Source: Wenzhouxiangella limi (GTDB taxonomy: Bacteria; Pseudomonadota; Gammaproteobacteria; Xanthomonadales; Wenzhouxiangellaceae). From it: a stretch of DNA of 64,000 nt. Positions 1-64,000 of the stretch are shown here, piece after piece. Where the stretch lies: assembly GCF_010499265.1 (NCBI RefSeq), contig NZ_JAAGSC010000039.1, positions 109,559-173,558 on the forward strand, read 5' to 3'. The translations under genes and the position numbers were made by a program. Every line of letters starts with the position of its first letter. The stretch's first letter is position 1. Under the pieces are notes generated by a model, which was not told the DNA's origin, made no database searches, and saw only the letters and a program-made list of their open reading frames with translations.

Positions 1-43
1 CACCCCGCAACAGGCGCCCGAAAAACCTTCCACAAACCTGTCA

Positions 44-312
44 GATCGGGTGGTGGTGGACGCCCCGCCGCCGCAGACGGCAGCGGAAATCAGCAGGCAG
101 CCATCCGCCCGTCATCCGCAGCACCTGCCTTCAGCCGAAACCGGATCCCGCCCCGCGCCAGAGACCAGACCTAAAAGCGCCCAAAAGCCACCGCGCGATC
201 CGCGTCCACCCACATCGATGCCGCCGGAGGCGGCGGGGCGTCCACCACCACCCGATCCTTCTCCATCGCGCGGTGCCGACGGAGGCGACGGGGCGTCCGG
301 CAGCACCCGATC
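44..312. repeat. Inverted and direct repeats in the gene-free stretch upstream of flhA
   Basis: Positions 1-419 hold no convincing gene. A perfect 29-bp inverted repeat has arms at 44-72 and 229-257, separated by 156 bp. A third, imperfect copy of the right arm lies at 284-312 (about four mismatches), so the right side is also a tandem repeat with a period near 55 bp. The core reads GATCGGGTGGTGGTGGACG on the left arm. Related GATCGGGTGG sequence recurs at 43262-43272 and 43423-43433, so this is a dispersed family. The short reading frames here simply translate the repeat. Confidence 0.8.
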
Positions 313-362
313 CATCTCCGCCCTGACGAAACAACCGCTGAAATTTCAGCCACCTAAACCCG

Positions 363-378
363 TGGCCTGTTTTTTGCA
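363..378 (+). promoter_or_regulatory. Putative sigma-54 (RpoN) promoter of flhA
   Basis: TGGCCTGTTTTTTGCA matches the -24/-12 pattern TGGCACRNNNNTTGCW. The invariant GG and GC are spaced exactly and only the fifth and sixth bases differ. Initiation would fall near 390, about 30 bases before the flhA start. RpoN control of flhA is known in polar flagellates such as Pseudomonas. The site is seen in sequence only. Confidence 0.6.
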
Positions 379-419
379 GTTAACGGGCCGACCCGAACAG
401 CAACCCGGAACAGACTTCA

Positions 420-2501
420 ATGGACAGCACCAACCTGCCGGTGTTTATGCAGCGGATTTCGATCATCGGACTGGCGGCACCGCTGCTGGTTCTGGTCGTG
501 CTGGCGATGGTGGTCCTGCCGCTGCCACCGTTGATGCTGGACATGCTGTTCACCTTCAACATCAGCCTTTCCATCGCCGTCATACTCGGCGTGATCTACG
601 TCGCCCGGCCGCTGGAGTTCGGGGTCTTCCCGACCGTGCTGCTGGTCGCCACCCTGTTGCGCCTGGCGCTCAATATCGCCTCCACGCGCCTGGTCCTGCT
701 GGAAGGGCATACCGGGACCGATGCGGCCGGCAAGGTCATCGAGTCCTTCGGCCAGTTCGTGATCGGCGGCAACTACGCCGTCGGTATCGTGGTGTTCGCC
801 ATCCTGGTGGTGATCAACTTCGTCGTCGTGACCAAGGGTGCAACCCGGGTCTCGGAGGTCAGCGCACGCTTTACCCTGGACGCCATGCCCGGCAAGCAGA
901 TGGCGATCGATGCCGACATGAACGCCGGCGTCATCAGCCAGGACGAGGCCCGCCAGCGGCGCGAAGAGGTCCGCCAGGAAGGGGATTTTTACGGCGCCAT
1001 GGACGGTGCCTCGAAGTTCGTGCGCGGCGATGCCGTGGCCGGCATCATCATTCTGGTCATCAACCTGATCGGCGGGCTGCTGATCGGGATCTTCCAGCGC
1101 GACATGGCCTTTGCCGGCGCGGTCGAAGTGTATGCCTTGCTGACCGTGGGCGACGGCCTGGTGGCGCAGATCCCGTCGCTGCTGCTGTCGACCTCGGTGG
1201 CCATCATCGTTACCCGCATGTCGCGTTCGCAGGACATGGGCTCGGAGGTCATCACCCAGGTTTTCGGCGATCCGCGCGTGCTGGCACTGACCGCCATCCT
1301 GCTGGGCATGATGGGGATCGTGCCGGGCATGCCCAACATGGCTTTCCTGCTGCTGGCGGGGCTGTCGGGCGCGGCGGCCTGGTGGCAGTACACCCAGCGC
1401 CAGGCGGCCGAGCAGGCCGGAGAGGCCGAGGCGCAGAAACAGATCGAGGCCAAGCCTGAGGCGCCGCGCGAGCTGGGCTGGGACGACGTCTCGCAGACCG
1501 ACCCGGTGGGGCTGGAAGTCGGCTATCGGCTGGTGCCGCTGGTCGACAGCCGCCAGGGCGGCGAGCTGATGGCGCGGGTCAAGGGCGTGCGCAAGAAGCT
1601 CTCGCAGCAGCTGGGCTTTCTGATTCCGCCGGTCCACATCCGCGACAACCTCGAACTGCCGCCGACCAAGTACCGGATCACCGTGTTCGGCGTGCCTACC
1701 GCCGAGGCCGAAATTCATCCCGACCGCGAGCTGGCGATCAACCCCGGCGGGGTCAGCGGCCAGCTGCAGGGCATCGACACCACCGATCCGGCCTTCGGCA
1801 TGCCCGCGGTGTGGATCGAGCCGGGCAGCCGCGAACACGCCCAGACGCTGGGCTATACGGTGGCCGACTCGGCCACCGTGATCGCCACTCACATGAGCCA
1901 GATCATGCAAAAGCACGCCCACGAGCTGCTCGGTCACCAGGACGTCCAGCAGCTGCTCGACGTGCTGGCCAAGACCTCGCCCAAGCTGGTCGAGGAGCTG
2001 GTGCCCAAGACCCTGCCGCTGGCGACCGTGGCCCGGGTCTTGCAAAGCCTTTTGGCCGAGAAGGTGCCGATTCGCAACCTGCGCACGATTTGCCAGGCCC
2101 TGCTTGAGCACGGCGCGCGCACCCAGGATCCGGATGCGCTGCTGGCCGAGGTCCGGGTTGCGCTGGGTCGCCAGATCGTCCAGGAGATCAATGGCATGAA
2201 CGAACAGATGCCGGTCATCACGCTGGCCCCGGAGCTGGAACAGATGCTCCACGACCTGTCCCAGAAAGGCGGCGGCGGGGCGCTGGAACCGGGCCTGGCC
2301 GAGCGCATGCAGACATCGCTGCAGCGCACCACGCGCGAACAGGAAGCCCGCGGTGAGGCCGCCGTGCTGCTGGTGCCGCCGAGCATCCGCGGCATGCTGG
2401 CGCGCTTTGTGCGCCAGGCGGTCAGCGGCCTGCACGTGCTGGCCCACAACGAAATCCCCGACGACAAGCAGCTGCGGCTGGTCGGGTCGGTGGCGCGCTG
2501 A
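420..2501 (+). CDS. flhA: Flagellar type III export apparatus protein FlhA
   Basis: This inner-membrane protein forms the export gate of the flagellar type III secretion system, using the proton motive force and receiving substrates and chaperones on its cytoplasmic ring. It has 693 residues, the normal family length. About eight hydrophobic segments fill residues 15-330, and the FHIPEP-family signature (RLALNIASTRLVLLEG and following residues) lies near 80-120. A soluble cytoplasmic domain spans about 350-693. It is the first gene of the flagellar/chemotaxis run, behind a sigma-54-like promoter, with flhF 56 bp downstream. flhB, often the upstream neighbour, is not in the window. A long antisense frame over this gene is only a codon-bias shadow. 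Confidence 0.97.
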   Translation: MDSTNLPVFMQRISIIGLAAPLLVLVVLAMVVLPLPPLMLDMLFTFNISLSIAVILGVIYVARPLEFGVFPTVLLVATLLRLALNIASTRLVLLEGHTGTDAAGKVIESFGQFVIGGNYAVGIVVFAILVVINFVVVTKGATRVSEVSARFTLDAMPGKQMAIDADMNAGVISQDEARQRREEVRQEGDFYGAMDGASKFVRGDAVAGIIILVINLIGGLLIGIFQRDMAFAGAVEVYALLTVGDGLVAQIPSLLLSTSVAIIVTRMSRSQDMGSEVITQVFGDPRVLALTAILLGMMGIVPGMPNMAFLLLAGLSGAAAWWQYTQRQAAEQAGEAEAQKQIEAKPEAPRELGWDDVSQTDPVGLEVGYRLVPLVDSRQGGELMARVKGVRKKLSQQLGFLIPPVHIRDNLELPPTKYRITVFGVPTAEAEIHPDRELAINPGGVSGQLQGIDTTDPAFGMPAVWIEPGSREHAQTLGYTVADSATVIATHMSQIMQKHAHELLGHQDVQQLLDVLAKTSPKLVEELVPKTLPLATVARVLQSLLAEKVPIRNLRTICQALLEHGARTQDPDALLAEVRVALGRQIVQEINGMNEQMPVITLAPELEQMLHDLSQKGGGGALEPGLAERMQTSLQRTTREQEARGEAAVLLVPPSIRGMLARFVRQAVSGLHVLAHNEIPDDKQLRLVGSVAR

Positions 2502-2557
2502 TGTCGACGCGCAAGCGTCTGCCAGCCGCCGAATGAGCAACGAGGAAGCCGAGCGAT

Positions 2558-3892
2558 ATGAAAATCAAGCGATACATGGCACCGGACATGCGCCAGGCAC
2601 TGAAAATGGTCCGCAAGGAACAGGGTCCCGACGCGGTGATTCTTTCCAGCCGCCGGGTCAACGGCGGGCTGGAGCTGATCGCGGCGGTCGACTACGACGA
2701 AAGCCTGGTCGAGCAGGCGGTTCGCCACGGCCAGGACGAGGCGGCCGCCGCGCTGACGCGCGAACCGGGTCGTGCCGACAGCCCGAGTGAGGGTCACGGC
2801 GCGCCGGCGTCGGAGCGCGCTGAAGGCCGCTCGCCGGTCGATGACTTGCTCGAGGCCGAGGACGCCGGGGCAGCCGCCTCGTCGCAGGCGTCGCCAGCAC
2901 CCCGACCGCGACCGCAGGGACGCCGCAAGCCCGAGATCGTGTGGTCGCAGGAACCCACCCTGGTCAGCATGCGCGCCGAGATCAACGCCCTGCGCCGCAT
3001 TCTGGAAGGGCAGCTGTCGAGCCTGGCCTGGAACGACCTGGCCCGGCGCAGCCCGGCGCGGGCGGCGATCCTGCGCCAGCTGCTGCACCTGGGCCTGGCG
3101 CCCGAGCTTGCCCAGGAACTGGCCAACGGCCTGGAAGGCGAGGCTGACGACTTCGGCGTCGGCTGGCGCCAGGTGCTGGGCGAGCTGGCCCAGCGCCTGC
3201 CGGTCTGCGAGACCGAGCCGCTGGACACCGGCGGGGTGATCGCCCTGGTCGGCGCGACCGGCGTCGGCAAGACCACCACCATCGCCAAACTGGCCGCGCG
3301 TTACGCCCACCAGCACGGCCCGGAAAGCGTGGCCCTGATCAGCGCCGACGATTACCGCGTTGGCGCCCAGGAGCAGCTGTTCACCTACGGCCGAATGCTC
3401 AACATCCCGGTCTACGTGGCAACCACGGCCGCCCAGCTCACCGAGCGCATCGGCCGCCTGAGCCATGCCCGCCTGATTCTGCTCGACACCGCCGGGGTCG
3501 GGGCGCGCGATGCCCGCCTGGAGCGTTCGCTGGAATCGCTGGAAAGCGCCGGGCGGCCATTGCTACCCTATCTGGTCCTGGCCGCCAACTCGCAGCTGCC
3601 GGCGCTGGATGAGTCCGTGTCGGCCTTCAGCCGCCTGCCGCTGGCCGGTTGCGTGGTCACCAAGCTCGACGAAGCGGCCAGTCTGGGCGGTCTGTTGAGC
3701 GTTCTGGTCCGCCATCGCCTGCCGATCGCCTATAGTACGGATGGGCAGGAGGTGCCCGAGCATCTGCGCCGGGCGAGCGCGCGCAATCTCGTGCGCCGGG
3801 CGCACGAACTGACAAAACCGGAAGAAGACGAGATGGATGACGACGTGTTTGCCCAGCAGCTGGGCCGGAGCGCCGAGTATGCCTTTGGTTGA
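2558..3892 (+). CDS. flhF: Flagellar biosynthesis GTPase FlhF
   Basis: This SRP-type GTPase marks the cell pole where the flagellum is assembled. It has 444 residues. There is a short N-terminal B region, a low-complexity acidic/proline linker (about 60-125), an N domain (about 135-215), and a G domain with P-loop VGATGVGKTT at 231-240 and a DTAG motif near 308. The start at 2558 gives the usual MKIKRY opening, although the upstream GAGGAAGCC is only a moderate ribosome site. It lies 56 bp after flhA, and that gap contains a small GNRA-loop hairpin at 2506-2519. It overlaps flhG by 14 bp. The FlhF-FlhG pair is the standard switch for flagellar position and number in polar flagellates. Confidence 0.96.
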   Translation: MKIKRYMAPDMRQALKMVRKEQGPDAVILSSRRVNGGLELIAAVDYDESLVEQAVRHGQDEAAAALTREPGRADSPSEGHGAPASERAEGRSPVDDLLEAEDAGAAASSQASPAPRPRPQGRRKPEIVWSQEPTLVSMRAEINALRRILEGQLSSLAWNDLARRSPARAAILRQLLHLGLAPELAQELANGLEGEADDFGVGWRQVLGELAQRLPVCETEPLDTGGVIALVGATGVGKTTTIAKLAARYAHQHGPESVALISADDYRVGAQEQLFTYGRMLNIPVYVATTAAQLTERIGRLSHARLILLDTAGVGARDARLERSLESLESAGRPLLPYLVLAANSQLPALDESVSAFSRLPLAGCVVTKLDEAASLGGLLSVLVRHRLPIAYSTDGQEVPEHLRRASARNLVRRAHELTKPEEDEMDDDVFAQQLGRSAEYAFG

Positions 3893-4763
3893 GGGCGGTA
3901 ACCAGGCCGCCGGACTGGCCGCCCCGACGGGTCGCAGACCGGTCCAGGTGATCGCCGTGGCCAGCGGCAAGGGCGGGGTGGGCAAGACCAACGTCTCGGT
4001 CAACCTGGCCACGGTCCAGGCGCTGCGCGGGCGCAAGGTCTGGATGCTCGACGCCGACCTGGGCCTGGCCAACGTTGACGTGCTGCTGGGGCTGAACGTG
4101 CGGCGCAACCTGTCGCACGTGCTCGACGGCAGCTGCGAGCTGGCCGATATCGTCGTCGAAGGGCCGGGCGGCATGAAGATCGTGCCGGCCTCGTCGGGGG
4201 TCGCCCGCATGACCAACCTCGGCCCCGCCGAGTGCGGCGGCCTGATCCAGGCGTTTTCCGAAGTGGCTGATGATGTGGACTTGCTGGTGGTCGACACCGC
4301 CGCCGGCATCAGTACGTCGGTGACGATGTTCGCCCGGGCGGCGCACCACGCGCTGGTGGTGGTGTGCGATGAGCCGGCCTCGATCACCGACGCCTACGCC
4401 CTGATCAAGGTGCTGGTGCGCGATCACGGCATGCACCAGGTCCAGGTGCTGGCCAACATGGTCCGCAGTCCGGCCGAGGGCAAGGCGCTCTACAACAAGA
4501 TCGCGCGCGTCACCGACCGCTACCTGGACGTGAGCCTCAACTATGCCGGCTACGTCCCGTACGACGATTTTCTGCGCAAGGCCCTGCAGCGTCAGCAGCC
4601 GGTGGTGAGCGTGTACCCCGAGTCGCGTTCTTCGACCGCATTCAAGAAACTGGCCGATATGGCCGATACATGGAGTGTGCCTTCAGGTCCCGGCGGGCAC
4701 CTCGAGTTTTTCTTCGAGCGGGCGCTGGGCGGCGACGGAACGGCCGCGGAGGCGCGTCCGTGA
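3879..4763 (+). CDS. flhG: Flagellar number regulator FlhG (FleN), MinD-type ATPase
   Basis: This ParA/MinD-family ATPase limits flagellar number by acting on FlhF and, in Pseudomonas, on the sigma-54 activator FleQ. The deviant Walker A motif SGKGGVGKT lies at residues 29-37. The product is 294 residues, normal for FleN. I chose ATG 3879 over the upstream in-frame ATG at 3837 because GGAG sits 8 bases before it and the shorter protein fits the family; this leaves a 14-bp overlap with flhF. Its stop overlaps the GTG start of fliA, which suggests translational coupling. The C-terminal tail is glycine- and glutamate-rich. Confidence 0.94.
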   Translation: MPLVEGGNQAAGLAAPTGRRPVQVIAVASGKGGVGKTNVSVNLATVQALRGRKVWMLDADLGLANVDVLLGLNVRRNLSHVLDGSCELADIVVEGPGGMKIVPASSGVARMTNLGPAECGGLIQAFSEVADDVDLLVVDTAAGISTSVTMFARAAHHALVVVCDEPASITDAYALIKVLVRDHGMHQVQVLANMVRSPAEGKALYNKIARVTDRYLDVSLNYAGYVPYDDFLRKALQRQQPVVSVYPESRSSTAFKKLADMADTWSVPSGPGGHLEFFFERALGGDGTAAEARP

Positions 4764-5479
4764 ACCTGTCGGCTGAATACCAGGCGGTCGGGCACCTGTC
4801 GCAGGACAGCCTGGTGCGCCGGTATTCATCGCTGGTCCGCCGGGTGGCGTATCACCTGGCCGGCCGCTTGCCCGACAGCGTCGACGTCGACGACCTGATC
4901 CAGGCCGGTATGCTGGGCCTGATCGAGGCCGCCGGCAAATACAGGGGAGAACAGGGTGCCAGCTTCGAGACCTACGCCAGCATCCGGATGCGCGGTGCCA
5001 TGCTCGACGAGCTGCGCCGCACCGACTGGGTGCCGCGTTCGGTCCATCGCAGCGTGCGCGAAATGGTCGAGGCGGTGCAGCGGGCCGAAACGCGGCTGGG
5101 CCGGCACGCCACCGACACCGAGATCGCGGCCGAGCTGGGCGTATCGCTGGAGCGCTACCACGAGATCGCGCGCGAGGCGGTCAGCTGCCGGATGTTCAGC
5201 ACCGAGGAGCTGGCGCCGTCGCCCGACAGCGGTTTGCTCTCTTCCAGCCAGGCCGGACCCGAAGAAGGGCTGGCCCAACGGAAGACGCAGGATGCGCTGG
5301 CCGGGGCGATCACCCAGTTGCCCGAGCGCGAGGCGCTGGTCATGAGTCTGTATTACTCCGACGAGCTCAACATGCGCGAAATCGGCGAAGTCCTCGGGGT
5401 CAGCGAGTCGCGGGTCTGCCAATTGCATGGTCAGGCCCTGGCGCGTTTGCGGGCCCGTCTGGTCGAGTGGCGCCAGTGA
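4760..5479 (+). CDS. fliA: Flagellar sigma factor FliA (sigma-28)
   Basis: This RNA polymerase sigma factor transcribes late flagellar, motor and chemotaxis genes. The product is 239 residues, the usual FliA length, with region 2 ([16 protein letters not shown]), region 3 and a C-terminal region 4 helix-turn-helix ([19 protein letters not shown]). The reading frame extends further upstream, but the GTG at 4760 has GGAGG at 4748-4752 and overlaps the flhG stop, so it is the likely start. The anti-sigma factor FlgM is not in the window. Confidence 0.95.
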
Positions 5480-5522
5480 TGGCAAGCGACCGGCAATCAA
5501 TGAATACGGAGGCTTGAAGGTT

Positions 5523-5915
5523 TTGGACAAGAATATGCAGATTCTGGTGGTCGACGACTTCTCGACCATGCGCAGAATTGTCAAGAACGTGCTCCGCGAA
5601 CTGGGCTTCAACAACATCAAGGAAGCCGACGACGGGGCGCCCGCGCTGCAGATCCTGAAGTCGAGCAAGATCGACTTTGTCGTCACCGACTGGAACATGC
5701 CGGGCATGGACGGGCTGAGTCTTTTGAAGGCCATCCGCGCCGACGAAAAACTCAAAAGCATCCCGGTGCTGATGGTGACCGCCGAGGCCAAGCGCGAGCA
5801 GATCATCGAGGCCGCGCAGTCCGGGGTCAACGGTTACGTGGTCAAGCCGTTTACCGCCCAGACGCTGAAAGTGAAGATGGAAAAGGTCTTTGAGCGCATC
5901 GAGGCGTCGAAGTGA
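5523..5915 (+). CDS. cheY: Chemotaxis response regulator CheY
   Basis: This single-domain receiver binds the flagellar switch when phosphorylated by CheA. Key residues are the DD pair at 11-12, phospho-acceptor Asp56 in [10 protein letters not shown], and the lysine of VVKPFT. The sequence closely matches enterobacterial and pseudomonad CheY ([14 protein letters not shown]). I prefer TTG 5523 because GGAGG at 5508-5512 lies 10 bases upstream; ATG 5535 would give a 126-residue form starting MQILVVDD. cheZ follows after 33 bp. A weak sigma-54-like match (TGGCAAGCGACCGGCA, 5480-5495) precedes it. Confidence 0.94.
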
Positions 5916-5948
5916 CCGGCCTTGCAAAAGAACTTCGGGGAGCACAGC

Positions 5949-6653
5949 ATGACTGACAGCAATACGTCCATCGACGACTACATTCCAGCCCTGGAGCGCC
6001 TGCTTAAAACCGCACGCGGCGGCGACGAGGAACGCTTTCTGGCCCAGCTCGACGACCTGACGTCGCTGCGTGAACGGGCCATGTTCCAGGATATTGGCCG
6101 CCTGACCCGGCAGCTGCACGAATCGCTGACCAACTTCCAGCTCGATTCGCGGGTGGCCAGCCTGGCGACCTCCGATTTCCCGGACGCCCGGGATCGCCTC
6201 GACCGGGTCATCGAGATGACCGAGCAGTCCGCCCACCGGACCATGGACCTGGTCGAGGAGGCCGTGCCCGTGGTCGAGCAGATACTGACCGGCGCCGACC
6301 AGGTCGAAAGCCGCTGGGCAGCCCTTGATGCCGGCGACCAGGTCAACGAAGCGCTGGTCGCCCGGACGCGCCAGTTCGTCGGCCAGGTCGCCGACCAGGC
6401 GCTGACCCTGCGCAAGACCTTCTCGGACGTGCTGATCGCGCAGAACTTTCAGGACCTGTCGGGCCAGATCATTCGCGACATCATCGGCCTGGTCAAGGAA
6501 GTCGAGGACACGCTGGTCAACATGATCCGCATTTCCGGACGCTCTGCCGACCTGGTCGAGCAGCAGGCCGATGCCCGCCGCCGGCGCGAGGACAGCGATC
6601 GCGCCCGTAACCAGGACGATGTGGACGACATCCTCTCGAGCCTGGGGTTCTGA
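5949..6653 (+). CDS. cheZ: CheY-P phosphatase CheZ
   Basis: CheZ dephosphorylates CheY-P and ends the motor signal. The 234-residue protein carries the catalytic helix motif QNFQDLSGQI, with Gln173 the catalytic glutamine and Asp169 its partner. The C-terminal CheY-docking peptide is DDILSSLGF. I chose ATG 5949 (MTDSNTS) because GGGGAG lies just upstream; an in-frame ATG at 5922 is less likely. It sits between cheY and cheA as in pseudomonads and vibrios. Confidence 0.95.
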   Translation: MTDSNTSIDDYIPALERLLKTARGGDEERFLAQLDDLTSLRERAMFQDIGRLTRQLHESLTNFQLDSRVASLATSDFPDARDRLDRVIEMTEQSAHRTMDLVEEAVPVVEQILTGADQVESRWAALDAGDQVNEALVARTRQFVGQVADQALTLRKTFSDVLIAQNFQDLSGQIIRDIIGLVKEVEDTLVNMIRISGRSADLVEQQADARRRREDSDRARNQDDVDDILSSLGF

Positions 6654-6668
6654 TCCGGAGTCCGTGTC

Positions 6669-8744
6669 ATGAGTTTCCAACTCGACGACAGCATCCTGGA
6701 AGACTTCATTGCCGAGGCCGGCGAGCTGGTCGACGGGTTGGGTGAAGAGCTGGTCCAGCTTGAGCAGCAGCCGGACGACCCGGCCCTGCTCAACAGCATC
6801 TTCCGGGCCTTTCATACCGTCAAGGGCGGCGCCGGTTTCCTCAACCTGGGCTCGCTGGTCGAGACCTGTCACTCGGCCGAAAACGTTTTTGATGCCCTGC
6901 GTCGCGGTGACCTGGAGCTCAATGCCGACATCATGGACGCGGTGCTGCAGGCGCTGGACGTGGTCACCGACAACATGGACAGTCTGCGCGCCGGCGAGGA
7001 GCTGGCGCCGCCGGCGCCGGAACTGATCCAGACGCTGCGTGGATTCGTCTCCGGGCCGCAAACCGAGCCTGCAACCGAGCCGCCGCCTCCTGCCGAACAC
7101 AAGCCGGTTGAAGAGAAGCCGGCCGAACCCGCGGCGCTGGATCCGGCCGACCAGGCTTTCGAGGCCATGCTGGCCGAAGCCCAGGGGGACGGTGCCGGGA
7201 GCGAGGGCGCCGACAGCGACGATTCCGACCTGATTACCGACGACGAGTTCGAAGCCCTGCTTGATCAACTCGAGGGCAAGACGCCGGAGGCCACGCCGGC
7301 GCCGACTGCAGCGCCGGCCGCGGCGGCGCCGGCCGAGCCGGCCTCCGACGAGATCACCGACGACGAGTTCGAGGCCCTGCTCGACGACCTGCACGGCCAG
7401 GGCAAGGCGCCGACGCCGCAGGACGGGGCCGAGGCCGCGCCCGCGGCGGCCCCGGCCGAACCGCCGCCGCCCGCGGCAACGGCTGCCCCCGAAAAACCGG
7501 CGGCGCCGCCAGAGCCGGCCGCGGCGCCGGCCGGCAACAAGGCCGATGCGGCCGTGGCGCGGGCGGTCAAGAAGGCCGCCGCACCCCAGGAGACCAGCGT
7601 GCGCGTCGACGTCTCGCGCCTGGATGCGGTGATGAATCTGGTCGGCGAGCTGGTTCTGGTTCGCAATCGCCTGGTCAATCTCGGTGCTTCGCTGCACAAC
7701 GAAGAACTGCAGAAAGCCGTGGCCAACCTCGACCTGGTCACCGGCGATCTCCAGATGGGGGTCATGCAGACCCGGATGCAGCCCATCCGCAAGGTCTTTT
7801 CGCGTTTCCCGCGCCTGACCCGGGACCTGGCCCGCACGCTCAATAAAGAGATCAACCTCGAGATGCGCGGCGAGGAAACCGACCTCGACAAGAACCTGGT
7901 CGAGGCCCTGGCCGATCCGCTGATCCACCTGGTGCGCAACTCGCTCGACCACGGCATCGAGATGCCCGACGAGCGCGAAGCCGCCGGCAAGCCGCGCGCC
8001 GGCACGGTCGAACTGGCCGCCGAGCAGCAGGGCGACCATATCGTCATCACCATCGGTGACGACGGCGCCGGCATCGACGCCGACCGCCTGCGCGACAAGG
8101 CGGTCAAGAAAGGCCAGGTGTCGGAAGAGGCCGCAGCCAAGATGACCCGGCAGGAGTGTTTTGCGCTGATGTTCGCTCCCGGGCTTTCGACCTGCGACAA
8201 GGTCTCGGAGGTCTCGGGGCGCGGGGTCGGCATGGACGTGGTCAAGACGCGCATGGCCGAACTCAACGGGGTCATCGACATCGATTCAGAGCCAGGGGTG
8301 GGGACCACCATCCAGGTTCGCGTCCCGCTGACGCTGGCCATCCTGCCGACCCTGATGGTTCGGCTGCGCCAGCGCATCTTTGCCTTTCCGCTGACCCACG
8401 TCGTCGAGGTGTTTTTTCTCGACCGCTCGCGGGTGCGCCGGGTCGAGGGGCGCGAGGTCATCATGGTGCGCGGCAAGCCACTGCCGCTGGTGTTTCTGCA
8501 TCGCCATCTGCTGCGCGGGGTCAGCGAGCCGGAAGGCGTGGGCTATGTCGTCGTCCTGCAGATCGGCAACGAAAAGATGGGGTTTGTCACCGACGACGTG
8601 CTCGGTCAGGAAGAAGTGGTGATCAAGCCGCTGGGCGCGCTGCTGCACGGCATCCGCGGCTTTGCCGGGGCAACCATTACCGGTGACGGCAAGATTGCCC
8701 TGATCATCGACGTCAACGGCCTGCTGCGCTCGGTCGGGGGCTGA
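6669..8744 (+). CDS. cheA: Chemotaxis histidine kinase CheA (first copy, flagellar array)
   Basis: CheA is the kinase core of the chemoreceptor array and phosphorylates CheY and CheB. In order: an Hpt domain with His49 in FHTVKGGAGF; a long Pro/Ala/Glu-rich linker (about 115-300); dimerisation; HATPase (N box VRNSLDHG, then DDGAGID and GRGVGMDVV); and a C-terminal CheW-like domain. The total is 691 residues. The linker carries two copies of ITDDEFEALLDxL (about 189-201 and 229-241). In Vibrio the equivalent CheA linker region binds ParP, and a parC-parP pair lies downstream here. No cheB follows directly, unlike in Pseudomonas, where cheB sits between cheA and motC. Confidence 0.96.
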   Translation: MSFQLDDSILEDFIAEAGELVDGLGEELVQLEQQPDDPALLNSIFRAFHTVKGGAGFLNLGSLVETCHSAENVFDALRRGDLELNADIMDAVLQALDVVTDNMDSLRAGEELAPPAPELIQTLRGFVSGPQTEPATEPPPPAEHKPVEEKPAEPAALDPADQAFEAMLAEAQGDGAGSEGADSDDSDLITDDEFEALLDQLEGKTPEATPAPTAAPAAAAPAEPASDEITDDEFEALLDDLHGQGKAPTPQDGAEAAPAAAPAEPPPPAATAAPEKPAAPPEPAAAPAGNKADAAVARAVKKAAAPQETSVRVDVSRLDAVMNLVGELVLVRNRLVNLGASLHNEELQKAVANLDLVTGDLQMGVMQTRMQPIRKVFSRFPRLTRDLARTLNKEINLEMRGEETDLDKNLVEALADPLIHLVRNSLDHGIEMPDEREAAGKPRAGTVELAAEQQGDHIVITIGDDGAGIDADRLRDKAVKKGQVSEEAAAKMTRQECFALMFAPGLSTCDKVSEVSGRGVGMDVVKTRMAELNGVIDIDSEPGVGTTIQVRVPLTLAILPTLMVRLRQRIFAFPLTHVVEVFFLDRSRVRRVEGREVIMVRGKPLPLVFLHRHLLRGVSEPEGVGYVVVLQIGNEKMGFVTDDVLGQEEVVIKPLGALLHGIRGFAGATITGDGKIALIIDVNGLLRSVGG

Positions 8745-8758
8745 GCCGGGACCGTCCC

Positions 8759-9499
8759 ATGGATGTGCTCAGCATCATCGGCTTTCTGCTGGCCTCGATC
8801 GCGCTGATCGGCGGCAGCATGGCCAAGGGCAGCGGGCTGGTCGCGCTGCTCGATTCGGCCGCTTTTCTGATCGTCATCTTCGGCACCGCCGCGGCCGGGC
8901 TGGTGCACACGCCGATGAGCACCATGAAGCACGCCCTGGGTATTTTCGTATGGGTGTTCGTGCCACCGCGCATCGAGGCCGAAGCCATGGTCGAAAAGCT
9001 GCTCCAGTGGAGCCAGGTGGCCCGCCGCCAGGGCCTGCTGGGGCTGGAAGCGCAGGTCGAGGACGAGACCGATCCGTTTATCCAGAAAGCCCTGCAGTTG
9101 CTGGTCGACGGCGGTGAACCGGACGTGATCCAGGACATCATGGAAGTCGAACTGGATACCCGCGAAGAAAAAGACCTGAACGCGGCCAGGGTGTTCGAGT
9201 CTTTCGGAATTTACGCCCCCACGCTGGGCATCATCGGCGCCGTCATGGGTCTGATGTCGGTGATGCAGAATCTGGCCGATCCGTCCAAGCTGGGTCCCGG
9301 CATCTCGGCCGCCTTCGTGGCCACTATTTACGGCATCGCCTCGGCCAACCTGTTCTTCCTGCCGGTGGCCGGCAAGCTCAAAAGCGTGATCAAGGACCAG
9401 ACCCGGATGCATGCGCTCATCGTTGAAGGGGTGGTGTCGATCGCGCGCGGGGAAAATCCGCGCAATATCGAAACCAAGCTGCGCGGCTTTCTGGCCTGA
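8759..9499 (+). CDS. motC: Flagellar stator protein MotC (MotA/PomA family)
   Basis: This is the inner-membrane proton- or sodium-channel subunit of the flagellar stator, partner of MotD. It has 246 residues. Two N-terminal hydrophobic segments, a cytoplasmic charged loop (about 65-150), and two C-terminal segments (APTLGIIGAVMGLMSVMQ and GISAAFVATIYGIASAN) match the MotA_ExbB fold. The position between cheA and motD matches the MotCD stator of Pseudomonas rather than the separate motAB pair. Ion specificity cannot be read with confidence. Confidence 0.93.
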   Translation: MDVLSIIGFLLASIALIGGSMAKGSGLVALLDSAAFLIVIFGTAAAGLVHTPMSTMKHALGIFVWVFVPPRIEAEAMVEKLLQWSQVARRQGLLGLEAQVEDETDPFIQKALQLLVDGGEPDVIQDIMEVELDTREEKDLNAARVFESFGIYAPTLGIIGAVMGLMSVMQNLADPSKLGPGISAAFVATIYGIASANLFFLPVAGKLKSVIKDQTRMHALIVEGVVSIARGENPRNIETKLRGFLA

Positions 9500-9513
9500 T
9501 CGGGGAATGGGCG

Positions 9514-10419
9514 ATGGGCCGACGGCGAAAAAAAGTCGAGGAACACGGCAACCACGAGGGCTGGGCCATCCCCTATGGCGATCTGATCACCCTGCTGCTG
9601 GCTTTCTTCGTCGTGATGTACTCGGTCTCTTCGGTCAACGAAGGGGAGTACCGCGTGTTATCCGAGACCCTGCTGGCCGCGTTCCGGGGTGAGCCCCGGA
9701 CCCCCCAGCCGATCCGGATCGGCGATGAGCGCGCAGGCACGATCCGGGAGGATGTTGAGCTGGACCCGATCCCGCGCAGCCTGGTCGACCAGCCGCCGCT
9801 GGAGCGGCTTGAAGAGTCCGGCGACGGCGACGGCGAGGCCGTGGCGCTGGAAGAAGACCCCGGCGAGGAAACCCGCCGGATCGCCCTGGAAGATCGTGCC
9901 CGCGATATCGAGGCCGGGCTGCGGATCATGGCCGAAGAGGTCCGCCAGTCGCTGGGCGAGCTGATCGAGCTGGAAAACATCCGGGTGCGCGAAAGCCCGT
10001 TCTGGCTGGAGCTGGAGGTCGAAACCGATATCCTTTTTCCCAGCGGTTCGGCGACCGTCAGCGCCGCCGCCCGGCCGGTGCTCGAGCAGATCGCCGAGAT
10101 CCTGCAGCCGTTTCCGAACCCGGTTCGGGTCGAAGGCCATACCGACAACGTGCCGATTTCCACCGCGCTGTTTCCCTCCAACTGGGAGCTGTCTGCCGCG
10201 CGCGCGGCCAACGTCGTGCGCCTGTTCCAGGACGCCGGGATCGACGCGGAGCGGCTGGCGGCCATCGGCATGGGCGAGTACCGGCCGACAGCCGACAACG
10301 CCACGGCCGAGGGCCGCAATCTCAACCGGCGGGTGCTGATCGTGGTGCTGGCGGCCGACGCGCCGGAAGGACCGGACTCGCTGTATGGTCGCTATGACGA
10401 GACCGGGGAGAACGGATGA
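9514..10419 (+). CDS. motD: Flagellar stator protein MotD (MotB family, OmpA domain)
   Basis: This stator subunit anchors MotC to peptidoglycan. It has 301 residues: a short basic cytoplasmic N-terminus, one membrane helix with the essential aspartate (PYGDLITLLLAFFVVMYS), an acidic linker of roughly 100 residues rich in Glu and Asp, then an OmpA-like peptidoglycan-binding domain (VEGHTDNVPI, NWELSAARAANVV). GGGGA lies 7 bases before the ATG. The stop overlaps the parC start by four bases (ATGA). Confidence 0.94.
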   Translation: MGRRRKKVEEHGNHEGWAIPYGDLITLLLAFFVVMYSVSSVNEGEYRVLSETLLAAFRGEPRTPQPIRIGDERAGTIREDVELDPIPRSLVDQPPLERLEESGDGDGEAVALEEDPGEETRRIALEDRARDIEAGLRIMAEEVRQSLGELIELENIRVRESPFWLELEVETDILFPSGSATVSAAARPVLEQIAEILQPFPNPVRVEGHTDNVPISTALFPSNWELSAARAANVVRLFQDAGIDAERLAAIGMGEYRPTADNATAEGRNLNRRVLIVVLAADAPEGPDSLYGRYDETGENG

Positions 10420-11201
10420 AGACCTGGGTGGTGGCCAACCAGAAAGGCGGCGTGGGCAAGACCACCGTGGCCGTGACGCTGGGCGGCTGGCTGGTCGATA
10501 AGGGCAAGCGCGTGCTGCTTGTGGACATGGATCCGCAGTGTTCCCTGAGCGCTTATTTCGGCTTTGAACCCGATCGCATCGAGGCCAGCGTCTACGACCT
10601 GTTCACCCATCCCGATCGCGATCCGTCCGAAGTGGTCGTGGCGAGCAATATCGACGGCATCGACGTGCTGCCCGCCACGCCGGCGATGGCCACGCTGGAC
10701 CGCCAGCTGGGTCAGCGCCAGGGCCAGGGGCTGGTCCTGAGCCGGGCGCTGCGCCAGCTCGCCGAGGGCTACAGCCATGCCCTGGTCGACTGCTCGCCGA
10801 GCCTGGGCGTGCTCATGGTCAACGCCCTGGCGGCGGCCGACCGCGTGCTGGTCCCGACCCAGACCGAATACATGGCGCTCAAGGGCCTGGAGCGGATGTT
10901 GCGCACGCTGACCATGATCAATCGCTCGCGCTCGACCCGGCTGCCCTGCCTGATCATCCCGACCATGTTCGACCGGCGCACCCGCGCCTCGGTCGGCGCC
11001 CTGGAGGAGCTGCGCCAGCAGCACGGCGACGAGCTCTGGCGTGAAGTGATCCCGGTCGATACCCAGTTCCGCGAGGCCAGCCGAAACGGTCTGCCGCTGC
11101 CCCAGCACCTGCCGCAAAGTCGCGGCGCCCAGGCTTTTCGCCAGCTGCTGAGCGAGTTGCTGGCCGCTGAAGCCGCAGGGCATGACGAGGAGGCGGCATG
11201 A
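10416..11201 (+). CDS. parC: ParA-like ATPase ParC, polar localisation of the chemotaxis array
   Basis: This Soj/ParA-family ATPase of 261 residues has the deviant Walker A motif QKGGVGKTT near residues 10-18, a VDMDPQCSL Walker A' region and a VDCSPSLG Walker B region. No ParB or centromere-like partner is present, so it is not a chromosome partition gene. Its place between motD and a CheW-like gene matches ParC of Vibrio and its Pseudomonas equivalent, which place chemoreceptor arrays at the pole. It is coupled at both ends by ATGA overlaps. The localisation role is inferred from family and context. Confidence 0.87.
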   Translation: MKTWVVANQKGGVGKTTVAVTLGGWLVDKGKRVLLVDMDPQCSLSAYFGFEPDRIEASVYDLFTHPDRDPSEVVVASNIDGIDVLPATPAMATLDRQLGQRQGQGLVLSRALRQLAEGYSHALVDCSPSLGVLMVNALAAADRVLVPTQTEYMALKGLERMLRTLTMINRSRSTRLPCLIIPTMFDRRTRASVGALEELRQQHGDELWREVIPVDTQFREASRNGLPLPQHLPQSRGAQAFRQLLSELLAAEAAGHDEEAA

Positions 11202-11890
11202 GCGCAAAGACGCCTTCGCGCACGCACCAGGAAGCGCTGGCCGACTACCTCGACGAGCTGCTGCACGAGGACCCGGCGCCGACCGAATCGCCGCGCGAGG
11301 TCGCGGGTTCTGCGACCGCGCCGGAGCACGTGCCCGACCCGGTGGCATCGAAACTGCCGGAGGCCACGCGCTGGTCCGAACTCTCGGCCGTGCCGGAGCC
11401 CGAGCCCGAGCCCGAGCCCGAGCCGGAGCCGGAGCCGGGCGTGGCGCTTTCCTGCGGCCGGATTCTGCCCGACGACGAGCGCTACTACCGCTTTGTCGTC
11501 GGCGGACTCAACCTGGCCATTCCCGCCGTTCGGGTGAGCGCCGAGCTGGCGCCGGAGGGGACCTTCGCCGGCCCGCCCGACGCCCTGGTCCGCACCCTGA
11601 ACCCGCCCTCGGGCAGTCCGTTGCCGGTGGTCGATCTGGCCCGCCTGATGCTGCCGCCGTCGGCGCCGGCCCTGCAGCGGCCGCTGGCCGAGCGGGCGAC
11701 GATGCTGGTGGTGCTGGACGACGGGCAGTGGGCGGTGAGCGCCGAGGGCGCCGGGAGCCTGGAGACCCTGGACGTCGAGCAGGTCTGCTGGCGGGGTGAT
11801 CGAAGCGCGCGCGCCTGGCTGGCCGGCACCGTCGCCGAACGCCGTCTGGCCCTGCTGGATCTTGACGCGCTGGCGGGGATGTTGCCGTGA
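11198..11890 (+). CDS. parP: CheW-like array protein ParP
   Basis: The 230-residue product has a variable N-terminus that includes a run of alternating Glu-Pro (about residues 67-79) and a C-terminal divergent CheW-like domain (about 85-228). In Vibrio, ParP links ParC to the CheA linker and prevents array dissociation. The start is an ATGA overlap with parC. The Glu-Pro run is encoded by gag/ccc-type triplets and may vary in length between strains. An alternative reading is a plain divergent CheW; the adjacent ParC and the downstream true CheW favour ParP. Confidence 0.82.
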   Translation: MSAKTPSRTHQEALADYLDELLHEDPAPTESPREVAGSATAPEHVPDPVASKLPEATRWSELSAVPEPEPEPEPEPEPEPGVALSCGRILPDDERYYRFVVGGLNLAIPAVRVSAELAPEGTFAGPPDALVRTLNPPSGSPLPVVDLARLMLPPSAPALQRPLAERATMLVVLDDGQWAVSAEGAGSLETLDVEQVCWRGDRSARAWLAGTVAERRLALLDLDALAGMLP

Positions 11891-11923
11891 CCGCGCGATT
11901 CGACCGCGCGATGGCGCCCCGGC

Positions 11924-11939
11924 TGGCCTGCATTTTGCT
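11924..11939 (+). promoter_or_regulatory. Putative sigma-54 promoter of cheW
   Basis: TGGCCTGCATTTTGCT in the 88-bp gap between parP and cheW has the GG and GC of the -24/-12 consensus in exact register and the same TGGCCTG variant as the flhA site. Initiation would fall near 11951, 28 bases before the cheW start. Confidence 0.45.
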
Positions 11940-11978
11940 GGATCATCCAGCCAGAAGCGGATGCGAAGGAATACCGGC

Positions 11979-12461
11979 ATGAGCGCGGTGATCGATACAG
12001 CACTGGAGGACAAGAACACCGGCCCCCGTGAGGAGTGGCTGCAGTTTCTGCTCGACGAGCAGTCCTATGGTCTCAACGTTCTGCAGATCCAGGAAATCCT
12101 GTACGGTGGCCTGATCGAGCCCGTGCCCGGATCGCCGCCGCACGTGCTGGGTGTGATCAACCTGCGTGGCAGCATTGTCACCGTGGTCGATACCCGGATG
12201 CGCCTGGGGCTCGCCTCCAGGGAGCCGGGTGAGTCGGAATGGATCGTGGTGCTGGACGTTCTGGGAGAGACGGTGGGCCTGATGGTCGATGAAGTGCTGG
12301 AGGTCCATATCTTCAATCCCGAAGAAGTGGAGAAGATGGGCGGAGCCGACCTGGTGGGCCACGAGGCCCACGTCAGCGGCGTGATCGAACTCGATTCGAT
12401 CGGCATGCTGATCCTGCTGGACGCGGCCAGCGTGTCGGGGCTGAGACGGGAGGATGCGTGA
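11979..12461 (+). CDS. cheW: Chemotaxis coupling protein CheW
   Basis: CheW couples receptors to CheA in the array. The 160-residue, single-domain protein has typical CheW features: FLLDEQSYGLNVLQIQEIL, the VINLRGSIVTVVDTRMRLGL core, and a hydrophobic C-terminal strand. The frame is open further upstream to 11796, but ATG 11979 has AAGGA just before it and matches the normal length. The stop overlaps the next small gene. Confidence 0.95.
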   Translation: MSAVIDTALEDKNTGPREEWLQFLLDEQSYGLNVLQIQEILYGGLIEPVPGSPPHVLGVINLRGSIVTVVDTRMRLGLASREPGESEWIVVLDVLGETVGLMVDEVLEVHIFNPEEVEKMGGADLVGHEAHVSGVIELDSIGMLILLDAASVSGLRREDA

Positions 12462-12655
12462 TGCTTCATGCCCAGATCGATCACATCAACCCACTCCAGC
12501 CGGTGCCGTCTGGGCCGGGAGTGCGAAAGAAGAAACGCAAGAAGGTGCCGGCCAGGGATGAACGCGCCCCGAAGCGCAGGGATAAAGGCGATCGCGACGA
12601 GCCCAGGCCGCCGCCGGATGACGACGAAGCGCCCATCATTGACGAGTACGCATGA
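12458..12655 (+). CDS. Small basic/acidic hypothetical protein after cheW
   Basis: The 65-residue product is not recognised. It has a short hydrophobic N-terminus (HAQIDHINPLQPV), a central Lys/Arg-rich stretch (RKKKRKKVPARDERAPKRR), an acidic proline-rich part and the C-terminus IIDEYA. The start is GTG 12458 overlapping the cheW stop, or ATG 12461. It appears translationally coupled to cheW and is followed by another overlapping tiny frame. Small highly charged proteins often sit next to cheW in flagellar clusters of related bacteria, but I cannot assign a function. Codon use and tight packing suggest it is real. Confidence 0.6.
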   Translation: MMLHAQIDHINPLQPVPSGPGVRKKKRKKVPARDERAPKRRDKGDRDEPRPPPDDDEAPIIDEYA

Positions 12656-12723
12656 TGAACATGGCTGAGGAACGACTCAAGCCTTTTGCCGCCAGGCCGC
12701 TACTGCAGGCAAGGGGAGGGTGA
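12652..12723 (+). CDS. Possible 23-residue coupling peptide between two cheW-cluster genes
   Basis: An ATG at 12652 overlaps the preceding stop (ATGA). The frame encodes MMNMAEERLKPFAARP and ends in TGA directly abutting the next ATG (TGAATG at 12721-12726). AAGGGGAGGG just before the stop serves as the ribosome site of the next gene. It may be a translated spacer that carries ribosomes from one gene to the next, or chance. Confidence 0.3.
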   Translation: MMNMAEERLKPFAARPLLQARGG

Positions 12724-13233
12724 ATGTCTGAGAACGATCATCCGCCCGATCCGGCGACGAGACTGAATACCAAGATCCTGACCTTCGAGGTCCAGGCCGA
12801 GGATTACGGGATCGATATCAACCAGGTGCGCGAGATTCGCGGCTGGAGCGCTGTCCGGTCGGTGCCGGGAGCGGCCGATTTCGTGCTCGGTATCCTGCGC
12901 CTGCGCGGTGCGGTGATCCCGATCGTCGATCTGCGCCGGCGCCTGGGGCTGGGCGAGAGCGTGTGCGACCAGCGCACCGTGGTCATCATCGTTGCCCTGG
13001 GGCACGGCCAGATGGTCAACAACGTGGGCCTGGTGGTCGACAGCGTTTCGGACGTGGTGGATCTGGCCCAGGGTCGGCTGCTGGCTTCGCCGGAACTCGG
13101 AACGCCGGCACAAAAGGCGTTGGTGAGAGAGGTGGCGCTGCTCGATGAGCGCATGTACCTGTTGATCGACCTGGAGCGGATTTTCGACCAGAAGGAACTG
13201 GCCGCCCTGGAAACCGTGGTGGCACCGGGCTGA
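12724..13233 (+). CDS. CheW-domain coupling protein (second copy in the first block)
   Basis: This 169-residue CheW-family protein has the core [20 protein letters not shown], then [20 protein letters not shown] and [11 protein letters not shown]. It directly precedes a chemoreceptor with cheR-cheD-cheB, so it may couple that receptor to CheA. The strong site AAGGGGAGGG lies just upstream. It is distinct from the CheW at 11979 and from the one at 21739. Confidence 0.9.
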
Positions 13234-13268
13234 CCGGCCCGGCAATCAGAAAAAAGAGGCAACCGATC

Positions 13269-14963
13269 ATGTTTGCGAAAATGAACCCGAGTCAGATGAG
13301 CGTGCGCCAGAAGCTGGTGGTCGTCGGTATTCTGCTGGCCCTGCTGGTCCTCGGCGGGCTGGGGCTGGGCCTGACCAGCGTGTGGTCGTCCAACCGCAGC
13401 ATGGATTTGCTGCACGAAAACGAGATGGCCGGGGTGGTGAGCATGCTCGAGGCGCGCGATATCGCCTTTTCGACCTTCGCGGCCGTGCAGTCTTCGCTGG
13501 CCTCGCGCAGCGCATCAATCGCCCAGGAAAACGAAGCGGCGGTGCAGCGCGATCTGGCCCGCCTGAGCCAGATTTTCCAGGAAACCGGGCAGCGGGCCGA
13601 GTCGGAGCGGGCGCGCGGCCTGATGGAGCAGATCGTTGCCGCCCGCGCCGATTTTGCCGGCGTGGCGAGCGAGGCGATCGAGAGCATGGCCGCGGCCGAA
13701 TATGATCGCGCCCGCTTTTTGGTTGAAACGCGCCTGGAGCCGGCCATAACGCCGCTGATGGCGCTGACCAGCGACTACGCCGAGTATCTGAGCGAACGCG
13801 CCCGCGAACGCCATGAAGGCGCGGTTCTGATCGGACAGATCGTGCTGGCGGTTTCGGTTGTGGCAGTGATCCTGCTGATTGTGGCCGTGGTCGCCATGGT
13901 GCGCTCGCTCAGCGAGAGCATCCGCCAGTCGGTGCACTCGGCGGTGGAAGTGGCTGACCGGATCGCCTCCGGCGAACTCGGTCACGAGATCGGCGTGGAC
14001 AACGACAACGAACTGGGCGAACTACTGGGCCGGCTCGCCGAGATGGATCGCCGGATTGCAGAGATCGTCAGCGAGATTCTCGAGGCCTCGATGTCGGTGC
14101 GCAATGCCGCCGGCGAGATTTCGCAGGGCAACGAGGATCTGGCCCAGCGCACCCAGCAGCAGGCCTCGTCGCTGGAAGAAACCGCCTCGACCATGGAGCA
14201 GATGACCGCCTCGGTCAAGCAGAATGCCGACAACGCCAGCCAGGCCAACCAGCTGGCCAAAGGCGCGCGCGGCAAGGCTGAGACCGGGGGCGACGTGGTT
14301 CGCCGCACGATCGAGGCCATGCAGGGCATCAGCGACAGCAGCGAGCAGATTTCGGCCATTATCGGCACCATCGACGAGATCGCCTTTCAGACCAACCTGC
14401 TGGCGCTCAACGCCGCGGTCGAGGCGGCCCGTGCCGGCGAGCAGGGGCGCGGCTTCTCGGTGGTTGCCGCCGAAGTCCGCAGCCTGGCCCAGCGCAGCGC
14501 GGCAGCAGCCAAGGAAATCAAGGGCCTGATCACCGACAGCGTGCACCGGGTCGAGACCGGAAGCGAGCTGGTCGACGAGTCGGGCAAGACGCTCGAAGAG
14601 ATCGTGGCCAGCGTGAAACAGGTGGCTGAAATCGTCGCTGAAATCTCGGCGGCCAGCTACGAGCAGTCGGCTGGCATCGAAGAGGTCAACCGGGCCGTGT
14701 CGCAGATGGACGAGGTCACCCAGCGCAACGCCGCGCTGGTCGAGGAGGCGGCGGCCGCCAGCCGCGCGCTGGAGGAGCAGGCCCTGCAGATGACCGAAAA
14801 GATTTCCTACTTCCGCATCCAGGGCGGTGTCTCGGCCGCGTCAAGCCCGGCGCCGAGAACCTCGGGTGCGTCGCGGTCGGCTTCCGCCCCGGCCGGCGAG
14901 TCCCGCAACAAGCCGGCCGCGGCTCCGGCCGATGAGTCCGAGGCGGTCTGGGAAGAGTTCTGA
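13269..14963 (+). CDS. Methyl-accepting chemotaxis protein with C-terminal CheR/CheB tether
   Basis: This inner-membrane chemoreceptor of 564 residues has TM1 near 16-38, a periplasmic four-helix-type ligand domain (about 40-185), TM2 near 190-213, HAMP, and a signalling hairpin with the conserved tip [20 protein letters not shown]. The polypeptide ends in VWEEF, which fits the x-W-x-x-F pentapeptide that tethers CheR and CheB (NWETF in E. coli Tar/Tsr). cheR, cheD and cheB follow immediately. The N-terminal architecture (Tar-like four-helix bundle) gives no ligand. AAGAGG lies before the start. Confidence 0.93.
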
Positions 14964-14982
14964 GCCCCCGGGGGCGTCGCTG

Positions 14983-15807
14983 ATGGCCGGGCGAGAGACG
15001 CTCACGCCCGCGGAGTTCGATTTCATCCGCGGGCTGATCCGCGACTATGCCGGTATCGTCATCGGCGAAAACAAGCGCTCCATGGTCCAGGGCCGGATCA
15101 CCCGGCGCATGCGCGAGCTGGGGATCCGCGATGTCGGCGAGTACCTGGACTACATCCGCACCGCGCCCGAGATCGAGCGCGATGGCCTGGCCTCGGCGCT
15201 GACCACCAACGTCACCGCCTTTTTTCGCGAAATCCACCACTTCGAGTATCTGACCACCCAGTTCCTGCCGAGCCTGCGGGGGCGCGGCCTGCGGCGGATC
15301 CGGGCCTGGTCGGCCGGCTGCTCCAGTGGCGAGGAGGCCTACTCGATCGCCATTACCCTGATGGAAGGCCTGGGCGATGAGAAGGGCTGGGATATCGGCG
15401 TCCTGGCCACCGACCTGGATTTCAACATGATCCGCTTTGCCCGCGAGGGGGTGTATCCGCTCGAGCGGGTGGGGCGGCTGCCGCCGGAGCAGCTCAAGCG
15501 CTGGTTCCTGCGCGGCGGCGGCAGCCAGGACGGCCGGGTGATGGTGCGTCCCGAACTCAAGCGCATCGTGCGCGTGATGCCGTTGAATCTTCTGGAGGAA
15601 TGGCCGATGAGCGGGCCGTTCGACGTGATATTCTGCCGGAACGTGTTCATTTACTTCGATCGCGACGTCAAGGCCCGCATCGTCGACCGCTACGCCGAAC
15701 TGCTGCCGGTTGGGGGGTTGCTGTTTATCGGACATTCCGAGAGCCTGCATGGGTTGACCGACCGTTTCGAGCTGATCGGCGGCACGATCTACAGGAAAAA
15801 GCAATGA
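14983..15807 (+). CDS. cheR: Chemoreceptor glutamate methyltransferase CheR (copy 1)
   Basis: CheR uses S-adenosylmethionine to methylate receptor glutamates. The 274-residue protein has an N-terminal all-alpha domain (TPAEFDFIRGLIRDYAGI), the SAM-binding region (RAWSAGCSSGEEAYSIA), and FDVIFCRNVFIYFD. The frame is open upstream inside the receptor gene; ATG 14983 is preceded by GGGGGCG and gives a normal length. It lies 19 bp after a receptor with a VWEEF tether, and its stop overlaps cheD. Confidence 0.94.
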   Translation: MAGRETLTPAEFDFIRGLIRDYAGIVIGENKRSMVQGRITRRMRELGIRDVGEYLDYIRTAPEIERDGLASALTTNVTAFFREIHHFEYLTTQFLPSLRGRGLRRIRAWSAGCSSGEEAYSIAITLMEGLGDEKGWDIGVLATDLDFNMIRFAREGVYPLERVGRLPPEQLKRWFLRGGGSQDGRVMVRPELKRIVRVMPLNLLEEWPMSGPFDVIFCRNVFIYFDRDVKARIVDRYAELLPVGGLLFIGHSESLHGLTDRFELIGGTIYRKKQ

Positions 15808-16397
15808 CCAAGGGGCCGGGAGAACAGTGGCTGCGGGTCGGCGAAACCAGTGATTTCGTCGATGCCGTCAGCGGCGAGGCGCTGACCCGCGTCCTGCTGG
15901 GCGGCGGTTATATCTCGGCCCAACCCAGGCGCTTGCTGACCCTGCTCGGTTCGTGCGTGGCGGTGTGCCTGTTCGACCCGGTCAGCGGCGTGGGCGGAAT
16001 GAATCATTTCATGCTGCCGCGCGGCAATGAACGCTCGCCGCCGCCCGATGATGTGCGTTTTGGTGATGATGCGCTGCCCTGGATCCTGCACGGCGTCCTG
16101 CGGCTGGGTGCCCGTCAGGATCGCCTGCGGGCCAAGCTGTTCGGCGGGGCCAGCGCCATGGGTCCGGCCAATCGAGTCGGCTGGGATAACATCGAATTCG
16201 CCCGCGCTTACCTGGAAGGCCAGGCGATCGCGATCGTTGCCGAGGAAGTCGGCAAGCGCGTTTCGCGCCAGGTGCGCTTCGATACCCACACCGGGCGCGC
16301 GTTCGTTCGCTACGTCGATTCCGGGGATGGTCAGGTCATGCTCAAGAGCGAGCGGGCCGCAATGGCGCAGGCGGGCGCCGCTTTGCCGCAGGTTTGA
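15804..16397 (+). CDS. cheD: Chemoreceptor glutamine deamidase CheD (copy 1)
   Basis: CheD deamidates receptor glutamines and can bind CheC/CheY in some species. The catalytic cysteine is in [12 protein letters not shown] and the histidine in GGMNHFMLP. The product is 197 residues. ATG 15804 overlaps the cheR stop (ATGA). cheB follows after 13 bp, giving a cheR-cheD-cheB unit that recurs at 22443-24924. Confidence 0.93.
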   Translation: MTKGPGEQWLRVGETSDFVDAVSGEALTRVLLGGGYISAQPRRLLTLLGSCVAVCLFDPVSGVGGMNHFMLPRGNERSPPPDDVRFGDDALPWILHGVLRLGARQDRLRAKLFGGASAMGPANRVGWDNIEFARAYLEGQAIAIVAEEVGKRVSRQVRFDTHTGRAFVRYVDSGDGQVMLKSERAAMAQAGAALPQV

Positions 16398-16410
16398 GGG
16401 AGGGTTCACC

Positions 16411-17442
16411 ATGATTCGTGTTCTGATCGTCGATGATTCCGCGCTGGTTCGCACCATCCTGACGAAGGTGCTCGACAGCGATCCGGACATCGAGGTGGTG
16501 GGCACCGCCCCGGATCCGTTTGTCGCCCGCGACAAGATCAAGCTGCTCAATCCGGACGTCATCACGCTGGATATCGAAATGCCGCGCATGGACGGCATCA
16601 CGTTTTTAAAAAACCTGATGCGGCTGCGGCCGATGCCGGTGGTGATGGTCTCGACCCTGACCCAGCACGGCGCCGATGCCACGCTGAAAGCCCTGGGCCT
16701 GGGCGCGGTGGACTACGTCGGCAAACCACAGGCCGATATTGGCGAGAAGCTGGGTGAATACGCCCAGGAACTGATCGAGAAGGTCAAGTCGGCGGCGAGC
16801 TCGAAACCCAGAACATTGCGCGCGGCACCGCCGCCGCGCATCGAGCGTTTCACCGCATCGAGCCGGCGGCTGGTGGTCATGGGGGCCTCGACCGGGGGCA
16901 CCCAGGCGGTGCGCGAGATCCTGGAGGTGCTGCCGGCGACCGCACCGCCGATCGTGATCGCCCAGCACATCCCGGCCTCGTTCAGCCAGCCGTTTGCCGA
17001 GCGTCTTGATCAGAATTCGGCCATGACGGTGTGCGAAGCCGAAGACGGGATGCGCATCCAGCCCGGGCACGCCTACATCGCGCCCGGCGATCGCCATCTC
17101 GGCGTGGGTCGATCGGGGCTGGAGTGGGTTTGCCAGGTCCATGACGGCAAGCGCGTCAATCGCCACCGCCCGAGCGTGGACGTATTGTTCCTGACCGCGG
17201 CCCGTCACGTCGGCAAGAACGCCATCGGCGTGTTGTTGACCGGCATGGGAGACGACGGTGCGCGCGGCCTGAAGGCCCTGCACGACGCCGGCGCCGAAAC
17301 CCTGGTCCAGGATGAGGCCACCAGCGTGGTCTGGGGGATGCCGGGCGCAGCGGTGCGTCTGGGCGCCAGCGACCAGGTGCTGGCGCTGGGCGATATTCCG
17401 CAGGCCTTGCTGGCGCTGGCGGCGTCGGAAAGCACGGCCTGA
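16411..17442 (+). CDS. cheB: Chemoreceptor methylesterase CheB (copy 1)
   Basis: This receiver-controlled methylesterase/deamidase reverses CheR methylation. The receiver has DD at 8-9 and phospho-acceptor Asp54 in [11 protein letters not shown]. The esterase domain has the serine in [11 protein letters not shown], a histidine in AQHIPASF and the late aspartate in [12 protein letters not shown]. It has 343 residues, with GGGAGGG upstream of the ATG. It is followed by the sigma-54-like promoter of the second block. Confidence 0.95.
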
Positions 17443-17448
17443 TGGCGC

Positions 17449-17464
17449 TGGCACCGGCCTTGCA
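17449..17464 (+). promoter_or_regulatory. Near-consensus sigma-54 promoter opening the second chemotaxis block
   Basis: TGGCACCGGCCTTGCA matches the -24/-12 consensus TGGCACRNNNNTTGCW at every fixed position except the purine at base seven. It lies in the 94-bp gap after cheB, with predicted initiation near 17476 and the next gene start at 17537. It is the best such site in the window. Confidence 0.65.
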
Positions 17465-17536
17465 GTTCCCCGGCCCGATACAGCAAACTCCGAGGATTAC
17501 GTTATGATGTCGAGTAGAAAGGAGGGTCTGGAATTG

Positions 17537-18715
17537 ATGCAGGCCAGGGACACCGGTTCAACGAGGGAGTCGGCGGGCAGCGCCCGCAGCATGACGCTGG
17601 CGATCTTTGCCCCGGCGATGCTCGCGGTGGCCGGGATCGGGGGGCTGATCGGCCTGAACGCGACCTCGGCCACGCTCGGGGCGATTGTGCTCGCCGCAGC
17701 GGCCCTCAGCGCCTGGTGGATGCATCACCAGCAGGCAGAACAGGCGCGCGCTGCAGCCGCGGCGGCCGAGGCAGCGGCGCCGGACGGGGCGCTGGAGCAG
17801 CTGGTCGGTGAGTCGCTGCCGATCTGGTCGCGGCATATCGATCACTCCAACCGCTACGTCGAGGAGTCGGTCTCGGGGCTGATGCAGCAGTTCAGCTACC
17901 TGATCGACAGCCTCAACCAGTCGGTGTCGGCCTCCTCGGAGACCGACGGCAGCGACCACGTCATCGGCACCCTCAACAGCAGCCAGACCGACCTGTCCGA
18001 CGCGGTCAATGCCCTGCGCCAGACCCAGCAGTCGCGCCAGCAGATGCTCGAAGAGCTGCGCCAGCTCAAGACCTTCACCACCGAACTTCAGGACATGGCG
18101 ACAGAAGTCGTCTCGATCGCCGATCACACCAACCTGCTGGCGCTCAACGCCGGCATAGAGTCGGCGCGCGCGGGTGAGGCCGGCAAGGGATTCTCGGTCG
18201 TGGCGACCGAGATTCGCGGGTTGTCCTCGCGCTCGCGCGAAACCGCGACGCAAATGACCGAAAAAGTGACCTCGATCAAAAAGTCCATCGAGTCAACGGT
18301 AGATACTGCAGAACAGGCCCTGAGTCGGTCCAGCGAGCAGCTGGCCGAGACCGAGCAGAGCATCGATCACGTGATTACCAAGTCACGGGAAGTGATCGGG
18401 CAGCTTCAGCAGTCTTCCACCAACCTGCGTGAAGATGCCGAAGGCGTTCGCCGGGTGATCGAGCAGCTGATCGTGGAGCTGCAGTTCCAGGATCGGGTCA
18501 GCCAGATCCTGACCCAGGTCAGCCACAACCTGCGCGAGCTCGAGCAGGAGATCAGCGAAGCCAAGGATGCCGACGGTCGCATCCACAAGCTGGGTTTCGA
18601 CGCCGACGCCTGGCTGGCCAAGATGCAGGCCAGTTACACCATGCTCGACCAGCATCGAACGCACAAGGGCGAGGAACACCAGGCCGAGCAGGATTCGGAA
18701 ATCGAGTTCTTCTAG
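17537..18715 (+). CDS. Receptor-like signalling protein with no periplasmic domain and a CheZ-like motif
   Basis: The product is 392 residues. Two hydrophobic segments (about 19-41 and 44-62) are joined by a very short turn, so there is no sensory periplasmic domain. A coiled coil and a short receptor signalling hairpin follow, with the tip [20 protein letters not shown] (about 196-215). Near the C-terminus lies [11 protein letters not shown] (314-324), which has the same D-x3-Q spacing as the CheZ catalytic helix FQDLSGQ. ATG 17537 is preceded by AAAGGAGGG; upstream in-frame ATGs at 17504 and 17507 are possible. It is the first gene of the second block and may detect internal signals or act through CheA2. 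Confidence 0.85.
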
Positions 18716-18762
18716 GTAACTCTGAAATTGGGCAACACTGAAATACAGCAGGAGACAGCGCC

Positions 18763-19128
18763 TTGGAAAAGACGGTAATGATTGTCGACGACTCGGCGTC
18801 CCTGCGCCAGCTGGTGGTGCTGGCGCTGAAGGACTCCGGTTATCGCGTCGTCGAGGCCTGCGATGGCGTCGATGGTCTGTCCAAGCTTGACGCCGGACGC
18901 GTCCACCTGATCATCAGCGACGTCAACATGCCCAACATGGACGGACTGACCTTTCTCAAAGAGGTCAAGAAGCGTCCGGATACGCGCTTTACCCCGGTAA
19001 TCATGCTGACGACCGAATCGGCCGCCGACAAGAAAGACGAGGGTCGCGCGGCCGGTGCCAAGGCCTGGGTCGTCAAGCCATTTCAACCCCAGCAGATGCT
19101 GGCGGCGGTCAACAAACTGATTCAATAG
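18763..19128 (+). CDS. CheY-like response regulator of the second block
   Basis: This 121-residue single receiver has DD at 9-10, the phospho-acceptor in ISDVNMPNMDG, the signalling threonine in MLTTES, and the lysine in VVKPF. It starts at TTG 18763 with GGAG 8 bases upstream, giving MEKTVMIVDD. It lies between a receptor-like gene and a STAS gene, so it is most likely phosphorylated by CheA2. It differs from the motor-binding CheY at 5523 and need not bind the switch. Confidence 0.92.
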   Translation: MEKTVMIVDDSASLRQLVVLALKDSGYRVVEACDGVDGLSKLDAGRVHLIISDVNMPNMDGLTFLKEVKKRPDTRFTPVIMLTTESAADKKDEGRAAGAKAWVVKPFQPQQMLAAVNKLIQ

Positions 19129-19150
19129 CGCGCGAGCGCGGGGAGGCATC

Positions 19151-19516
19151 ATGCTGCAGGTGGAATCACGCGACGGGGCCAGCCATGTGGTCCTGGAAGG
19201 AGAACTGACCATCTACCAGGCCCAGGACCTCGCCCAGCAGTTCCTGCCGCTGCTCGACAAGGACGAAAGCCTGGTCGTGGATCTGTCTGATGTCAGCGAC
19301 ATCGACAGCAGCTGCGCCCAGCTGCTGATGCTGGCGCGTCGTCATTGCCAGGCGCGCGGGCATCAGTGTTCCCTGGTCAACCACAGCCAGCCGGTGATCG
19401 ATGTCTTCGAGACCCTGGGGCTGGTGTCGTGGTTCGGCGACCCGGTGGTGCTGCCCGGCGAACAGGGCAGCGGGCGTCGCACGCAGTCCGGCCAGACCGA
19501 GGGAGAAAGCGCATGA
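19151..19516 (+). CDS. STAS-domain protein of the second chemotaxis block
   Basis: This 121-residue protein resembles anti-sigma-factor antagonists. The core VVLEGELTIYQAQDL leads to DLSDVSDIDSSCAQLLML, where the serine pair holds the usual phosphorylation position. A polar tail follows. The strong site GGGGAGG lies before ATG 19151, and the stop overlaps cheA2. STAS genes beside cheA occur in several gammaproteobacterial second chemotaxis clusters. No partner kinase or anti-sigma factor is visible here. Confidence 0.88.
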   Translation: MLQVESRDGASHVVLEGELTIYQAQDLAQQFLPLLDKDESLVVDLSDVSDIDSSCAQLLMLARRHCQARGHQCSLVNHSQPVIDVFETLGLVSWFGDPVVLPGEQGSGRRTQSGQTEGESA

Positions 19517-21714
19517 GCATGGAAGCCGCCCTTCAGACCTATTTCACCGAAGCCCGCGAAATGCTAGAGGACATGGAGGCCCAGCTGCTCGAAATCGAGC
19601 ACCAGGATGCCGACGCGTTGCCCGAGACGCTCAACGCCATCTTCCGGGCCGCGCACACCGTCAAGGGGTCGGCCTCGCTGTTCGGGCTCGACGGGATCGT
19701 GGATTTTACCCACGTGGTCGAGAACCTGCTCGACCGGATGCGCGACGGCGATGTCGGCGTGTCTCCGGAGCTGGTCTCTTTGCTGCTGCGCTGCCAGGAC
19801 CACATCGCCACACTGGTCGACGAGACCGAGGCCGATGGCGAGGTCAGCGAGGACAGCCGCATCCTCAGCCGGGCGCTGATCGTGGAGCTGGGCGCCTACC
19901 TGGACGAAGGTGCGGGTTCGGCGTCGGACACATCCGGTCTGCCGGCAGCCGGCAAGGAGGTCGAGCAGGCCCACGATTACCCCGAAGATGAAAACGACGA
20001 TACGGTCGACAACGACTGCTGGCACATCTCGCTGCGGTTCGGTCGCAACTCCTTCCGCGATGGCATGGACCCGATCTCGTTTTTGCGCTTTCTCGAAAAC
20101 ATCGGCACCGTGCGCCACATCCTGATCCTGGACGACTGGCTGCCCGACCTGGCCGACTACGATCCCGAGGACTGCTACCTGGGCTTCGAGATCCGTTTCA
20201 TGTCTTCGGCCACCAAGAAAGAGATCGAGGACGTCTTCGAGTTTATCCGCGAAGACAGCGATATCCACATCCTGGCCCCGTACTCGCGCCTGTCGGACTA
20301 CATCGATCTGATTGAATCGATGAGCGAGGAGAGCGACCGCCGGATCGGCGAAATCCTGATCGAATGCGGCGCGTTGACCGAGGCCGAACTGGCCAAGGCA
20401 CTGGCCCTGCAGGCTGCGGCGGAAGAGGCTGACCAGTCGCGGCGCCTGGGCGAAATCGTCGCCCAGGACGATGATCGCCTTACCCCCGTGGTTGATGCTG
20501 CCGCCCAGAAGCAGACCCAGATGCGCGACGCCATCAACCGCAAGCAAAAAAGCCTGCGCGTGGATGCCGACAAGCTCGATCACCTGATCAACCTGGTCGG
20601 CGAACTGGTCACGGCCGGGGCGGGCACATTTCTGCAGGCCCAGATCCTGGGCAACGCGGAACTCATCGAGTCGATGTCCAAGCTCAACGATCTGCTCGAA
20701 GAGATGCGAGATGCCTCGCTCAAGCTGCGGATGGTGGCCATTGGCGCGACCTTCAGCAAGTTCCAGCGGGTAGTGCGCGATATGGCCGCCGATCTCGACA
20801 AGGAAGTCGACCTGGCCATTACCGGCGCCGACACCGAGCTCGACAAGTCCGTGGTCGAAAAGATCGGTGATCCGCTGATGCACCTGGTGCGCAACGCCGT
20901 CGATCACGGCCTGGAGTCTTCGGCCGAGCGCGAAGCGGCCGGCAAGCCCCTGACCGGCACCATCAGCCTCAACGCCTACCACGATTCGGGCAACATCGTC
21001 ATCGAGGTCGGCGACGACGGGCGCGGACTGGACCCGGACAAGATCCTGGCCAAGGCGCGCGAAAAGGGCCTGGTGGGCGAGGATCAGCAGCTCAGCCGCG
21101 CCGAGATCTTTGATCTGATTCTCAGGCCGGGTTTTTCGACGGCCGAACAGGTCTCCAACATTTCCGGGCGCGGGGTCGGCATGGACGTGGTTCGCCGCAA
21201 CGTCATCGAAATGCGCGGTCGCACCGAGATCGATTCGGCCCCGGGTGAGGGTACGACCATCCGCATCATCCTGCCGCTGACCCTGGCCATCATCGACGGT
21301 TTCGTCGTCGGGGTTGGCAAGGCGGCTTTCGTCGTGCCGCTCGACGTGGTTCAAGAATGCGTCGAGTTCTCGGAAGTCGACCAGACCGAGCGCGACGGCC
21401 AGACCTACATCAACCTGCGCGGCAACGTCCTGCCGCTGGTCAACATCCGCCACCGCTTTGGCGTCCAGGGCGAGCGCCCCAAGCGCCGGTCGGTGGTCGT
21501 GGTCAAGGCCGAAGGCCAGTCGGTCGGCCTGGTGGTCGATCGCCTGATGGGCGAATTCCAGACCGTCATCAAGCCGCTGGGCCCGGTGTTTACCGGCTTG
21601 AGCGGTATCAGCGGCTCGACCATCATGGGCAGCGGGGAGGTTGCACTGATCCTGGACGTCCAGGGCCTGGTGCAGCAGATCACGCGCGGTGAGCGCACCG
21701 CCGCCAATCACTGA
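19513..21714 (+). CDS. cheA: Chemotaxis histidine kinase CheA (second copy)
   Basis: This 733-residue CheA has an Hpt domain with His48 in AAHTVKGSASLFGL. A region at about 170-270 (starting CWHISLRFGRNSFRDG) looks like a regulator-binding domain, and a short segment RRIGEILIECGALTEAELA (about 277-295) resembles the N-terminal module of GspE-type proteins. Dimerisation, HATPase (VRNAVDHG, DDGRGLD, GRGVGMDVVRRN) and the CheW-like domain follow. ATG 19513 overlaps the STAS stop. It differs in architecture from the first CheA, so the two kinases probably serve separate arrays or outputs. Confidence 0.95.
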   Translation: MSMEAALQTYFTEAREMLEDMEAQLLEIEHQDADALPETLNAIFRAAHTVKGSASLFGLDGIVDFTHVVENLLDRMRDGDVGVSPELVSLLLRCQDHIATLVDETEADGEVSEDSRILSRALIVELGAYLDEGAGSASDTSGLPAAGKEVEQAHDYPEDENDDTVDNDCWHISLRFGRNSFRDGMDPISFLRFLENIGTVRHILILDDWLPDLADYDPEDCYLGFEIRFMSSATKKEIEDVFEFIREDSDIHILAPYSRLSDYIDLIESMSEESDRRIGEILIECGALTEAELAKALALQAAAEEADQSRRLGEIVAQDDDRLTPVVDAAAQKQTQMRDAINRKQKSLRVDADKLDHLINLVGELVTAGAGTFLQAQILGNAELIESMSKLNDLLEEMRDASLKLRMVAIGATFSKFQRVVRDMAADLDKEVDLAITGADTELDKSVVEKIGDPLMHLVRNAVDHGLESSAEREAAGKPLTGTISLNAYHDSGNIVIEVGDDGRGLDPDKILAKAREKGLVGEDQQLSRAEIFDLILRPGFSTAEQVSNISGRGVGMDVVRRNVIEMRGRTEIDSAPGEGTTIRIILPLTLAIIDGFVVGVGKAAFVVPLDVVQECVEFSEVDQTERDGQTYINLRGNVLPLVNIRHRFGVQGERPKRRSVVVVKAEGQSVGLVVDRLMGEFQTVIKPLGPVFTGLSGISGSTIMGSGEVALILDVQGLVQQITRGERTAANH

Positions 21715-21738
21715 ATCGACTCCAACCGGGGAAAAGCA

Positions 21739-22359
21739 ATGACGCAGACCAACACCAAGTCCAGCCTGCCCGTCAAGGGCCAGTCCACGGCGGTGACCGC
21801 CGCCGGCCTGGCCGCGGCCGGCAGCGACGAGAACCAGTACCTGACCTTCAAGCTGCAGTCCGAGACCTATGCCTTCGGCATTCTCAACGTCAAGGAAATT
21901 TTAGAGTACGGCAAGATCACCAAAGTGCCGATGATGCCGGACTTCATCCAGGGCGTGATCAACCTGCGCGGCGAGGTCGTGCCGGTGGTCAACCTGGCGC
22001 GGCGTTTTGGCCTCAAGGCCTCTGAGATCACCAAGCGGACCTGCGTGGTCATCATCGAGATCGGCGCCGAGGAGGCTCGCCACGAGCTGGGCGTGATGGT
22101 CGACAGCGTCTCCGAAGTGCTCGAGATCGAAGACGACCAGATCCGCCCCGCGCCGGGCTTTGGCGCCAGGATCCGCAACGACTTCATTCGCGGCATGGGC
22201 AAGCTCAACGACGATTTCGTCATCATCCTGGACCAGGACAAGGTGCTGTCGGTCGACGAACTGGCCGCAGTTCAGCAGGTCCGCGACATGGCGCCGGCGC
22301 ATCTGCCCGAAGAGGACGACGACGATGATAGCGGGGAGGCCGAGCCGGGAAAGGGCTGA
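21739..22359 (+). CDS. cheW: Coupling protein CheW of the second block
   Basis: This CheW-family protein of 206 residues is longer than usual because of an about 30-residue low-complexity N-terminus and an acidic C-terminal tail with a run of aspartates. The core is YLTFKLQSETYAFGILNVKE, then VINLRGEVVPVVNLARRFGL and GVMVDSVSEVLEI. CCGGGGAAAA precedes the ATG. It lies 24 bp after cheA2 and probably couples it to the receptors at 17537 and 25028. Confidence 0.94.
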   Translation: MTQTNTKSSLPVKGQSTAVTAAGLAAAGSDENQYLTFKLQSETYAFGILNVKEILEYGKITKVPMMPDFIQGVINLRGEVVPVVNLARRFGLKASEITKRTCVVIIEIGAEEARHELGVMVDSVSEVLEIEDDQIRPAPGFGARIRNDFIRGMGKLNDDFVIILDQDKVLSVDELAAVQQVRDMAPAHLPEEDDDDDSGEAEPGKG

Positions 22360-22442
22360 CCGATCAGCGGGAGCCAATTGCAGCTGCGGACACTTGACGC
22401 AGCCGGGGCCATCGTTGATGGCGATTGTCGGGAGTCGGGGCG

Positions 22443-23306
22443 TTGAATGATTCCAGCGGAACGGACAAGCGGGCCAGCGCCGACCCCGGTGTTGCACCGA
22501 TCCTGTCCGATGCAGAGTTCGAGCTGTTCAGAAAGCTGATTTACGACGCTGCCGGGATTTCCATGGCGCCGTCGAAAAAGGCGCTGATCTCCGGGCGTTT
22601 GAGCAAGCGTCTGCGGGAACTCGGCTACGCGACCTTCCGCGAGTACTTCAACTGGATCGACAAGGCGCGCAACGACCCGGCCGCCCTGCGCGAGCGCCAG
22701 AACGCGATCGATCACCTGACCACCAACGAAACCTATTTCTTTCGCGAACCCCGCCACTTCGAGTTCATCGAAAAGCGCCTGATCCCGCACTGGGCCGGGC
22801 GGTCGGTCCGGCTGTGGAGTGCGGCCAGCTCCAGCGGCGAGGAGGCCTATACCCTGGCCATGGTGATGGAACAACACCATCGCGGTAGCTGGGAAATCGT
22901 CGGCACCGACATCAGTACCCGCGTGGTCGCCGCCGCCACCCGCGGTCAGTACCCGCTGCTGCGGGCCAACAATATCCCCAAGGAATTCCTGCGCAAGTAC
23001 TGCCTCAAGGGTGTGGGTGAACACGCAGGCACATTTCGCCTGGAAAGCAAGCTGCGGCGCAAGGTGTCATTTCGGGCCGCCAATCTGCAGGAAGATTTAT
23101 CCTCGGTCGGTATGTTCGACCTTGTCATGCTGCGCAACGTGCTGATCTATTTCGACCTCGAGATCAAAAAGCGCGTGGTGGCCAACGTTCTGCGCCAGCT
23201 CAAGCCCGGCGGCTGCCTGATGGTGGGTCATGCCGAGAGCCTGCATGGTGTCACCGCGGCGGTCAAAGCGGTACAACCGGCGACCTATATCAAGGAAGGG
23301 GATTGA
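22443..23306 (+). CDS. cheR: Chemoreceptor methyltransferase CheR (copy 2)
   Basis: This 287-residue CheR has the N-terminal alpha domain (LSDAEFELFRKLIYDAAGIS), SAM-binding LWSAASSSGEEAYTLAM, and FDLVMLRNVLIYFD. No ATG is available near the proper start. I chose TTG 22443 because GGAG lies 8 bases upstream; TTG 22425 is an alternative. Its stop shares one base with the cheD2 start (TGATG). Confidence 0.93.
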   Translation: MNDSSGTDKRASADPGVAPILSDAEFELFRKLIYDAAGISMAPSKKALISGRLSKRLRELGYATFREYFNWIDKARNDPAALRERQNAIDHLTTNETYFFREPRHFEFIEKRLIPHWAGRSVRLWSAASSSGEEAYTLAMVMEQHHRGSWEIVGTDISTRVVAAATRGQYPLLRANNIPKEFLRKYCLKGVGEHAGTFRLESKLRRKVSFRAANLQEDLSSVGMFDLVMLRNVLIYFDLEIKKRVVANVLRQLKPGGCLMVGHAESLHGVTAAVKAVQPATYIKEGD

Positions 23307-23860
23307 TGTCTGCGGCACTGAATACCACGTCCGGCGACCCGACCGTCGAGCCGATCGTGCTCTCGCCCGGCGAACTGTTCTTCGGTCGTGCGCCCGCGGC
23401 CGTTCGAACCTTGCTCGGCTCGTGCGTTGCCGTCACCTTGTGGCATCCGCAGATGCGCTGTGGCGGCATGTGTCATTACCTGCTGGGGCGTCGGACCGGC
23501 CAGGCGTCCGGTGAGACGGCAAAGGCGCCGGGTTACTACGCCACCTCGGCGATCGAATTTCTCGCCGACAGGGTGCGCGCTGCGGGCGGCCGGCCGGAGG
23601 CCTTCGAGGCCAAGGTCTTCGGGGGCGGCCAGATGTTCGATGAAAGCCTTGTTGCCGCATCGCCGCTGGATGTTGCTGCCGACAATGTCACGATCGGGCT
23701 GGAACTGCTCAAGCGCGAAGGTTTTCGTGTGAGCGCCGCCGATACCGGCGGACAACGGCATCGCAAAGTATTGCTCGACCTTGGTTCAGGCGAGGTCTGG
23801 GTCCAGTACGGCCAACGTTTCTCTGCGCCGGTTGCGCTCAAAGGGAGAAGATCATCATGA
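23306..23860 (+). CDS. cheD: Chemoreceptor deamidase CheD (copy 2)
   Basis: This 184-residue CheD has the catalytic cysteine in [13 protein letters not shown] and the histidine in [10 protein letters not shown]. Relative to copy 1 it has two extra cysteines near the active site. ATG 23306 follows GGAAGGGG; the stop overlaps cheB2 (ATGA). Two full cheR-cheD-cheB units within 9 kb suggest dedicated adaptation for each array. Confidence 0.92.
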
Positions 23861-24924
23861 CCGGCAGAAAGATTTCCGTCCTGATCGTCGATGACTCGGC
23901 GGTGGTGCGCCAGGTCCTGACCGAGATGCTGTCGGCCGATCGCGGCATCGAGGTCATGGGCGCGGCGCCGGACCCGATTTTCGCCATGAAAAAGATGGAG
24001 GCGCGCTGGCCGGACGTCATCGTGCTCGACATCGAAATGCCGCGCATGGATGGCCTGACGTTCCTGCGCAAAATCATGAGCGAGCGACCGACGCCGGTGG
24101 TGATCTGCTCGACGCTGACGCAAAAAGGCGCCGAGACCACCATGCAGGCCATGAGCGCCGGTGCGGTCAGCATCATCACCAAGCCGCGCGCCGGCCTGAA
24201 GGGGTTCCTGCAGGACTCGGCCAACGACGTGGCCACGGCGGTCAAGGCGGCGGCCAAGGCGCGCATGAGCAAGGTCAGCGCCTCGGCGAGCGCCCCGGTG
24301 GAAACCGCGCACGTCGCGCCGGTGCGCGGCTCGATGCTCAAGACCACCCAGCAGCTTGTCGCCATTGGCACCTCGACCGGGGGAACCCAGGCGCTGGAGG
24401 TGGTGCTCAGGGCCTTGCCGGCGCTGTGCCCGGGGATCGTGATCGTCCAGCACATGCCCGAGAAATTCACCGACATGTTTGCCCAGCGGCTCAACAGCCT
24501 GTGCAAGATCCAGGTGCGCGAGGCCAGGGATCGCGACCGGGTCCTGCCGGGCACTGCCCTGATTGCGCCGGGCGGGCGCCACATGAAGATCGAGCGCAGC
24601 GGCGCCCACTACATCACGCGGGTCTTCGACGGCCCGCCGGTCAACCGCCACAAGCCCTCGGTGGATGTGCTGTTCCGTTCCGTGGCCGACCAGGCCGGCA
24701 AGAACGCGGTCGGCTTCATTCTCACCGGCATGGGCGGCGACGGTGCCCGGGGCTTGAAAGCGATGCACGATGCCGGCGCCCACACCGTGGCCCAGGACGA
24801 GAAGTCCTCGATCGTTTTCGGAATGCCCAAGGAAGCCATTGCCCTGGGTGCAGCCGACAAGGTCATCGGCCTGGGTGAGGTGGCCCGCGAAATCATGGGT
24901 TCGGCGACGGCGGATCATTTGTAA
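23857..24924 (+). CDS. cheB: Chemoreceptor methylesterase CheB (copy 2)
   Basis: This receiver plus methylesterase protein has 355 residues. The receiver has [10 protein letters not shown] and the phospho-acceptor in [10 protein letters not shown]. The esterase has the serine in [11 protein letters not shown], a histidine in VQHMPEKF and the aspartate in [11 protein letters not shown]. The ATGA overlap with cheD2 and GGGAGAAG site support the start. The linker between the domains is longer than in copy 1, and overall the two CheB copies are clearly diverged. Confidence 0.95.
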
Positions 24925-24951
24925 TAAAAAAATAATTATTTGGGATAGATC

Positions 24952-24978
24952 AAAAGGCCGGCCAACACAGGGTGATAG
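24952..24978 (+). promoter_or_regulatory. Possible sigma-28 (FliA) promoter before the CZB receptor gene
   Basis: AAAAGGCC, then 11 bases, then GGTGATAG resembles the FliA pattern TAAAGTTT-N11-GCCGATAA with exact spacing and the GATA core. It lies in the 103-bp gap after cheB2, 50 bases before the receptor start. The gap also has an AT-rich palindrome (AAATAATTATTT). The match is partial. Confidence 0.35.
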
Positions 24979-25027
24979 CGTAAATTTCCGCGGCCTTCTG
25001 CGGACGTCAAAAAGGGAGTCGAGAACA

Positions 25028-27064
25028 ATGTCCTTCAAGAACCTCAAGATCGGTACGAAAATCCTGTCCGGGTTTGCCATCATTCTGGCCATCGCCATCG
25101 CCATTGGCGTGATCGGCTTCAGCGGGCTCACCGGTGTGGGCAATTCTTTCCATCAGGTGGCTCAACAGCGACTGCCGGCCGTGCAGACCCTGGGCGAGGT
25201 CGAGGCCAACTTGCTGCAGTTGATCAACAGCTACGGACTTTTACTTGATACCCGCCAGGATCGGGCCGACCGGGATCGTTTGACCCGCGCGATTCAAGAC
25301 TACCGCGCCACCTACCAGGCGGCTCAGGAGGAATACCTGCAGCTCGAGCAAACCGCCGAGGAAGAGCGGGTCTACCAGCGCCTGGTCGCGGCCATGCAGG
25401 AACTGGCCGACATCAATACCACCCGGGTCAACCCGCAACACCAGAGTTTCCTGGATATTGACCTGATGCAGCCGGTGGCCACCAATCGCGACCTTGAGCG
25501 GTTCATGAAAGACCATGCCTTGCTCCAGGTCCGGGTGCTCGAAGCGATCGAGAACATGGAGGCTTTCAACGGCGGTGATGATCCCACCGCCTGCAACTTC
25601 GGTCGCTGGTTGCCGGACTTCCGCACCGGCAACGACCAGATCAATGGCCTGATCCGGGAAATCATGCCGTTCCACGATGAATTCCACGCCGCGGTTGCGC
25701 AGATCAACCAGGCTATCGCCAACGGCAACCGTGACCGGGCCTTCGAGATCTATGCCGAGCAGATGGCGCCGGCCGCCGTCGGTGTGTTCAGATTCTTCAA
25801 CGGCATCAACGAGGCCGCCCAGGAAGCGGTCGCGGCCCTGGAGTCAATGAACGAACTGATCACCGGGCCGGCACGTGAGGCCCAGTCCAATGTCCTGGAC
25901 GCGTTCGAGGAACTGCAGGCGCTGGTTGTGGCCAATGCTGAGCAGGATGTTGTTAGCGGCGATGCGGTCATCACCCGAAGCAATACGATCAACTTCGCGG
26001 CCATGATTATCGGTGCCATCATCGCCGTGGTCATGGGGCTGCTGATTACGCGCATGATCACCAGCGGCATCAACTCAGGCGTCGGCATTGCCAAGCGGAT
26101 CGCTGATGGTGATCTGACCGTCAAGGCCGACCAGGCCTTGCTGGCCCAGAAAGACGAGGTCGGCGAGCTGGTCCAGGCCATGGATCGCATGGCCCGCAAG
26201 CTCAGGGAAATCATCGGCTCGGTAATCACCGGCGCCGACAACATCACCGCGGCCAGCGAGCAGACCTCTTCGACCGCCCAGTCCTTGAGCCAGGGCGCGA
26301 GCGAGCAGGCCGCCAGCGTCGAGGAGACCACGGCCTCGGTCGAGCAGATGTCGGCCTCGATCGAACAGAACACCGAAAACGCCAAGGTCACCGACACCAT
26401 GGCCTCCAAGGCCGCCACCGACGCCGGCGAAGGCGGGCAGGCGGTGGGCAAGACGGTCGACGCCATGAAGTCGATTGCCGAGAAGATCTCGATCATCGAC
26501 GATATTGCCTACCAGACCAACCTGCTGGCGCTCAACGCCGCCATCGAGGCAGCCCGGGCCGGCGAGCACGGCAAGGGGTTTGCCGTCGTTGCCGCCGAGG
26601 TGCGCAAGCTGGCCGAGCGCAGCCAGGTGGCTTCGCAGGAAATCGGCGAGGTCGCCAAGGGCAGCGTCAGCCTGGCGGTGCGCGCCGGCGAGCTGCTCGA
26701 CGAGATCGTCCCGGCGATCCAGAAGACCTCGGATCTGGTCCAGGAGATCAGCGCGGCCTCAACCGAGCAGAGCTCGGGGGCCAACCAGATCAACCAGGCC
26801 ATGGAGCAGCTCAATGCCATCACCCAGCAGTCGGCCTCGGCCTCCGAAGAACTGGCCTCGACGTCTGAAGAGATGAGCGGCCAGGCCCAGCAGCTCCAGC
26901 AGCTGGTGTCGTTTTTCACCATCGAGGGCGGCTCGGGCCAGTCCGGCGGCGGCTTTTCGATGAAGAACGATCCGCCGCCCAAAGCGCCGGAGCCGCACAA
27001 GGCCGAGAGCCGGCAGGCCGATTCATCCAGTGACGAGGACGAGTCCGGGTTCGTGCGCTTCTGA
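25028..27064 (+). CDS. Chemoreceptor with an extracytoplasmic CZB-type zinc motif
   Basis: This 678-residue receptor has TM1 at about 12-34, a large helical periplasmic domain, TM2 at about 318-341, HAMP, and a signalling hairpin with the tip [19 protein letters not shown]. Inside the periplasmic part, His163, Cys189 (CNFGRW), His216 and His220 (HDEFH) reproduce the chemoreceptor zinc-binding pattern Hxx[WFYL]x(21-28)CxxGx[W]x(18-27)HxxxH. CZB domains are usually cytoplasmic and sense zinc or oxidants such as hypochlorite. The C-terminus GFVRF fits the relaxed CheR/CheB tether pattern. ATG 25028 gives the conserved opening; the frame is open upstream. A paralogue lies at 33563-35587. Confidence 0.92.
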
Positions 27065-27076
27065 GCCCGGTTCGGC

Positions 27077-27093
27077 GACCTTTTTTAAAGGTC
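27077..27093. terminator. Weak bidirectional hairpin between converging genes
   Basis: A 17-base hairpin (7-bp arms GACCTTT/AAAGGTC, T-rich centre) lies between the receptor stop and the convergent gene and includes the latter's stop codon. It has low GC and no separate T-tract, so termination is only suggested. Confidence 0.35.
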
Positions 27094-28539
27094 CCGCGCC
27101 ACCCGGAAACCGACCCGCATGTCGGTGGACGTCTCGCTGCCGGCCAGGCGATAGGCCGAGCGCGACATGTCGGGCGTGCTGCTCCACGAGCCGCCCCGGA
27201 TGACTCGCTGACCGCATCCGGCGTTGACCCAGGCCGAGCCGTCGGACGGGGCGCGCACGAAGCTGTCGTGCCAGCAGTCCTCGGTCCACTCCATCACGTT
27301 GCCGCCGATGTCGTGGAGGCCGAAGGGGTTGGCGGGATAACTGCCGACCGGTGCGGGTCCCCAGTGGCCGTCGCTGTACTGGCCGAAGGCGACGCTCCAG
27401 CTGGCGCCGCTGGGCGAGAGGTCGCCGTCGCCGGTCAGGTTCTCGATCGGTTCATCGGGGCTCCCATGGCCCCACCAGTAACGGCTCTGGCTGCGCGCGC
27501 GCAGGGCGTATTCGAATTCCGCCTCGGTCGGCAGGCGGTAGCCGAGGCCGGTGCGCTCGCCCAGCCACTGCGCGTAGGCCCGGGCATCGCGCCAGGAAAC
27601 GTGGATCACCGGCATATCCGGCTCCGCCGGCTGGCCGCGGTAGTCGTGGCGCCAGTGAATCCGGTTGCGGCGGCTCATGCGCCCGCTGCGCACTTCATAG
27701 ACCCGCGACCAGCCGCGCTGCTCGGCGTCGGTGGTGTAGTCACTGCTGTCGATGAATTCGCCAAACTGGGCGACGGTGATTTCGGTTACCGCCAGCGCGA
27801 AGCCCTGGCGCAGGACAATGCGATGGCGCGGGCCCTCATGCGCGGCGCGCCCGCTTTCGCTTTCCGGTGAGCCCATCATGTACTGGCCCGAAGGAATGAC
27901 CACCATGGCCGGGCCGAGCCGGTCGGCATCGCCGTCGAGCGGATCGCGCAGGATCTGACCGGGCTGGTGGCGGCCGTACAGCCGGGCGTAGGATAGTTCC
28001 TGGCGCAGCGCCTGGATCCGTGGCCTCGGCAGGCCGATGGCGATGAGGTCGGTGATCGCGTCTTCGGCCTGGACGAAGCGGCCGGCGACGATGAGATCAC
28101 GGGCTTCCTGCTCGGCCTGTTCGAGATGTTCGCCGCGCAGTTTCTGCACCCGGCTGCGAGCCTGCTCGAAGGCGTCTGAGGCCTGCTCCGTGGCCTCGGC
28201 CCGCTGCAGCAGGTCCTCGGCGGCCTCGAACTCCAGCTCGCCGGCCAGCAGCAGCGCCGCTTCCAGGGCCGCCTGGTAGACCGCGGCCAGACCGGCGCGG
28301 GCCTGTTCGTTGTCCGGGTCCATTGCCAGGGCCTGCTGGTACAGGTCCATGGCGCTGCTGCCCGGGGGCGCGACCAGCCAGCCGCGAACCAGCGCATCGT
28401 CGGCTGATTGCATCAGGGCTTCCAGCGCCGGATCGGCACTTTGTCCGGCCGCTTGCCCTTCATCGGACTGCGCGTGGGCGAGGGCCGCAACGGCGCTCAG
28501 CGAGATCCACAACAGCACAATGAGGGGCTTTTGAAGCAT
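27085..28539 (-). CDS. Secreted SUMF1/formylglycine-fold protein lacking the catalytic cysteines
   Basis: This 484-residue protein has a clear signal peptide (MLQKPLIVLLWISLSAVAAL, cleavage near AHAQ). A helical region (about 30-200) looks TPR- or coiled-coil-like. A C-terminal SUMF1/FGE-sulfatase fold (about 215-484) has IPSGQYMMGSPESE, RLPTEAEFEYALRA, GNVMEWTEDCW and VIRGGSWSS. True formylglycine-generating enzymes have two cysteines shortly after RGGS; here that stretch reads TPDMSRSAYR, so catalytic oxidation is unlikely. It is probably a periplasmic or envelope structural or binding protein. It converges with the CZB receptor gene and diverges from the HDOD gene. Confidence 0.85.
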   Translation of the reverse strand: MLQKPLIVLLWISLSAVAALAHAQSDEGQAAGQSADPALEALMQSADDALVRGWLVAPPGSSAMDLYQQALAMDPDNEQARAGLAAVYQAALEAALLLAGELEFEAAEDLLQRAEATEQASDAFEQARSRVQKLRGEHLEQAEQEARDLIVAGRFVQAEDAITDLIAIGLPRPRIQALRQELSYARLYGRHQPGQILRDPLDGDADRLGPAMVVIPSGQYMMGSPESESGRAAHEGPRHRIVLRQGFALAVTEITVAQFGEFIDSSDYTTDAEQRGWSRVYEVRSGRMSRRNRIHWRHDYRGQPAEPDMPVIHVSWRDARAYAQWLGERTGLGYRLPTEAEFEYALRARSQSRYWWGHGSPDEPIENLTGDGDLSPSGASWSVAFGQYSDGHWGPAPVGSYPANPFGLHDIGGNVMEWTEDCWHDSFVRAPSDGSAWVNAGCGQRVIRGGSWSSTPDMSRSAYRLAGSETSTDMRVGFRVARDL

Positions 28540-28651
28540 GCAGAAAGTCTGGCAGGTGCGGGCAGAATCGGCAGCACGGCGGCCGCCCGAAAGGTCTCTC
28601 GCAATTATCCGGCAATCGGATAAAAAACGCCAGCGACGAAAAAATCTCCGC

Positions 28652-28679
28652 TTGCAGTCCGCACAAGCGCTGATATACT
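28652..28679 (+). promoter_or_regulatory. sigma-70 promoter of the HDOD gene
   Basis: TTGCAG (28652-28657) and TATACT (28674-28679) are spaced by 16 bases, and TGA before the -10 gives an extended -10 element. Transcription would begin near 28686 and leave an about 53-base leader containing a 6-bp hairpin (28710-28726). There is no good Shine-Dalgarno sequence before ATG 28739. Confidence 0.65.
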
Positions 28680-28738
28680 CGGTTGAAGTCAGGAAGTTAA
28701 CGGTATAAGCTCAGGCACAACCTGAGAAAACAACCAGC

Positions 28739-30235
28739 ATGCTCACACCGAGAATCAAAACGGCGCTTCGTTTTTGCCCGGACCTGCCCACGCCGCCGGG
28801 GATCGCCATGCAGATCGTGGATCTGGCCCGCGACCCGGAAGTGGACCTGAGTTCGCTGGTGGAAATGTTATCCCAGGACCCGGCGCTGGCCGCGCGGCTG
28901 ATGCGCGCCAGCAATTCCTGCCTGTTTGCCCGGCGCCGCAAGAGCGAGAGCCTGCGCCAGGCCATCGTTGTCATCGGGCTCAACGCCACCATGACCCTGG
29001 CGCTGAGTTTTTCCCTGGCCCGGACGCTGCAGCAGGACAACGCCGACACCGAGGGCATTGAGCGCAGCTGGCGGCGCGTGCTGATTGCCAGCTGCGCCGC
29101 GCGCCTGATCGGCAGCCGCCTGCGTCGCCGCGACAGCGAAGAGCTGGCCCTGGCCGCGCTGCTGCAGGATATCGGCATCCTGGCGCTGCGTGCGGCCCTG
29201 CCGGAAGAATACCGACCGCTGCTGGAAGAAGCCCGCGATCACGAAGAACTGGTCCGGCTGGAGCGCGAACGCCTGGGCGCCGATCACGCCGAGGCCGGCA
29301 GCTGGCTGATGGCGCACTGGAAGCTGCCCGAAAAACTGGTCAACGTTCCGGTCTGCGTCCACGGCCGCAGCCCCAACGCCGACCAGGCAGAACACGCAGT
29401 ATTTTTCGCGGTCGTCGAGGTGGCCGGCAAGGTCGCCGACCTGCTGCTGGGTGACGATACCGGGGAACTGACCGAAGAACTGATGCGTACCGCCGCCAAG
29501 CTCGACGACCTGGACCGGGCGTTTCTCGAGTCGCTGCTGACCGAGATTTCCGAGCGCCTGCCTGAAATGGCCGAGCTTTACGATACCGAGATCATCGCGC
29601 CGCAGCTTTTGACCGGGATCATCGACCAGGCCCGCCAGGCCATGGCGGACCGCCAGGTCATGGCCAACCGCGAGGCCTATTTTTACGAGCAGCGCGTCGC
29701 CAGCCACGGCGCGGCCAGCGCCGCGAGCGCCCAGGCCGCGGAGGCGGTGGTCGAATCGCCCCCGATGGAGCTGCTCGACGAGCGGCTGGACCTGGAGTTT
29801 CGCCGCGCCACCACCCTGGGCCATCCGCTGTCGCTGGCTTTCGTGCGCCTGGACGAACGCGATGAGCTGGTCTCGCGCCACGGACCGAATGACGTCGAAG
29901 CGGTGCTCCAGGTACTGCGTCGGCGCCTGGCCCGCCTGACCGGCCAGGCCCAGCTGGTGTTTTCCTCGGCGCCCGATGAGTTCGTGGTGTTGCTGCCGGG
30001 CGTATCGCGTTCGCGCGCCCACGACCAGCTGGAGCGTTTGCGGGCCGCAACCGCCGGCGAAGACTTCTACGATGCCGACGAGGAACCCTTCCGCGTCACC
30101 CTGTCGATCGGCCTGGCCTGTCACATGGACGAAAGCCAGCTCTACGGTCGGGCCATCGAGTTGCTGGGTGCGGCCGATCAGGCCATTCGCGGGCCGGACG
30201 GTGAAGGCGGCAATACCCTGACCATGGCCTGCTAG
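28739..30235 (+). CDS. HDOD-domain protein with a degenerate GGDEF domain
   Basis: This 498-residue cytoplasmic protein has an N-terminal HDOD domain at about 10-210 (LPTPPGIAMQIVDLARDP, LSQDPALAARLMRASNS). A connector of about 120 residues leads to a C-terminal GGDEF-fold domain (about 335-490). The catalytic loop reads SSAPDEFVVLL instead of GGDEF, so cyclase activity is unlikely and a nucleotide-binding or structural role is more plausible. It has its own promoter. HDOD-GGDEF proteins are common signalling proteins in gammaproteobacteria. It converges with a GGDEF-EAL gene. Confidence 0.88.
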   Translation: MLTPRIKTALRFCPDLPTPPGIAMQIVDLARDPEVDLSSLVEMLSQDPALAARLMRASNSCLFARRRKSESLRQAIVVIGLNATMTLALSFSLARTLQQDNADTEGIERSWRRVLIASCAARLIGSRLRRRDSEELALAALLQDIGILALRAALPEEYRPLLEEARDHEELVRLERERLGADHAEAGSWLMAHWKLPEKLVNVPVCVHGRSPNADQAEHAVFFAVVEVAGKVADLLLGDDTGELTEELMRTAAKLDDLDRAFLESLLTEISERLPEMAELYDTEIIAPQLLTGIIDQARQAMADRQVMANREAYFYEQRVASHGAASAASAQAAEAVVESPPMELLDERLDLEFRRATTLGHPLSLAFVRLDERDELVSRHGPNDVEAVLQVLRRRLARLTGQAQLVFSSAPDEFVVLLPGVSRSRAHDQLERLRAATAGEDFYDADEEPFRVTLSIGLACHMDESQLYGRAIELLGAADQAIRGPDGEGGNTLTMAC

Positions 30236-30247
30236 TGGTCCACTAGC
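30231..30247. repeat. Palindrome containing both stop codons of two converging genes
   Basis: GCTAGTGGTCCACTAGC is a perfect inverted repeat with 8-bp arms. The plus-strand gene ends at TAG 30233-30235 and the minus-strand gene at TAG (30245-30243), both inside it. It could form a short bidirectional structure; there is no T-tract. Confidence 0.7.
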
Positions 30248-32906
30248 GGTTGGTGCGGGCCCACAGCCGCATCAGGTCATTGGGCGGCAGCGGTCGGCTG
30301 AAGAAATAGCCCTGGATAAAATCGCAGTTGCGGTCGGTCAGAAACGCCAGCTGCTCGGCGTTTTCCACGCCCTCGGCGATGACCTGGACGTGCAGATCCT
30401 GGGCCATGCTCAGCACGGCCGAAACGATGGCGGCATCGTCTGAGTCGGTCTTGAGATCGCGCACGAACGACTTGTCGATCTTGAGGTGATCGACCTTGAA
30501 CTGCTTGAGATAGCTGAGGCTGGAATAGCCGGTCCCGAAGTCATCGATGGCCAGGCGAACGCCCAGCGGACGGAGCTGGTTGAGTACGGTGCGGGCCTTG
30601 TCGACGTCACTCATGATGACGTTTTCGGTCAGCTCGATCTCCAGATCGCGCCCGGACAGGCCGGAGCTCGCCAGCGATTGCTGGATTGACTGCATCAGGT
30701 TCCCGCGCCAGAACTGCACCGCCGAGACGTTGACGCACACCATCAGATTCTTCATCCCCAGGCGTTTCCAGCTGGCCAGCTGCATCAGCGCCGTTTCGAT
30801 GACCCAGTGCCCGATCTCGACGATCAGGCCGCTCTGCTCGGCGACCGGGATGAACTGCTCCGGGCTGACCCGACCCAGTACGGGACTGTTCCAGCGCAGC
30901 AGGGCCTCGGCGGCCCGGATCCGACCCGACTGCGGCTCCACGATCGGCTGGTAGACCAGCTGCAGCTCATCGTTGGCCAGCGCTCCGCGCAGGTGGGTCT
31001 CCGTACTCAGGCGCTCGTAGGCGCGCTTGTTGAGCTCCCGGGTGAAAAACTCGAAGGTCGCGCGACCCTGCTCCTTGGCGTGGTACATCGCCGTATCGGC
31101 GTGGCGGATCAGTGCCTCGGACTGGTCCCCGTCTTCGGGGTAGATGGAAATCCCGATGCTGGGCGTGATGACCAGTTCATGGCCATCGATCTCGAACACC
31201 TCGCGAAACTCCCGAATCAGGCTGTTGGCTTTCTGGGTGGCGGCGTCGAAACCCGCGCCCGGCATCACGATGACGAACTCGTCGCCCCCCAGGCGGCTGA
31301 TGGTGTCGTACTGGCGCAGGGATTTCTGCAGGCGTTCGCTGACCGAGACCAGCAGCTGGTCGCCGATGCCGTGGCCGAGCGAGTCGTTGACCGCCTTGAA
31401 CCGGTCGAGATCCATGAACATGACTGCGACCGGTCGCTGCTTGCGCCCGGCATGGGCGATGGCCTGGCCGATGCGATCGTTGAGCAGGGTGCGGTTGGGC
31501 AGCCCGGTGAGCGGGTCATAGTGGGCCAGGCGGTGGACGGCTTCCTCGGCCTGCTTGCGCTCGGTGATATCGGAGATCACGCCGTCAAAATGGGCGACGG
31601 AGCCGTCGGCGTTGCGGCTGGCCACGGCGCTGTTGATGGCATAGAAGTGGCTGCCGTCGGGGCGGACGAACTCCACCTCCTGGTTGCGGTAGGCGCCGTC
31701 GTCGATCAGTAGCTGGTAGAGCTTCTCGCGCTGGCTGGGCGAGGCGTACAGAATCGGACCGGAGCGCTCCATCATCGTCTCGGTATCGGCAAAGCCGAAC
31801 ATATGCGCCAGCGCCTGGTTGATGTAGACCAGCCCCTGGCCCGGCACACCCCGGTAAATCCCCTCCGAGATATTGTTGGTCACCGACTCCAGCAGTTGCT
31901 CGCTGTCGCGATAGGCCTGAGTGGCCTCATCGACCATTTGTTCGGCCCGAGCGCGCGTTCGCAGGATCGACATCAGCAGGGCCCCGAGCAGCAGGGCGAT
32001 CGCCAGACCGGCCGTCAACAGCAAAATCATGTTCAGGTTCGACCCCGAAGACGTGCCCACGACCAGGTGAAAATCCCGCCCGCCCAGCGACAGCGTGCGT
32101 TCGCTCTCGATCACACCGCGGGCCTGGGCCTGATCAGCGCTATGGCTCAGCAACAGCGGCTCGTTTGCGGCCCGGTCACGAAACTGCAATGTCAGATCGC
32201 TGCGCGAGGCCAGCCCGGAAAACAGCGACTCCAGAGCGACCGTGCCGCCGACCCAGCCGCCGGCCTGGGACGGGCTTGCATCGACCCATGCCAGCATGAC
32301 GTAGCCGCTCATCGGCGTGGCGGCGTCGGCCACCAGGTTGACCGGGTCGGAGATCCGGACCTGACCGGTCTCGCGGGCCATGCGGGCGGCGGGCAGGGTT
32401 TTGGGGCGGGTGCAGATATCGAGACCCAGCGAGTCGAGGTGGGTCTCCAGCGGCTCGTTGTAGACGATGGGGCAATAGAGCTCACGCGGGTCGGGCGGCT
32501 GCAGCTGAAAGTCGACGATGCCTTCCTCGTTCAGCCGTTGCCGCAGCGCGGGCAGATCCGGGGCGACGATGCGCTCGGCCCAGAACATTTCGAACATGCC
32601 ATCGTCGGCGTCCACGGCTGTCTGCACGAAGCGACGCCATTCGTCGCGGTCGACGTGGTCGCTGCTGGCAAACAGCGCGGCGGCCGCCTGTACCCGGCTT
32701 TCATGGCGCTGAAAACGGCTGCGGATCAGACCGTAAATCTGGTCCGCCCGGCTTTCGAGAATGCGGGACTGGGCCTGTTTCTCGGATTTCGCCAGAAACC
32801 CCACCGCCGTGACGCTGGCCGCTGCCACGACCAGGCTCAGCAACAGGGCCAGCAGATAGTGCGTGCGCTGATGCCGGCGGGTCAGGCCGGGCATGGTTCG
32901 GGGCAC
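30243..32906 (-). CDS. CHASE-PAS-GGDEF-EAL cyclic-di-GMP protein
   Basis: This 887-residue membrane protein may make and break c-di-GMP. TM1 is near 17-38, and a periplasmic CHASE-type sensor lies at about 65-285 (VDADDGMFEMFWAERI). TM2 is near 291-315. A PAS domain (about 340-455) leads into a GGDEF domain with intact GGDEF (near 541) and an upstream RxxD inhibitory site (RQYD), then an EAL domain with EALLRW near 665, DDFGTGYSSL and KIDKSFV. Both catalytic motifs look intact, so the net activity cannot be read. The start may be the second Met (MPGLTRR). It stands alone between convergent and divergent neighbours. Confidence 0.93.
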   Translation of the reverse strand: MPRTMPGLTRRHQRTHYLLALLLSLVVAAASVTAVGFLAKSEKQAQSRILESRADQIYGLIRSRFQRHESRVQAAAALFASSDHVDRDEWRRFVQTAVDADDGMFEMFWAERIVAPDLPALRQRLNEEGIVDFQLQPPDPRELYCPIVYNEPLETHLDSLGLDICTRPKTLPAARMARETGQVRISDPVNLVADAATPMSGYVMLAWVDASPSQAGGWVGGTVALESLFSGLASRSDLTLQFRDRAANEPLLLSHSADQAQARGVIESERTLSLGGRDFHLVVGTSSGSNLNMILLLTAGLAIALLLGALLMSILRTRARAEQMVDEATQAYRDSEQLLESVTNNISEGIYRGVPGQGLVYINQALAHMFGFADTETMMERSGPILYASPSQREKLYQLLIDDGAYRNQEVEFVRPDGSHFYAINSAVASRNADGSVAHFDGVISDITERKQAEEAVHRLAHYDPLTGLPNRTLLNDRIGQAIAHAGRKQRPVAVMFMDLDRFKAVNDSLGHGIGDQLLVSVSERLQKSLRQYDTISRLGGDEFVIVMPGAGFDAATQKANSLIREFREVFEIDGHELVITPSIGISIYPEDGDQSEALIRHADTAMYHAKEQGRATFEFFTRELNKRAYERLSTETHLRGALANDELQLVYQPIVEPQSGRIRAAEALLRWNSPVLGRVSPEQFIPVAEQSGLIVEIGHWVIETALMQLASWKRLGMKNLMVCVNVSAVQFWRGNLMQSIQQSLASSGLSGRDLEIELTENVIMSDVDKARTVLNQLRPLGVRLAIDDFGTGYSSLSYLKQFKVDHLKIDKSFVRDLKTDSDDAAIVSAVLSMAQDLHVQVIAEGVENAEQLAFLTDRNCDFIQGYFFSRPLPPNDLMRLWARTNR

Positions 32907-33010
32907 CAGTTCATGGCTGAATGATAACCGCCAGCGATGGCAGGGTCACCTGCCGCAGCGCCGGCATAGTAAACTGCGCGGCGAACACACGAGCCCGCTG
33001 GAACCAGATC

Positions 33011-33475
33011 ATGTCTGCCGCTGCCTTGAGCGACCACTACCCGCGTTTTCACCTGGCGCTGCCGGTGACCGACCTCGACGAGACCGTACGCTTCTACACC
33101 CAGGTGCTGGGCTGCGCCACCGGCCGCAGCGCCGAACGCTGGGTGGACCTGGATTTCTTCGGCCACCAGCTGGTGCTGCACAAGGTGGCACCCGAAGATC
33201 ATCCGGCCGCGGCGAGCAACCCGGTCGACGGCCACGCCGTGCCGGCCAGCCATTTCGGGCCGGTACTGGAATGGGACGATTTCCAGGCCATGGCCAAGCG
33301 CCTGCGCGCGGCCGGCATCGACTTTGTCATCGAGCCCTACCTGCGCTTCGAGGGCCGCCGCGGCGAGCAGGCCACCATGTTCATCGCCGACCCCAGCGGC
33401 AACCACCTCGAGTTCAAGTCATTCAAGGATATCGGCATGCTGTTTGCCACCGACCTGGATACGCCGACGTCCTAG
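33011..33475 (+). CDS. VOC (glyoxalase/dioxygenase-fold) family protein
   Basis: This 154-residue protein has the paired beta-alpha-beta-beta-beta fold of vicinal oxygen chelate proteins: FHLALPVTDLDETVRFYTQV near the start and FIADPSGNHLEFKSF near the end. Candidate metal ligands are the N-terminal His of FHLALPV and the Glu of HLEFKSF. The substrate is unknown; such proteins include glyoxalases, dioxygenases and resistance proteins. I chose ATG 33011 because the upstream extension is arginine-rich and not family-like. It converges with the receptor gene at 33563. Confidence 0.85.
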   Translation: MSAAALSDHYPRFHLALPVTDLDETVRFYTQVLGCATGRSAERWVDLDFFGHQLVLHKVAPEDHPAAASNPVDGHAVPASHFGPVLEWDDFQAMAKRLRAAGIDFVIEPYLRFEGRRGEQATMFIADPSGNHLEFKSFKDIGMLFATDLDTPTS

Positions 33476-33487
33476 GTCAGCGACGAT

Positions 33488-33506
33488 GACCCTGCACTGC
33501 AGGGTC
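33488..33506. terminator. Hairpin between converging VOC and receptor genes
   Basis: GACCCTGCACTGCAGGGTC is a perfect 9-bp inverted repeat with a single central base, 13 bases after the VOC stop. Its position suits termination, although there is no long T-run. Confidence 0.4.
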
Positions 33507-33562
33507 TCCCGCCAGCGCCTCCAGCAGAGACGAGAGCAGAAATCGCTTCGCCAGCCCGTCTA

Positions 33563-35587
33563 TCAAAAGCGCACGAACCCGGAGTCGTCGGGCTGCGCCT
33601 GGGCCGCTGGTGGAGGGTGGCGGGACACTTCTCTGGTTGGTGGCGGAACCGACCCGCCGCCGCCTTTTTCGGCTCCAGCGTCGCGCTCGAAACGGAAAAA
33701 CGACACCGCATTTTGCAGCTGTTGGGCCTGGCCTTTCATTTCTTCCGAAGTCGAGGCCAGCTGCTCGGAGGCCGAAGCCGATTGCTGGGTGATGGCGTTG
33801 AGCTGCTCCATGGCCTGTCCAACCTGCGTGGCGCCACTGGATTGCTCGTTCGACGCGGCGCTGATTTCCTGGACGAGATTGGAGGTTTTCTGGATCGCCG
33901 GCACGATCTCATCCAGCAGCTCCCCCGCCCGGACTGCCAGGTTGACGCTGTTTTTGGCGACCTCACCGATTTCCTGGGCGGCCACCTGGCTGCGTTCGGC
34001 CAGGTTTCTGACCTCGGTTGCCACCACGGCAAAGCCTTTTCCATGCTCTCCGGCCCGAGCCGCTTCGATGGCCGCATTCAGGGCCAGCAGGTTGGTCTGG
34101 TAAGCGATGTCGTCGATGATGGATATCTTCTCGGCAATGGACTTCATGGCGTCGACCGTCTCGGTGACCGCCTTGCCCCCCTCGGTCGCATCATCGGCGG
34201 CCTTGGTGGAGATCGTGTCGGTGACTTTGGCGTTTTCCGTGTTCTGTGCGATCGAGGCCGACATCTGTTCAATGGAGGCCGTGGTCTCCTCGACGCTCGC
34301 TGCCTGCTGGCTGGCGCCCTGGCTCAGGCTTTGGGCGGTGGAGGCGGTCTGGTCGCTGGCCGCCGTGATGCTTTCGGCGCCCGATGCGACCGTGCTCAAG
34401 GCCTGCCGGAGCTTGCCTGCCATTGCATCCATGGCCCGTACGAGATCGCCGACTTCATCGCGCTGCGCGACCAGCGTCGAATCAGCCTGCACTGACAGAT
34501 CCCCCTGGGCAATGCTTTCCGCCATGACAACGCCCTGCTTGATGCCGCCGGTCACCATGCGCGTCATCAGCAGTCCGAGCGCAATGGCAATGACGACTCC
34601 GAAACTCATGCCGGAAATGTTGACCAGGTTGCTTTGGGTGATCAATGTATCGACGACTTCTACATCGCCTTCAGTTCTTGCGGCAACCAGGCGTTCCAGT
34701 TCCGCAAACGAATCAACCACGTCGGCTCGCGCGGCGGTGGCCGCGCCTGCCAATACCGACGACATCTCGCTGATCGCGGTCGCGCCGGTCTGGGCGAGCG
34801 TGTTGATCTGCTCAAAATAATCGAACGCGGCATCCGCCGTTGGAATCATCTGCGCTTCAAAAATGCGCAGGGCTTGTGCCTGACTGCCTTCCGCGATCGC
34901 GGTGTTGATCAAGGGAACCGCGGCATGCAAGGCATCATGCTGCGGGATCATTTGCTGAATCAGCGCATCAATTTCTGGATTGTCGTGTTCAAAAGACGCC
35001 AGCCATTTCGCGAAACTGCACGCGGTGGGATCGAGGCCACGCTCGATCTGGCGCATGTCGGTAATGGAGCGCAACACGTACAGGCGGAAGCCCTCATGGT
35101 TTCGCATGACCTGCAGGATGTCCCGATTCTGGGCGATCGGACTCATGAGGCCAAGCGAAAGAAAAGTCTGGTGCCGCGGATCTATTTCGCGCCTGTTGAT
35201 TTCGTGTAGCGCCTCGAGCGAAGCATTGAGTCGCTGGTAGGCCTGCTCTTCTTCGGGTGAGCGATCGTAGGCGTCGTACTGGCGCTTGTAGTCTTGATAT
35301 GCGGCGCGGTAGGCGTCGATGTCGGCGACCAGCGCCTCGCGTTCCGACCGATCCTGCTCGGTGCTCAGCAAGAGGCTGTAGCTGTTGATGAGGTTGAGCA
35401 GTTCCACTTCCATGGACGCCAGCAGCTTGACCGCGGGCATCCGCTGCTCTGCGACCTCATGGAACGACTGACCAATCTTGTTCAAGCTCAGGTAGGCAAC
35501 AAATCCGCCCATCATGGACAGCGCCAGAATGAACCCGAGACCCGAAAGGATCTTGGTGCGAATCTTCAGGTGACGTACAAAGGTCAT
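33563..35587 (-). CDS. Chemoreceptor with CZB-type zinc motif (paralogue of 25028-27064)
   Basis: This 674-residue receptor has TM1 at about 13-33, an extracytoplasmic helical domain, TM2 at about 322-345, HAMP, and the signalling tip [19 protein letters not shown]. The CZB pattern is again present with His164, Cys190 (CSFAKW, Gly replaced by Ala), His217 and His221 (HDALH). Like its paralogue it ends in GFVRF, a possible CheR/CheB tether. It stands alone about 6.5 kb from the chemotaxis block, so it probably feeds the same arrays in trans. Confidence 0.92.
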
Positions 35588-35734
35588 TTTTCTGTCTGCT
35601 ACGAATGAGACGAACTTGCATTGCCGGGGGGATTTTAGGGCTCAACCGAGCCACATACAAGCTTCTCGCGTCGATAATGATTTGATTTGATGCGGCGCGC
35701 CGAGGCGGTCAGCGGGCGCTGACAATGATGTGTT

Positions 35735-35757
35735 TGGTGCCGGGGGCGGGAATCGAA
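35735..35757. repeat. Displaced copy of the tRNA-Leu 3' end (putative attachment site)
   Basis: These 23 bases are identical to 37314-37336, the 3' end (acceptor, T arm and CCA) of the tRNA-Leu gene, in the same orientation. Flanking bases differ on both sides. Only the last quarter of a tRNA is present, so this is not a second tRNA gene. It marks the far boundary of a possible integrated segment. Confidence 0.8.
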
Positions 35758-35842
35758 ACGTCCATTAAGCCATTGATTTACATATATTAAACCTTTTAAC
35801 TGGGCGCATATGCCCCCGGAAATGTCCCCAGATCAGCACCGA

Positions 35843-36865
35843 TTAATCTTTGGGACTATTCCCGGCGTTCTCCCGGAGCCACGCTTGGCCCTTCTCGGTC
35901 AGACGGTACTTTTGCAGCCGGCTGTTGGGTTTGTTCGGAATCGTCATTTCGATCAGATCATCGGCTAGGGCGGGTTTGAGGTAGCGCTCGCGAAAGGACT
36001 TGCGATCTGAAAGAGCAAGGCCGGACTGAAGCGTTGCCCGACCCATTTCACCCTTTAGCGCGACCAGTAACTCCGCGACTTGGGGTGTGACATGAGGGCT
36101 GACTTGGGGGGTTGAGGTGGTCAATGTCTCCAGAATCATCCTCAGCATAAAGGAGATGAACCGCTCTGAATCACTCCGCTCCGTGCTTTCCTCGATCGCC
36201 CGATAGTATTCCGCTTGATGCTCAAAGACCGAGCTCTCGACCGGAATATCTGCAAACAGCGGATGCCATTCCGCGAGAATCAGGCTTTGCCAAAGCCGCC
36301 CCATGCGGCCATTACCATCGGCGAACGGATGGATGAACTCAAATTCGTAGTGAAAAACCGAGCTGGTGATAAGGGGGTGCACATTGGTTGCGTTCAGCCA
36401 GGTCAGCAAATCGGCCATCAATTTTGGCACGCGCTCAGCCGGTGGCGCCATGTGGATGACCTGTTCGCCTGCCATTACCCCGACACCGCCTGATCTGTAG
36501 GCGCCGGCCTCGTTGATCAGGCCAGCCATCAGCATTTCATGGGCTTGCAAAAGATCCGTTTCCGACCCGGGTTTCCAAGCGTGGAAACGATCATAAGCGG
36601 TCAGGGCGTTTTTCACTTCCTGCACTTCACGTGGCGGTGCGATCACCCGCTTGCCATCGAAAATCGCGGTGATCTGGTCTTCGCTCAAGGTATTGCCCTC
36701 GATGGCCAGCGACCCGCGGATGGTTCGGATACGGTTGATTCGTCGCAGGCGCAGCGTCCTGGCTCGATCGGTGAGCGTAGTCAGTCGCCCAACCGCCTCA
36801 CTGATCTGTGCGACCTGATTCAGGATCTCGGTCGTGATGGTGTAGGGAGGTTGATAGCCGCTCAT
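35843..36865 (-). CDS. Fic-family AMP-transferase with N-terminal inhibitory motif and C-terminal winged helix
   Basis: This 340-residue Fic protein transfers a nucleotide moiety, usually AMP from ATP, to target hydroxyl groups. The catalytic motif HPFADGNGRMGR is complete at 179-190. An inhibitory helix motif SLAIEGN (52-58) matches [S/T]xxxE[G/N] and sits N-terminal to the Fic core, as in class II. A flap region precedes the core. The C-terminal part (about 255-335) looks like a winged-helix DNA-binding domain. No separate antitoxin gene is visible. It lies inside the tRNA-Leu-bounded segment and has lower GC than its neighbours. Confidence 0.9.
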   Translation of the reverse strand: MSGYQPPYTITTEILNQVAQISEAVGRLTTLTDRARTLRLRRINRIRTIRGSLAIEGNTLSEDQITAIFDGKRVIAPPREVQEVKNALTAYDRFHAWKPGSETDLLQAHEMLMAGLINEAGAYRSGGVGVMAGEQVIHMAPPAERVPKLMADLLTWLNATNVHPLITSSVFHYEFEFIHPFADGNGRMGRLWQSLILAEWHPLFADIPVESSVFEHQAEYYRAIEESTERSDSERFISFMLRMILETLTTSTPQVSPHVTPQVAELLVALKGEMGRATLQSGLALSDRKSFRERYLKPALADDLIEMTIPNKPNSRLQKYRLTEKGQAWLRENAGNSPKD

Positions 36866-36969
36866 TCAGAGCACAATCCTGGGTGCGTTGTTCTTGTCTG
36901 CCTCCGGTGAGTATAAGTGAGCGCGAAATGGAAAATTTCTTGCGCCGTCGTTTGCAGAGTCGGCGGGCT

Positions 36970-37131
36970 TTAGCCGGTGGTCTGTTGACAGCGCAGGATG
37001 TCCTTGGGGCTAATGCTGTCAAACACCTGCCCGGCAAAGCCGCCGCCGCTGACATGCTTGATATGCAGCTCGATGAAATCGGTTTGAGAAGGCGCCGATG
37101 CAATCGAAAAGGCGCGGCGTTTGCCGTCGCC
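36970..37131 (-). pseudogene. Fragment of a ferredoxin-NADP-type reductase (FAD domain)
   Basis: A 53-codon frame between two stop codons, without a start codon, encodes GKRRAFSIASAPSQTDFIEL followed by HIKHVSGGGFAGQVFDSISP and KDILR. This matches the FAD-binding motif (RxFSxAS) and following strands of phenol-hydroxylase-reductase or CDP-6-deoxyglucoseen-reductase-like proteins. The expected glycine-rich continuation after KDILR is replaced by unrelated residues and a stop. The rest of the gap 36866-37313 holds a hairpin (37239-37271) and nothing else I can assign. Confidence 0.65.
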
Positions 37132-37313
37132 TTAAGCCGGTCTTTCAGATTGATGTGGAGACCTGTCCGGATGTTGGAGGCGCGGTCCAGATCGGCCGGA
37201 CGAGATTTTCGGGAGCCGCTTTCAGTAGACCCAAACCCGCAAGCCCGGCTGCCGATGGCGGCCCGGCTTGCTGGTAGTGCTCATCTAGGTTATTGATAAA
37301 TAGGAATATTTAA

Positions 37314-37400
37314 TGGTGCCGGGGGCGGGAATCGAACCCGCACTCTGTTGCCAGAACCGGATTTTGAGTCCGGCGCGTCTACCAGTTCCGCCACCCCGGC
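37314..37400 (-). tRNA. tRNA-Leu (anticodon CAA)
   Basis: On the minus strand the gene starts GCCGGGGTGGCGGAA and ends with an encoded CCA (87 bases). The acceptor stem GCCGGGG pairs with CCCCGGC. The anticodon loop CTCAAAA gives CAA (reads UUG), a long variable arm marks a class II tRNA, and the T arm has GTTCGAT. It lies 13 bp downstream of the metX stop on the same strand. Its last 23 bases are repeated at 35735-35757. Confidence 0.96.
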
Positions 37401-37413
37401 GAGGGGAGCAATA

Positions 37414-38499
37414 TTACGCCAACCAGTCCCTGAATGGTTGTTCGAATCGTTCGAAGTCTACCAGAAAGGCATCGTGTCCCTGGACCGACGGCAGGGCCTC
37501 GAAGGTGACCTCCGAGCCGCTGGATTCGAGCGCGCCGGCCAGGTCGCGCTGCTGGTGCAAGGGGAAAAGAATGTCGGTTTCGACCCCGATGACCAGGGCA
37601 TGGCCGGTAAAGCAACGCCGGAACAGGTTTTTGAGCGTTTCGTCGCTGTCGCAGGCGTCGAACAGGTCCATCGCCCGCGACAGGTAGAGATAGCTGCACG
37701 GGTCGAACTGGCCGACAAACTTGCGCGCGTGGGTCTCGAGGTAGGATTCGACGTCAAAGCGCATGCCGAACAGGGTCGACGGAAAGTAATCCTGGCGCTT
37801 GCGGCCGAAACGGCGCTGCCATTCACCAGCGGATCGGTAGGTGATCATGCCGAGTTTGCGCGCCAGGCGCATGCCCACTTCCGGCCATTCATCTTCGCTG
37901 TAGTCGCCGTTGTGGAAATTGCGGTCGGTGACGATGGCTTCGCGCTGCAAAGAGCGTATCGAGATCGCAAAAGGCGTGGCCGAGCAGGCCGTCGAGATCA
38001 GTCCCAGGCGCGCGGTGCTGCCGGGATACTGCTTGAGCCAGGCCAGCGCGGTGAATCCGCCCATCGACGGACCGATGACCGCATACAGTTTGCCGATCCC
38101 CAAATGGTCGGTGACCAGGCGCGTTGCCCGGGCGATGTCCTCGATGGCCAGTTCCGGAAAGTGCAGACGCCAGGGTTTGCCGGTGGCCGGGTTGATGCTG
38201 GCCGGACCGGTCGAGCCCTTGCACGATCCCAGTGAGTTGGCGCAGATGACAAAGAAGCGATCTGTATCGATCGGCTTGCCCGGGCCGACCATATCCTCCC
38301 ACCAGCCGGGCGCCGGATCGACCGGGGAGGAGGCGGCGTGGGCGCCGGGGGACAGGCCGGTAAACAGCAAAATGGCGTTGTCGCGCGCCGGATTCAGCGT
38401 TCCCCAGGTCTCCCAGGCTATACGGAGGGCGGGCAGTTCGCCGCCACGGTACATCAGGAAAGGTTCTTCGATGTCCAGGTAGTGTGTAGCAGGACCCAT
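37414..38499 (-). CDS. metX: MetX-family acyltransferase, probably L-serine O-succinyltransferase
   Basis: This 361-residue alpha/beta-hydrolase acyltransferase has the nucleophile serine near 145 in GPSMGG, and late Asp and His in ETDILFPLHQQ and QGHDAFLVD. The family includes homoserine O-acetyltransferases. The signature LGSCKGSTGPASINPATGKP matches the Xanthomonadales subgroup that succinylates L-serine for cysteine synthesis better than typical MetX. The choice between Ser and homoserine is inferred from memory of those sequences. AGGA lies before the ATG and a TTATAA-type -10 just upstream. tRNA-Leu follows after 13 bp. Confidence 0.88.
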   Translation of the reverse strand: MGPATHYLDIEEPFLMYRGGELPALRIAWETWGTLNPARDNAILLFTGLSPGAHAASSPVDPAPGWWEDMVGPGKPIDTDRFFVICANSLGSCKGSTGPASINPATGKPWRLHFPELAIEDIARATRLVTDHLGIGKLYAVIGPSMGGFTALAWLKQYPGSTARLGLISTACSATPFAISIRSLQREAIVTDRNFHNGDYSEDEWPEVGMRLARKLGMITYRSAGEWQRRFGRKRQDYFPSTLFGMRFDVESYLETHARKFVGQFDPCSYLYLSRAMDLFDACDSDETLKNLFRRCFTGHALVIGVETDILFPLHQQRDLAGALESSGSEVTFEALPSVQGHDAFLVDFERFEQPFRDWLA

Positions 38500-38522
38500 G
38501 CGTCCTTTATAACCGATCCGTC

Positions 38523-38559
38523 AAAAAAAATGCCATGCCCCGGCGGTCGAGGCATGGCA
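38523..38559 (-). terminator. Rho-independent terminator of ompW
   Basis: On the minus strand, TGCCATGCC and GGCATGGCA form a 9-bp stem followed directly by eight T residues. It lies about 45 bases past the ompW stop and just before metX, which separates the two same-strand genes. Confidence 0.9.
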
Positions 38560-38604
38560 AGCAAAGACACATTTGGAAAATGTGCTTTTTGGAGGAGACG
38601 GTGT

Positions 38605-39285
38605 CTAGAAGCGGAACCCCACTGCGGCCGAGACGACCATCGGGTCGATGTCGGCCTTGATCCGGCTGACGACTTCGCCGTCGGCGGTCTGGGTCTTGAT
38701 CTTGGCGTCCGCTTCGATCTGGATATATCGCAGGTTCAGGTTCAGGAACATCGTGTCGCTGATGTCGAAGTCGGCACCCAGCTGCAGGGCCACGCCGAAC
38801 GAGTCGTCGATCGACAGGCTGGACGGTCCGCCCAGGGCGCCGTCGAGGGTCTCGGTGGCGTCTTCACTGAAGAAGATGGTGTAGTTCAGGCCGACGCCGG
38901 CATACGGGCGGAAGGCCGCGCCCGGCATGAAGTGGTACTGCAGGCTGAGCGTCGGCGGCAGGTGCTTGGTTTCACCCAGCTTGCCGGCGCCGTCGAGAAC
39001 GCCTGCCGCGTCGATATCGTGCTCGAACGGCCAAGAGGCCAGCACTTCGAAGCCGATATGGTCGGTGGCCATGTAGGTCAGTTCGACGATCGGGCGGGTG
39101 TTGTTGCCCACGTCGATCTGGTAGCCCTCGAGAGTATCGCCGCCAACGACCAGATTGCCGCTGTCGGTATCGGGGCTGACGTAACCCAGGCCGACGCGAG
39201 CCAGCCAGTCACCGGCCCCCTGGGCCATGACGTTGGCTGAAAACAGGCCGGCGACCGCGACAGTTGTTAGGGTGCGGATCATCAT
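38605..39285 (-). CDS. ompW: Outer membrane protein OmpW
   Basis: This 226-residue eight-stranded beta-barrel has a signal peptide (cleavage after MAQ-like residues near 22). OmpW features include GLGYVSPDTDSG, PTLSLQYHF and FRPYAGVGLNYTIFF, and the C-terminal phenylalanine needed for barrel assembly. OmpW forms a small hydrophobic channel and is often controlled by FNR or iron. The ribosome site GGAGAGAGGAG is strong. An FNR-type box lies 72 bases upstream and a strong terminator follows. Confidence 0.94.
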   Translation of the reverse strand: MMIRTLTTVAVAGLFSANVMAQGAGDWLARVGLGYVSPDTDSGNLVVGGDTLEGYQIDVGNNTRPIVELTYMATDHIGFEVLASWPFEHDIDAAGVLDGAGKLGETKHLPPTLSLQYHFMPGAAFRPYAGVGLNYTIFFSEDATETLDGALGGPSSLSIDDSFGVALQLGADFDISDTMFLNLNLRYIQIEADAKIKTQTADGEVVSRIKADIDPMVVSAAVGFRF

Positions 39286-39356
39286 GACTCTCCTCTCTCC
39301 GTCGTTAGTGTGGAATATATGACACTCAGCTTACGCTTTGGCTGCGCGACAGGAAT

Positions 39357-39370
39357 TGATCGTGGTCAAA
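39357..39370. promoter_or_regulatory. FNR/ANR-type binding site in the ompW-photolyase gap
   Basis: TTGATCGTGGTCAA differs from the palindromic consensus TTGAT-N4-ATCAA at one base. It lies between the divergent ompW (start 39285) and photolyase (start 39416) genes. A TATATT element at 39320-39315 could serve as the ompW -10, with a poor -35, which would suit an activator. ompW is a known FNR target in enterics. Confidence 0.55.
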
Positions 39371-39415
39371 ATTCAGGTGTATTGAGCGCCGTTTTTTAAT
39401 AATTTGGAGAGCATC

Positions 39416-40942
39416 ATGGCCAGACTGGGATTGATTTTCGGCGATCAGCTCAACCTCGATCACGCACTGCTGGATGCGCTGGACCCGGCTTGCGACCGCC
39501 TGCTGATGGGCGAACTGGTCGCGGAGACCGAGTATGTCCGCCATCACGGCAAAAAGATCGCCCTGATCTTTTCCGCCATGCGCCACTTTCGCGACGAGCT
39601 GGAGCAGGCCGGCTGGTCGGTGACCTACCACGTCTTCGACCCCGACAGCGACATCCGCTCTTTCACCGATCTGGTGCGTTGGGCGAGCGCGGCCGAGGGC
39701 GTTGACACGCTGCTTGTCGCCTGGCCGGGCGAGTGGCGGCTGCTGGAAGAAGTCCGCGCCTGGGAACAGGAGCTGGGCGTTGCCGTTAGCGTGCTGCCCG
39801 ATACCCGCTTTCTTGGCGCATTGGAAGACTTCGAGCGCTGGGCGCGGGGGCGCAAGCAGCTGCGCATGGAGTACTTTTATCGCCCCATGCGGCGGCGCAC
39901 CGGGCTGCTGATGGAAGACGACCAGCCGGTCGGCGGCAGCTGGAACTTCGACGCCGACAATCGCAAGCGCTGGCGGGGTGATCCGCCTGCGGCCCGGCCG
40001 ATGCGGTTCACGCCGGACGCGACCACCGACGAAGTCCTGGCGCTGGTTGACAAGCGCATCCCGCATTTCGGCGTTCTCGAGGGCTTCGATTACCCGGTTA
40101 CGCGCGCCCAGGCGCGGCGTGCCCTGGCGCATTTTGTGTCCGCAGCGCTGCCGTATTTCGGCGATTTTCAGGATGCCCTGCCGGACGACGAGGACTACCT
40201 GTTTCACAGCCGGCTGTCGAGCAGCCTGAATCTGGGGCTGCTGTCGCCGATGGAGGTCTGCAGGGCCGCCGAGCAGGCCTGGCGGGATGGACAGGCCCCG
40301 CTCAACGCGGTCGAAGGCTTCATTCGCCAGATCATCGGCTGGCGCGAATACATCCGCGGCATCTACTGGCTGAAAATGCCCGACTATGCCGATCTCAATG
40401 CGCTGGGCAACGATCAGCCGCTGCCGGACTGGTACTGGACCGGCAAGACGCAGATGCGCTGCCTGGCGCGCGCGATCGATGCCACCCGCCAAAACGCCTA
40501 CGCCCATCATATCCAGCGGCTGATGGTCACCGGCAACTTCGCCCTGCTGCTGGGCGTGGTCCCGAGAGAAATCTGCGAGTGGTACCTGGCGGTGTATGCC
40601 GACGCCTACGACTGGGTCGAACTACCCAATACGCTGGGGATGGTGATGCACGCCGACGGCGGGCTGCTGGCCTCCAAGCCCTATGCGGCCAGCGGCAAGT
40701 ACATCCAGCGCATGGGCGATCACTGCGCCCACTGCCGCTACCGCGTCGCCAACACCGTGGGCGAGGACGCCTGTCCGTTCAACGCGCTGTACTGGGATTT
40801 CCTCGACCGTCATCGCGAGCGATTCGAGCGCAATCCGCGCATGACGATGATGTATCGAAACGTCGACCGGATGGACGCCGAACGGCTCAGCGCCATTCGC
40901 GAACGAGCCCGCGAGATTCGCGAGCAGGTCGAGCGCTTTTAG
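39416..40942 (+). CDS. Fe-S bacterial cryptochrome/photolyase (FeS-BCP family)
   Basis: This 508-residue flavoprotein belongs to the deoxyribodipyrimidine photolyase-related family (CryB/PhrB type), whose characterised members repair (6-4) photoproducts or act as light sensors. The N-terminal antenna domain (GLIFGDQLNLDHALL) leads to a helical FAD domain (VEGFIRQIIGWREYIRGIYW). Cysteines in QMRCLA, DHCAHCRY and EDACPFN match the four ligands of the [4Fe-4S] cluster. ATG 39416 has GGAG 6 bases upstream; the TTG at 39404 is less likely. It stands alone, divergent from ompW. Confidence 0.93.
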   Translation: MARLGLIFGDQLNLDHALLDALDPACDRLLMGELVAETEYVRHHGKKIALIFSAMRHFRDELEQAGWSVTYHVFDPDSDIRSFTDLVRWASAAEGVDTLLVAWPGEWRLLEEVRAWEQELGVAVSVLPDTRFLGALEDFERWARGRKQLRMEYFYRPMRRRTGLLMEDDQPVGGSWNFDADNRKRWRGDPPAARPMRFTPDATTDEVLALVDKRIPHFGVLEGFDYPVTRAQARRALAHFVSAALPYFGDFQDALPDDEDYLFHSRLSSSLNLGLLSPMEVCRAAEQAWRDGQAPLNAVEGFIRQIIGWREYIRGIYWLKMPDYADLNALGNDQPLPDWYWTGKTQMRCLARAIDATRQNAYAHHIQRLMVTGNFALLLGVVPREICEWYLAVYADAYDWVELPNTLGMVMHADGGLLASKPYAASGKYIQRMGDHCAHCRYRVANTVGEDACPFNALYWDFLDRHRERFERNPRMTMMYRNVDRMDAERLSAIRERAREIREQVERF

Positions 40943-40970
40943 CGGAAAGGTGGACGGCGAAGGCTGAGCT

Positions 40971-41240
40971 CTAGAGCGGCTCTTTGAGCTGCGTCGTACC
41001 GATGCCGCGCTCGGGCAGCAGGACCGGGATGCCCTCTTCGACGGCATACACCACCTTGCCATCGCGGGTGATCAGGGCGGCGGTCAGCGCCTGCTCCACC
41101 GCCTCGCCGTCGACGAACTGGATATCGCCGGCGGCGATGCTGTCGTTGAGGGTCTTGAGTTTGTCGCGCGACAGCGGCAGCAGCGGCTCGTGGCTGACCG
41201 GGCAGCACAGGATATCGAGGAGATGATCGGGAAGGCTCAT
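40971..41240 (-). CDS. Trm112/YcaR-like small protein
   Basis: This 89-residue protein has the Trm112 features LLDILCCPVSHEPL and, near the C-terminus, VYAVEEGIPVLLPE. Trm112-like proteins activate methyltransferases in eukaryotes and archaea; in bacteria the role is uncertain. Only one cysteine pair is present, and the zinc-type CPVC motif reads CPVS. An insertion of about 20 residues separates the halves. The start at 41240 (MSLPDHLL) is chosen over the longer frame. It converges with the photolyase gene. Confidence 0.85.
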   Translation of the reverse strand: MSLPDHLLDILCCPVSHEPLLPLSRDKLKTLNDSIAAGDIQFVDGEAVEQALTAALITRDGKVVYAVEEGIPVLLPERGIGTTQLKEPL

Positions 41241-41367
41241 GCTGGATAGTTTAACCGAGCGCCGCTGAAGATGGTGCGAGAGCGCACGCCAATGGCCGCG
41301 CTGCGACCTGTGGCGCCAGCTTCGGCCTGCTACCATAGCGCGCCTGACCGATCAGGAGTAAGCCAGC

Positions 41368-41862
41368 ATGCAGACCGGCCCACGGGTGGGCGTGATCATG
41401 GGGTCGCAAAGCGACTGGGACACCATGCGTCATGCCAGCGAAATCCTGGCGGAACTGGACGTCGATCACGAGTGCCGGGTGGTCTCGGCCCACCGCACGC
41501 CCGACGCCATGTTCGAGTATGCGCAAGAGGCAGCCGAGCGCGGTTTGAAGGTCATCATCGCCGGCGCCGGCGGCGCCGCCCATCTGCCGGGCATGGTCGC
41601 CAGCAAGACCCATCTGCCGGTGCTCGGCGTGCCGGTACAGTCGCGCACCCTCAACGGACTGGATTCGCTGCTTTCGATCGCCCAGATGCCTGGCGGCATA
41701 CCCGTCGGCACGCTGGCCATCGGCAAGGCCGGGGCCAGGAACGCCGGGCTGTTGGCGGTCTCGATGCTGGCCGCTTTCGACCCCGAGTTCGCTGAACGCT
41801 ACATCGCCTGGCGCGAGCGCCAGACCGAGCGCGTGCTGGCCAACCCCGTACCGGGAAGCTGA
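41368..41862 (+). CDS. purE: N5-carboxyaminoimidazole ribonucleotide mutase PurE
   Basis: PurE converts N5-CAIR to CAIR in purine synthesis. The 164-residue protein has the active-site loop [10 protein letters not shown], the catalytic histidine in [12 protein letters not shown], and [11 protein letters not shown]. It is the class I (PurK-dependent) type. purK follows after 7 bp, so the two form an operon. Upstream sequence holds only a weak promoter candidate. Confidence 0.97.
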
Positions 41863-41869
41863 AAAGCGC

Positions 41870-42985
41870 ATGCACGTGGGAATCCTGGGCGCCGGGCAGC
41901 TGGCGCGCATGATGGCCGAAGCCGGCGGCCCGCTGGGCCTGTCGTTTTCTTTCCTCGATCCCTCGGCCGATGCCTGCGCCGGTGAGCTGGGCCGGCTGTA
42001 CGTGGGGCAGTGGGACGATTCGTCCGCGCTCCAGGCCCTGGCCGAGTGCGATCGGGTCACCGCCGATTTCGAGAACGTGCCGGCCGCGGTGCTGGCGCGG
42101 CTGGCCGAGCAGGTCGCCGTGCGACCGCCGGCGCGCGCTTTCGCCGCCGGCCAGGACCGGCTGGAGGAAAAGGCGCTGCTTGAAGGGCTGGGCATCCCCG
42201 TCGCCCCGGTCGCGGCCGTGAACACTCGCCCTGATCTGCTGGCGGCGGTCGAGCGGATCGGACTGCCGGCCGTCCTCAAGACCCGCCGCCTGGGCTACGA
42301 CGGCAAGGGTCAGGCGGTTTTAGAGAGCCACGAAGACCTGGAGCCGGCCTGGCAGAGGCTGGGCGGCCAGGCGCTGATCCTGGAGGGCTGGATCGACTTC
42401 GACTTCGAGTGCGCCCAGACCGCGGTGCGGTCGGCCAGCGGGGAGGTGCGCTGTTACCCCCTGACCCGGACGGTTCACAGCGACGGCATTCTTCGGCTGG
42501 CGGCCAGCCCGGCCGGCGTGTCCGCCGAGTTGGCCGGGCAGGCGAGCGCCGCGGTCACGACCCTGCTCGAGGCCCTGGATTACGTCGGTTGCCTGACCCT
42601 GGAGTTGTTCGCGGCCGGCTCCGAACTGATCGCCAATGAATACGCGCCGCGCCCGCACAACTCGGCCCACTGGACGATCGAGGGGGCGGTGACCTCGCAG
42701 TTCGAAAACCACCTGCGCGCGGTCTGCGACCTGCCGCTGGGCAGCGCGGCCGCGCGCGGCGTGGCGCTGATGTTCAACTGGCTCGGCGCCATGCCCGAGC
42801 GCGCAAAGCTGCTGGCGGTGCCGGGGCTGGCCTGGCACGACTACCACAAGCAGCCCCGACCGGGCCGCAAGGTCGGCCACGCCACGCTGGTGGCTGCCGA
42901 TCAGGCGAGTTTGTCCGAGGCGCTGGAGGCCCTCAAGCCGCTGCTGGATCGCGACACCGCAGGGCTGTTGGGCCGGCTCGGATAG
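41870..42985 (+). CDS. purK: N5-carboxyaminoimidazole ribonucleotide synthase PurK
   Basis: PurK is an ATP-grasp ligase that makes N5-CAIR from AIR, ATP and bicarbonate. The 371-residue protein starts with GILGAGQLARMMAEAG, has FENVP near 65-70, the ATP-grasp lysine region VLKTRRLGYDGKGQAV, and EYAPRPHNSAHWTIEGA. It is coupled to purE. Directly after the stop begins the long repeat-filled gap 42986-43780. Confidence 0.97.
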   Translation: MHVGILGAGQLARMMAEAGGPLGLSFSFLDPSADACAGELGRLYVGQWDDSSALQALAECDRVTADFENVPAAVLARLAEQVAVRPPARAFAAGQDRLEEKALLEGLGIPVAPVAAVNTRPDLLAAVERIGLPAVLKTRRLGYDGKGQAVLESHEDLEPAWQRLGGQALILEGWIDFDFECAQTAVRSASGEVRCYPLTRTVHSDGILRLAASPAGVSAELAGQASAAVTTLLEALDYVGCLTLELFAAGSELIANEYAPRPHNSAHWTIEGAVTSQFENHLRAVCDLPLGSAAARGVALMFNWLGAMPERAKLLAVPGLAWHDYHKQPRPGRKVGHATLVAADQASLSEALEALKPLLDRDTAGLLGRLG

Positions 42986-42994
42986 GGGTGGTGG

Positions 42995-43212
42995 CCGGCA
43001 GCGAGGGGTAGGCGCTGTCCCCGACCGCCGGGCCAGCGCTGCTGGTGGCGGACCCCGGGGAAAGTGGCTTTTGGGTGCCGGGCGAATGGCGCTGGCGAGC
43101 GTTCTGGTCGGGGGCGCGCTGTTGGCGAGATCGCCTGTTCGGGCCGGCGGATGGCCGGGTGCCGCGTTCCGGGCCCTATGGTCGGGGACAGCGCCCACCC
43201 CTCACTGCCCGG
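42995..43212. repeat. Long imperfect inverted repeat after purK
   Basis: Arms at 42995-43026 and 43180-43212 are reverse complements over about 32 bases with three differences. The best-conserved core is GGCGCTGTCCCCGACC on the left arm. They flank about 150 bp of GC-rich sequence without a credible gene. The layout resembles a small non-coding insertion, but no target duplication is evident. Confidence 0.7.
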
Positions 43213-43226
43213 AAGGATGGCGGCTT

Positions 43227-43490
43227 GTTCCAAAGAACATCCGCATCACCACCAACATGTCAGATCGGGTGGGTACGGGTGGGTACGGGTGGGTACGGGT
43301 GGCGGCGGGTTGGCGGCGGCGCGGGCAGTCCAGCGCCGTCTCCGCTCCTCACTTCGGCGGGATGCCTATCCGAGGCGATTGATGCCAGTTCCAAAGAACA
43401 TCTGCATCACCACCAACATGTCAGATCGGGTGGGTGCGGGTGCCGCCGGGTTGGAGGCGGCGCGGAACAGCCAGCGCCCCATCCGTCGCT
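43227..43490. repeat. Direct repeat unit with internal 10-bp tandem copies
   Basis: Bases 43227-43274 recur at 43388-43435 (48 bases, one difference, offset 161), and similarity continues in weaker form for about 60 more bases. The first copy carries three tandem copies of GGGTACGGGT (43271-43300) absent from the second. Both contain CATGTCAGATCGGGTGGGT, whose core also lies upstream of flhA at 41-53. With only two copies and no equal spacers, this is not a CRISPR. Confidence 0.8.
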
Positions 43491-43599
43491 CGCGTTAGCA
43501 GGAAGCCCTCTCCATGGCTGATCCAATAAAGCAGCGTCGAGGCAATGTGCGCGGCACCCAGGCGCCACCATCACCTCCCGCCTGCAAAACGCCGATCGC

Positions 43600-43735
43600 C
43601 GCCGCAAACCCGGCGGCACCCGTACCCGCCCGAGCAGGCGCCGCCCATACCCGACCGATCCGGCGCCACGTAACCTCGGCCTGATCCGGCACCACCCGTA
43701 CCCGCTTGATCCGGCAGCACCCAACACGCGTCCGA
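43600..43735. repeat. Degenerate copies of the same repeat family upstream of the argD-type gene's 3' end
   Basis: CACCCGTACCCGC occurs twice (near 43617 and 43687), and GATCCGGCACCACCCG/GATCCGGCAGCACCCA motifs follow in tandem. Read on the minus strand these resemble the GGGTACGGGTG and GATCGGGTG blocks of the other copies. Frames across 43407-43797 are low-complexity translations of the repeat and I do not call a gene. Confidence 0.6.
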
Positions 43736-43780
43736 TTACCCCACCAAGCGCGGATGCCCTGAAAAGCATCGAGCGGCCGC

Positions 43781-44971
43781 TTAGACCGTGGCGGCAAATT
43801 TCTCCCGGACCAGATCGGCGACGATCTCGACGATCAGGTCGATCTGCGCGTCGTCGACGATCAGCGGCGGCAGCAGGCGGATGACGTTGCCGCGGGTGAT
43901 GTTGAGGATCAGGCCGCGCGCCATGGCGGCGTCCTTGAGTTCGCCGGCGGCCTCGGAAAGCTCGACCCCGACCATCAGCCCGCGGCCGCGGATATCGACC
44001 ACGCCTTCGACGCCGGCCAGCGCGCGGCGCAGACCCGCGAGCAGGCGCTTGCCGGCGCGTTCGGCCTGCGCCGGGATATTGACCTCCGCCATAATGGCGA
44101 GCACCTCCAGCGCCACCCGGCAGGCCAGCGGATTGCCGCCGAAGGTGGTGCCGTGGGAGCCGGGGGCGAGCAGGGCGGCGACGTGTTCGCGGGCCAGGCA
44201 GGCGCCGATCGGCACGCCGTTGCCGAGCGCCTTGGCCACCGTGATCACGTCCGGCAGCAGGCCGGTCTCGTGCTGGAAGGCGAACCAGCGCCCGGTGCGG
44301 CCGATGCCGGCCTGGATTTCGTCAAGCATCAGCAGCGCATCGTGCCGGTCGCACAAGTCTCGCAGCGCGCTCAGGTAACCGTCGGGCGGCACGCGAACGC
44401 CGCCCTCGCCCTGGATCGGCTCGACCAGCGCCGCGACCAGGTTCGGGTGCTGCTCGAAGGCCTCGGCTGCGGCTTCGCGGTCGCCGAAAGGCACCCGCAC
44501 GAAACCCTCGACCAGCGGCCCGAAGCCGGCCTGGATGGTGCTGTTGCCCGAGGCGCTGAGCGCGGCCAGGGTGCGGCCGTGAAAACTGTCGCTGGCGACC
44601 AGCACGGCGGGTTGCTCGATGCCGCGCGCATGGGCGTGGCGCCGGGCCAGCTTGAGCGCGCACTCGATCGCCTCGGCGCCGGAGTTGGCGATGAAAGCTC
44701 GATCCAGGCCGCTGATCTCGGCCAGCCGCTCGGCCAGCCGCTCCTGCTCGGGAATGCGCACGATATTGGCGGTGTGGATGAGCTTGCCGGCCTGGTCGGC
44801 CAGGGCGGCGGCGATACGGGGATGGGCGTGGCCCAGGCTGCAGACGGCGATGCCGCTGAGCGCGTCGAGATAGCGGCGATTCTGGTCGTCGTAAAGCCAC
44901 GCGCCGTCGCCGCGCACCAGGGCGACGGGCATTCTGACGTAGGTATCGAACAGGTGCGACATGGTCGCCAT
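43781..44971 (-). CDS. argD: Class III PLP aminotransferase, ArgD type (acetylornithine aminotransferase)
   Basis: This 396-residue PLP enzyme probably acts on N-acetylornithine in arginine synthesis, and may also act on succinyl-diaminopimelate or succinylornithine. Motifs: YLDALSGIAVCSLGHAHP, ANSGAEAIECALKLAR, SFHGRTLAALSA, PIQGEGGVRVP, LLMLDEIQAGIGRTG, and the Schiff-base lysine in ITVAKALGNG. It begins at ATG 44971 or 44962 (MSHLFDTY). It stands alone next to a repeat-filled gap, not in an arg operon, so the exact substrate is uncertain. Confidence 0.88.
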   Translation of the reverse strand: MATMSHLFDTYVRMPVALVRGDGAWLYDDQNRRYLDALSGIAVCSLGHAHPRIAAALADQAGKLIHTANIVRIPEQERLAERLAEISGLDRAFIANSGAEAIECALKLARRHAHARGIEQPAVLVASDSFHGRTLAALSASGNSTIQAGFGPLVEGFVRVPFGDREAAAEAFEQHPNLVAALVEPIQGEGGVRVPPDGYLSALRDLCDRHDALLMLDEIQAGIGRTGRWFAFQHETGLLPDVITVAKALGNGVPIGACLAREHVAALLAPGSHGTTFGGNPLACRVALEVLAIMAEVNIPAQAERAGKRLLAGLRRALAGVEGVVDIRGRGLMVGVELSEAAGELKDAAMARGLILNITRGNVIRLLPPLIVDDAQIDLIVEIVADLVREKFAATV

Positions 44972-45033
44972 TGTAGGGCCACAGCGGGCCGGCCGCGAGG
45001 GCCGGCCCGCTGGTGTTTACGAAAGACCCGGCC

Positions 45034-45612
45034 TTACTTCAGATTCGAGGCGACGAAGTCCCAGTTGACCAGTTTCCAGAACGCCTCCAGATACTTGGGA
45101 CGGGCGTTGCGGTAGTCGACGTAGTAGGCGTGCTCCCAGACGTCGCAGGTCAGCAACGGCGTGGCCGCCCCGGTCAGCGGCGTTTCGGCATCGTCGGTGT
45201 TGTCGATTTCCAGGCTGCCGTCGGGATTCTGTACCAGCCAGGTCCAGCCGGAGCCGAAGTTGCCCACGGCGCTGGCGTTGAACTTTTCGACGAACTGATC
45301 GAACGAGCCGAAGTCGCGGTTGATCAATTCGGCCAGCTTGCCGGTCGGCGCACCGCCGCCATTGGGACTCAGGCAGTGCCAGTAGAAGGTGTGGTTCCAG
45401 ACCTGGGCGGCGTTGTTGAACAGCCCGCCGCTGGACGAGCGGATGATTTCTTCGAGCGACTGGTTGGCCATGTCGGTGCCTTCGACCAGGCCGTTGAGCT
45501 TGTCGACGTAGGTCTGATGGTGCTTGCCATAGTGGTACTCCAGCGTTTCGGCCGAGATGTGCGGCTCGAGCGCATTCTTGGCGTAGGGCAGTTCGGGAAG
45601 GGAAAAAGCCAT
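45034..45612 (-). CDS. sodB: Fe-type superoxide dismutase SodB
   Basis: This 192-residue cytoplasmic enzyme dismutates superoxide. Metal ligands sit in [15 protein letters not shown] (His27), [10 protein letters not shown] (His74), and the C-terminal [11 protein letters not shown] (Asp and His). The HCLSPNGGG loop and overall sequence fit the iron rather than the manganese type. The ribosome site TAGGAG lies 7 bases before ATG 45612. It is transcribed on the same strand as rnt, 117 bp downstream of it. Confidence 0.96.
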
Positions 45613-45729
45613 TGCAAACTCCTAAAGTGGTGATGTTTTGAATCAGGGAACCGACCTTATCTGAACAAACGTTGGGTCACGAACCAGCGACTTTCAAGGT
45701 AGCAGCCCGACGTCAACGACGCCGGATCA

Positions 45730-46377
45730 TCATTCCAGTTCCTGCAGGTGCCGCCAGCGGTTGACGATGGTGCAGAACAGGGTGGCGGTGCGTTCGGTGT
45801 CGTAGGCGGCCGAGTGCGCCCGGTCGCTGTTCCATTCAAGACCCGCGGCGGTGACGGCGCGGGCGAGCACCGTCTGCCCGTAGGCCAGGCCGCCCAGGGT
45901 GGCGGTATCGAAGCAGCTGAACGGATGAAAAGGATTGCGCTTGTAGCCGACCCGGGCAATGACCGCGTTGAGAAACGACAGATCGAAGTGGGCATTGTGG
46001 CCGACCAGCACTGCGCGCTTGCAGCCGGTATCGCGCAACGCCTGCCGGACCGGGTTGAGCAGCGACCGCAGGCCGGTCTCTTCGTCGACGGCCGGGCGCA
46101 GCGGATGGTCGGGCCGAATTCCGTTGAACTCCAGCGCGGCCTGCTCGATGTTGGCGCCGGGGAAAGGTTCGATATGCCGCACCTGGACCGGTTGTGGATG
46201 CAGCCAGCCATCCTCGTCCATCGCGATGATGCACAGCGCCAGCTCCAGCAGGGCGTCCGTTGCGGGGTTGAAGCCGCCGGTCTCGACGTCCACAACCACC
46301 GGCAAAAAGCCGCGGAATCGGTGCGCGATGGGCATCATCTGGGATTGCGTAGCCGTCAGGGTAGAATCATGGACCAT
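45730..46377 (-). CDS. rnt: Ribonuclease T
   Basis: This DEDDh 3'-5' exonuclease trims tRNA and other stable RNA 3' ends. It has 215 residues. Exo I is [12 protein letters not shown], Exo II is [13 protein letters not shown], and Exo III is [14 protein letters not shown]. The opening [20 protein letters not shown] parallels E. coli RNase T, so ATG 46377 is plausible; ATG 46338 is an alternative. It diverges from the TraB-family gene with a 33-bp gap. RNase T is confined largely to gammaproteobacteria. Confidence 0.95.
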
Positions 46378-46410
46378 GGTATCGGTTCACGCGCTCGACA
46401 AGGTGACAGA

Positions 46411-47289
46411 ATGAGGTTTTTATCCCGGCTTTGGGTGTCCGCGCTGCTGGTCTGGATGTTCGCCGGGGCCGCCCAGGCCCAGGTGCTGTGGTCCGTAAAG
46501 GGCCCGGAGGGACAGCAGAACTGGTTGCTTGGCACCGTTCACAGCGAGGATCCGCGTCTGCTGGAATTTCCCGAGGCGGTGCTCGAGGCGCTGGCGGACT
46601 CGGACCGTCTGGCGCTGGAGCTGGTGCCGGACGCAAGCCTGCTGGAAATCCTCAACCAGGCCATGCACTACCCGGAGCCGCGGCTGGACCAGGTGCTGGC
46701 TGCCGGCCCGTACGAAAAACTGGTCGAGATTCTCGGGGACAGCTACGGCATGGGCGAGCCGGTGGTGCGCCGCCTGCGCCCCTGGGCGGCTGCCATGACC
46801 CTCTCGGTGCCGCCGCCGCAGACGGGTCTGTTCATGGACCTGGCCCTGTCCATCCGCGCCGGCGGCCTGTCCCTGGAGGTGGTCTCGCTGGAGCGGATCG
46901 AGGAGCAGCTGGCGTTCCTGGCCGACATGCCCGAGTCGATGCAGTTGAACCTGCTGGAGCAGGCGATCGAGGATTTCGCCCGCCAGGATGAAATGTTCGA
47001 GACCCTGGTGCGCAGCTACCTGGCCGGGGACCTGGCGCGCCTGGAGGCGGTCGCCCGCGAGCAGATGGCGGGGCTCGATCCGGCCCTGCGGGCACATTTC
47101 GAGCAGGTCGGCATGATCGAGCGCAACCACACCATGGTTAAGCGGGCGCTGCCGTGGCTGGAAGCGGGTGGCCTGATGATCGCTGTCGGCGCCCTGCACC
47201 TGCCGGGCGAGGAGGGTCTGATCGAGTTGCTGCGCGCGCGCGGGATGACCGTGGAACCGGCCCTCGGCCCCTACGAGGACCCTTCCTGA
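46411..47289 (+). CDS. TraB/GumN-family protein
   Basis: This 292-residue protein has an N-terminal signal peptide (FLSRLWVSALLVWMFAGAAQ). The TraB/GumN family is related to Tiki-type metalloproteases. Visible motifs are LLGTVHSEDPRLLEFPEAV near the start, and MIERNHTMVKRALPWLEAGG and MIAVGALHLPGEEGLIELL near the end; the GxxHxxx-type histidines and the ERN motif are conserved. It is probably periplasmic or secreted. Its stop overlaps nth by 19 bp in convergent orientation. Confidence 0.9.
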   Translation: MRFLSRLWVSALLVWMFAGAAQAQVLWSVKGPEGQQNWLLGTVHSEDPRLLEFPEAVLEALADSDRLALELVPDASLLEILNQAMHYPEPRLDQVLAAGPYEKLVEILGDSYGMGEPVVRRLRPWAAAMTLSVPPPQTGLFMDLALSIRAGGLSLEVVSLERIEEQLAFLADMPESMQLNLLEQAIEDFARQDEMFETLVRSYLAGDLARLEAVAREQMAGLDPALRAHFEQVGMIERNHTMVKRALPWLEAGGLMIAVGALHLPGEEGLIELLRARGMTVEPALGPYEDPS

Positions 47290-47924
47290 AGGACTTTCCT
47301 GCGCCCGGGCCAGCGACAAAGATCGACCACCGGACACTGCCCGCACAGCGGCTTGCGCGCCTTGCAGGTATAGCGACCGTGCAGGATGAGCCAGTGGTGG
47401 GCGTTGAGCAGGTAGGGTTCCGGCACGCGTTTGAGCAGGGCCTTTTCGACCGCCAGCACGGTCTTTCCGGGCGCCAGGCCGGTGCGGTTGGCGACCCGGA
47501 AGATGTGGGTATCGACGGCCATGGTCGGCTGGCCGAAGGCCGTATTGAGGATCACGTTGGCGGTCTTGCGGCCCACCCCGGGCAGGGCCTCCAGGGCCTC
47601 CCGGTTCTGCGGGACCTCACCATTGTGCTCTTCGACCAGGATGCGACAGGCCGCGATCACGTTTTTGGCCTTGCTGTTGAACAGGCCGATGGTCTTGATG
47701 TAGCGCTTCAAGCCCTCTTCGCCCAACGCCAGGATCTGCTCGGGCGTGTTGGCCACCGGAAACAGTCTTTTCGTGGCCTTGTTGACGCCCACATCGGTGG
47801 CCTGGGCCGACAGGGTGACGGCGACCAGCAGTTCGAAGGGCGAGGCGTAGGCCAGCTCGGTTTTCGGGTCGGGATCGATCTCGGCCAGGCGCTGGAAAAA
47901 GGTCGCGCGGTCGGCGGCGTTCAT
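47271..47924 (-). CDS. nth: Endonuclease III (Nth)
   Basis: This DNA glycosylase/AP lyase removes oxidised pyrimidines in base excision repair. It has 217 residues. The helix-hairpin-helix with catalytic lysine is LPGVGRKTANVILN, the catalytic aspartate is in AVDTHIFRVANR, and a C-terminal [4Fe-4S] cluster is held by CKARKPLCGQCPVVDLC. The start at 47924 (MNAADRATFF) aligns with E. coli Nth; a Met 9 bases upstream (47933) is possible. The frame runs far upstream as an artefact of high GC. Confidence 0.96.
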   Translation of the reverse strand: MNAADRATFFQRLAEIDPDPKTELAYASPFELLVAVTLSAQATDVGVNKATKRLFPVANTPEQILALGEEGLKRYIKTIGLFNSKAKNVIAACRILVEEHNGEVPQNREALEALPGVGRKTANVILNTAFGQPTMAVDTHIFRVANRTGLAPGKTVLAVEKALLKRVPEPYLLNAHHWLILHGRYTCKARKPLCGQCPVVDLCRWPGRRKVLQEGSS

Positions 47925-48038
47925 GGCGGGCATGGGCGAAGGCTGCGGATTTCTCGAGACTCGGGTTGACGGCAGAATAGCACCGGCGACGGCGATATAC
48001 TGGCCGTGCACTTTCCGATCCGGCAGCAGAATCCGACC

Positions 48039-49598
48039 ATGCACAGTCCGCTGATCGACGCGCTCCGCGACCCGGCGTGCTACCCCCATCCGGTCAGCGA
48101 GGTGGCGCTGACAGAAACCCATATCTCCTGGGTGCTGCTGGCCGGAGACTATGCCTACAAGATCAAAAAGCCGGTGGATTTCGGTTTTCTGGATTTTTCG
48201 ACGCTGCAGCGTCGACAGTATTTCTGCCAGGAAGAAATCCGGCTGAACCGGCGCACCGCGCTTGATTTGTATATTGACGTTACGGCGATCAGCGGCGTTG
48301 CCGAGGAGCCTGAAATCGGCGGTGCGGGCGAGCCGATCGAATACGCCGTAAGGATGCAGCGTTTCGATCCCGCAGACGGTTTCGATCGGCTGATGGAGGC
48401 CGGGCGGCTCGAAGCGTCCCACGTCGAGTCGCTGGGCGAGGCGCTGGCCGATCTGCACGAGGTCGCCGAGCCCGCCCCGGGTGACTCGAAGTGGGGCAGT
48501 CCGGCCGAGGTGATCGGGCCCATGCGCGACAACTTCACCACTTTGCGCGAGCGCCTGTCGGATGCCGGGCGCCGAGCCCGGCTTGCGCGGCTGGCGGCGT
48601 GGACCGAAGATCGTTTCGCGGCCTTGCGCGATCGGATCCAGGAGCGCCGCACGCAGGGTTTCGTGCGCGAATGCCACGGTGATGTCCACCTGGGCAACGT
48701 CACCCTGTTCGAGTGCCGCACCACGCTGTTCGACTGCATCGAGTTCAGCCCCGATCTGCGCTGGACCGACGTCATGGCCGACCTGGCGTTCGTGGTCATG
48801 GATCTGCGCGAGCGCGGTGCGGCCAGCCACGCCTGGCGCCTTCTCGATCGCTATCTGGCCCGCACCGGGGATTACGCCGGGCTGGCCCTGCTGGATTTCT
48901 ACGTGGTCTACCGCGCCCTGGTCCGGGCCAAGGTGGCCGCGCTGGGCCTGGACAACCAGACCGAGACCGCGGACGCCGACCGTATCCTGGCCACCATCGA
49001 CAGCCACCTGGCGCTTGCACTGAAGGTTGCCGGGGAACGTCGCCCGGCGCTGATCCTGACCTGCGGGGTCTCCGGCAGCGGCAAGAGCCATCTCGCCCGA
49101 TCGCTGTTGGCCGACTGCGGCCTGATCCGGCTGCGTTCGGACGTCGAGCGCAAGCGCTTGTTCGGGCTCGACGAGCTGGCGCGCACGCAGTCGCCGACCG
49201 GCGGCGGCCTGTATGGCCCCGAAGCCACGGCCCGGACCTACCAGCGGCTGCGGCAGCTGGCCGGCGCGGTCACCGATGCGGCGCTGCCGGTGCTGGTCGA
49301 CGCCACCTTCCTGGAACCCGAACACCGGCAGGCGTTTGCGGATCTGGCCGGGCGGCGCCAGATTCCTTTCGGCGTGCTGGTCTGCACGGCCGATGAGCGC
49401 GTGCTGCGCGAGCGTGTGGGTCAGCGCGCGGACGACGGCAGCGATGCTTCAGAGGCCGATCTCGAAGTGCTGGATCGGCAGCTGGCTTCGTTTGATCCGC
49501 CGGCCGAAGACGACGAGCTGATGGTGATCGACACCGCCGCCGCCGGCGGCGAAGCGCGGGCCCGGGCCTGGATCGCGCGGCTGCTCTCAGGCGGCTGA
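48039..49598 (+). CDS. Kinase-fold/P-loop two-domain protein (APH-like plus AAA)
   Basis: This 519-residue protein has an N-terminal aminoglycoside-phosphotransferase-like domain (about 20-320). Its motifs are YAYKIKKPVDFGFLDFSTL, a catalytic-loop-like FVRECHGDVHLGNVTLF, and DCIEFSPDLRWTDVMADLAF. A C-terminal P-loop kinase domain (about 340-515) has TCGVSGSGKSHLARSLL. This matches the COG2187/COG0645 fusion of unknown substrate. A TATACT -10 at 47996-48001 lies so close to GTG 48006 that ATG 48039 is the more likely start. It overlaps rsxE by 12 bp convergently. Confidence 0.9.
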   Translation: MHSPLIDALRDPACYPHPVSEVALTETHISWVLLAGDYAYKIKKPVDFGFLDFSTLQRRQYFCQEEIRLNRRTALDLYIDVTAISGVAEEPEIGGAGEPIEYAVRMQRFDPADGFDRLMEAGRLEASHVESLGEALADLHEVAEPAPGDSKWGSPAEVIGPMRDNFTTLRERLSDAGRRARLARLAAWTEDRFAALRDRIQERRTQGFVRECHGDVHLGNVTLFECRTTLFDCIEFSPDLRWTDVMADLAFVVMDLRERGAASHAWRLLDRYLARTGDYAGLALLDFYVVYRALVRAKVAALGLDNQTETADADRILATIDSHLALALKVAGERRPALILTCGVSGSGKSHLARSLLADCGLIRLRSDVERKRLFGLDELARTQSPTGGGLYGPEATARTYQRLRQLAGAVTDAALPVLVDATFLEPEHRQAFADLAGRRQIPFGVLVCTADERVLRERVGQRADDGSDASEADLEVLDRQLASFDPPAEDDELMVIDTAAAGGEARARAWIARLLSGG

Positions 49599-50261
49599 CG
49601 GCGAGGTTTCGGGCGCAGGCGCGGTCTGCGGCTGCCGGATCAGGCGCTGACGCAGGGCGACCAGCAGTCCGAGACCGATGAATGCGCCTGGTGGCAGCAG
49701 CGCCAGCAGCAGGCCGACGCCTTCCGGCATGAGCTGCAAGGTCATCCCGCCGGCCCACTCACCCAGCAGCAGGTTGGCGTCGGCAAACAGCGTGCCCTGT
49801 CCGATCAGCTCCCGGCCCGCGCCCAGCGCGATCAGGACCAGTCCGAAACCAGCGCCCTGGGCCAGCCCGTCGTGGACGGCGGCCAGCGGCGGCTGGCGCG
49901 AGGCGAAGGCTTCGGCCCGGGCGAGAATGGTGCAGTTGGTCACGATCAGCGGCACGAAAATGCCCAGCGTGCGGCTCAATTCGTGCAGCCAGGCCTGCAG
50001 GGTCAGATCCACCACGGTCACCAGCGTGGCGATGATCAGGACAAAGGCCGGGATGCGGATTTCGGGCATCAGCGCCCCGCGCAGCGCGGACACGGCCAGG
50101 TTGGAGCAGACCAGCACGATCAGCGTGGCCAATCCCAGCCCCAGCCCGTTGATCGTCGTATTGGTGACCGCCAGCAGCGGGCACAGGCCGAGCAGCTGGA
50201 CCAGACCCGGGTTGTTGTCCCACAGGCCCTGGCGCCAGATCGGTCGGGGATCGGAGGTCAT
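49587..50261 (-). CDS. rsxE: Electron transport complex subunit RsxE
   Basis: This integral membrane subunit belongs to the Rsx (Rnf-type) complex, which moves electrons from NADH through flavins and Fe-S clusters; in E. coli it keeps SoxR reduced. The 224-residue protein has about six membrane helices, including GLVQLLGLCPLLAVTNTTIN, and IFVPLIVTNCTIL. It is split from rsxG by fbp, which runs on the opposite strand, so rsxE needs its own promoter; none is obvious. Confidence 0.94.
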   Translation of the reverse strand: MTSDPRPIWRQGLWDNNPGLVQLLGLCPLLAVTNTTINGLGLGLATLIVLVCSNLAVSALRGALMPEIRIPAFVLIIATLVTVVDLTLQAWLHELSRTLGIFVPLIVTNCTILARAEAFASRQPPLAAVHDGLAQGAGFGLVLIALGAGRELIGQGTLFADANLLLGEWAGGMTLQLMPEGVGLLLALLPPGAFIGLGLLVALRQRLIRQPQTAPAPETSPSAA

Positions 50262-50374
50262 GGGCTTCGGACAGGCTGGCGGTGGGCTTTCACGCAGCGG
50301 ATTTTATCGCGTCGGGCCGGGCGGCGGGCTAAAATGACGGCGACGCGCGAGGGCGTCGCAGACAGGGGATGTTC

Positions 50375-51400
50375 ATGCAAATCGGCACCACGCTGACCAA
50401 CTACATCATCGAAAACCAGCGCCACGTGCGCGCCAGCGGCGAGTTCACCGGCCTTCTGAACGACATCACGGTGGCCTGCAAGAAAATTGCCGACCTGGTC
50501 AACAAGGGCGATCTGATCAACGTGCTCGGCAGCACCGAGTCAGAAAACGTGCAGGGCGAGACCCAGAAGAAGCTCGACGTGATCGCCAACGATTTGATGA
50601 TCGACGCGCTCCGGCACAACGGTCATATCGCCGGATTGGCTTCCGAAGAAATGGCCGGGATCTACCACCTGCCGCCGGGCAAGCTGCGCGGCAGCTACCT
50701 GGTGCTGTCGGACCCGCTGGACGGGTCGTCGAATATCGACGTCAACGTCTCGGTCGGCACCATTTTTTCCATCCTGCGCGCCGCTGAGGGCGGAGGTGAG
50801 CCGGAAGTGGCCGACTTTCTGCGGCCCGGCACCGAGCAGGTGGCAGCCGGCTACTGCCTGTACGGGCCGTCCACGCTGCTGGTTCTGACCACCGGACAGG
50901 GTGTGAGCATGTTCAACCTCGACCGCGCGGTGGGCGAGTTTCTGCTCACGCGCGAGGGCGTTCGCATTCCGCCCGACTGCCGGGAATTTGCGATCAACGC
51001 CTCCAACCAGCGGTTCTGGGACGCGCCGGTGCAGCGTTTCATCGGCGAATGCGCGCAGGGTCGCGACGGTCCGCTGGGCCGGGATTTCAACATGCGCTGG
51101 GTGGCCTCCATGGTTGCCGAAGTGCACCGCATTCTCATCCGTGGCGGGGTGTTTCTGTATCCCTCGGATCGGCGCCTGGCCGCCGCCGGCAAGAACGGCA
51201 AGCTGCGCCTGATGTACGAAGCCAACCCGATGGCGATGATCGTCGAGCAGGCCGGCGGTGCCGCCTCGACCGGGCATCAGCGAATCCTCGAGGTCGAACC
51301 GCAGGATCTGCACCAGCGCGTGCCGGTCATCCTGGGCTCGCGCAACGACGTCGAGCGCGCGGTGGCCTACCATGCCGAGGCCCCAACCGCGATCGGCTGA
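50375..51400 (+). CDS. fbp: Fructose-1,6-bisphosphatase class 1
   Basis: This gluconeogenic enzyme hydrolyses fructose 1,6-bisphosphate. It has 341 residues. Metal-binding and active-site segments are [45 protein letters not shown] and [20 protein letters not shown] 50375 has AGGGGA 5-6 bases upstream; an in-frame ATG at 50369 overlaps that site. It lies alone in antisense between rsxG and rsxE. Confidence 0.96.
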
Positions 51401-51406
51401 GCGTGT

Positions 51407-52039
51407 TCAGTGCGCCTCGCGATTGGCCGTCGACCTGGCCCACAGCCGTTCCGGATCGGTCTGCTCCAGCGCCGACAGCGCCGAGCGGACCGCATGGATG
51501 ACGGCATCGGTGGTGATCGTGGCGCTGGTCAGGGTGTCGAAATCGCCGCCGCGCTGATCCGGCGCCCAGGCCTCGGCCGGTGGCTGGCCGAGGCTGCGGC
51601 CTCTGAACTGGGTGATCCAGTCGCTGCGCTGCCGTTCGATCTTGTCGCCCAGGCCGGGCGTTTCGCGATGGGCGAGCACGCGCACGCCCAGCACGGTGCC
51701 TTCCGGGTCGACGGCGACCAGCAGGCGGATATCGCCGCTGTAGCCACGCGAGGTGACCAGATCAACCAGGCTGGCCACGGGCTGGCCGTTGCGCCGGGCC
51801 CGGTAGACCCGGGCCGGCTGCTCCAGTCCCGGCAGCGCAAGAACGATGGCGTCGTCGAGCAGTTCGTTGTCGAAAGTCCCCGCCGGAAGCAGCGCGCTCA
51901 GCGTCGCCAGCGCCCTTCGCTGCTCGGCGGCCTCGATCCGATCGCGCGTGAGCCGGTCGACGCCGGCCAGCAGCAAGGCGGCGCCCAGGCCAATGGCGGT
52001 CAGCGCGAGCGCGGCGCGACGTCGGTCCGGGTTGATCAT
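51407..52039 (-). CDS. rsxG: Electron transport complex subunit RsxG
   Basis: This 210-residue periplasm-facing subunit has an N-terminal anchor (ALALTAIGLGAALLLAGV) and an FMN-binding domain. FMN is attached covalently to a threonine in the motif S[GA]ATxxT, seen here as TSATITTDAV. The start overlaps the rsxD stop (ATGA). It ends 6 bp from the convergent fbp stop. Confidence 0.94.
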   Translation of the reverse strand: MINPDRRRAALALTAIGLGAALLLAGVDRLTRDRIEAAEQRRALATLSALLPAGTFDNELLDDAIVLALPGLEQPARVYRARRNGQPVASLVDLVTSRGYSGDIRLLVAVDPEGTVLGVRVLAHRETPGLGDKIERQRSDWITQFRGRSLGQPPAEAWAPDQRGGDFDTLTSATITTDAVIHAVRSALSALEQTDPERLWARSTANREAH

Positions 52040-53067
52040 CGCGCGTAACCGTAGACGCGCGGGCGGGTGTAGCGGTCGATCAGCGGCACCAGCATGTTCA
52101 TCAACAGCACGGCGAAGGCGACGCCGTCGGGAAACCCGCCCCAGCGCCGGATGGCCAGGGTCAGGATGGCGACGCCGGCGCCAAACAACAGCTTTCCGCG
52201 CGGGGTGGCGCTACCCGAGACGGGATCCGTGGCGATAAAAAACGCGCACAGCAGCAAGCCACCGGAGAACAATTGGCTCAGCGGGCTGGCATGGAGATCC
52301 GGTGCAATCAGCCAAAGCGGCAGGGTGACCAGCAAGGTGGTCAGGATCACCGCCGCGGGCACGTGCCAGCCGATGACCCGCTGCCAGACCAGCCACAGGC
52401 CGCCCAGCAGTGTTGCCAGCCCGATCCAGTCCCAGCCGCGTCCGCCCAGTGTTCCAAAGACCGGATGGGTGCGGATTTCGGACATCAGCAGCTGATCCTG
52501 CAGACCGGTGCGCACGAGCTCCAGCGGTGTCGCGGAGGTCAGCGCCTCCCAGGCAAGCCGTTCCGGCGGCACCCCGCTGAACACCGTGAGCAGCGATTCA
52601 GTCAGACCCGGTGGCGCGCTCGCCGGTCCGCGCGGTGTCAGCCACTGGCTCAGTTCGGTCGGGAAGGCGATGATCACGGCGGCCAGTCCCACCATGGCCG
52701 GGTTGAACAGGTTGTAGCCGAGACCGCCGTAGAGATGCTTGGCAACGACGATCGCAAACAGCATGCCGGTTGCGCTGACCCACCAGGGGCTGAGCGGCGG
52801 CAGGCACAGCGCAAACAGCACGGCGGTGACGAGCGCGCTGCCGTCGGTCAGAAACAGCCTCGGCCGGCGCTGGCGCAGCCGCAGCATGCCCCACTCGAAC
52901 CCGAGCGCAAAAAGACAGGCCAGAGCGATCTGGATGGCGATGCCCCAGCCGAAAAACCACCAGTGCGCGGCGATCGCCGGCAGCAATGCCAGCACCACCT
53001 GGCCCATGAGCCGGTTGACGCGCGGCTTCGGTGGCAGGTGGGGCGCGCCGTTGACGGGAAAACGCAT
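52036..53067 (-). CDS. rsxD: Electron transport complex subunit RsxD
   Basis: This 343-residue polytopic membrane subunit has about eight to ten helices (for example GQVVLALLPAIAAHWWFFGW and DRYTRPRVYGYAR at the end). The covalent-FMN motif is represented by TSATPLELV. It lies 9 bp after rsxC and overlaps rsxG by four bases, so rsxC-D-G are one unit. Confidence 0.94.
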   Translation of the reverse strand: MRFPVNGAPHLPPKPRVNRLMGQVVLALLPAIAAHWWFFGWGIAIQIALACLFALGFEWGMLRLRQRRPRLFLTDGSALVTAVLFALCLPPLSPWWVSATGMLFAIVVAKHLYGGLGYNLFNPAMVGLAAVIIAFPTELSQWLTPRGPASAPPGLTESLLTVFSGVPPERLAWEALTSATPLELVRTGLQDQLLMSEIRTHPVFGTLGGRGWDWIGLATLLGGLWLVWQRVIGWHVPAAVILTTLLVTLPLWLIAPDLHASPLSQLFSGGLLLCAFFIATDPVSGSATPRGKLLFGAGVAILTLAIRRWGGFPDGVAFAVLLMNMLVPLIDRYTRPRVYGYAR

Positions 53068-53076
53068 GGCCGGTTG

Positions 53077-54600
53077 CTACTCCGCGGGCTTTTTCTTGTT
53101 TCGCGCCCGGGCGATGGCGGCCTGGATTTCGTTCTCGGCCCCGCCCTTTTGGCGCAGGCGCTCGGCCCGCGCGCGTCGGCGCGCCTCGCGCTCGGCCTGT
53201 TCGCGCGCCAGTCGCTCCTGGCGGGCTTCGTGGCGGCGGCGGGCGAGCGCGGCACGGCGCTGGTCGAGATCGCGCAGGCGCAGCTCGCCCTTGGCGTGGC
53301 GGTAGTAGTCGACCAGCGGAATATGGCTGGGGCAGACCTGGGCGCAGCAGCCGCACTCGATGCAGTCAAACAGCGCCAGGTCGCGCGCCTGCTGGTAGCG
53401 CGCGCCGTCGATCGCGCGCAACAGCAGCTGCGGCATCAGGCTGGCCGGGCAGGCTTCGACGCAGGCCCCGCAGTTGATGCAGGGCAGGACCGAGTTCGGA
53501 TCGGGTGGCGGGGTGTCGAGCACCAGCAGGCAGTTGCTGCCCTTGGTCATGATCACCTCGTCGGTTTCCAGCGCCGTGCCCGACATCGGCCCGCCCAGAA
53601 TCAGGCGGCAGGCCTGCTCGGTGTATCCGCCGGCCTGTTCGATCAGCCAGGCCGCGGGCGCGCCCACCGGGGCAACAAGATTGCAGGGCTGGGCGACGCC
53701 CGGGCCGGTCACGGTGACGATGCGCTCGGTCAGCGGCCGGCCGCGTTCGGCTGCATCGAAGGCGGCCGCCGCTGTGGCAACGTTGTGGCAAACCAGGCCC
53801 AGATCCTGCGGTAGACCGTCGTGGGGTACCTCCAGACCGGTCAGGGTCTGGATCAGCTGGCGCTCGCCGCCTTCCGGATAGACGGCAGGGACGGTGACGA
53901 CTTCGATCGAGCCGGCCGCACCGAGCTCGCGCGCGGCCTGGCGCAGCGCCTCGGCGGTTTCATCCATGGGGTCTTCCACGGCCAGGATGATCCGTCCGGC
54001 ACCGGCTGCCGCGGCCAGGATGAGGCCACCGGCGACGACGTCGGACGGCCGGGCGCGCATCAGGCTCTCGTCGCAGGCGATCCAGGGCTCGCACTCGGCG
54101 CCATTGAGGATGAGGGTATGGATTTCCGGCCAGGGACCGCGCAGCTTGGCGGCGGTGGGGAAAACGGCGCCGCCCATGCCGGCCAGCCCCATTTGGCGCA
54201 GGTGATCGACGATCATGGACGGTGGGGCCTGGTGCCAGTTCTTGAGTCGACGAGGCGCAGCGGCGCCCGGCTCAGCGCCGGTGCGGATCTCGACGCAGCG
54301 GCGCAGGCTGCCGGGCGGATGACTGGCCGGTCGGCGGGTCAGCCCGACGACGGTGCCGGCACAGGGCGCATGCGCCGGGACCTCGAAATCGCCTTCGCTG
54401 GCCGTCAGCGCCTGGCCCGCGATCACCGGCTGGCCGGTTTCGACCAGCACCTGGCCGCTTTCGCCCTGGTGCTGGCCGACGGGCACGAAGACGCGATCCG
54501 GCAGCGGGCAGCGGCGCAGGGGGGCGTCGAGCGAAACTTGCTTGTGGTGCGGCAGCGCGAGGCCACCGGGAAAGGCATGCGGCCGTGCACCCATGGCCAC
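53077..54600 (-). CDS. rsxC: Electron transport complex subunit RsxC
   Basis: This peripheral subunit binds NADH/FMN and Fe-S clusters. It has 507 residues. The N-terminus HAFPGGLALPHHKQVS is typical, with a Rossmann-like region (MGLAGMGGAVFPTAAKL, GAECEPWIACDE). Two 4Fe-4S motifs follow (CINCGACVEACPASLMP and CIECGCCAQVCPSHIPL). A basic, coiled tail rich in Arg, Ala and Glu follows, shorter than the long repeats of E. coli RsxC. GTG 54600 or ATG 54594 starts it, abutting the rsxB stop. Confidence 0.95.
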   Translation of the reverse strand: MAMGARPHAFPGGLALPHHKQVSLDAPLRRCPLPDRVFVPVGQHQGESGQVLVETGQPVIAGQALTASEGDFEVPAHAPCAGTVVGLTRRPASHPPGSLRRCVEIRTGAEPGAAAPRRLKNWHQAPPSMIVDHLRQMGLAGMGGAVFPTAAKLRGPWPEIHTLILNGAECEPWIACDESLMRARPSDVVAGGLILAAAAGAGRIILAVEDPMDETAEALRQAARELGAAGSIEVVTVPAVYPEGGERQLIQTLTGLEVPHDGLPQDLGLVCHNVATAAAAFDAAERGRPLTERIVTVTGPGVAQPCNLVAPVGAPAAWLIEQAGGYTEQACRLILGGPMSGTALETDEVIMTKGSNCLLVLDTPPPDPNSVLPCINCGACVEACPASLMPQLLLRAIDGARYQQARDLALFDCIECGCCAQVCPSHIPLVDYYRHAKGELRLRDLDQRRAALARRRHEARQERLAREQAEREARRRARAERLRQKGGAENEIQAAIARARNKKKPAE

Positions 54601-55143
54601 TCAGGCGGCGCGCACGCGAATCGGAATCGGGCGCGGTGCGACTTGCGGCTGCGGCCGCTCGACCAGGTCGATGCAGTCGACCGGGCAGGGCGCCAGGCAA
54701 AGTTCGCAGCCGGTGCATTCGGCCTCGATCACGGTGTGCATCTGGCGCGATGCGCCGACGATGGCGTCGACCGGGCAGGCCTGGATGCACAGGGTGCAGC
54801 CGATGCAGCGGTCTTCGTCGATCAGCGCGCTCAGCGGCGGTTTGGTTTCGCCGCGACTGGCGTCCAGCGGCCTGGCCTCGACGCCCAGCAGTTCGGCGAG
54901 GGCCTGCACGCCTTCCTCGCCGCCGGGCGGACACTGATTGATGTCGGCCTCGTGGGCCGCGATGGCTTCGGCGTACGGCCGGCAGCCTGGATAGCCGCAC
55001 TGGGCGCATTGGGTTTGCGGCAGGATCTCGTTGATGCGTTCGGTCAGCGAGTCTTCATCCGGGCGCAGGCGCTGGCCGGCCCACAGCAGGCCGAGGCCAA
55101 TGGCGGCAACGATGACGGACAGGGTGACAATAGCGGCGATCAT
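54601..55143 (-). CDS. rsxB: Electron transport complex subunit RsxB
   Basis: This 180-residue ferredoxin subunit has an N-terminal membrane anchor ([19 protein letters not shown]) and a DUF/Fe-S region [19 protein letters not shown]. Two 4Fe-4S motifs follow: [18 protein letters not shown] and [18 protein letters not shown]. It directly abuts rsxC. rsxA is not adjacent: a receptor and a GGDEF gene lie between. Confidence 0.95.
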
Positions 55144-55171
55144 GCTGGCCGCTATCGTAACCGAGGCGGCT

Positions 55172-56983
55172 TCATTTTCGGTCGATGGAGAAAAAGCTGA
55201 TCGCGCGCTTGAGCTGTTCGGCGTGAGCGCTGAGCGCCTCGGCCATCGCCGCCATCTGCTCCGAGGACGAGGCGTTTTGCTGGACCACCTCGTTGAGCTG
55301 CGACAGGCCGTCGGTGATCTGGCGCGCGCCCGAGTCCTGCTCGTTGCTGGCCGCGCTGATCTGCTGGACCAGTTCGGCGGTGCGCCGGATTTCGGGCAGG
55401 ATGCTGTTGATCATCTTGCCGGCCTCTTCGGCCAACTCCACCGACCCGCTGGCGACTTCGCCGATTTCGCGGGCCGCGACCTGGCTGCGCTCGGCCAGCT
55501 TGCGGACTTCTCCGGCAACCACGGCAAATCCCTTGCCCTGCTCGCCGGCGCGCGCGGCCTCGATCGCGGCATTCAGCGCCAGCAGGTTGGTCTGGTAGGC
55601 GATATCGTCGATGATGTGGATTTTTTCAGAGATTTCGCGCATGGCCACGACCGTGCGCGACACCGCTTCGCCGCCTTTCTCGGCGCTGGTTGCGGTCTGC
55701 AGGGAAATGCGTTCGGTCTCGGCCGCGTTGTCCGAGGTCTGGTGAATGCTGGCACTCATCTGCTCGATGGATGCAGACACTTCCTCGACCGAAGAAGCCT
55801 GCTCGGTCGAGCCCTGGGCCAGGGTGGCTGCGCCCTGCGACAGCTCGCCGCTGCCGTCGCTGACGCTGGCGCTGACGGTGCGAATCTCGCCGATGGTCGT
55901 GCGCAGCTGCTCGGTCATCACGCCGACCGACTGCAGGACCCGGCCGGCCTCGTCGTGGCGGTCGGACTGGACCGTCATGGAACAATCGCCCCGGGCGATC
56001 CGGCCGGTGATGTCGATGACCTCATCCAAAGGCCGCAGGGCGCGCACCGTGATCCAGACAATCACCGTCAGCACGATCGCCATGATCAAAAGCGAGGTCA
56101 GCACCGACGCGATCATCTGGCCGCGCTGGGCGCTGACCAGGGCGCTGACGTCCGAGCCCACCACGATCTGACCGATGACCTGATCCTGGTAGTCACGCAG
56201 CTCGATGGTGCTCAGCGCGATCCGGGCATCCTCGAATTCACTGACGCCGCTGAGGTCTTCGCTTTGCTCGAGCAGCGTGCGGGCCTGATCGGAGGAAAAG
56301 CGGTAGTACTGCAGGCCATCGCGCATCAGGTCTTCGGTGCCGTCGGCAAAACGGCCGGCGTTGCGGAAGATCGCCGGGTCGATGCCGACCGCGTAGAAAA
56401 TACCCAGGTTTTCCTCCAGTTGCTGGAGGAGGCCGTTGACCGAACCGCCCAGTTCAACCGAGCCGACGTGCTGACCCCGGTGGGTTACCGGATAGACGAT
56501 GCGAACGCCGGGGCCGCCGCGACCGACCTCCAGGCCGCGGATCGGGCGCTGATCGCGGTTGGCCGCGATCACGGTGGCCCGAAACGCCGACAGGTCATCG
56601 TCGAAATTGTCCGGGGAATGGAAGCGATAGAAGCTGGTGGCCGGTGGGACGTGCCACTGGTACTGGGCGATGCCGTACTCGTTGCGCATGCGCTGATAGA
56701 GGTCGGCATGGCGCTCGGCCAGCGTCGCCCGATCGCGTTCGGCAAAGGCGGCAACGGCCTGATCGTCAGTGAGCAGGGACTCGATCGCCAGCGACAGCCG
56801 CGACAGTTCGCCGGAAAGCAGGTTGCTGAATTCCTGGTTGGCGGTATCGGCCAGCGCTTCGACCTCGAGCGCGAGCAGCCGGTTCGCCTCGCGGATCTGA
56901 AAAAAGCTGTTGGTGGCGGCGAGGACGACGATACCGACGGTGACCGCGAGAATGATCTTGAACTTGAGTGATGCCGCTTTCAT
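55172..56983 (-). CDS. Chemoreceptor with dCache-type sensor
   Basis: This 603-residue receptor has TM1 near 8-28 and a large periplasmic sensor (about 35-295) with [20 protein letters not shown] and [19 protein letters not shown], which match the dCache_3 type. TM2 is near 300-323. HAMP and a signalling hairpin with [19 protein letters not shown] follow. Unlike the three other full-length receptors, it ends in FFSIDRK and has no tether motif. It lies between rsxB and a diguanylate cyclase gene, 28 bp upstream of rsxB. A weak sigma-54-like match (TGGCAAAACAGCCGCA on the minus strand, 57049-57034) precedes it. Confidence 0.93.
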
Positions 56984-57080
56984 GGCTCCCTGAACCCTTG
57001 CTTGTGAACGCCGTCACGAAGCATACACCGGGCTGCGGCTGTTTTGCCAGATGGCTGATCGAGAAATCAGGCGCGGGGTG

Positions 57081-58172
57081 TCACAGGGTCACGACCTGGT
57101 TCTTGCCCGCCGCCTTGGCCTGGTACAAGGCCTGGTCGGCGCGTTCGAGCAGGCTCTGGCGGGTGTCGCCCGCGCGAAAATCGGTCACGCCGATGCTGAC
57201 GGTCAGGTGAAGATAGTCCTCCCGATCGTCGACCGGCAGCGAGAAGCGGGTACCCGCCACCGCCTGCCGCAGGTTACCGGCGCGTTTGCCCGCTGCGCGC
57301 AGGGAGGCGCCCGGCATCACGGCGACGAACTCCTCGCCGCCGAAGCGGGCGACGAAATCGTCTTCGCGCAGGATGTCCACGCATGCCCCGGCCATGGCCG
57401 AAATGACCTGGTCACCAACCAGGTGACCGTGCTGATCGTTGACGACCTTGAAGTTGTCGATATCGAGCATCAGTACCGAAAATGACTTTCGCCGGATGCG
57501 GTTACCGTCGATCAGCGAAGTCAGGTATTCATCCATCGCGCGCCGATTGAAGATGCCGGTCAGCGGATCGCGGCGATTTTCGTCGCGGGTCTTTTCGAGT
57601 TCGTCGCGCAGCACCTCGACCTGGCCGCTGAGGCTGTTGAGCTGCTGTGATTCGGCCTGCTTTTTCTGCTCGACCATGCTCTTGAGCTGGCGCACTTCCT
57701 CGGCCAGCGAGGTCTTGATCTTGCGCAGGTCGTCGAGGGCGATGATGCGCTCGAAGTTGGTGCCCTGGTCGAGAATCTGCTGGTGATAAGCGGCGTTCTC
57801 CCGGTTCAGCAAAGCCATGGCGTTCGACAGCAGGGTGATGACCTTGCGCAGCTCGGCTTCGCGCTCGAGCAGGTAGGTGTTCTGGCGCTCGATGAAGGCC
57901 TCGAAGCGCTGGGACCGTTTGTTCATCGCCCGCCGCATCTGGTCACCGGTTTCCAGCCCCGGCAACTGCTCGCTGAACTCGGTCACCTGGCTGCGAAAAT
58001 CCGCGCTTTTGAGTTCGTCGAGTTCCAGCGCGAAGTTCTTCAGCAGCACCAGCAGTGTCTGGATGGCCGACTGGCAGGCGGTTTCGCGATCGCCGAGGGC
58101 GGCCAGGCGCTTTTCAAGTTCGGCGGGATCGGGTCTGTCTTCAGGTGAGCGCTTGCTGCGGAAAAACATCAT
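57081..58172 (-). CDS. Soluble diguanylate cyclase with coiled-coil N-terminus
   Basis: This 363-residue cytoplasmic protein is likely to make c-di-GMP. A helical, coiled-coil-rich region (about 15-205) precedes a GGDEF domain (about 210-363). The domain has DPLTGIFNRRAMDEYL, LMLDIDNFKVVNDQHGH, the active motif GGEEF near 278, and the inhibitory RxxD (REDD) five residues earlier. The start is ATG 58172 or, better spaced from GGAG, ATG 58169. The frame running on into rsxA is an artefact. It lies between rsxA and the dCache receptor on one strand. Confidence 0.92.
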   Translation of the reverse strand: MMFFRSKRSPEDRPDPAELEKRLAALGDRETACQSAIQTLLVLLKNFALELDELKSADFRSQVTEFSEQLPGLETGDQMRRAMNKRSQRFEAFIERQNTYLLEREAELRKVITLLSNAMALLNRENAAYHQQILDQGTNFERIIALDDLRKIKTSLAEEVRQLKSMVEQKKQAESQQLNSLSGQVEVLRDELEKTRDENRRDPLTGIFNRRAMDEYLTSLIDGNRIRRKSFSVLMLDIDNFKVVNDQHGHLVGDQVISAMAGACVDILREDDFVARFGGEEFVAVMPGASLRAAGKRAGNLRQAVAGTRFSLPVDDREDYLHLTVSIGVTDFRAGDTRQSLLERADQALYQAKAAGKNQVVTL

Positions 58173-58213
58173 CGATCTCCGGGTCGAGTTATGCGGTTTT
58201 GTTAACGAAGATT

Positions 58214-58792
58214 CTACAGCCGGGCAAAGCCGGTAAAGCCCATGAACGCCAGCGCCATCAGTCCGGCGGTGATCAGGCCGATTGGCGCGCCGCGGAAACT
58301 GGCCGGGACATCGGCCAGCTCGATGCGCTCGCGGGCCGCGGCCAGCGCGATCAGCACGCCGCCAAAGCCGAGTGCCGCGCCGAAGCCGTACAGGGCTGAC
58401 TCCACCAGGCTGTGCTGCTCGCGAAGATTGAGCAGGGCCACCCCGAGCACCGCGCAGTTGCTGGTGATCAGCGGCAGGTAAATGCCCAGCACCCGGTGCA
58501 GCAGCGGGGCGGCGTGGCGCATGAACAACTCGGTCAGCTGCACCAGCGCGGCGATGACGACGATGAAGCTGACCGTGGACAGATACATCAGCTCCAGCGG
58601 CTCGAGCACCCAGCGGGTGAGCAGGTAGCTGGCCACCGCCGCGAGGGTCAGCACGAAGGCCGTGGCCAGCGCCATGCCGACGGCCGACTCGATCGACGAC
58701 GACACGCCCAGAAACGGACAAAGCCCGAGGAATTTGACCAGCACGAAATTGTTGACCAGCGCGGCCGAGAAGACGATCAGCAGCAGGTCCAT
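58214..58792 (-). CDS. rsxA: Electron transport complex subunit RsxA
   Basis: This 192-residue membrane subunit is a paralogue of RsxE, with about six helices: [20 protein letters not shown] at the start, [11 protein letters not shown], and [18 protein letters not shown]. It lies 12 bp after metG on the same strand, so it may be co-transcribed with it, and 41 bp before the cyclase gene. Its usual neighbour rsxB is 3 kb away. Confidence 0.95.
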
Positions 58793-58804
58793 GCACGCGT
58801 TCGC

Positions 58805-60829
58805 CTAGCTGATCTTCATGCCGGGCTCGGCACCGCTGTCGGGCGACAGCAGCCAGGGCCTGCCGCCGTCGTGGCTGGCGGCCAGCACCATGCCCTCCGA
58901 GATCCCGAAGCGCATCTTGCGCGGGGCCAGGTTGGCGACCATCACGGTCAGTCGCCCGACCAGGTCGGCCGGGTCGTAGTGGCCGCGGATGCCGGCGAAG
59001 ACCTGGCGCTTCGGCCCGCCCAGGTCCAGCTCCAGGCGCAGCAGTTTGTCGGCGCCCTCGACGAGTTCGGCGTTGACGATGCGGGCGACGCGCAAATCGA
59101 CGGCGGCGAAAGCGGGGAAGGCGATTTCCTCGGCCAGCTTAAGCTCGCGCGGTGGCGAAGCGGCTGACGATTCGGCGGCTTCAAGATTTTCCCGGCTGGC
59201 CGCGATGACCCGCTCGACCTGTTCATCCTCGACCCGCTTGAGCAACGGCTTGAAGGGTTCGATGCGATGGTCGAGCAGCGGCTGCCCGATGCTGTCGAAG
59301 TCCTTGAGCGAGGTCGCAAGAAAGGTCTCGGCGGCTGCCGCCGTGGCCGGAATAACCGGTGCCAGCCAGGTCATCATCACCTTGAACAGGTTGATGCCCT
59401 GGGTGCAGACCGCCAGCACCTCTTTCTCGCGCCCGCCCTCTTTGGCCATGACCCAGGGCTTGTGTTCATCGATGTAGCGGTTGGCGTCGTCGGCCAGGCG
59501 CATGATCCGGCGCACCGCCATCTGGAAATTGCGCTGCTCGAAGTCGGCCGCGATGGCCTCGTGTTCGTCGACGAAGCGCTGATACAGCGCGGGATCCGGC
59601 AGTTCAGCCGCCAGCCGGCCCTGGCCGAACTTGTGGATAAAGCCGGCCGAACGACTGGCGATGTTGACCAGCTTGCCGACCAGGTCGGCGTTGACCCGGG
59701 CGCGGAAGTCTTCGAAGTTCAGGTCGATATCGGCCAGGCCGGTGCCGAGCTTGGCGGCAAAGTAATAGCGCAGGTAGTCCGGGTGCAGCTCGTCGAGCCA
59801 GGTGCGGGCCTTGATGAAAGTGCCCCTGGATTTCGACATCTTGGCGCCGTTGACGGTGAGAAAACCGTGGGCGTAAACACCGGTCGGGCGACGGATGCCG
59901 GCGGCTTCGAGCATGGCCGGCCAGAACAGGCAGTGGAAGTAGATGATGTCCTTGCCGATGAAGTGGTGCATCTCGGTATCGGTGTCGGGCTTGAGCCAGT
60001 CCTCTAGATCCAGGCCTTCGCGTTCGCAGATCTCGGAAAAACTGCCCAGGTAGCCGACCGGCGCGTCCAGCCAGACGTAGAAGTACTTGTCGGTCTCGCC
60101 GGGGATAAGAAAGCCGAAGTAGGGCGCGTCCCGGGTTACATCCCAGTCGCGCAGGCGATCGCCGAACCACTCCTGGAGCTTGTTGGCGACCTCGTCCTGC
60201 AGCGTGCCGGAGCGCACCCAGTCCTTGAGGCTGTCGCGGAACTGATCCAGGGTGACGAAATAGTGGTCGGTCTTTTTCATCACCGGGGTTGCGCCGGAGA
60301 CCATCGAGCGCGGCTCGACCAGTTCGGTCGGCTCGTAGGTCGCCCCGCAGGACTCGCAGGAGTCGCCGTACTGGTCGGCGGCGCCGCACTTCGGGCAGTG
60401 GCCGCGGATGAAGCGGTCGGGCAGAAACATCGCCCGCTCGGGGTCGAAGAACTGCTCGATGGTGCGCGTGGTCACCGCACCGCTGTTGACCAGTCCCTGC
60501 CAGACGCGCTCGACCATGACCCGGTTGGGCTCGCTGTGGGTGGACGAGAAGTTGTCGTGCGACAGGCCGAAATCGAGAAAGTCGCGCTCGTGCTCGGCGC
60601 GCATCGCCTCGACCAGGTCTTGCGGCGCCAGACCCTGTTTGTCCGCGTGCAGCATGATCGGCGTGCCGTGGGCGTCATCGGCCCAGGCAAACCAGACCTC
60701 GTGGCCGCGCGCGCGCTGGAACCGGGCCCAGATGTCGGTCTGGATATATTCGAGCATGTGCCCGAGGTGGATCGAGCCGTTGGCGTAGGGCAGGGCGGCG
60801 GTGACAAGGATGCGGCGCTTCGCGGTCAT
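58805..60829 (-). CDS. metG: Methionyl-tRNA synthetase
   Basis: This class I aminoacyl-tRNA synthetase charges initiator and elongator tRNA-Met. It has 674 residues. The HIGH motif is HLGH in [17 protein letters not shown], and the KMSKS motif lies in [15 protein letters not shown] zinc knuckle with four cysteines ([10 protein letters not shown] and CESCG) and a C-terminal tRNA-binding dimerisation domain (about 575-674, [12 protein letters not shown]) are present. Start ATG 60829 ([10 protein letters not shown]) is chosen; the frame is open 28 codons further. It diverges from apbC, and rsxA follows. Confidence 0.97.
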
Positions 60830-60982
60830 GGGGTCTTCGGTTGAGGTGGATGCGGCGGTTCGAGGCAAAATTATCGCACGGCCCCGCCGGCAGGCGTTGG
60901 CGCTTGGTACCATACCGGACCAGATTCGTCCGGTTAGGCCGGCATCGGTTCCAACAGCCCATTTGATAGGAATTTAGCGTCC

Positions 60983-62065
60983 ATGTCCGAAGATCTGCAG
61001 TCTCGCCTCAAGCACTTGGTGTCGGCCATTCACGACCCCCACACGGGACAGCCGCTGGGCGATGCCGTTCGCGCGCTGGCCGTGGTCGACGGCAAGGTCG
61101 CCGCCGACATCGTGCTGAGTTACCCGGCCGCCGGCTGGGCGGACCGTTTGGCGCGGGTTGTGCACGATACCCTGGAGGCCGACGAGGACGTCGAGGCGGT
61201 CAAGGTCGACGTCGGTTTTCAGGTCATGGAACACGCCGTCCAGGAGGGCTTGACCCCGGTGCAGGGCGTGCGCAACGTCCTGGCCGTATCTTCGGGCAAA
61301 GGCGGGGTGGGCAAGTCCACCGTCGCCGCCAATCTTGCTTTGGCGCTGCAGGCCGAGGGCGCGCGGGTGGGTATCCTCGATGCCGATATCTACGGTCCCA
61401 GCCAGCCGCGCATGCTCGGTCTCGAGGGCGGACCACGCACCACCGACGGGCAGAAGATCATCCCCATGGCGGCGCACGGGCTGCAGGCGATGTCGATCGG
61501 CGTGCTGGTCAAGCAGGACCAGGCCATGATCTGGCGTGGCCCCATGGCCATCCAGGCCCTGCAGCAGATGTTTGAGCACAGCCTGTGGGAGGATCTCGAC
61601 TACCTGATCGTCGACCTGCCGCCGGGCACCGGCGATATCCAGCTGAGTCTGTCGCAGAAGATCCCCGTGGCCGGCGCCATCGCCGTGACCACGCCGCAGG
61701 AAGTCGCCGTGGACGACGTGCGCCGCGCGGCGCTGATGTTCTCCAAGGTCAGGATTCCGGTGCTGGGCGTGCTGGAAAACATGAGCACGCATATCTGCTC
61801 CAACTGCGGATTCGAGGAGGCGGTGTTCGGCAGCGGCGGTGGCGAGCGGATCGCCGCCGAGCTCGGGCTGCCGATGCTTGGTCAGGTGCCGCTCAATGCC
61901 GGGCTCGGGCGTTCGACCGACCAGGGCGCGCCGATTGTTGTTTCGGAGCCTGACCACCCGACCAGCCAGCGCTTTCGCGAGATCGCGCGCCGGACGGCCG
62001 CACTTTTGTCGGTGCAGGCGCGCAACACCGCGGTTCGCATGCCCAGCATCAAGATCGTCGAGTAG
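60983..62065 (+). CDS. apbC: Fe-S cluster carrier ATPase ApbC/Mrp
   Basis: This P-loop ATPase delivers iron-sulfur clusters. It has 360 residues. An N-terminal MIP18/DUF59-like domain (about 1-85) precedes an Mrp domain with deviant Walker A SGKGGVGKST near 104-113, and the cluster-binding CxxC in ICSNCGF. The start has AGGAAT upstream. The leader holds a 7-bp hairpin (60914-60934). metG and apbC are divergent neighbours in many gammaproteobacteria. Confidence 0.96.
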   Translation: MSEDLQSRLKHLVSAIHDPHTGQPLGDAVRALAVVDGKVAADIVLSYPAAGWADRLARVVHDTLEADEDVEAVKVDVGFQVMEHAVQEGLTPVQGVRNVLAVSSGKGGVGKSTVAANLALALQAEGARVGILDADIYGPSQPRMLGLEGGPRTTDGQKIIPMAAHGLQAMSIGVLVKQDQAMIWRGPMAIQALQQMFEHSLWEDLDYLIVDLPPGTGDIQLSLSQKIPVAGAIAVTTPQEVAVDDVRRAALMFSKVRIPVLGVLENMSTHICSNCGFEEAVFGSGGGERIAAELGLPMLGQVPLNAGLGRSTDQGAPIVVSEPDHPTSQRFREIARRTAALLSVQARNTAVRMPSIKIVE

Positions 62066-62070
62066 GGTTT

Positions 62071-62637
62071 CTAAGCCCGCGGCAGGGTGACGCCGCGCTG
62101 ACCCATGTACTTGCCGGCGCGATCGGCGTATGAGGTTTCGCACGGCTCGTCGGATTCCAGGAACAGGAACTGGGCCACGCCCTCGTTGGCGTAAATGCGC
62201 GCCGGCAGCGGCGTGGTGTTGGAAAATTCCAGGGTGACGTGGCCCTCCCACTCCGGCTCCAGCGGGGTGACGTTGACGATGATGCCGCAGCGCGCGTAGG
62301 TGGATTTGCCCAGGCAGATGGTCAGCACGTTGCGCGGAATCCGGAAGTACTCGACCGTGCGCGCCAGCGCGAAAGAGTTGGGCGGGATGATGCAGGTCCC
62401 GCCCTTGAAGTCGACGAAGCTGTTCTCGTCAAAGTGCTTGGGATCGACCACGGCCGAGTTGATATTGGTAAAGATCTTGAATTCGTCGGCGCAGCGGCCG
62501 TCGTAGCCGTAGCTCGAGGTGCCGTAGGACACCAGCCTGCGTCCTTCGCTGGTGCGAATCTGGCCAGGCTCGAACGGTTCGATCATGCCGTGCTGCTCGG
62601 CCATGGTGCGAATCCAGCGGTCGGACTTGATGCTCAC
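62071..62637 (-). CDS. dcd: dCTP deaminase
   Basis: This enzyme deaminates dCTP to dUTP in the route to thymidylate. It has 188 residues, near the E. coli length. Motifs include [50 protein letters not shown] and the catalytic glutamate in [16 protein letters not shown]. It converges with apbC (5-bp gap). The metG-apbC-dcd neighbourhood is common in gammaproteobacteria. Confidence 0.96.
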
Positions 62638-62683
62638 GATCTGACTCCGATGGTCCAGGGGGCTCAGGGTTCATTCTAGGCGC

Positions 62684-63934
62684 TCAGCCCGGCAACGGCG
62701 GCTGCTGGATCAGGATGACGCTGGTCGTGAAGCGCTGGTTGCCGCGAGCGACTTCGACTTCCAGTTCATGCCCGGGCGCGAGGCGGGCGATGCGCAGCAT
62801 CAACTCGCGCGCCGTGGCCACCGCGCTGCCGTCCGCGCTGAGCAGGATATCGCCGCTGCGCAACCCGGACTGCCAGGCCGGCCCGCCGCGGTGGATGCGG
62901 GTGATGCGCGCCCCCGGGCGGTTGCGTTGGGCCGGGTCGAAAGCGATGCTGACATCGGTCAGGTCAGCGCCCAGCCAGGCGCGACGGACCTGGCCGTACT
63001 CGATGATCTGATCGGCGATTTGATGGGCCAGGGCGGCGGGAATGGCGAATCCGATGCCCTGGGCGCCCAGGTTCTGGCTCAGCGAGGCCGAGTTGATGCC
63101 GACCACCTCGCCGGCCGGATTGACCAGCGCGCCGCCGCTGTTGCCGGCATTGATGGCGGCGTCGGTCTGGATAAAGTCTTCCAGCGTGGTCAGATTGAGC
63201 TGGTCGCGGCCGGTGGCGCTGACGATGCCCATGGTGACGGTATGGCTCAGACCGAAGGCGTTGCCGATGGCCAGCACCACGTCTCCGGCGCGCAGTCCCG
63301 TTGCGGTGGCCAGGTCTGCGGCCGGCAGATCTTCCAGGTCGATCTTCAGCACGGCCAGGTCGGTGGCCGGGTCGGCCCCGATCAGCCGCGCCTCGGCAGT
63401 GCGCCCGTCCCACAGCGCCACGACCACGTCGTCAACGCCGGAGATCACGTGCAGGGTGGTCAGGATCAGGCCGTCTTCGCTCAGGATCACCCCGGATCCC
63501 AGTCCGCGCCGGGGCCGCGTGACCATGCGGTCGCGGTACAGGCTGCGCAGCAGCGGGTCGCTGGAGGCCAGCCCGAGCGGCTCGGTGACCAGCGTGCGGG
63601 TGTAGACGCTGACCACGCTGGGCGCGGTGCGATTGACCGCCTCGGCGTACGAACTCGTGCCGCTGGGCGGGCTGTTGTGCAGCGCCGGCAGCCATTCCGG
63701 CCGGAGCCACACCGCCACAAAGGCCACGGCCAGACCGAGGACAACGAACTGCAGGGTAAAGAGGATGAGTTTCGGCAAGGCGGATTCGCGGGTTTCGGGC
63801 GCTGCCGGATCGGCGAAAGCTCCGACGCGTGAGAGCCCCTGTTGTCGGGCGGCCAGTATAATTGCTGTCTGTCTTAATTTTTCGCTAAAATAGCGGATTG
63901 CCCGCAGCGCCGTCGCGTCACTCTGGATCGGCAT
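62684..63934 (-). CDS. degS: DegS/AlgW-like membrane-anchored serine protease
   Basis: This periplasmic trypsin-fold protease has one N-terminal membrane helix (FTLQFVVLGLAVAFVAVWL) and a single PDZ domain, as in DegS/AlgW, which cleave the anti-sigma factor RseA/MucA under envelope stress. Catalytic residues: His in TTLHVISG, Asp in ATDLAVLKID, and Ser in INAGNSGGALVN. The PDZ domain covers about 315-410. From ATG 63934 it has 416 residues, about 60 more than DegS. TTG 63778 would give the usual length, and a TATACT -10 at 63860-63855 on this strand would favour the shorter form. Confidence 0.9.
   Translation of the reverse strand: MPIQSDATALRAIRYFSEKLRQTAIILAARQQGLSRVGAFADPAAPETRESALPKLILFTLQFVVLGLAVAFVAVWLRPEWLPALHNSPPSGTSSYAEAVNRTAPSVVSVYTRTLVTEPLGLASSDPLLRSLYRDRMVTRPRRGLGSGVILSEDGLILTTLHVISGVDDVVVALWDGRTAEARLIGADPATDLAVLKIDLEDLPAADLATATGLRAGDVVLAIGNAFGLSHTVTMGIVSATGRDQLNLTTLEDFIQTDAAINAGNSGGALVNPAGEVVGINSASLSQNLGAQGIGFAIPAALAHQIADQIIEYGQVRRAWLGADLTDVSIAFDPAQRNRPGARITRIHRGGPAWQSGLRSGDILLSADGSAVATARELMLRIARLAPGHELEVEVARGNQRFTTSVILIQQPPLPG
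63862..63891 (+). promoter_or_regulatory. Possible sigma-70 promoter of the gene leaving the window
   Basis: TTGCTG (63862-63867) and TAAAAT (63886-63891) are spaced by 18 bases, ahead of the ATG at 63974 on the plus strand. The region overlaps the possible N-terminal extension of the DegS-like gene on the other strand, which itself suggests that extension is not translated. Confidence 0.4.
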
Positions 63935-63973
63935 TTGTGGCGGGCCCCAACCTTTCCAGACCGGGAGTGATTC

Positions 63974-64000
63974 ATGTCGGAAACCGAACCACTTGCCTCC
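63974..64000 (+). CDS. Start of a plus-strand gene cut by the window end
   Basis: GGGAG lies 7 bases before ATG 63974, which opens MSETEPLAS and runs off the end. Nine codons are too few to identify it. In several gammaproteobacteria a DegS-like protease gene neighbours the cytochrome bc1 genes (petABC), so petA is a guess from context only. Confidence 0.45.

Follow-up and report, generated by a model that had tools for sequence, protein, structure and literature searches.

Two chemoreceptors, MCP-A and MCP-B, encoded in the 64,000-nucleotide stretch of the Wenzhouxiangella limi genome analysed here (the window), contain a CZB domain that, judged by hydropathy and domain order, is periplasmic. 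This placement is not new for a CZB domain; what our analysis adds is the unusual build of the sensor, in which a 4HB-like part precedes the CZB. We consider labile periplasmic zinc, sensed directly or through redox, to be the most likely signal of the two receptors, and give this reading about an even chance of being correct.

Results

Two chemoreceptors with a predicted periplasmic CZB domain

MCP-A (678 aa) is encoded at positions 25028-27064 on the plus strand. Its frame is open from 24770, its ATG start codon is located at 25028, and the sequence GGGAG at 25014-25018 is a candidate ribosome site. MCP-B (674 aa; 33563-35587, minus strand) lies 6.5 kb beyond MCP-A on the opposite strand. 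The span 25028-35587 also holds four unrelated genes, which encode an FGE-sulfatase-domain protein, an HDOD-GGDEF protein, a CHASE-PAS-GGDEF-EAL protein and a glyoxalase. By eye, the GGDEF motif of the HDOD-GGDEF protein (28739-30235, plus strand) reads APDEF, and this protein is probably inactive as a cyclase.

The original prediction had placed the zinc-binding motifs of both proteins between TM1 and TM2. Using a hydropathy threshold of 1.6, two hydrophobic segments were detected per protein, at residues 6-39 and 318-349 of MCP-A and at residues 12-35 and 319-349 of MCP-B; the runner-up windows of the two proteins reached at most 1.1. In MCP-A, TM1 corresponds to about residues 12-33 (25061-25126, plus strand) and TM2 to about residues 322-341 (25991-26050, plus strand). 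The equivalent segments of MCP-B are residues 12-35 (35483-35554, minus strand) and about residues 322-343 (34559-34624, minus strand). According to Pfam, the second segment is followed in both proteins by a HAMP domain (MCP-A, residues 340-394, 26045-26209, plus strand; MCP-B, residues 341-395, 34403-34567, minus strand) and then by an MCPsignal domain. To contact CheA and CheW, the signalling domain of an MCP has to be cytoplasmic. Because the signalling domain is located beyond the second segment, the sensor between the two segments is predicted to be periplasmic. Thus, this topology check by hydropathy and domain order bears out the proposed position of the motifs and puts the domain on the periplasmic side in both proteins.

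The CZB of MCP-A (residues 163-226; 25514-25705, plus strand) matches the Pfam CZB profile (PF13682) with 31.2 bits (E 2.9e-7), which is above the curated cut-off of 29.4. The CZB of MCP-B (residues 164-226; 34910-35098, minus strand), assigned by alignment to MCP-A, scores 17.4 bits (E 0.0057), below the same cut-off. The 3His-1Cys sets that had been proposed, His163/Cys189/His216/His220 in MCP-A and His164/Cys190/His217/His221 in MCP-B, were confirmed at the level of the residues and are in register in the alignment. Cys189 is the only cysteine of MCP-A, which has histidines at positions 42, 138, 163, 216, 220, 514 and 657; Cys190 is the only cysteine of MCP-B, which has ten histidines, including those at 164, 217 and 221.

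We aligned the two proteins with three homologues, a third receptor of the same genome, the product of locus L005 and that of locus L012 in the sister genome G193. Four of the five (MCP-A, MCP-B, L005 and the third receptor), with pairwise identities of 20.9-69.7%, have the same residues in all ligand columns. Among the 345 ungapped columns 43 are invariant, and the chance of finding all four ligands among these is 2e-4. In the fifth homologue, L012, Phe replaces the first His and Ser the Cys, and the last two ligands are retained. A profile search aligned the Cys and the HxxxH motif with those of DgcZ, this being a weak PDB profile match (E 0.075), and a phmmer search of the MCP-A sensor against the PDB gave a single match that is not meaningful (E 1.1).

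The Ala reported to replace the usual Gly of MCP-B is real: the fourth place of the Cys motif is Gly in MCP-A (CNFGRW) and Ala in MCP-B (CSFAKW). Gly at this place is described as almost universal among CZB domains (PMC8262984). Another CZB, that of L048, has Ser there (CEFSRW).

The sensors combine a 4HB-like part and a CZB

The sensor is about 285 residues long and consists of a 4HB-like part followed by the CZB. In MCP-A, the first part comprises about residues 34-142 (25127-25453, plus strand), as delimited by Pfam and by the helices of the model described below; the profiles 4HB_MCP_1 and TarH match residues 5-127 (60.8 bits) and 3-124 (44.6 bits), respectively. The 4HB_MCP_1 match is partial, covering profile positions 1-122 of 181 in MCP-A and 2-124 in MCP-B and leaving the end of the profile unmatched. 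The Pfam HBM profile gave no match at E <= 1 in either protein, so that the sensors are HBM-like by predicted fold only.

AlphaFold2 models, each built from three sequences, are of low confidence (pLDDT 66 and pTM 0.47; pLDDT 74.6 and pTM 0.66). They contain seven helices in an order common to MCP-A and MCP-B, the last of which runs from the CZB to TM2 and measures 88 and 99 residues, with a pLDDT below 50 for its final 29-32 residues. From the helix lengths in these low-confidence models, we infer that the CZB would form the outer storey of the sensor. Foldseek returned no match at E <= 0.001 for either model. The MCP-A model had its first match in the DgcZ CZB (E 0.046; TM-score 0.69, normalized by target length), and the bimodular sensors TorS and McpS were among the matches listed. 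For the MCP-B model, the first match was the bimodular sensor McpS; MCP2201 was among the matches listed, and DgcZ was absent from the best 50. The models, at their low confidence, thus resemble two-storey (bimodular) sensors. With the HBM sensors McpS and TorS, MCP-A and MCP-B would share a helical sensor in two storeys, flanked by TM1 and TM2; unlike in these, one storey of MCP-A and MCP-B is a CZB.

A similar sensor length is found in the receptors with two periplasmic CZB domains in tandem that are described below (e.g., L063 and L046), and the half from the CZB to TM2 aligns with the same half of the tandem receptors with a probability of 99.0. The tandem receptors have two complete CZBs, whereas the first storey of MCP-A and MCP-B is 4HB-like. 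That this first storey might be a decayed CZB is unsupported, since the first halves align with those of the tandem receptors at TM1 only, over 32 columns.

Genomic context of the receptors

MCP-A is located at the end of a che cluster (16027-24924, plus strand) that encodes, in this order, a CheB-like protein, an MCPsignal protein, a STAS-domain protein, CheA, CheW, CheR, CheD and CheB. The position of MCP-A is kept in the sister genome G193, where the same che order leads to its relative. The cheD gene, located between cheR and cheB (23303-23860, plus strand), was not found in the corresponding G193 cluster, in which CheR adjoins CheB. The STAS-domain protein (19151-19516, plus strand) is encoded directly 5' of cheA, which is unusual company, and this arrangement is kept in G193. 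The window, which also carries flagellar genes, contains two cheA genes, one at 6669-8744 (plus strand), followed by motA and motB, and one at 19345-21714 (plus strand), in the cluster of MCP-A. A scan for sigma-28 promoters gave three matches, none of them at MCP-A or MCP-B, and as many were obtained in 8 of 100 shuffles.

A CZB family search of the genome (E <= 0.001) detected four places: MCP-A, the third receptor, and two proteins in which the CZB follows GGDEF and EAL stretches. MCP-B is absent from these matches and was recovered by protein search. The third receptor (contig C33, 681 aa) has the same build as MCP-A and MCP-B. Its ligands H167, C192, H219 and H223 are located between hydrophobic segments 11-45 and 323-348, and its two cysteines are the periplasmic ligand and Cys354, which lies beyond TM2 in the HAMP region. 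All three receptors end in GFVRF, in agreement with the xZxxZ pentapeptide rule (Z = F, W or Y; PMC7390727). A periplasmic CZB is therefore predicted in three of the 11 receptors of this genome, which correspond to 14 rows of the MCP search, three being second halves. In a run of genes on one strand (L094:2708-9106, minus strand), the gene of the third receptor comes first, and genes for a CheW-like protein, a PAS-GGDEF-EAL protein and a PAS-GGDEF protein come after it.

The signalling domains of all three CZB receptors are encoded less than 3 kb from a GGDEF match. We rejected a special link to c-di-GMP, since such proximity is not specific to them: 7 of the 11 receptors have at least one of the 46 GGDEF matches at a distance of 4 kb or less.

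Relatives in the genus and the order

Within the genus, CZB matches were found at 14 places in 9 of 30 genomes. Three of the places are receptors, encoded by the window's genome and by G193; at ten, the CZB ends a frame with GGDEF or EAL, and at the remaining one (L112) it ends a 612-residue stretch without a hydrophobic segment. The MCP search gave at most one match in 26 of the 30 genomes, two in G154, six in G193, seven in G051 and 14 in the window's genome. These counts indicate that CZB receptors occur where the chemotaxis set is larger, although no CZB match was found in G051.

In the order, a relative of the sensor was found in 2 of 299 genomes. Locus L005 and locus L010 of G193 contain an identical 529-residue frame, and L012 of G193 (L012:1381-2913, plus strand) encodes the paralogue without two of the four ligands, in a frame that is open to the contig end. 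Among the genomes searched, G193 is the only one besides the window's own in which the 4HB-like plus CZB build was seen, and this count is a lower bound.

Periplasmic CZB domains across the class and the phylum

As the original prediction had proposed, we searched for other CZB domains between two membrane helices, and these were found in genomes of the phylum and of the Gammaproteobacteria. In the phylum, the CZB stretch was matched in 39 of 398 genomes. Of thirty loci fetched, 16 carry a pair of CZB motifs flanked by two hydrophobic segments (L063, L072-L074, L076-L080, L082-L087 and L091), another 13 are short frames with a single CZB, and the last is MCP-A. Both motifs are complete in the 15 tandem loci examined, L077 being the sixteenth. 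A hydrophobic segment is lacking in 12 of the 13 short single-CZB loci and present in both frames of the remaining one, L089; the two that were domain-scanned are both CheW-CZB.

Among the Gammaproteobacteria, 116 of 369 genomes gave a CZB match, and at least eight, the window's own included, encode receptors with a periplasmic CZB. The class-level alignment searches scored at most five candidates per genome, so that the counts of relatives are lower bounds. Tandem CZBs occur in 2 of the 369 genomes (G514 and G517; loci L046 and L047), and single periplasmic CZB receptors in G617, G545, G376 and G386. In a receptor of G543 (L123:1420-3555, plus strand), a CZB, an sCache_2 domain and another CZB lie between two membrane segments that are spaced by about 455 residues. 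Genome G625 encodes two histidine kinases (HisKA, HATPase_c) in which a CZB is flanked by two membrane segments (L121:496-2592, minus strand; L133:1414-3516, plus strand). The best 30 loci of the family search are mostly soluble or membrane receptors with the CZB after the signalling domain; in these strongest matches, a script found no CZB between membrane segments. L045, which aligns over the whole sensor, has no CZB match and contains 4HB_MCP_1, HAMP and MCPsignal only. A pattern search of viral contigs gave 64 matches, and no relative was among them.

In a tree that included the flanking helix (74 rows, the rows of 13 near-duplicate loci having been dropped beforehand), all periplasmic CZBs are on one side of a branch (96/94), and the group of the window's receptors is placed among the second CZBs of the tandem receptors. 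A single origin of the periplasmic CZBs was nevertheless not adopted as a conclusion. With the core-only tree (68 rows, also without L001, L003, L012, L027, L043 and L056), neither a union with CheW-linked CZBs (p-AU 0.505) nor one with the second tandem CZBs (p-AU 0.608) is rejected.

Discussion

That most CZB domains are cytoplasmic, as the original prediction stated, agrees with the survey of Perkins et al. 2021 (PMC8262984), in which 384 sequences, about 3.9%, are putatively periplasmic. As in the periplasmic subgroup described there, MCP-A and MCP-B are membrane-bound chemoreceptors whose CZB lies in the periplasmic N-terminal region, and the second place of the motif is not Arg (Asn in MCP-A, Ser in MCP-B). 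We found no description there of a 4HB-plus-CZB sensor of about 285 residues or of an Ala at the Gly place, and the seven CZB subgroups, as we read them, name no histidine kinase. Chemoreceptors with an N-terminal CZB and a C-terminal pentapeptide are already in print (PMC7390727), and MCP-A and MCP-B share with these the N-terminal CZB, the signalling domain and the C-terminal xZxxZ motif. Like the soluble receptors TlpD and McpA, they couple a 3His-1Cys CZB to an MCP signalling domain; unlike in these, where the CZB is C-terminal and cytoplasmic, it precedes TM2. In the openly accessible article texts searched, we found no description of a tandem periplasmic CZB, a 4HB-CZB sensor or a histidine kinase with a periplasmic CZB.

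We propose the following mechanism. In a two-storey sensor, as the models suggest, the 4HB-like part would be next to the membrane and the CZB above it, connected to TM2 by the long last helix. The CZB would hold one Zn2+ via H163, C189, H216 and H220 in MCP-A and via H164, C190, H217 and H221 in MCP-B. Gain or loss of zinc might shift the last helix, and the movement would be passed via TM2 and HAMP to the kinase CheA. For TlpD, the zinc-bound form is reported to be kinase-on (PMC12871147), and by analogy zinc binding may switch the kinase on here. The signal would most likely be labile periplasmic zinc, which would track outside zinc, pH and redox state, and direct oxidation of the lone thiolate may be a second input.

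Of the possible readings, we rank zinc sensing first, with oxidant sensing and structural zinc behind. A direct oxidant sensor, in which zinc is always bound until HOCl or a similar compound attacks the thiolate, frees the zinc and switches the receptor, appears unlikely to us. DgcZ reportedly works through direct oxidation of the CZB cysteine (PMC8262984), and the thiolate of the sole cysteine of each receptor is predicted to be outside the cytoplasm. However, a 2026 preprint (PMC13370339) argues that CZB domains respond mainly to zinc availability rather than to direct oxidation, and no gene pointing to oxidants was seen in the neighbourhood scanned. The affinity of the site bears on this choice. 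For DgcZ a subfemtomolar zinc affinity is quoted (PMC8262984); if that of the periplasmic site were similar, the site might always be full and unable to report zinc. A site that is always full would favour oxidant sensing, whereas a weaker site would favour zinc sensing.

A similarly small probability is given to a purely structural zinc that stiffens the outer storey, with the 4HB-like storey acting as the binding site of an organic acid or another small molecule. The good matches of the first part of MCP-A to 4HB_MCP_1 and TarH are in line with such a role, as are the organic-acid sensors McpS and MCP2201 among the Foldseek matches listed and the frame of L012, still open to the contig end despite the two missing ligands. 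Against it, zinc is the regulatory part in the CZB domains that have been studied (PMC12871147, PMC8262984). A decaying, non-functional site, above all in MCP-B, is very improbable: MCP-B scores below the Pfam cut-off and L012 has lost two ligands, but MCP-A, MCP-B, L005 and the third receptor all retain the full set of ligands in an alignment in which the majority of columns vary.

More tentatively, and with a likelihood clearly short of that of zinc sensing itself, periplasmic CZBs may be modular two-storey zinc sensors whose sites come and go per storey, being present in both (tandem receptors), in the outer storey only (MCP-A, MCP-B and the third receptor), in the first only (the two G625 histidine kinases) or broken (L012). 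The receptors of the window would then serve specifically to detect extracytoplasmic zinc or redox state, acting via one exposed thiolate.

The CZB domain is known, yet it is rarely placed on the periplasmic face of the inner membrane, and a CZB outside the cytoplasm meets a different zinc pool and a different redox environment. The stimulus of CZB domains is disputed, the two models being direct oxidation of the thiolate and free zinc acting as a redox messenger. Receptors with a single cysteine, together with a natural relative without two of the ligands (L012), would help to tell both models apart. MCP-A and MCP-B are therefore promising subjects for the question of whether bacteria navigate by extracytoplasmic zinc or oxidants.
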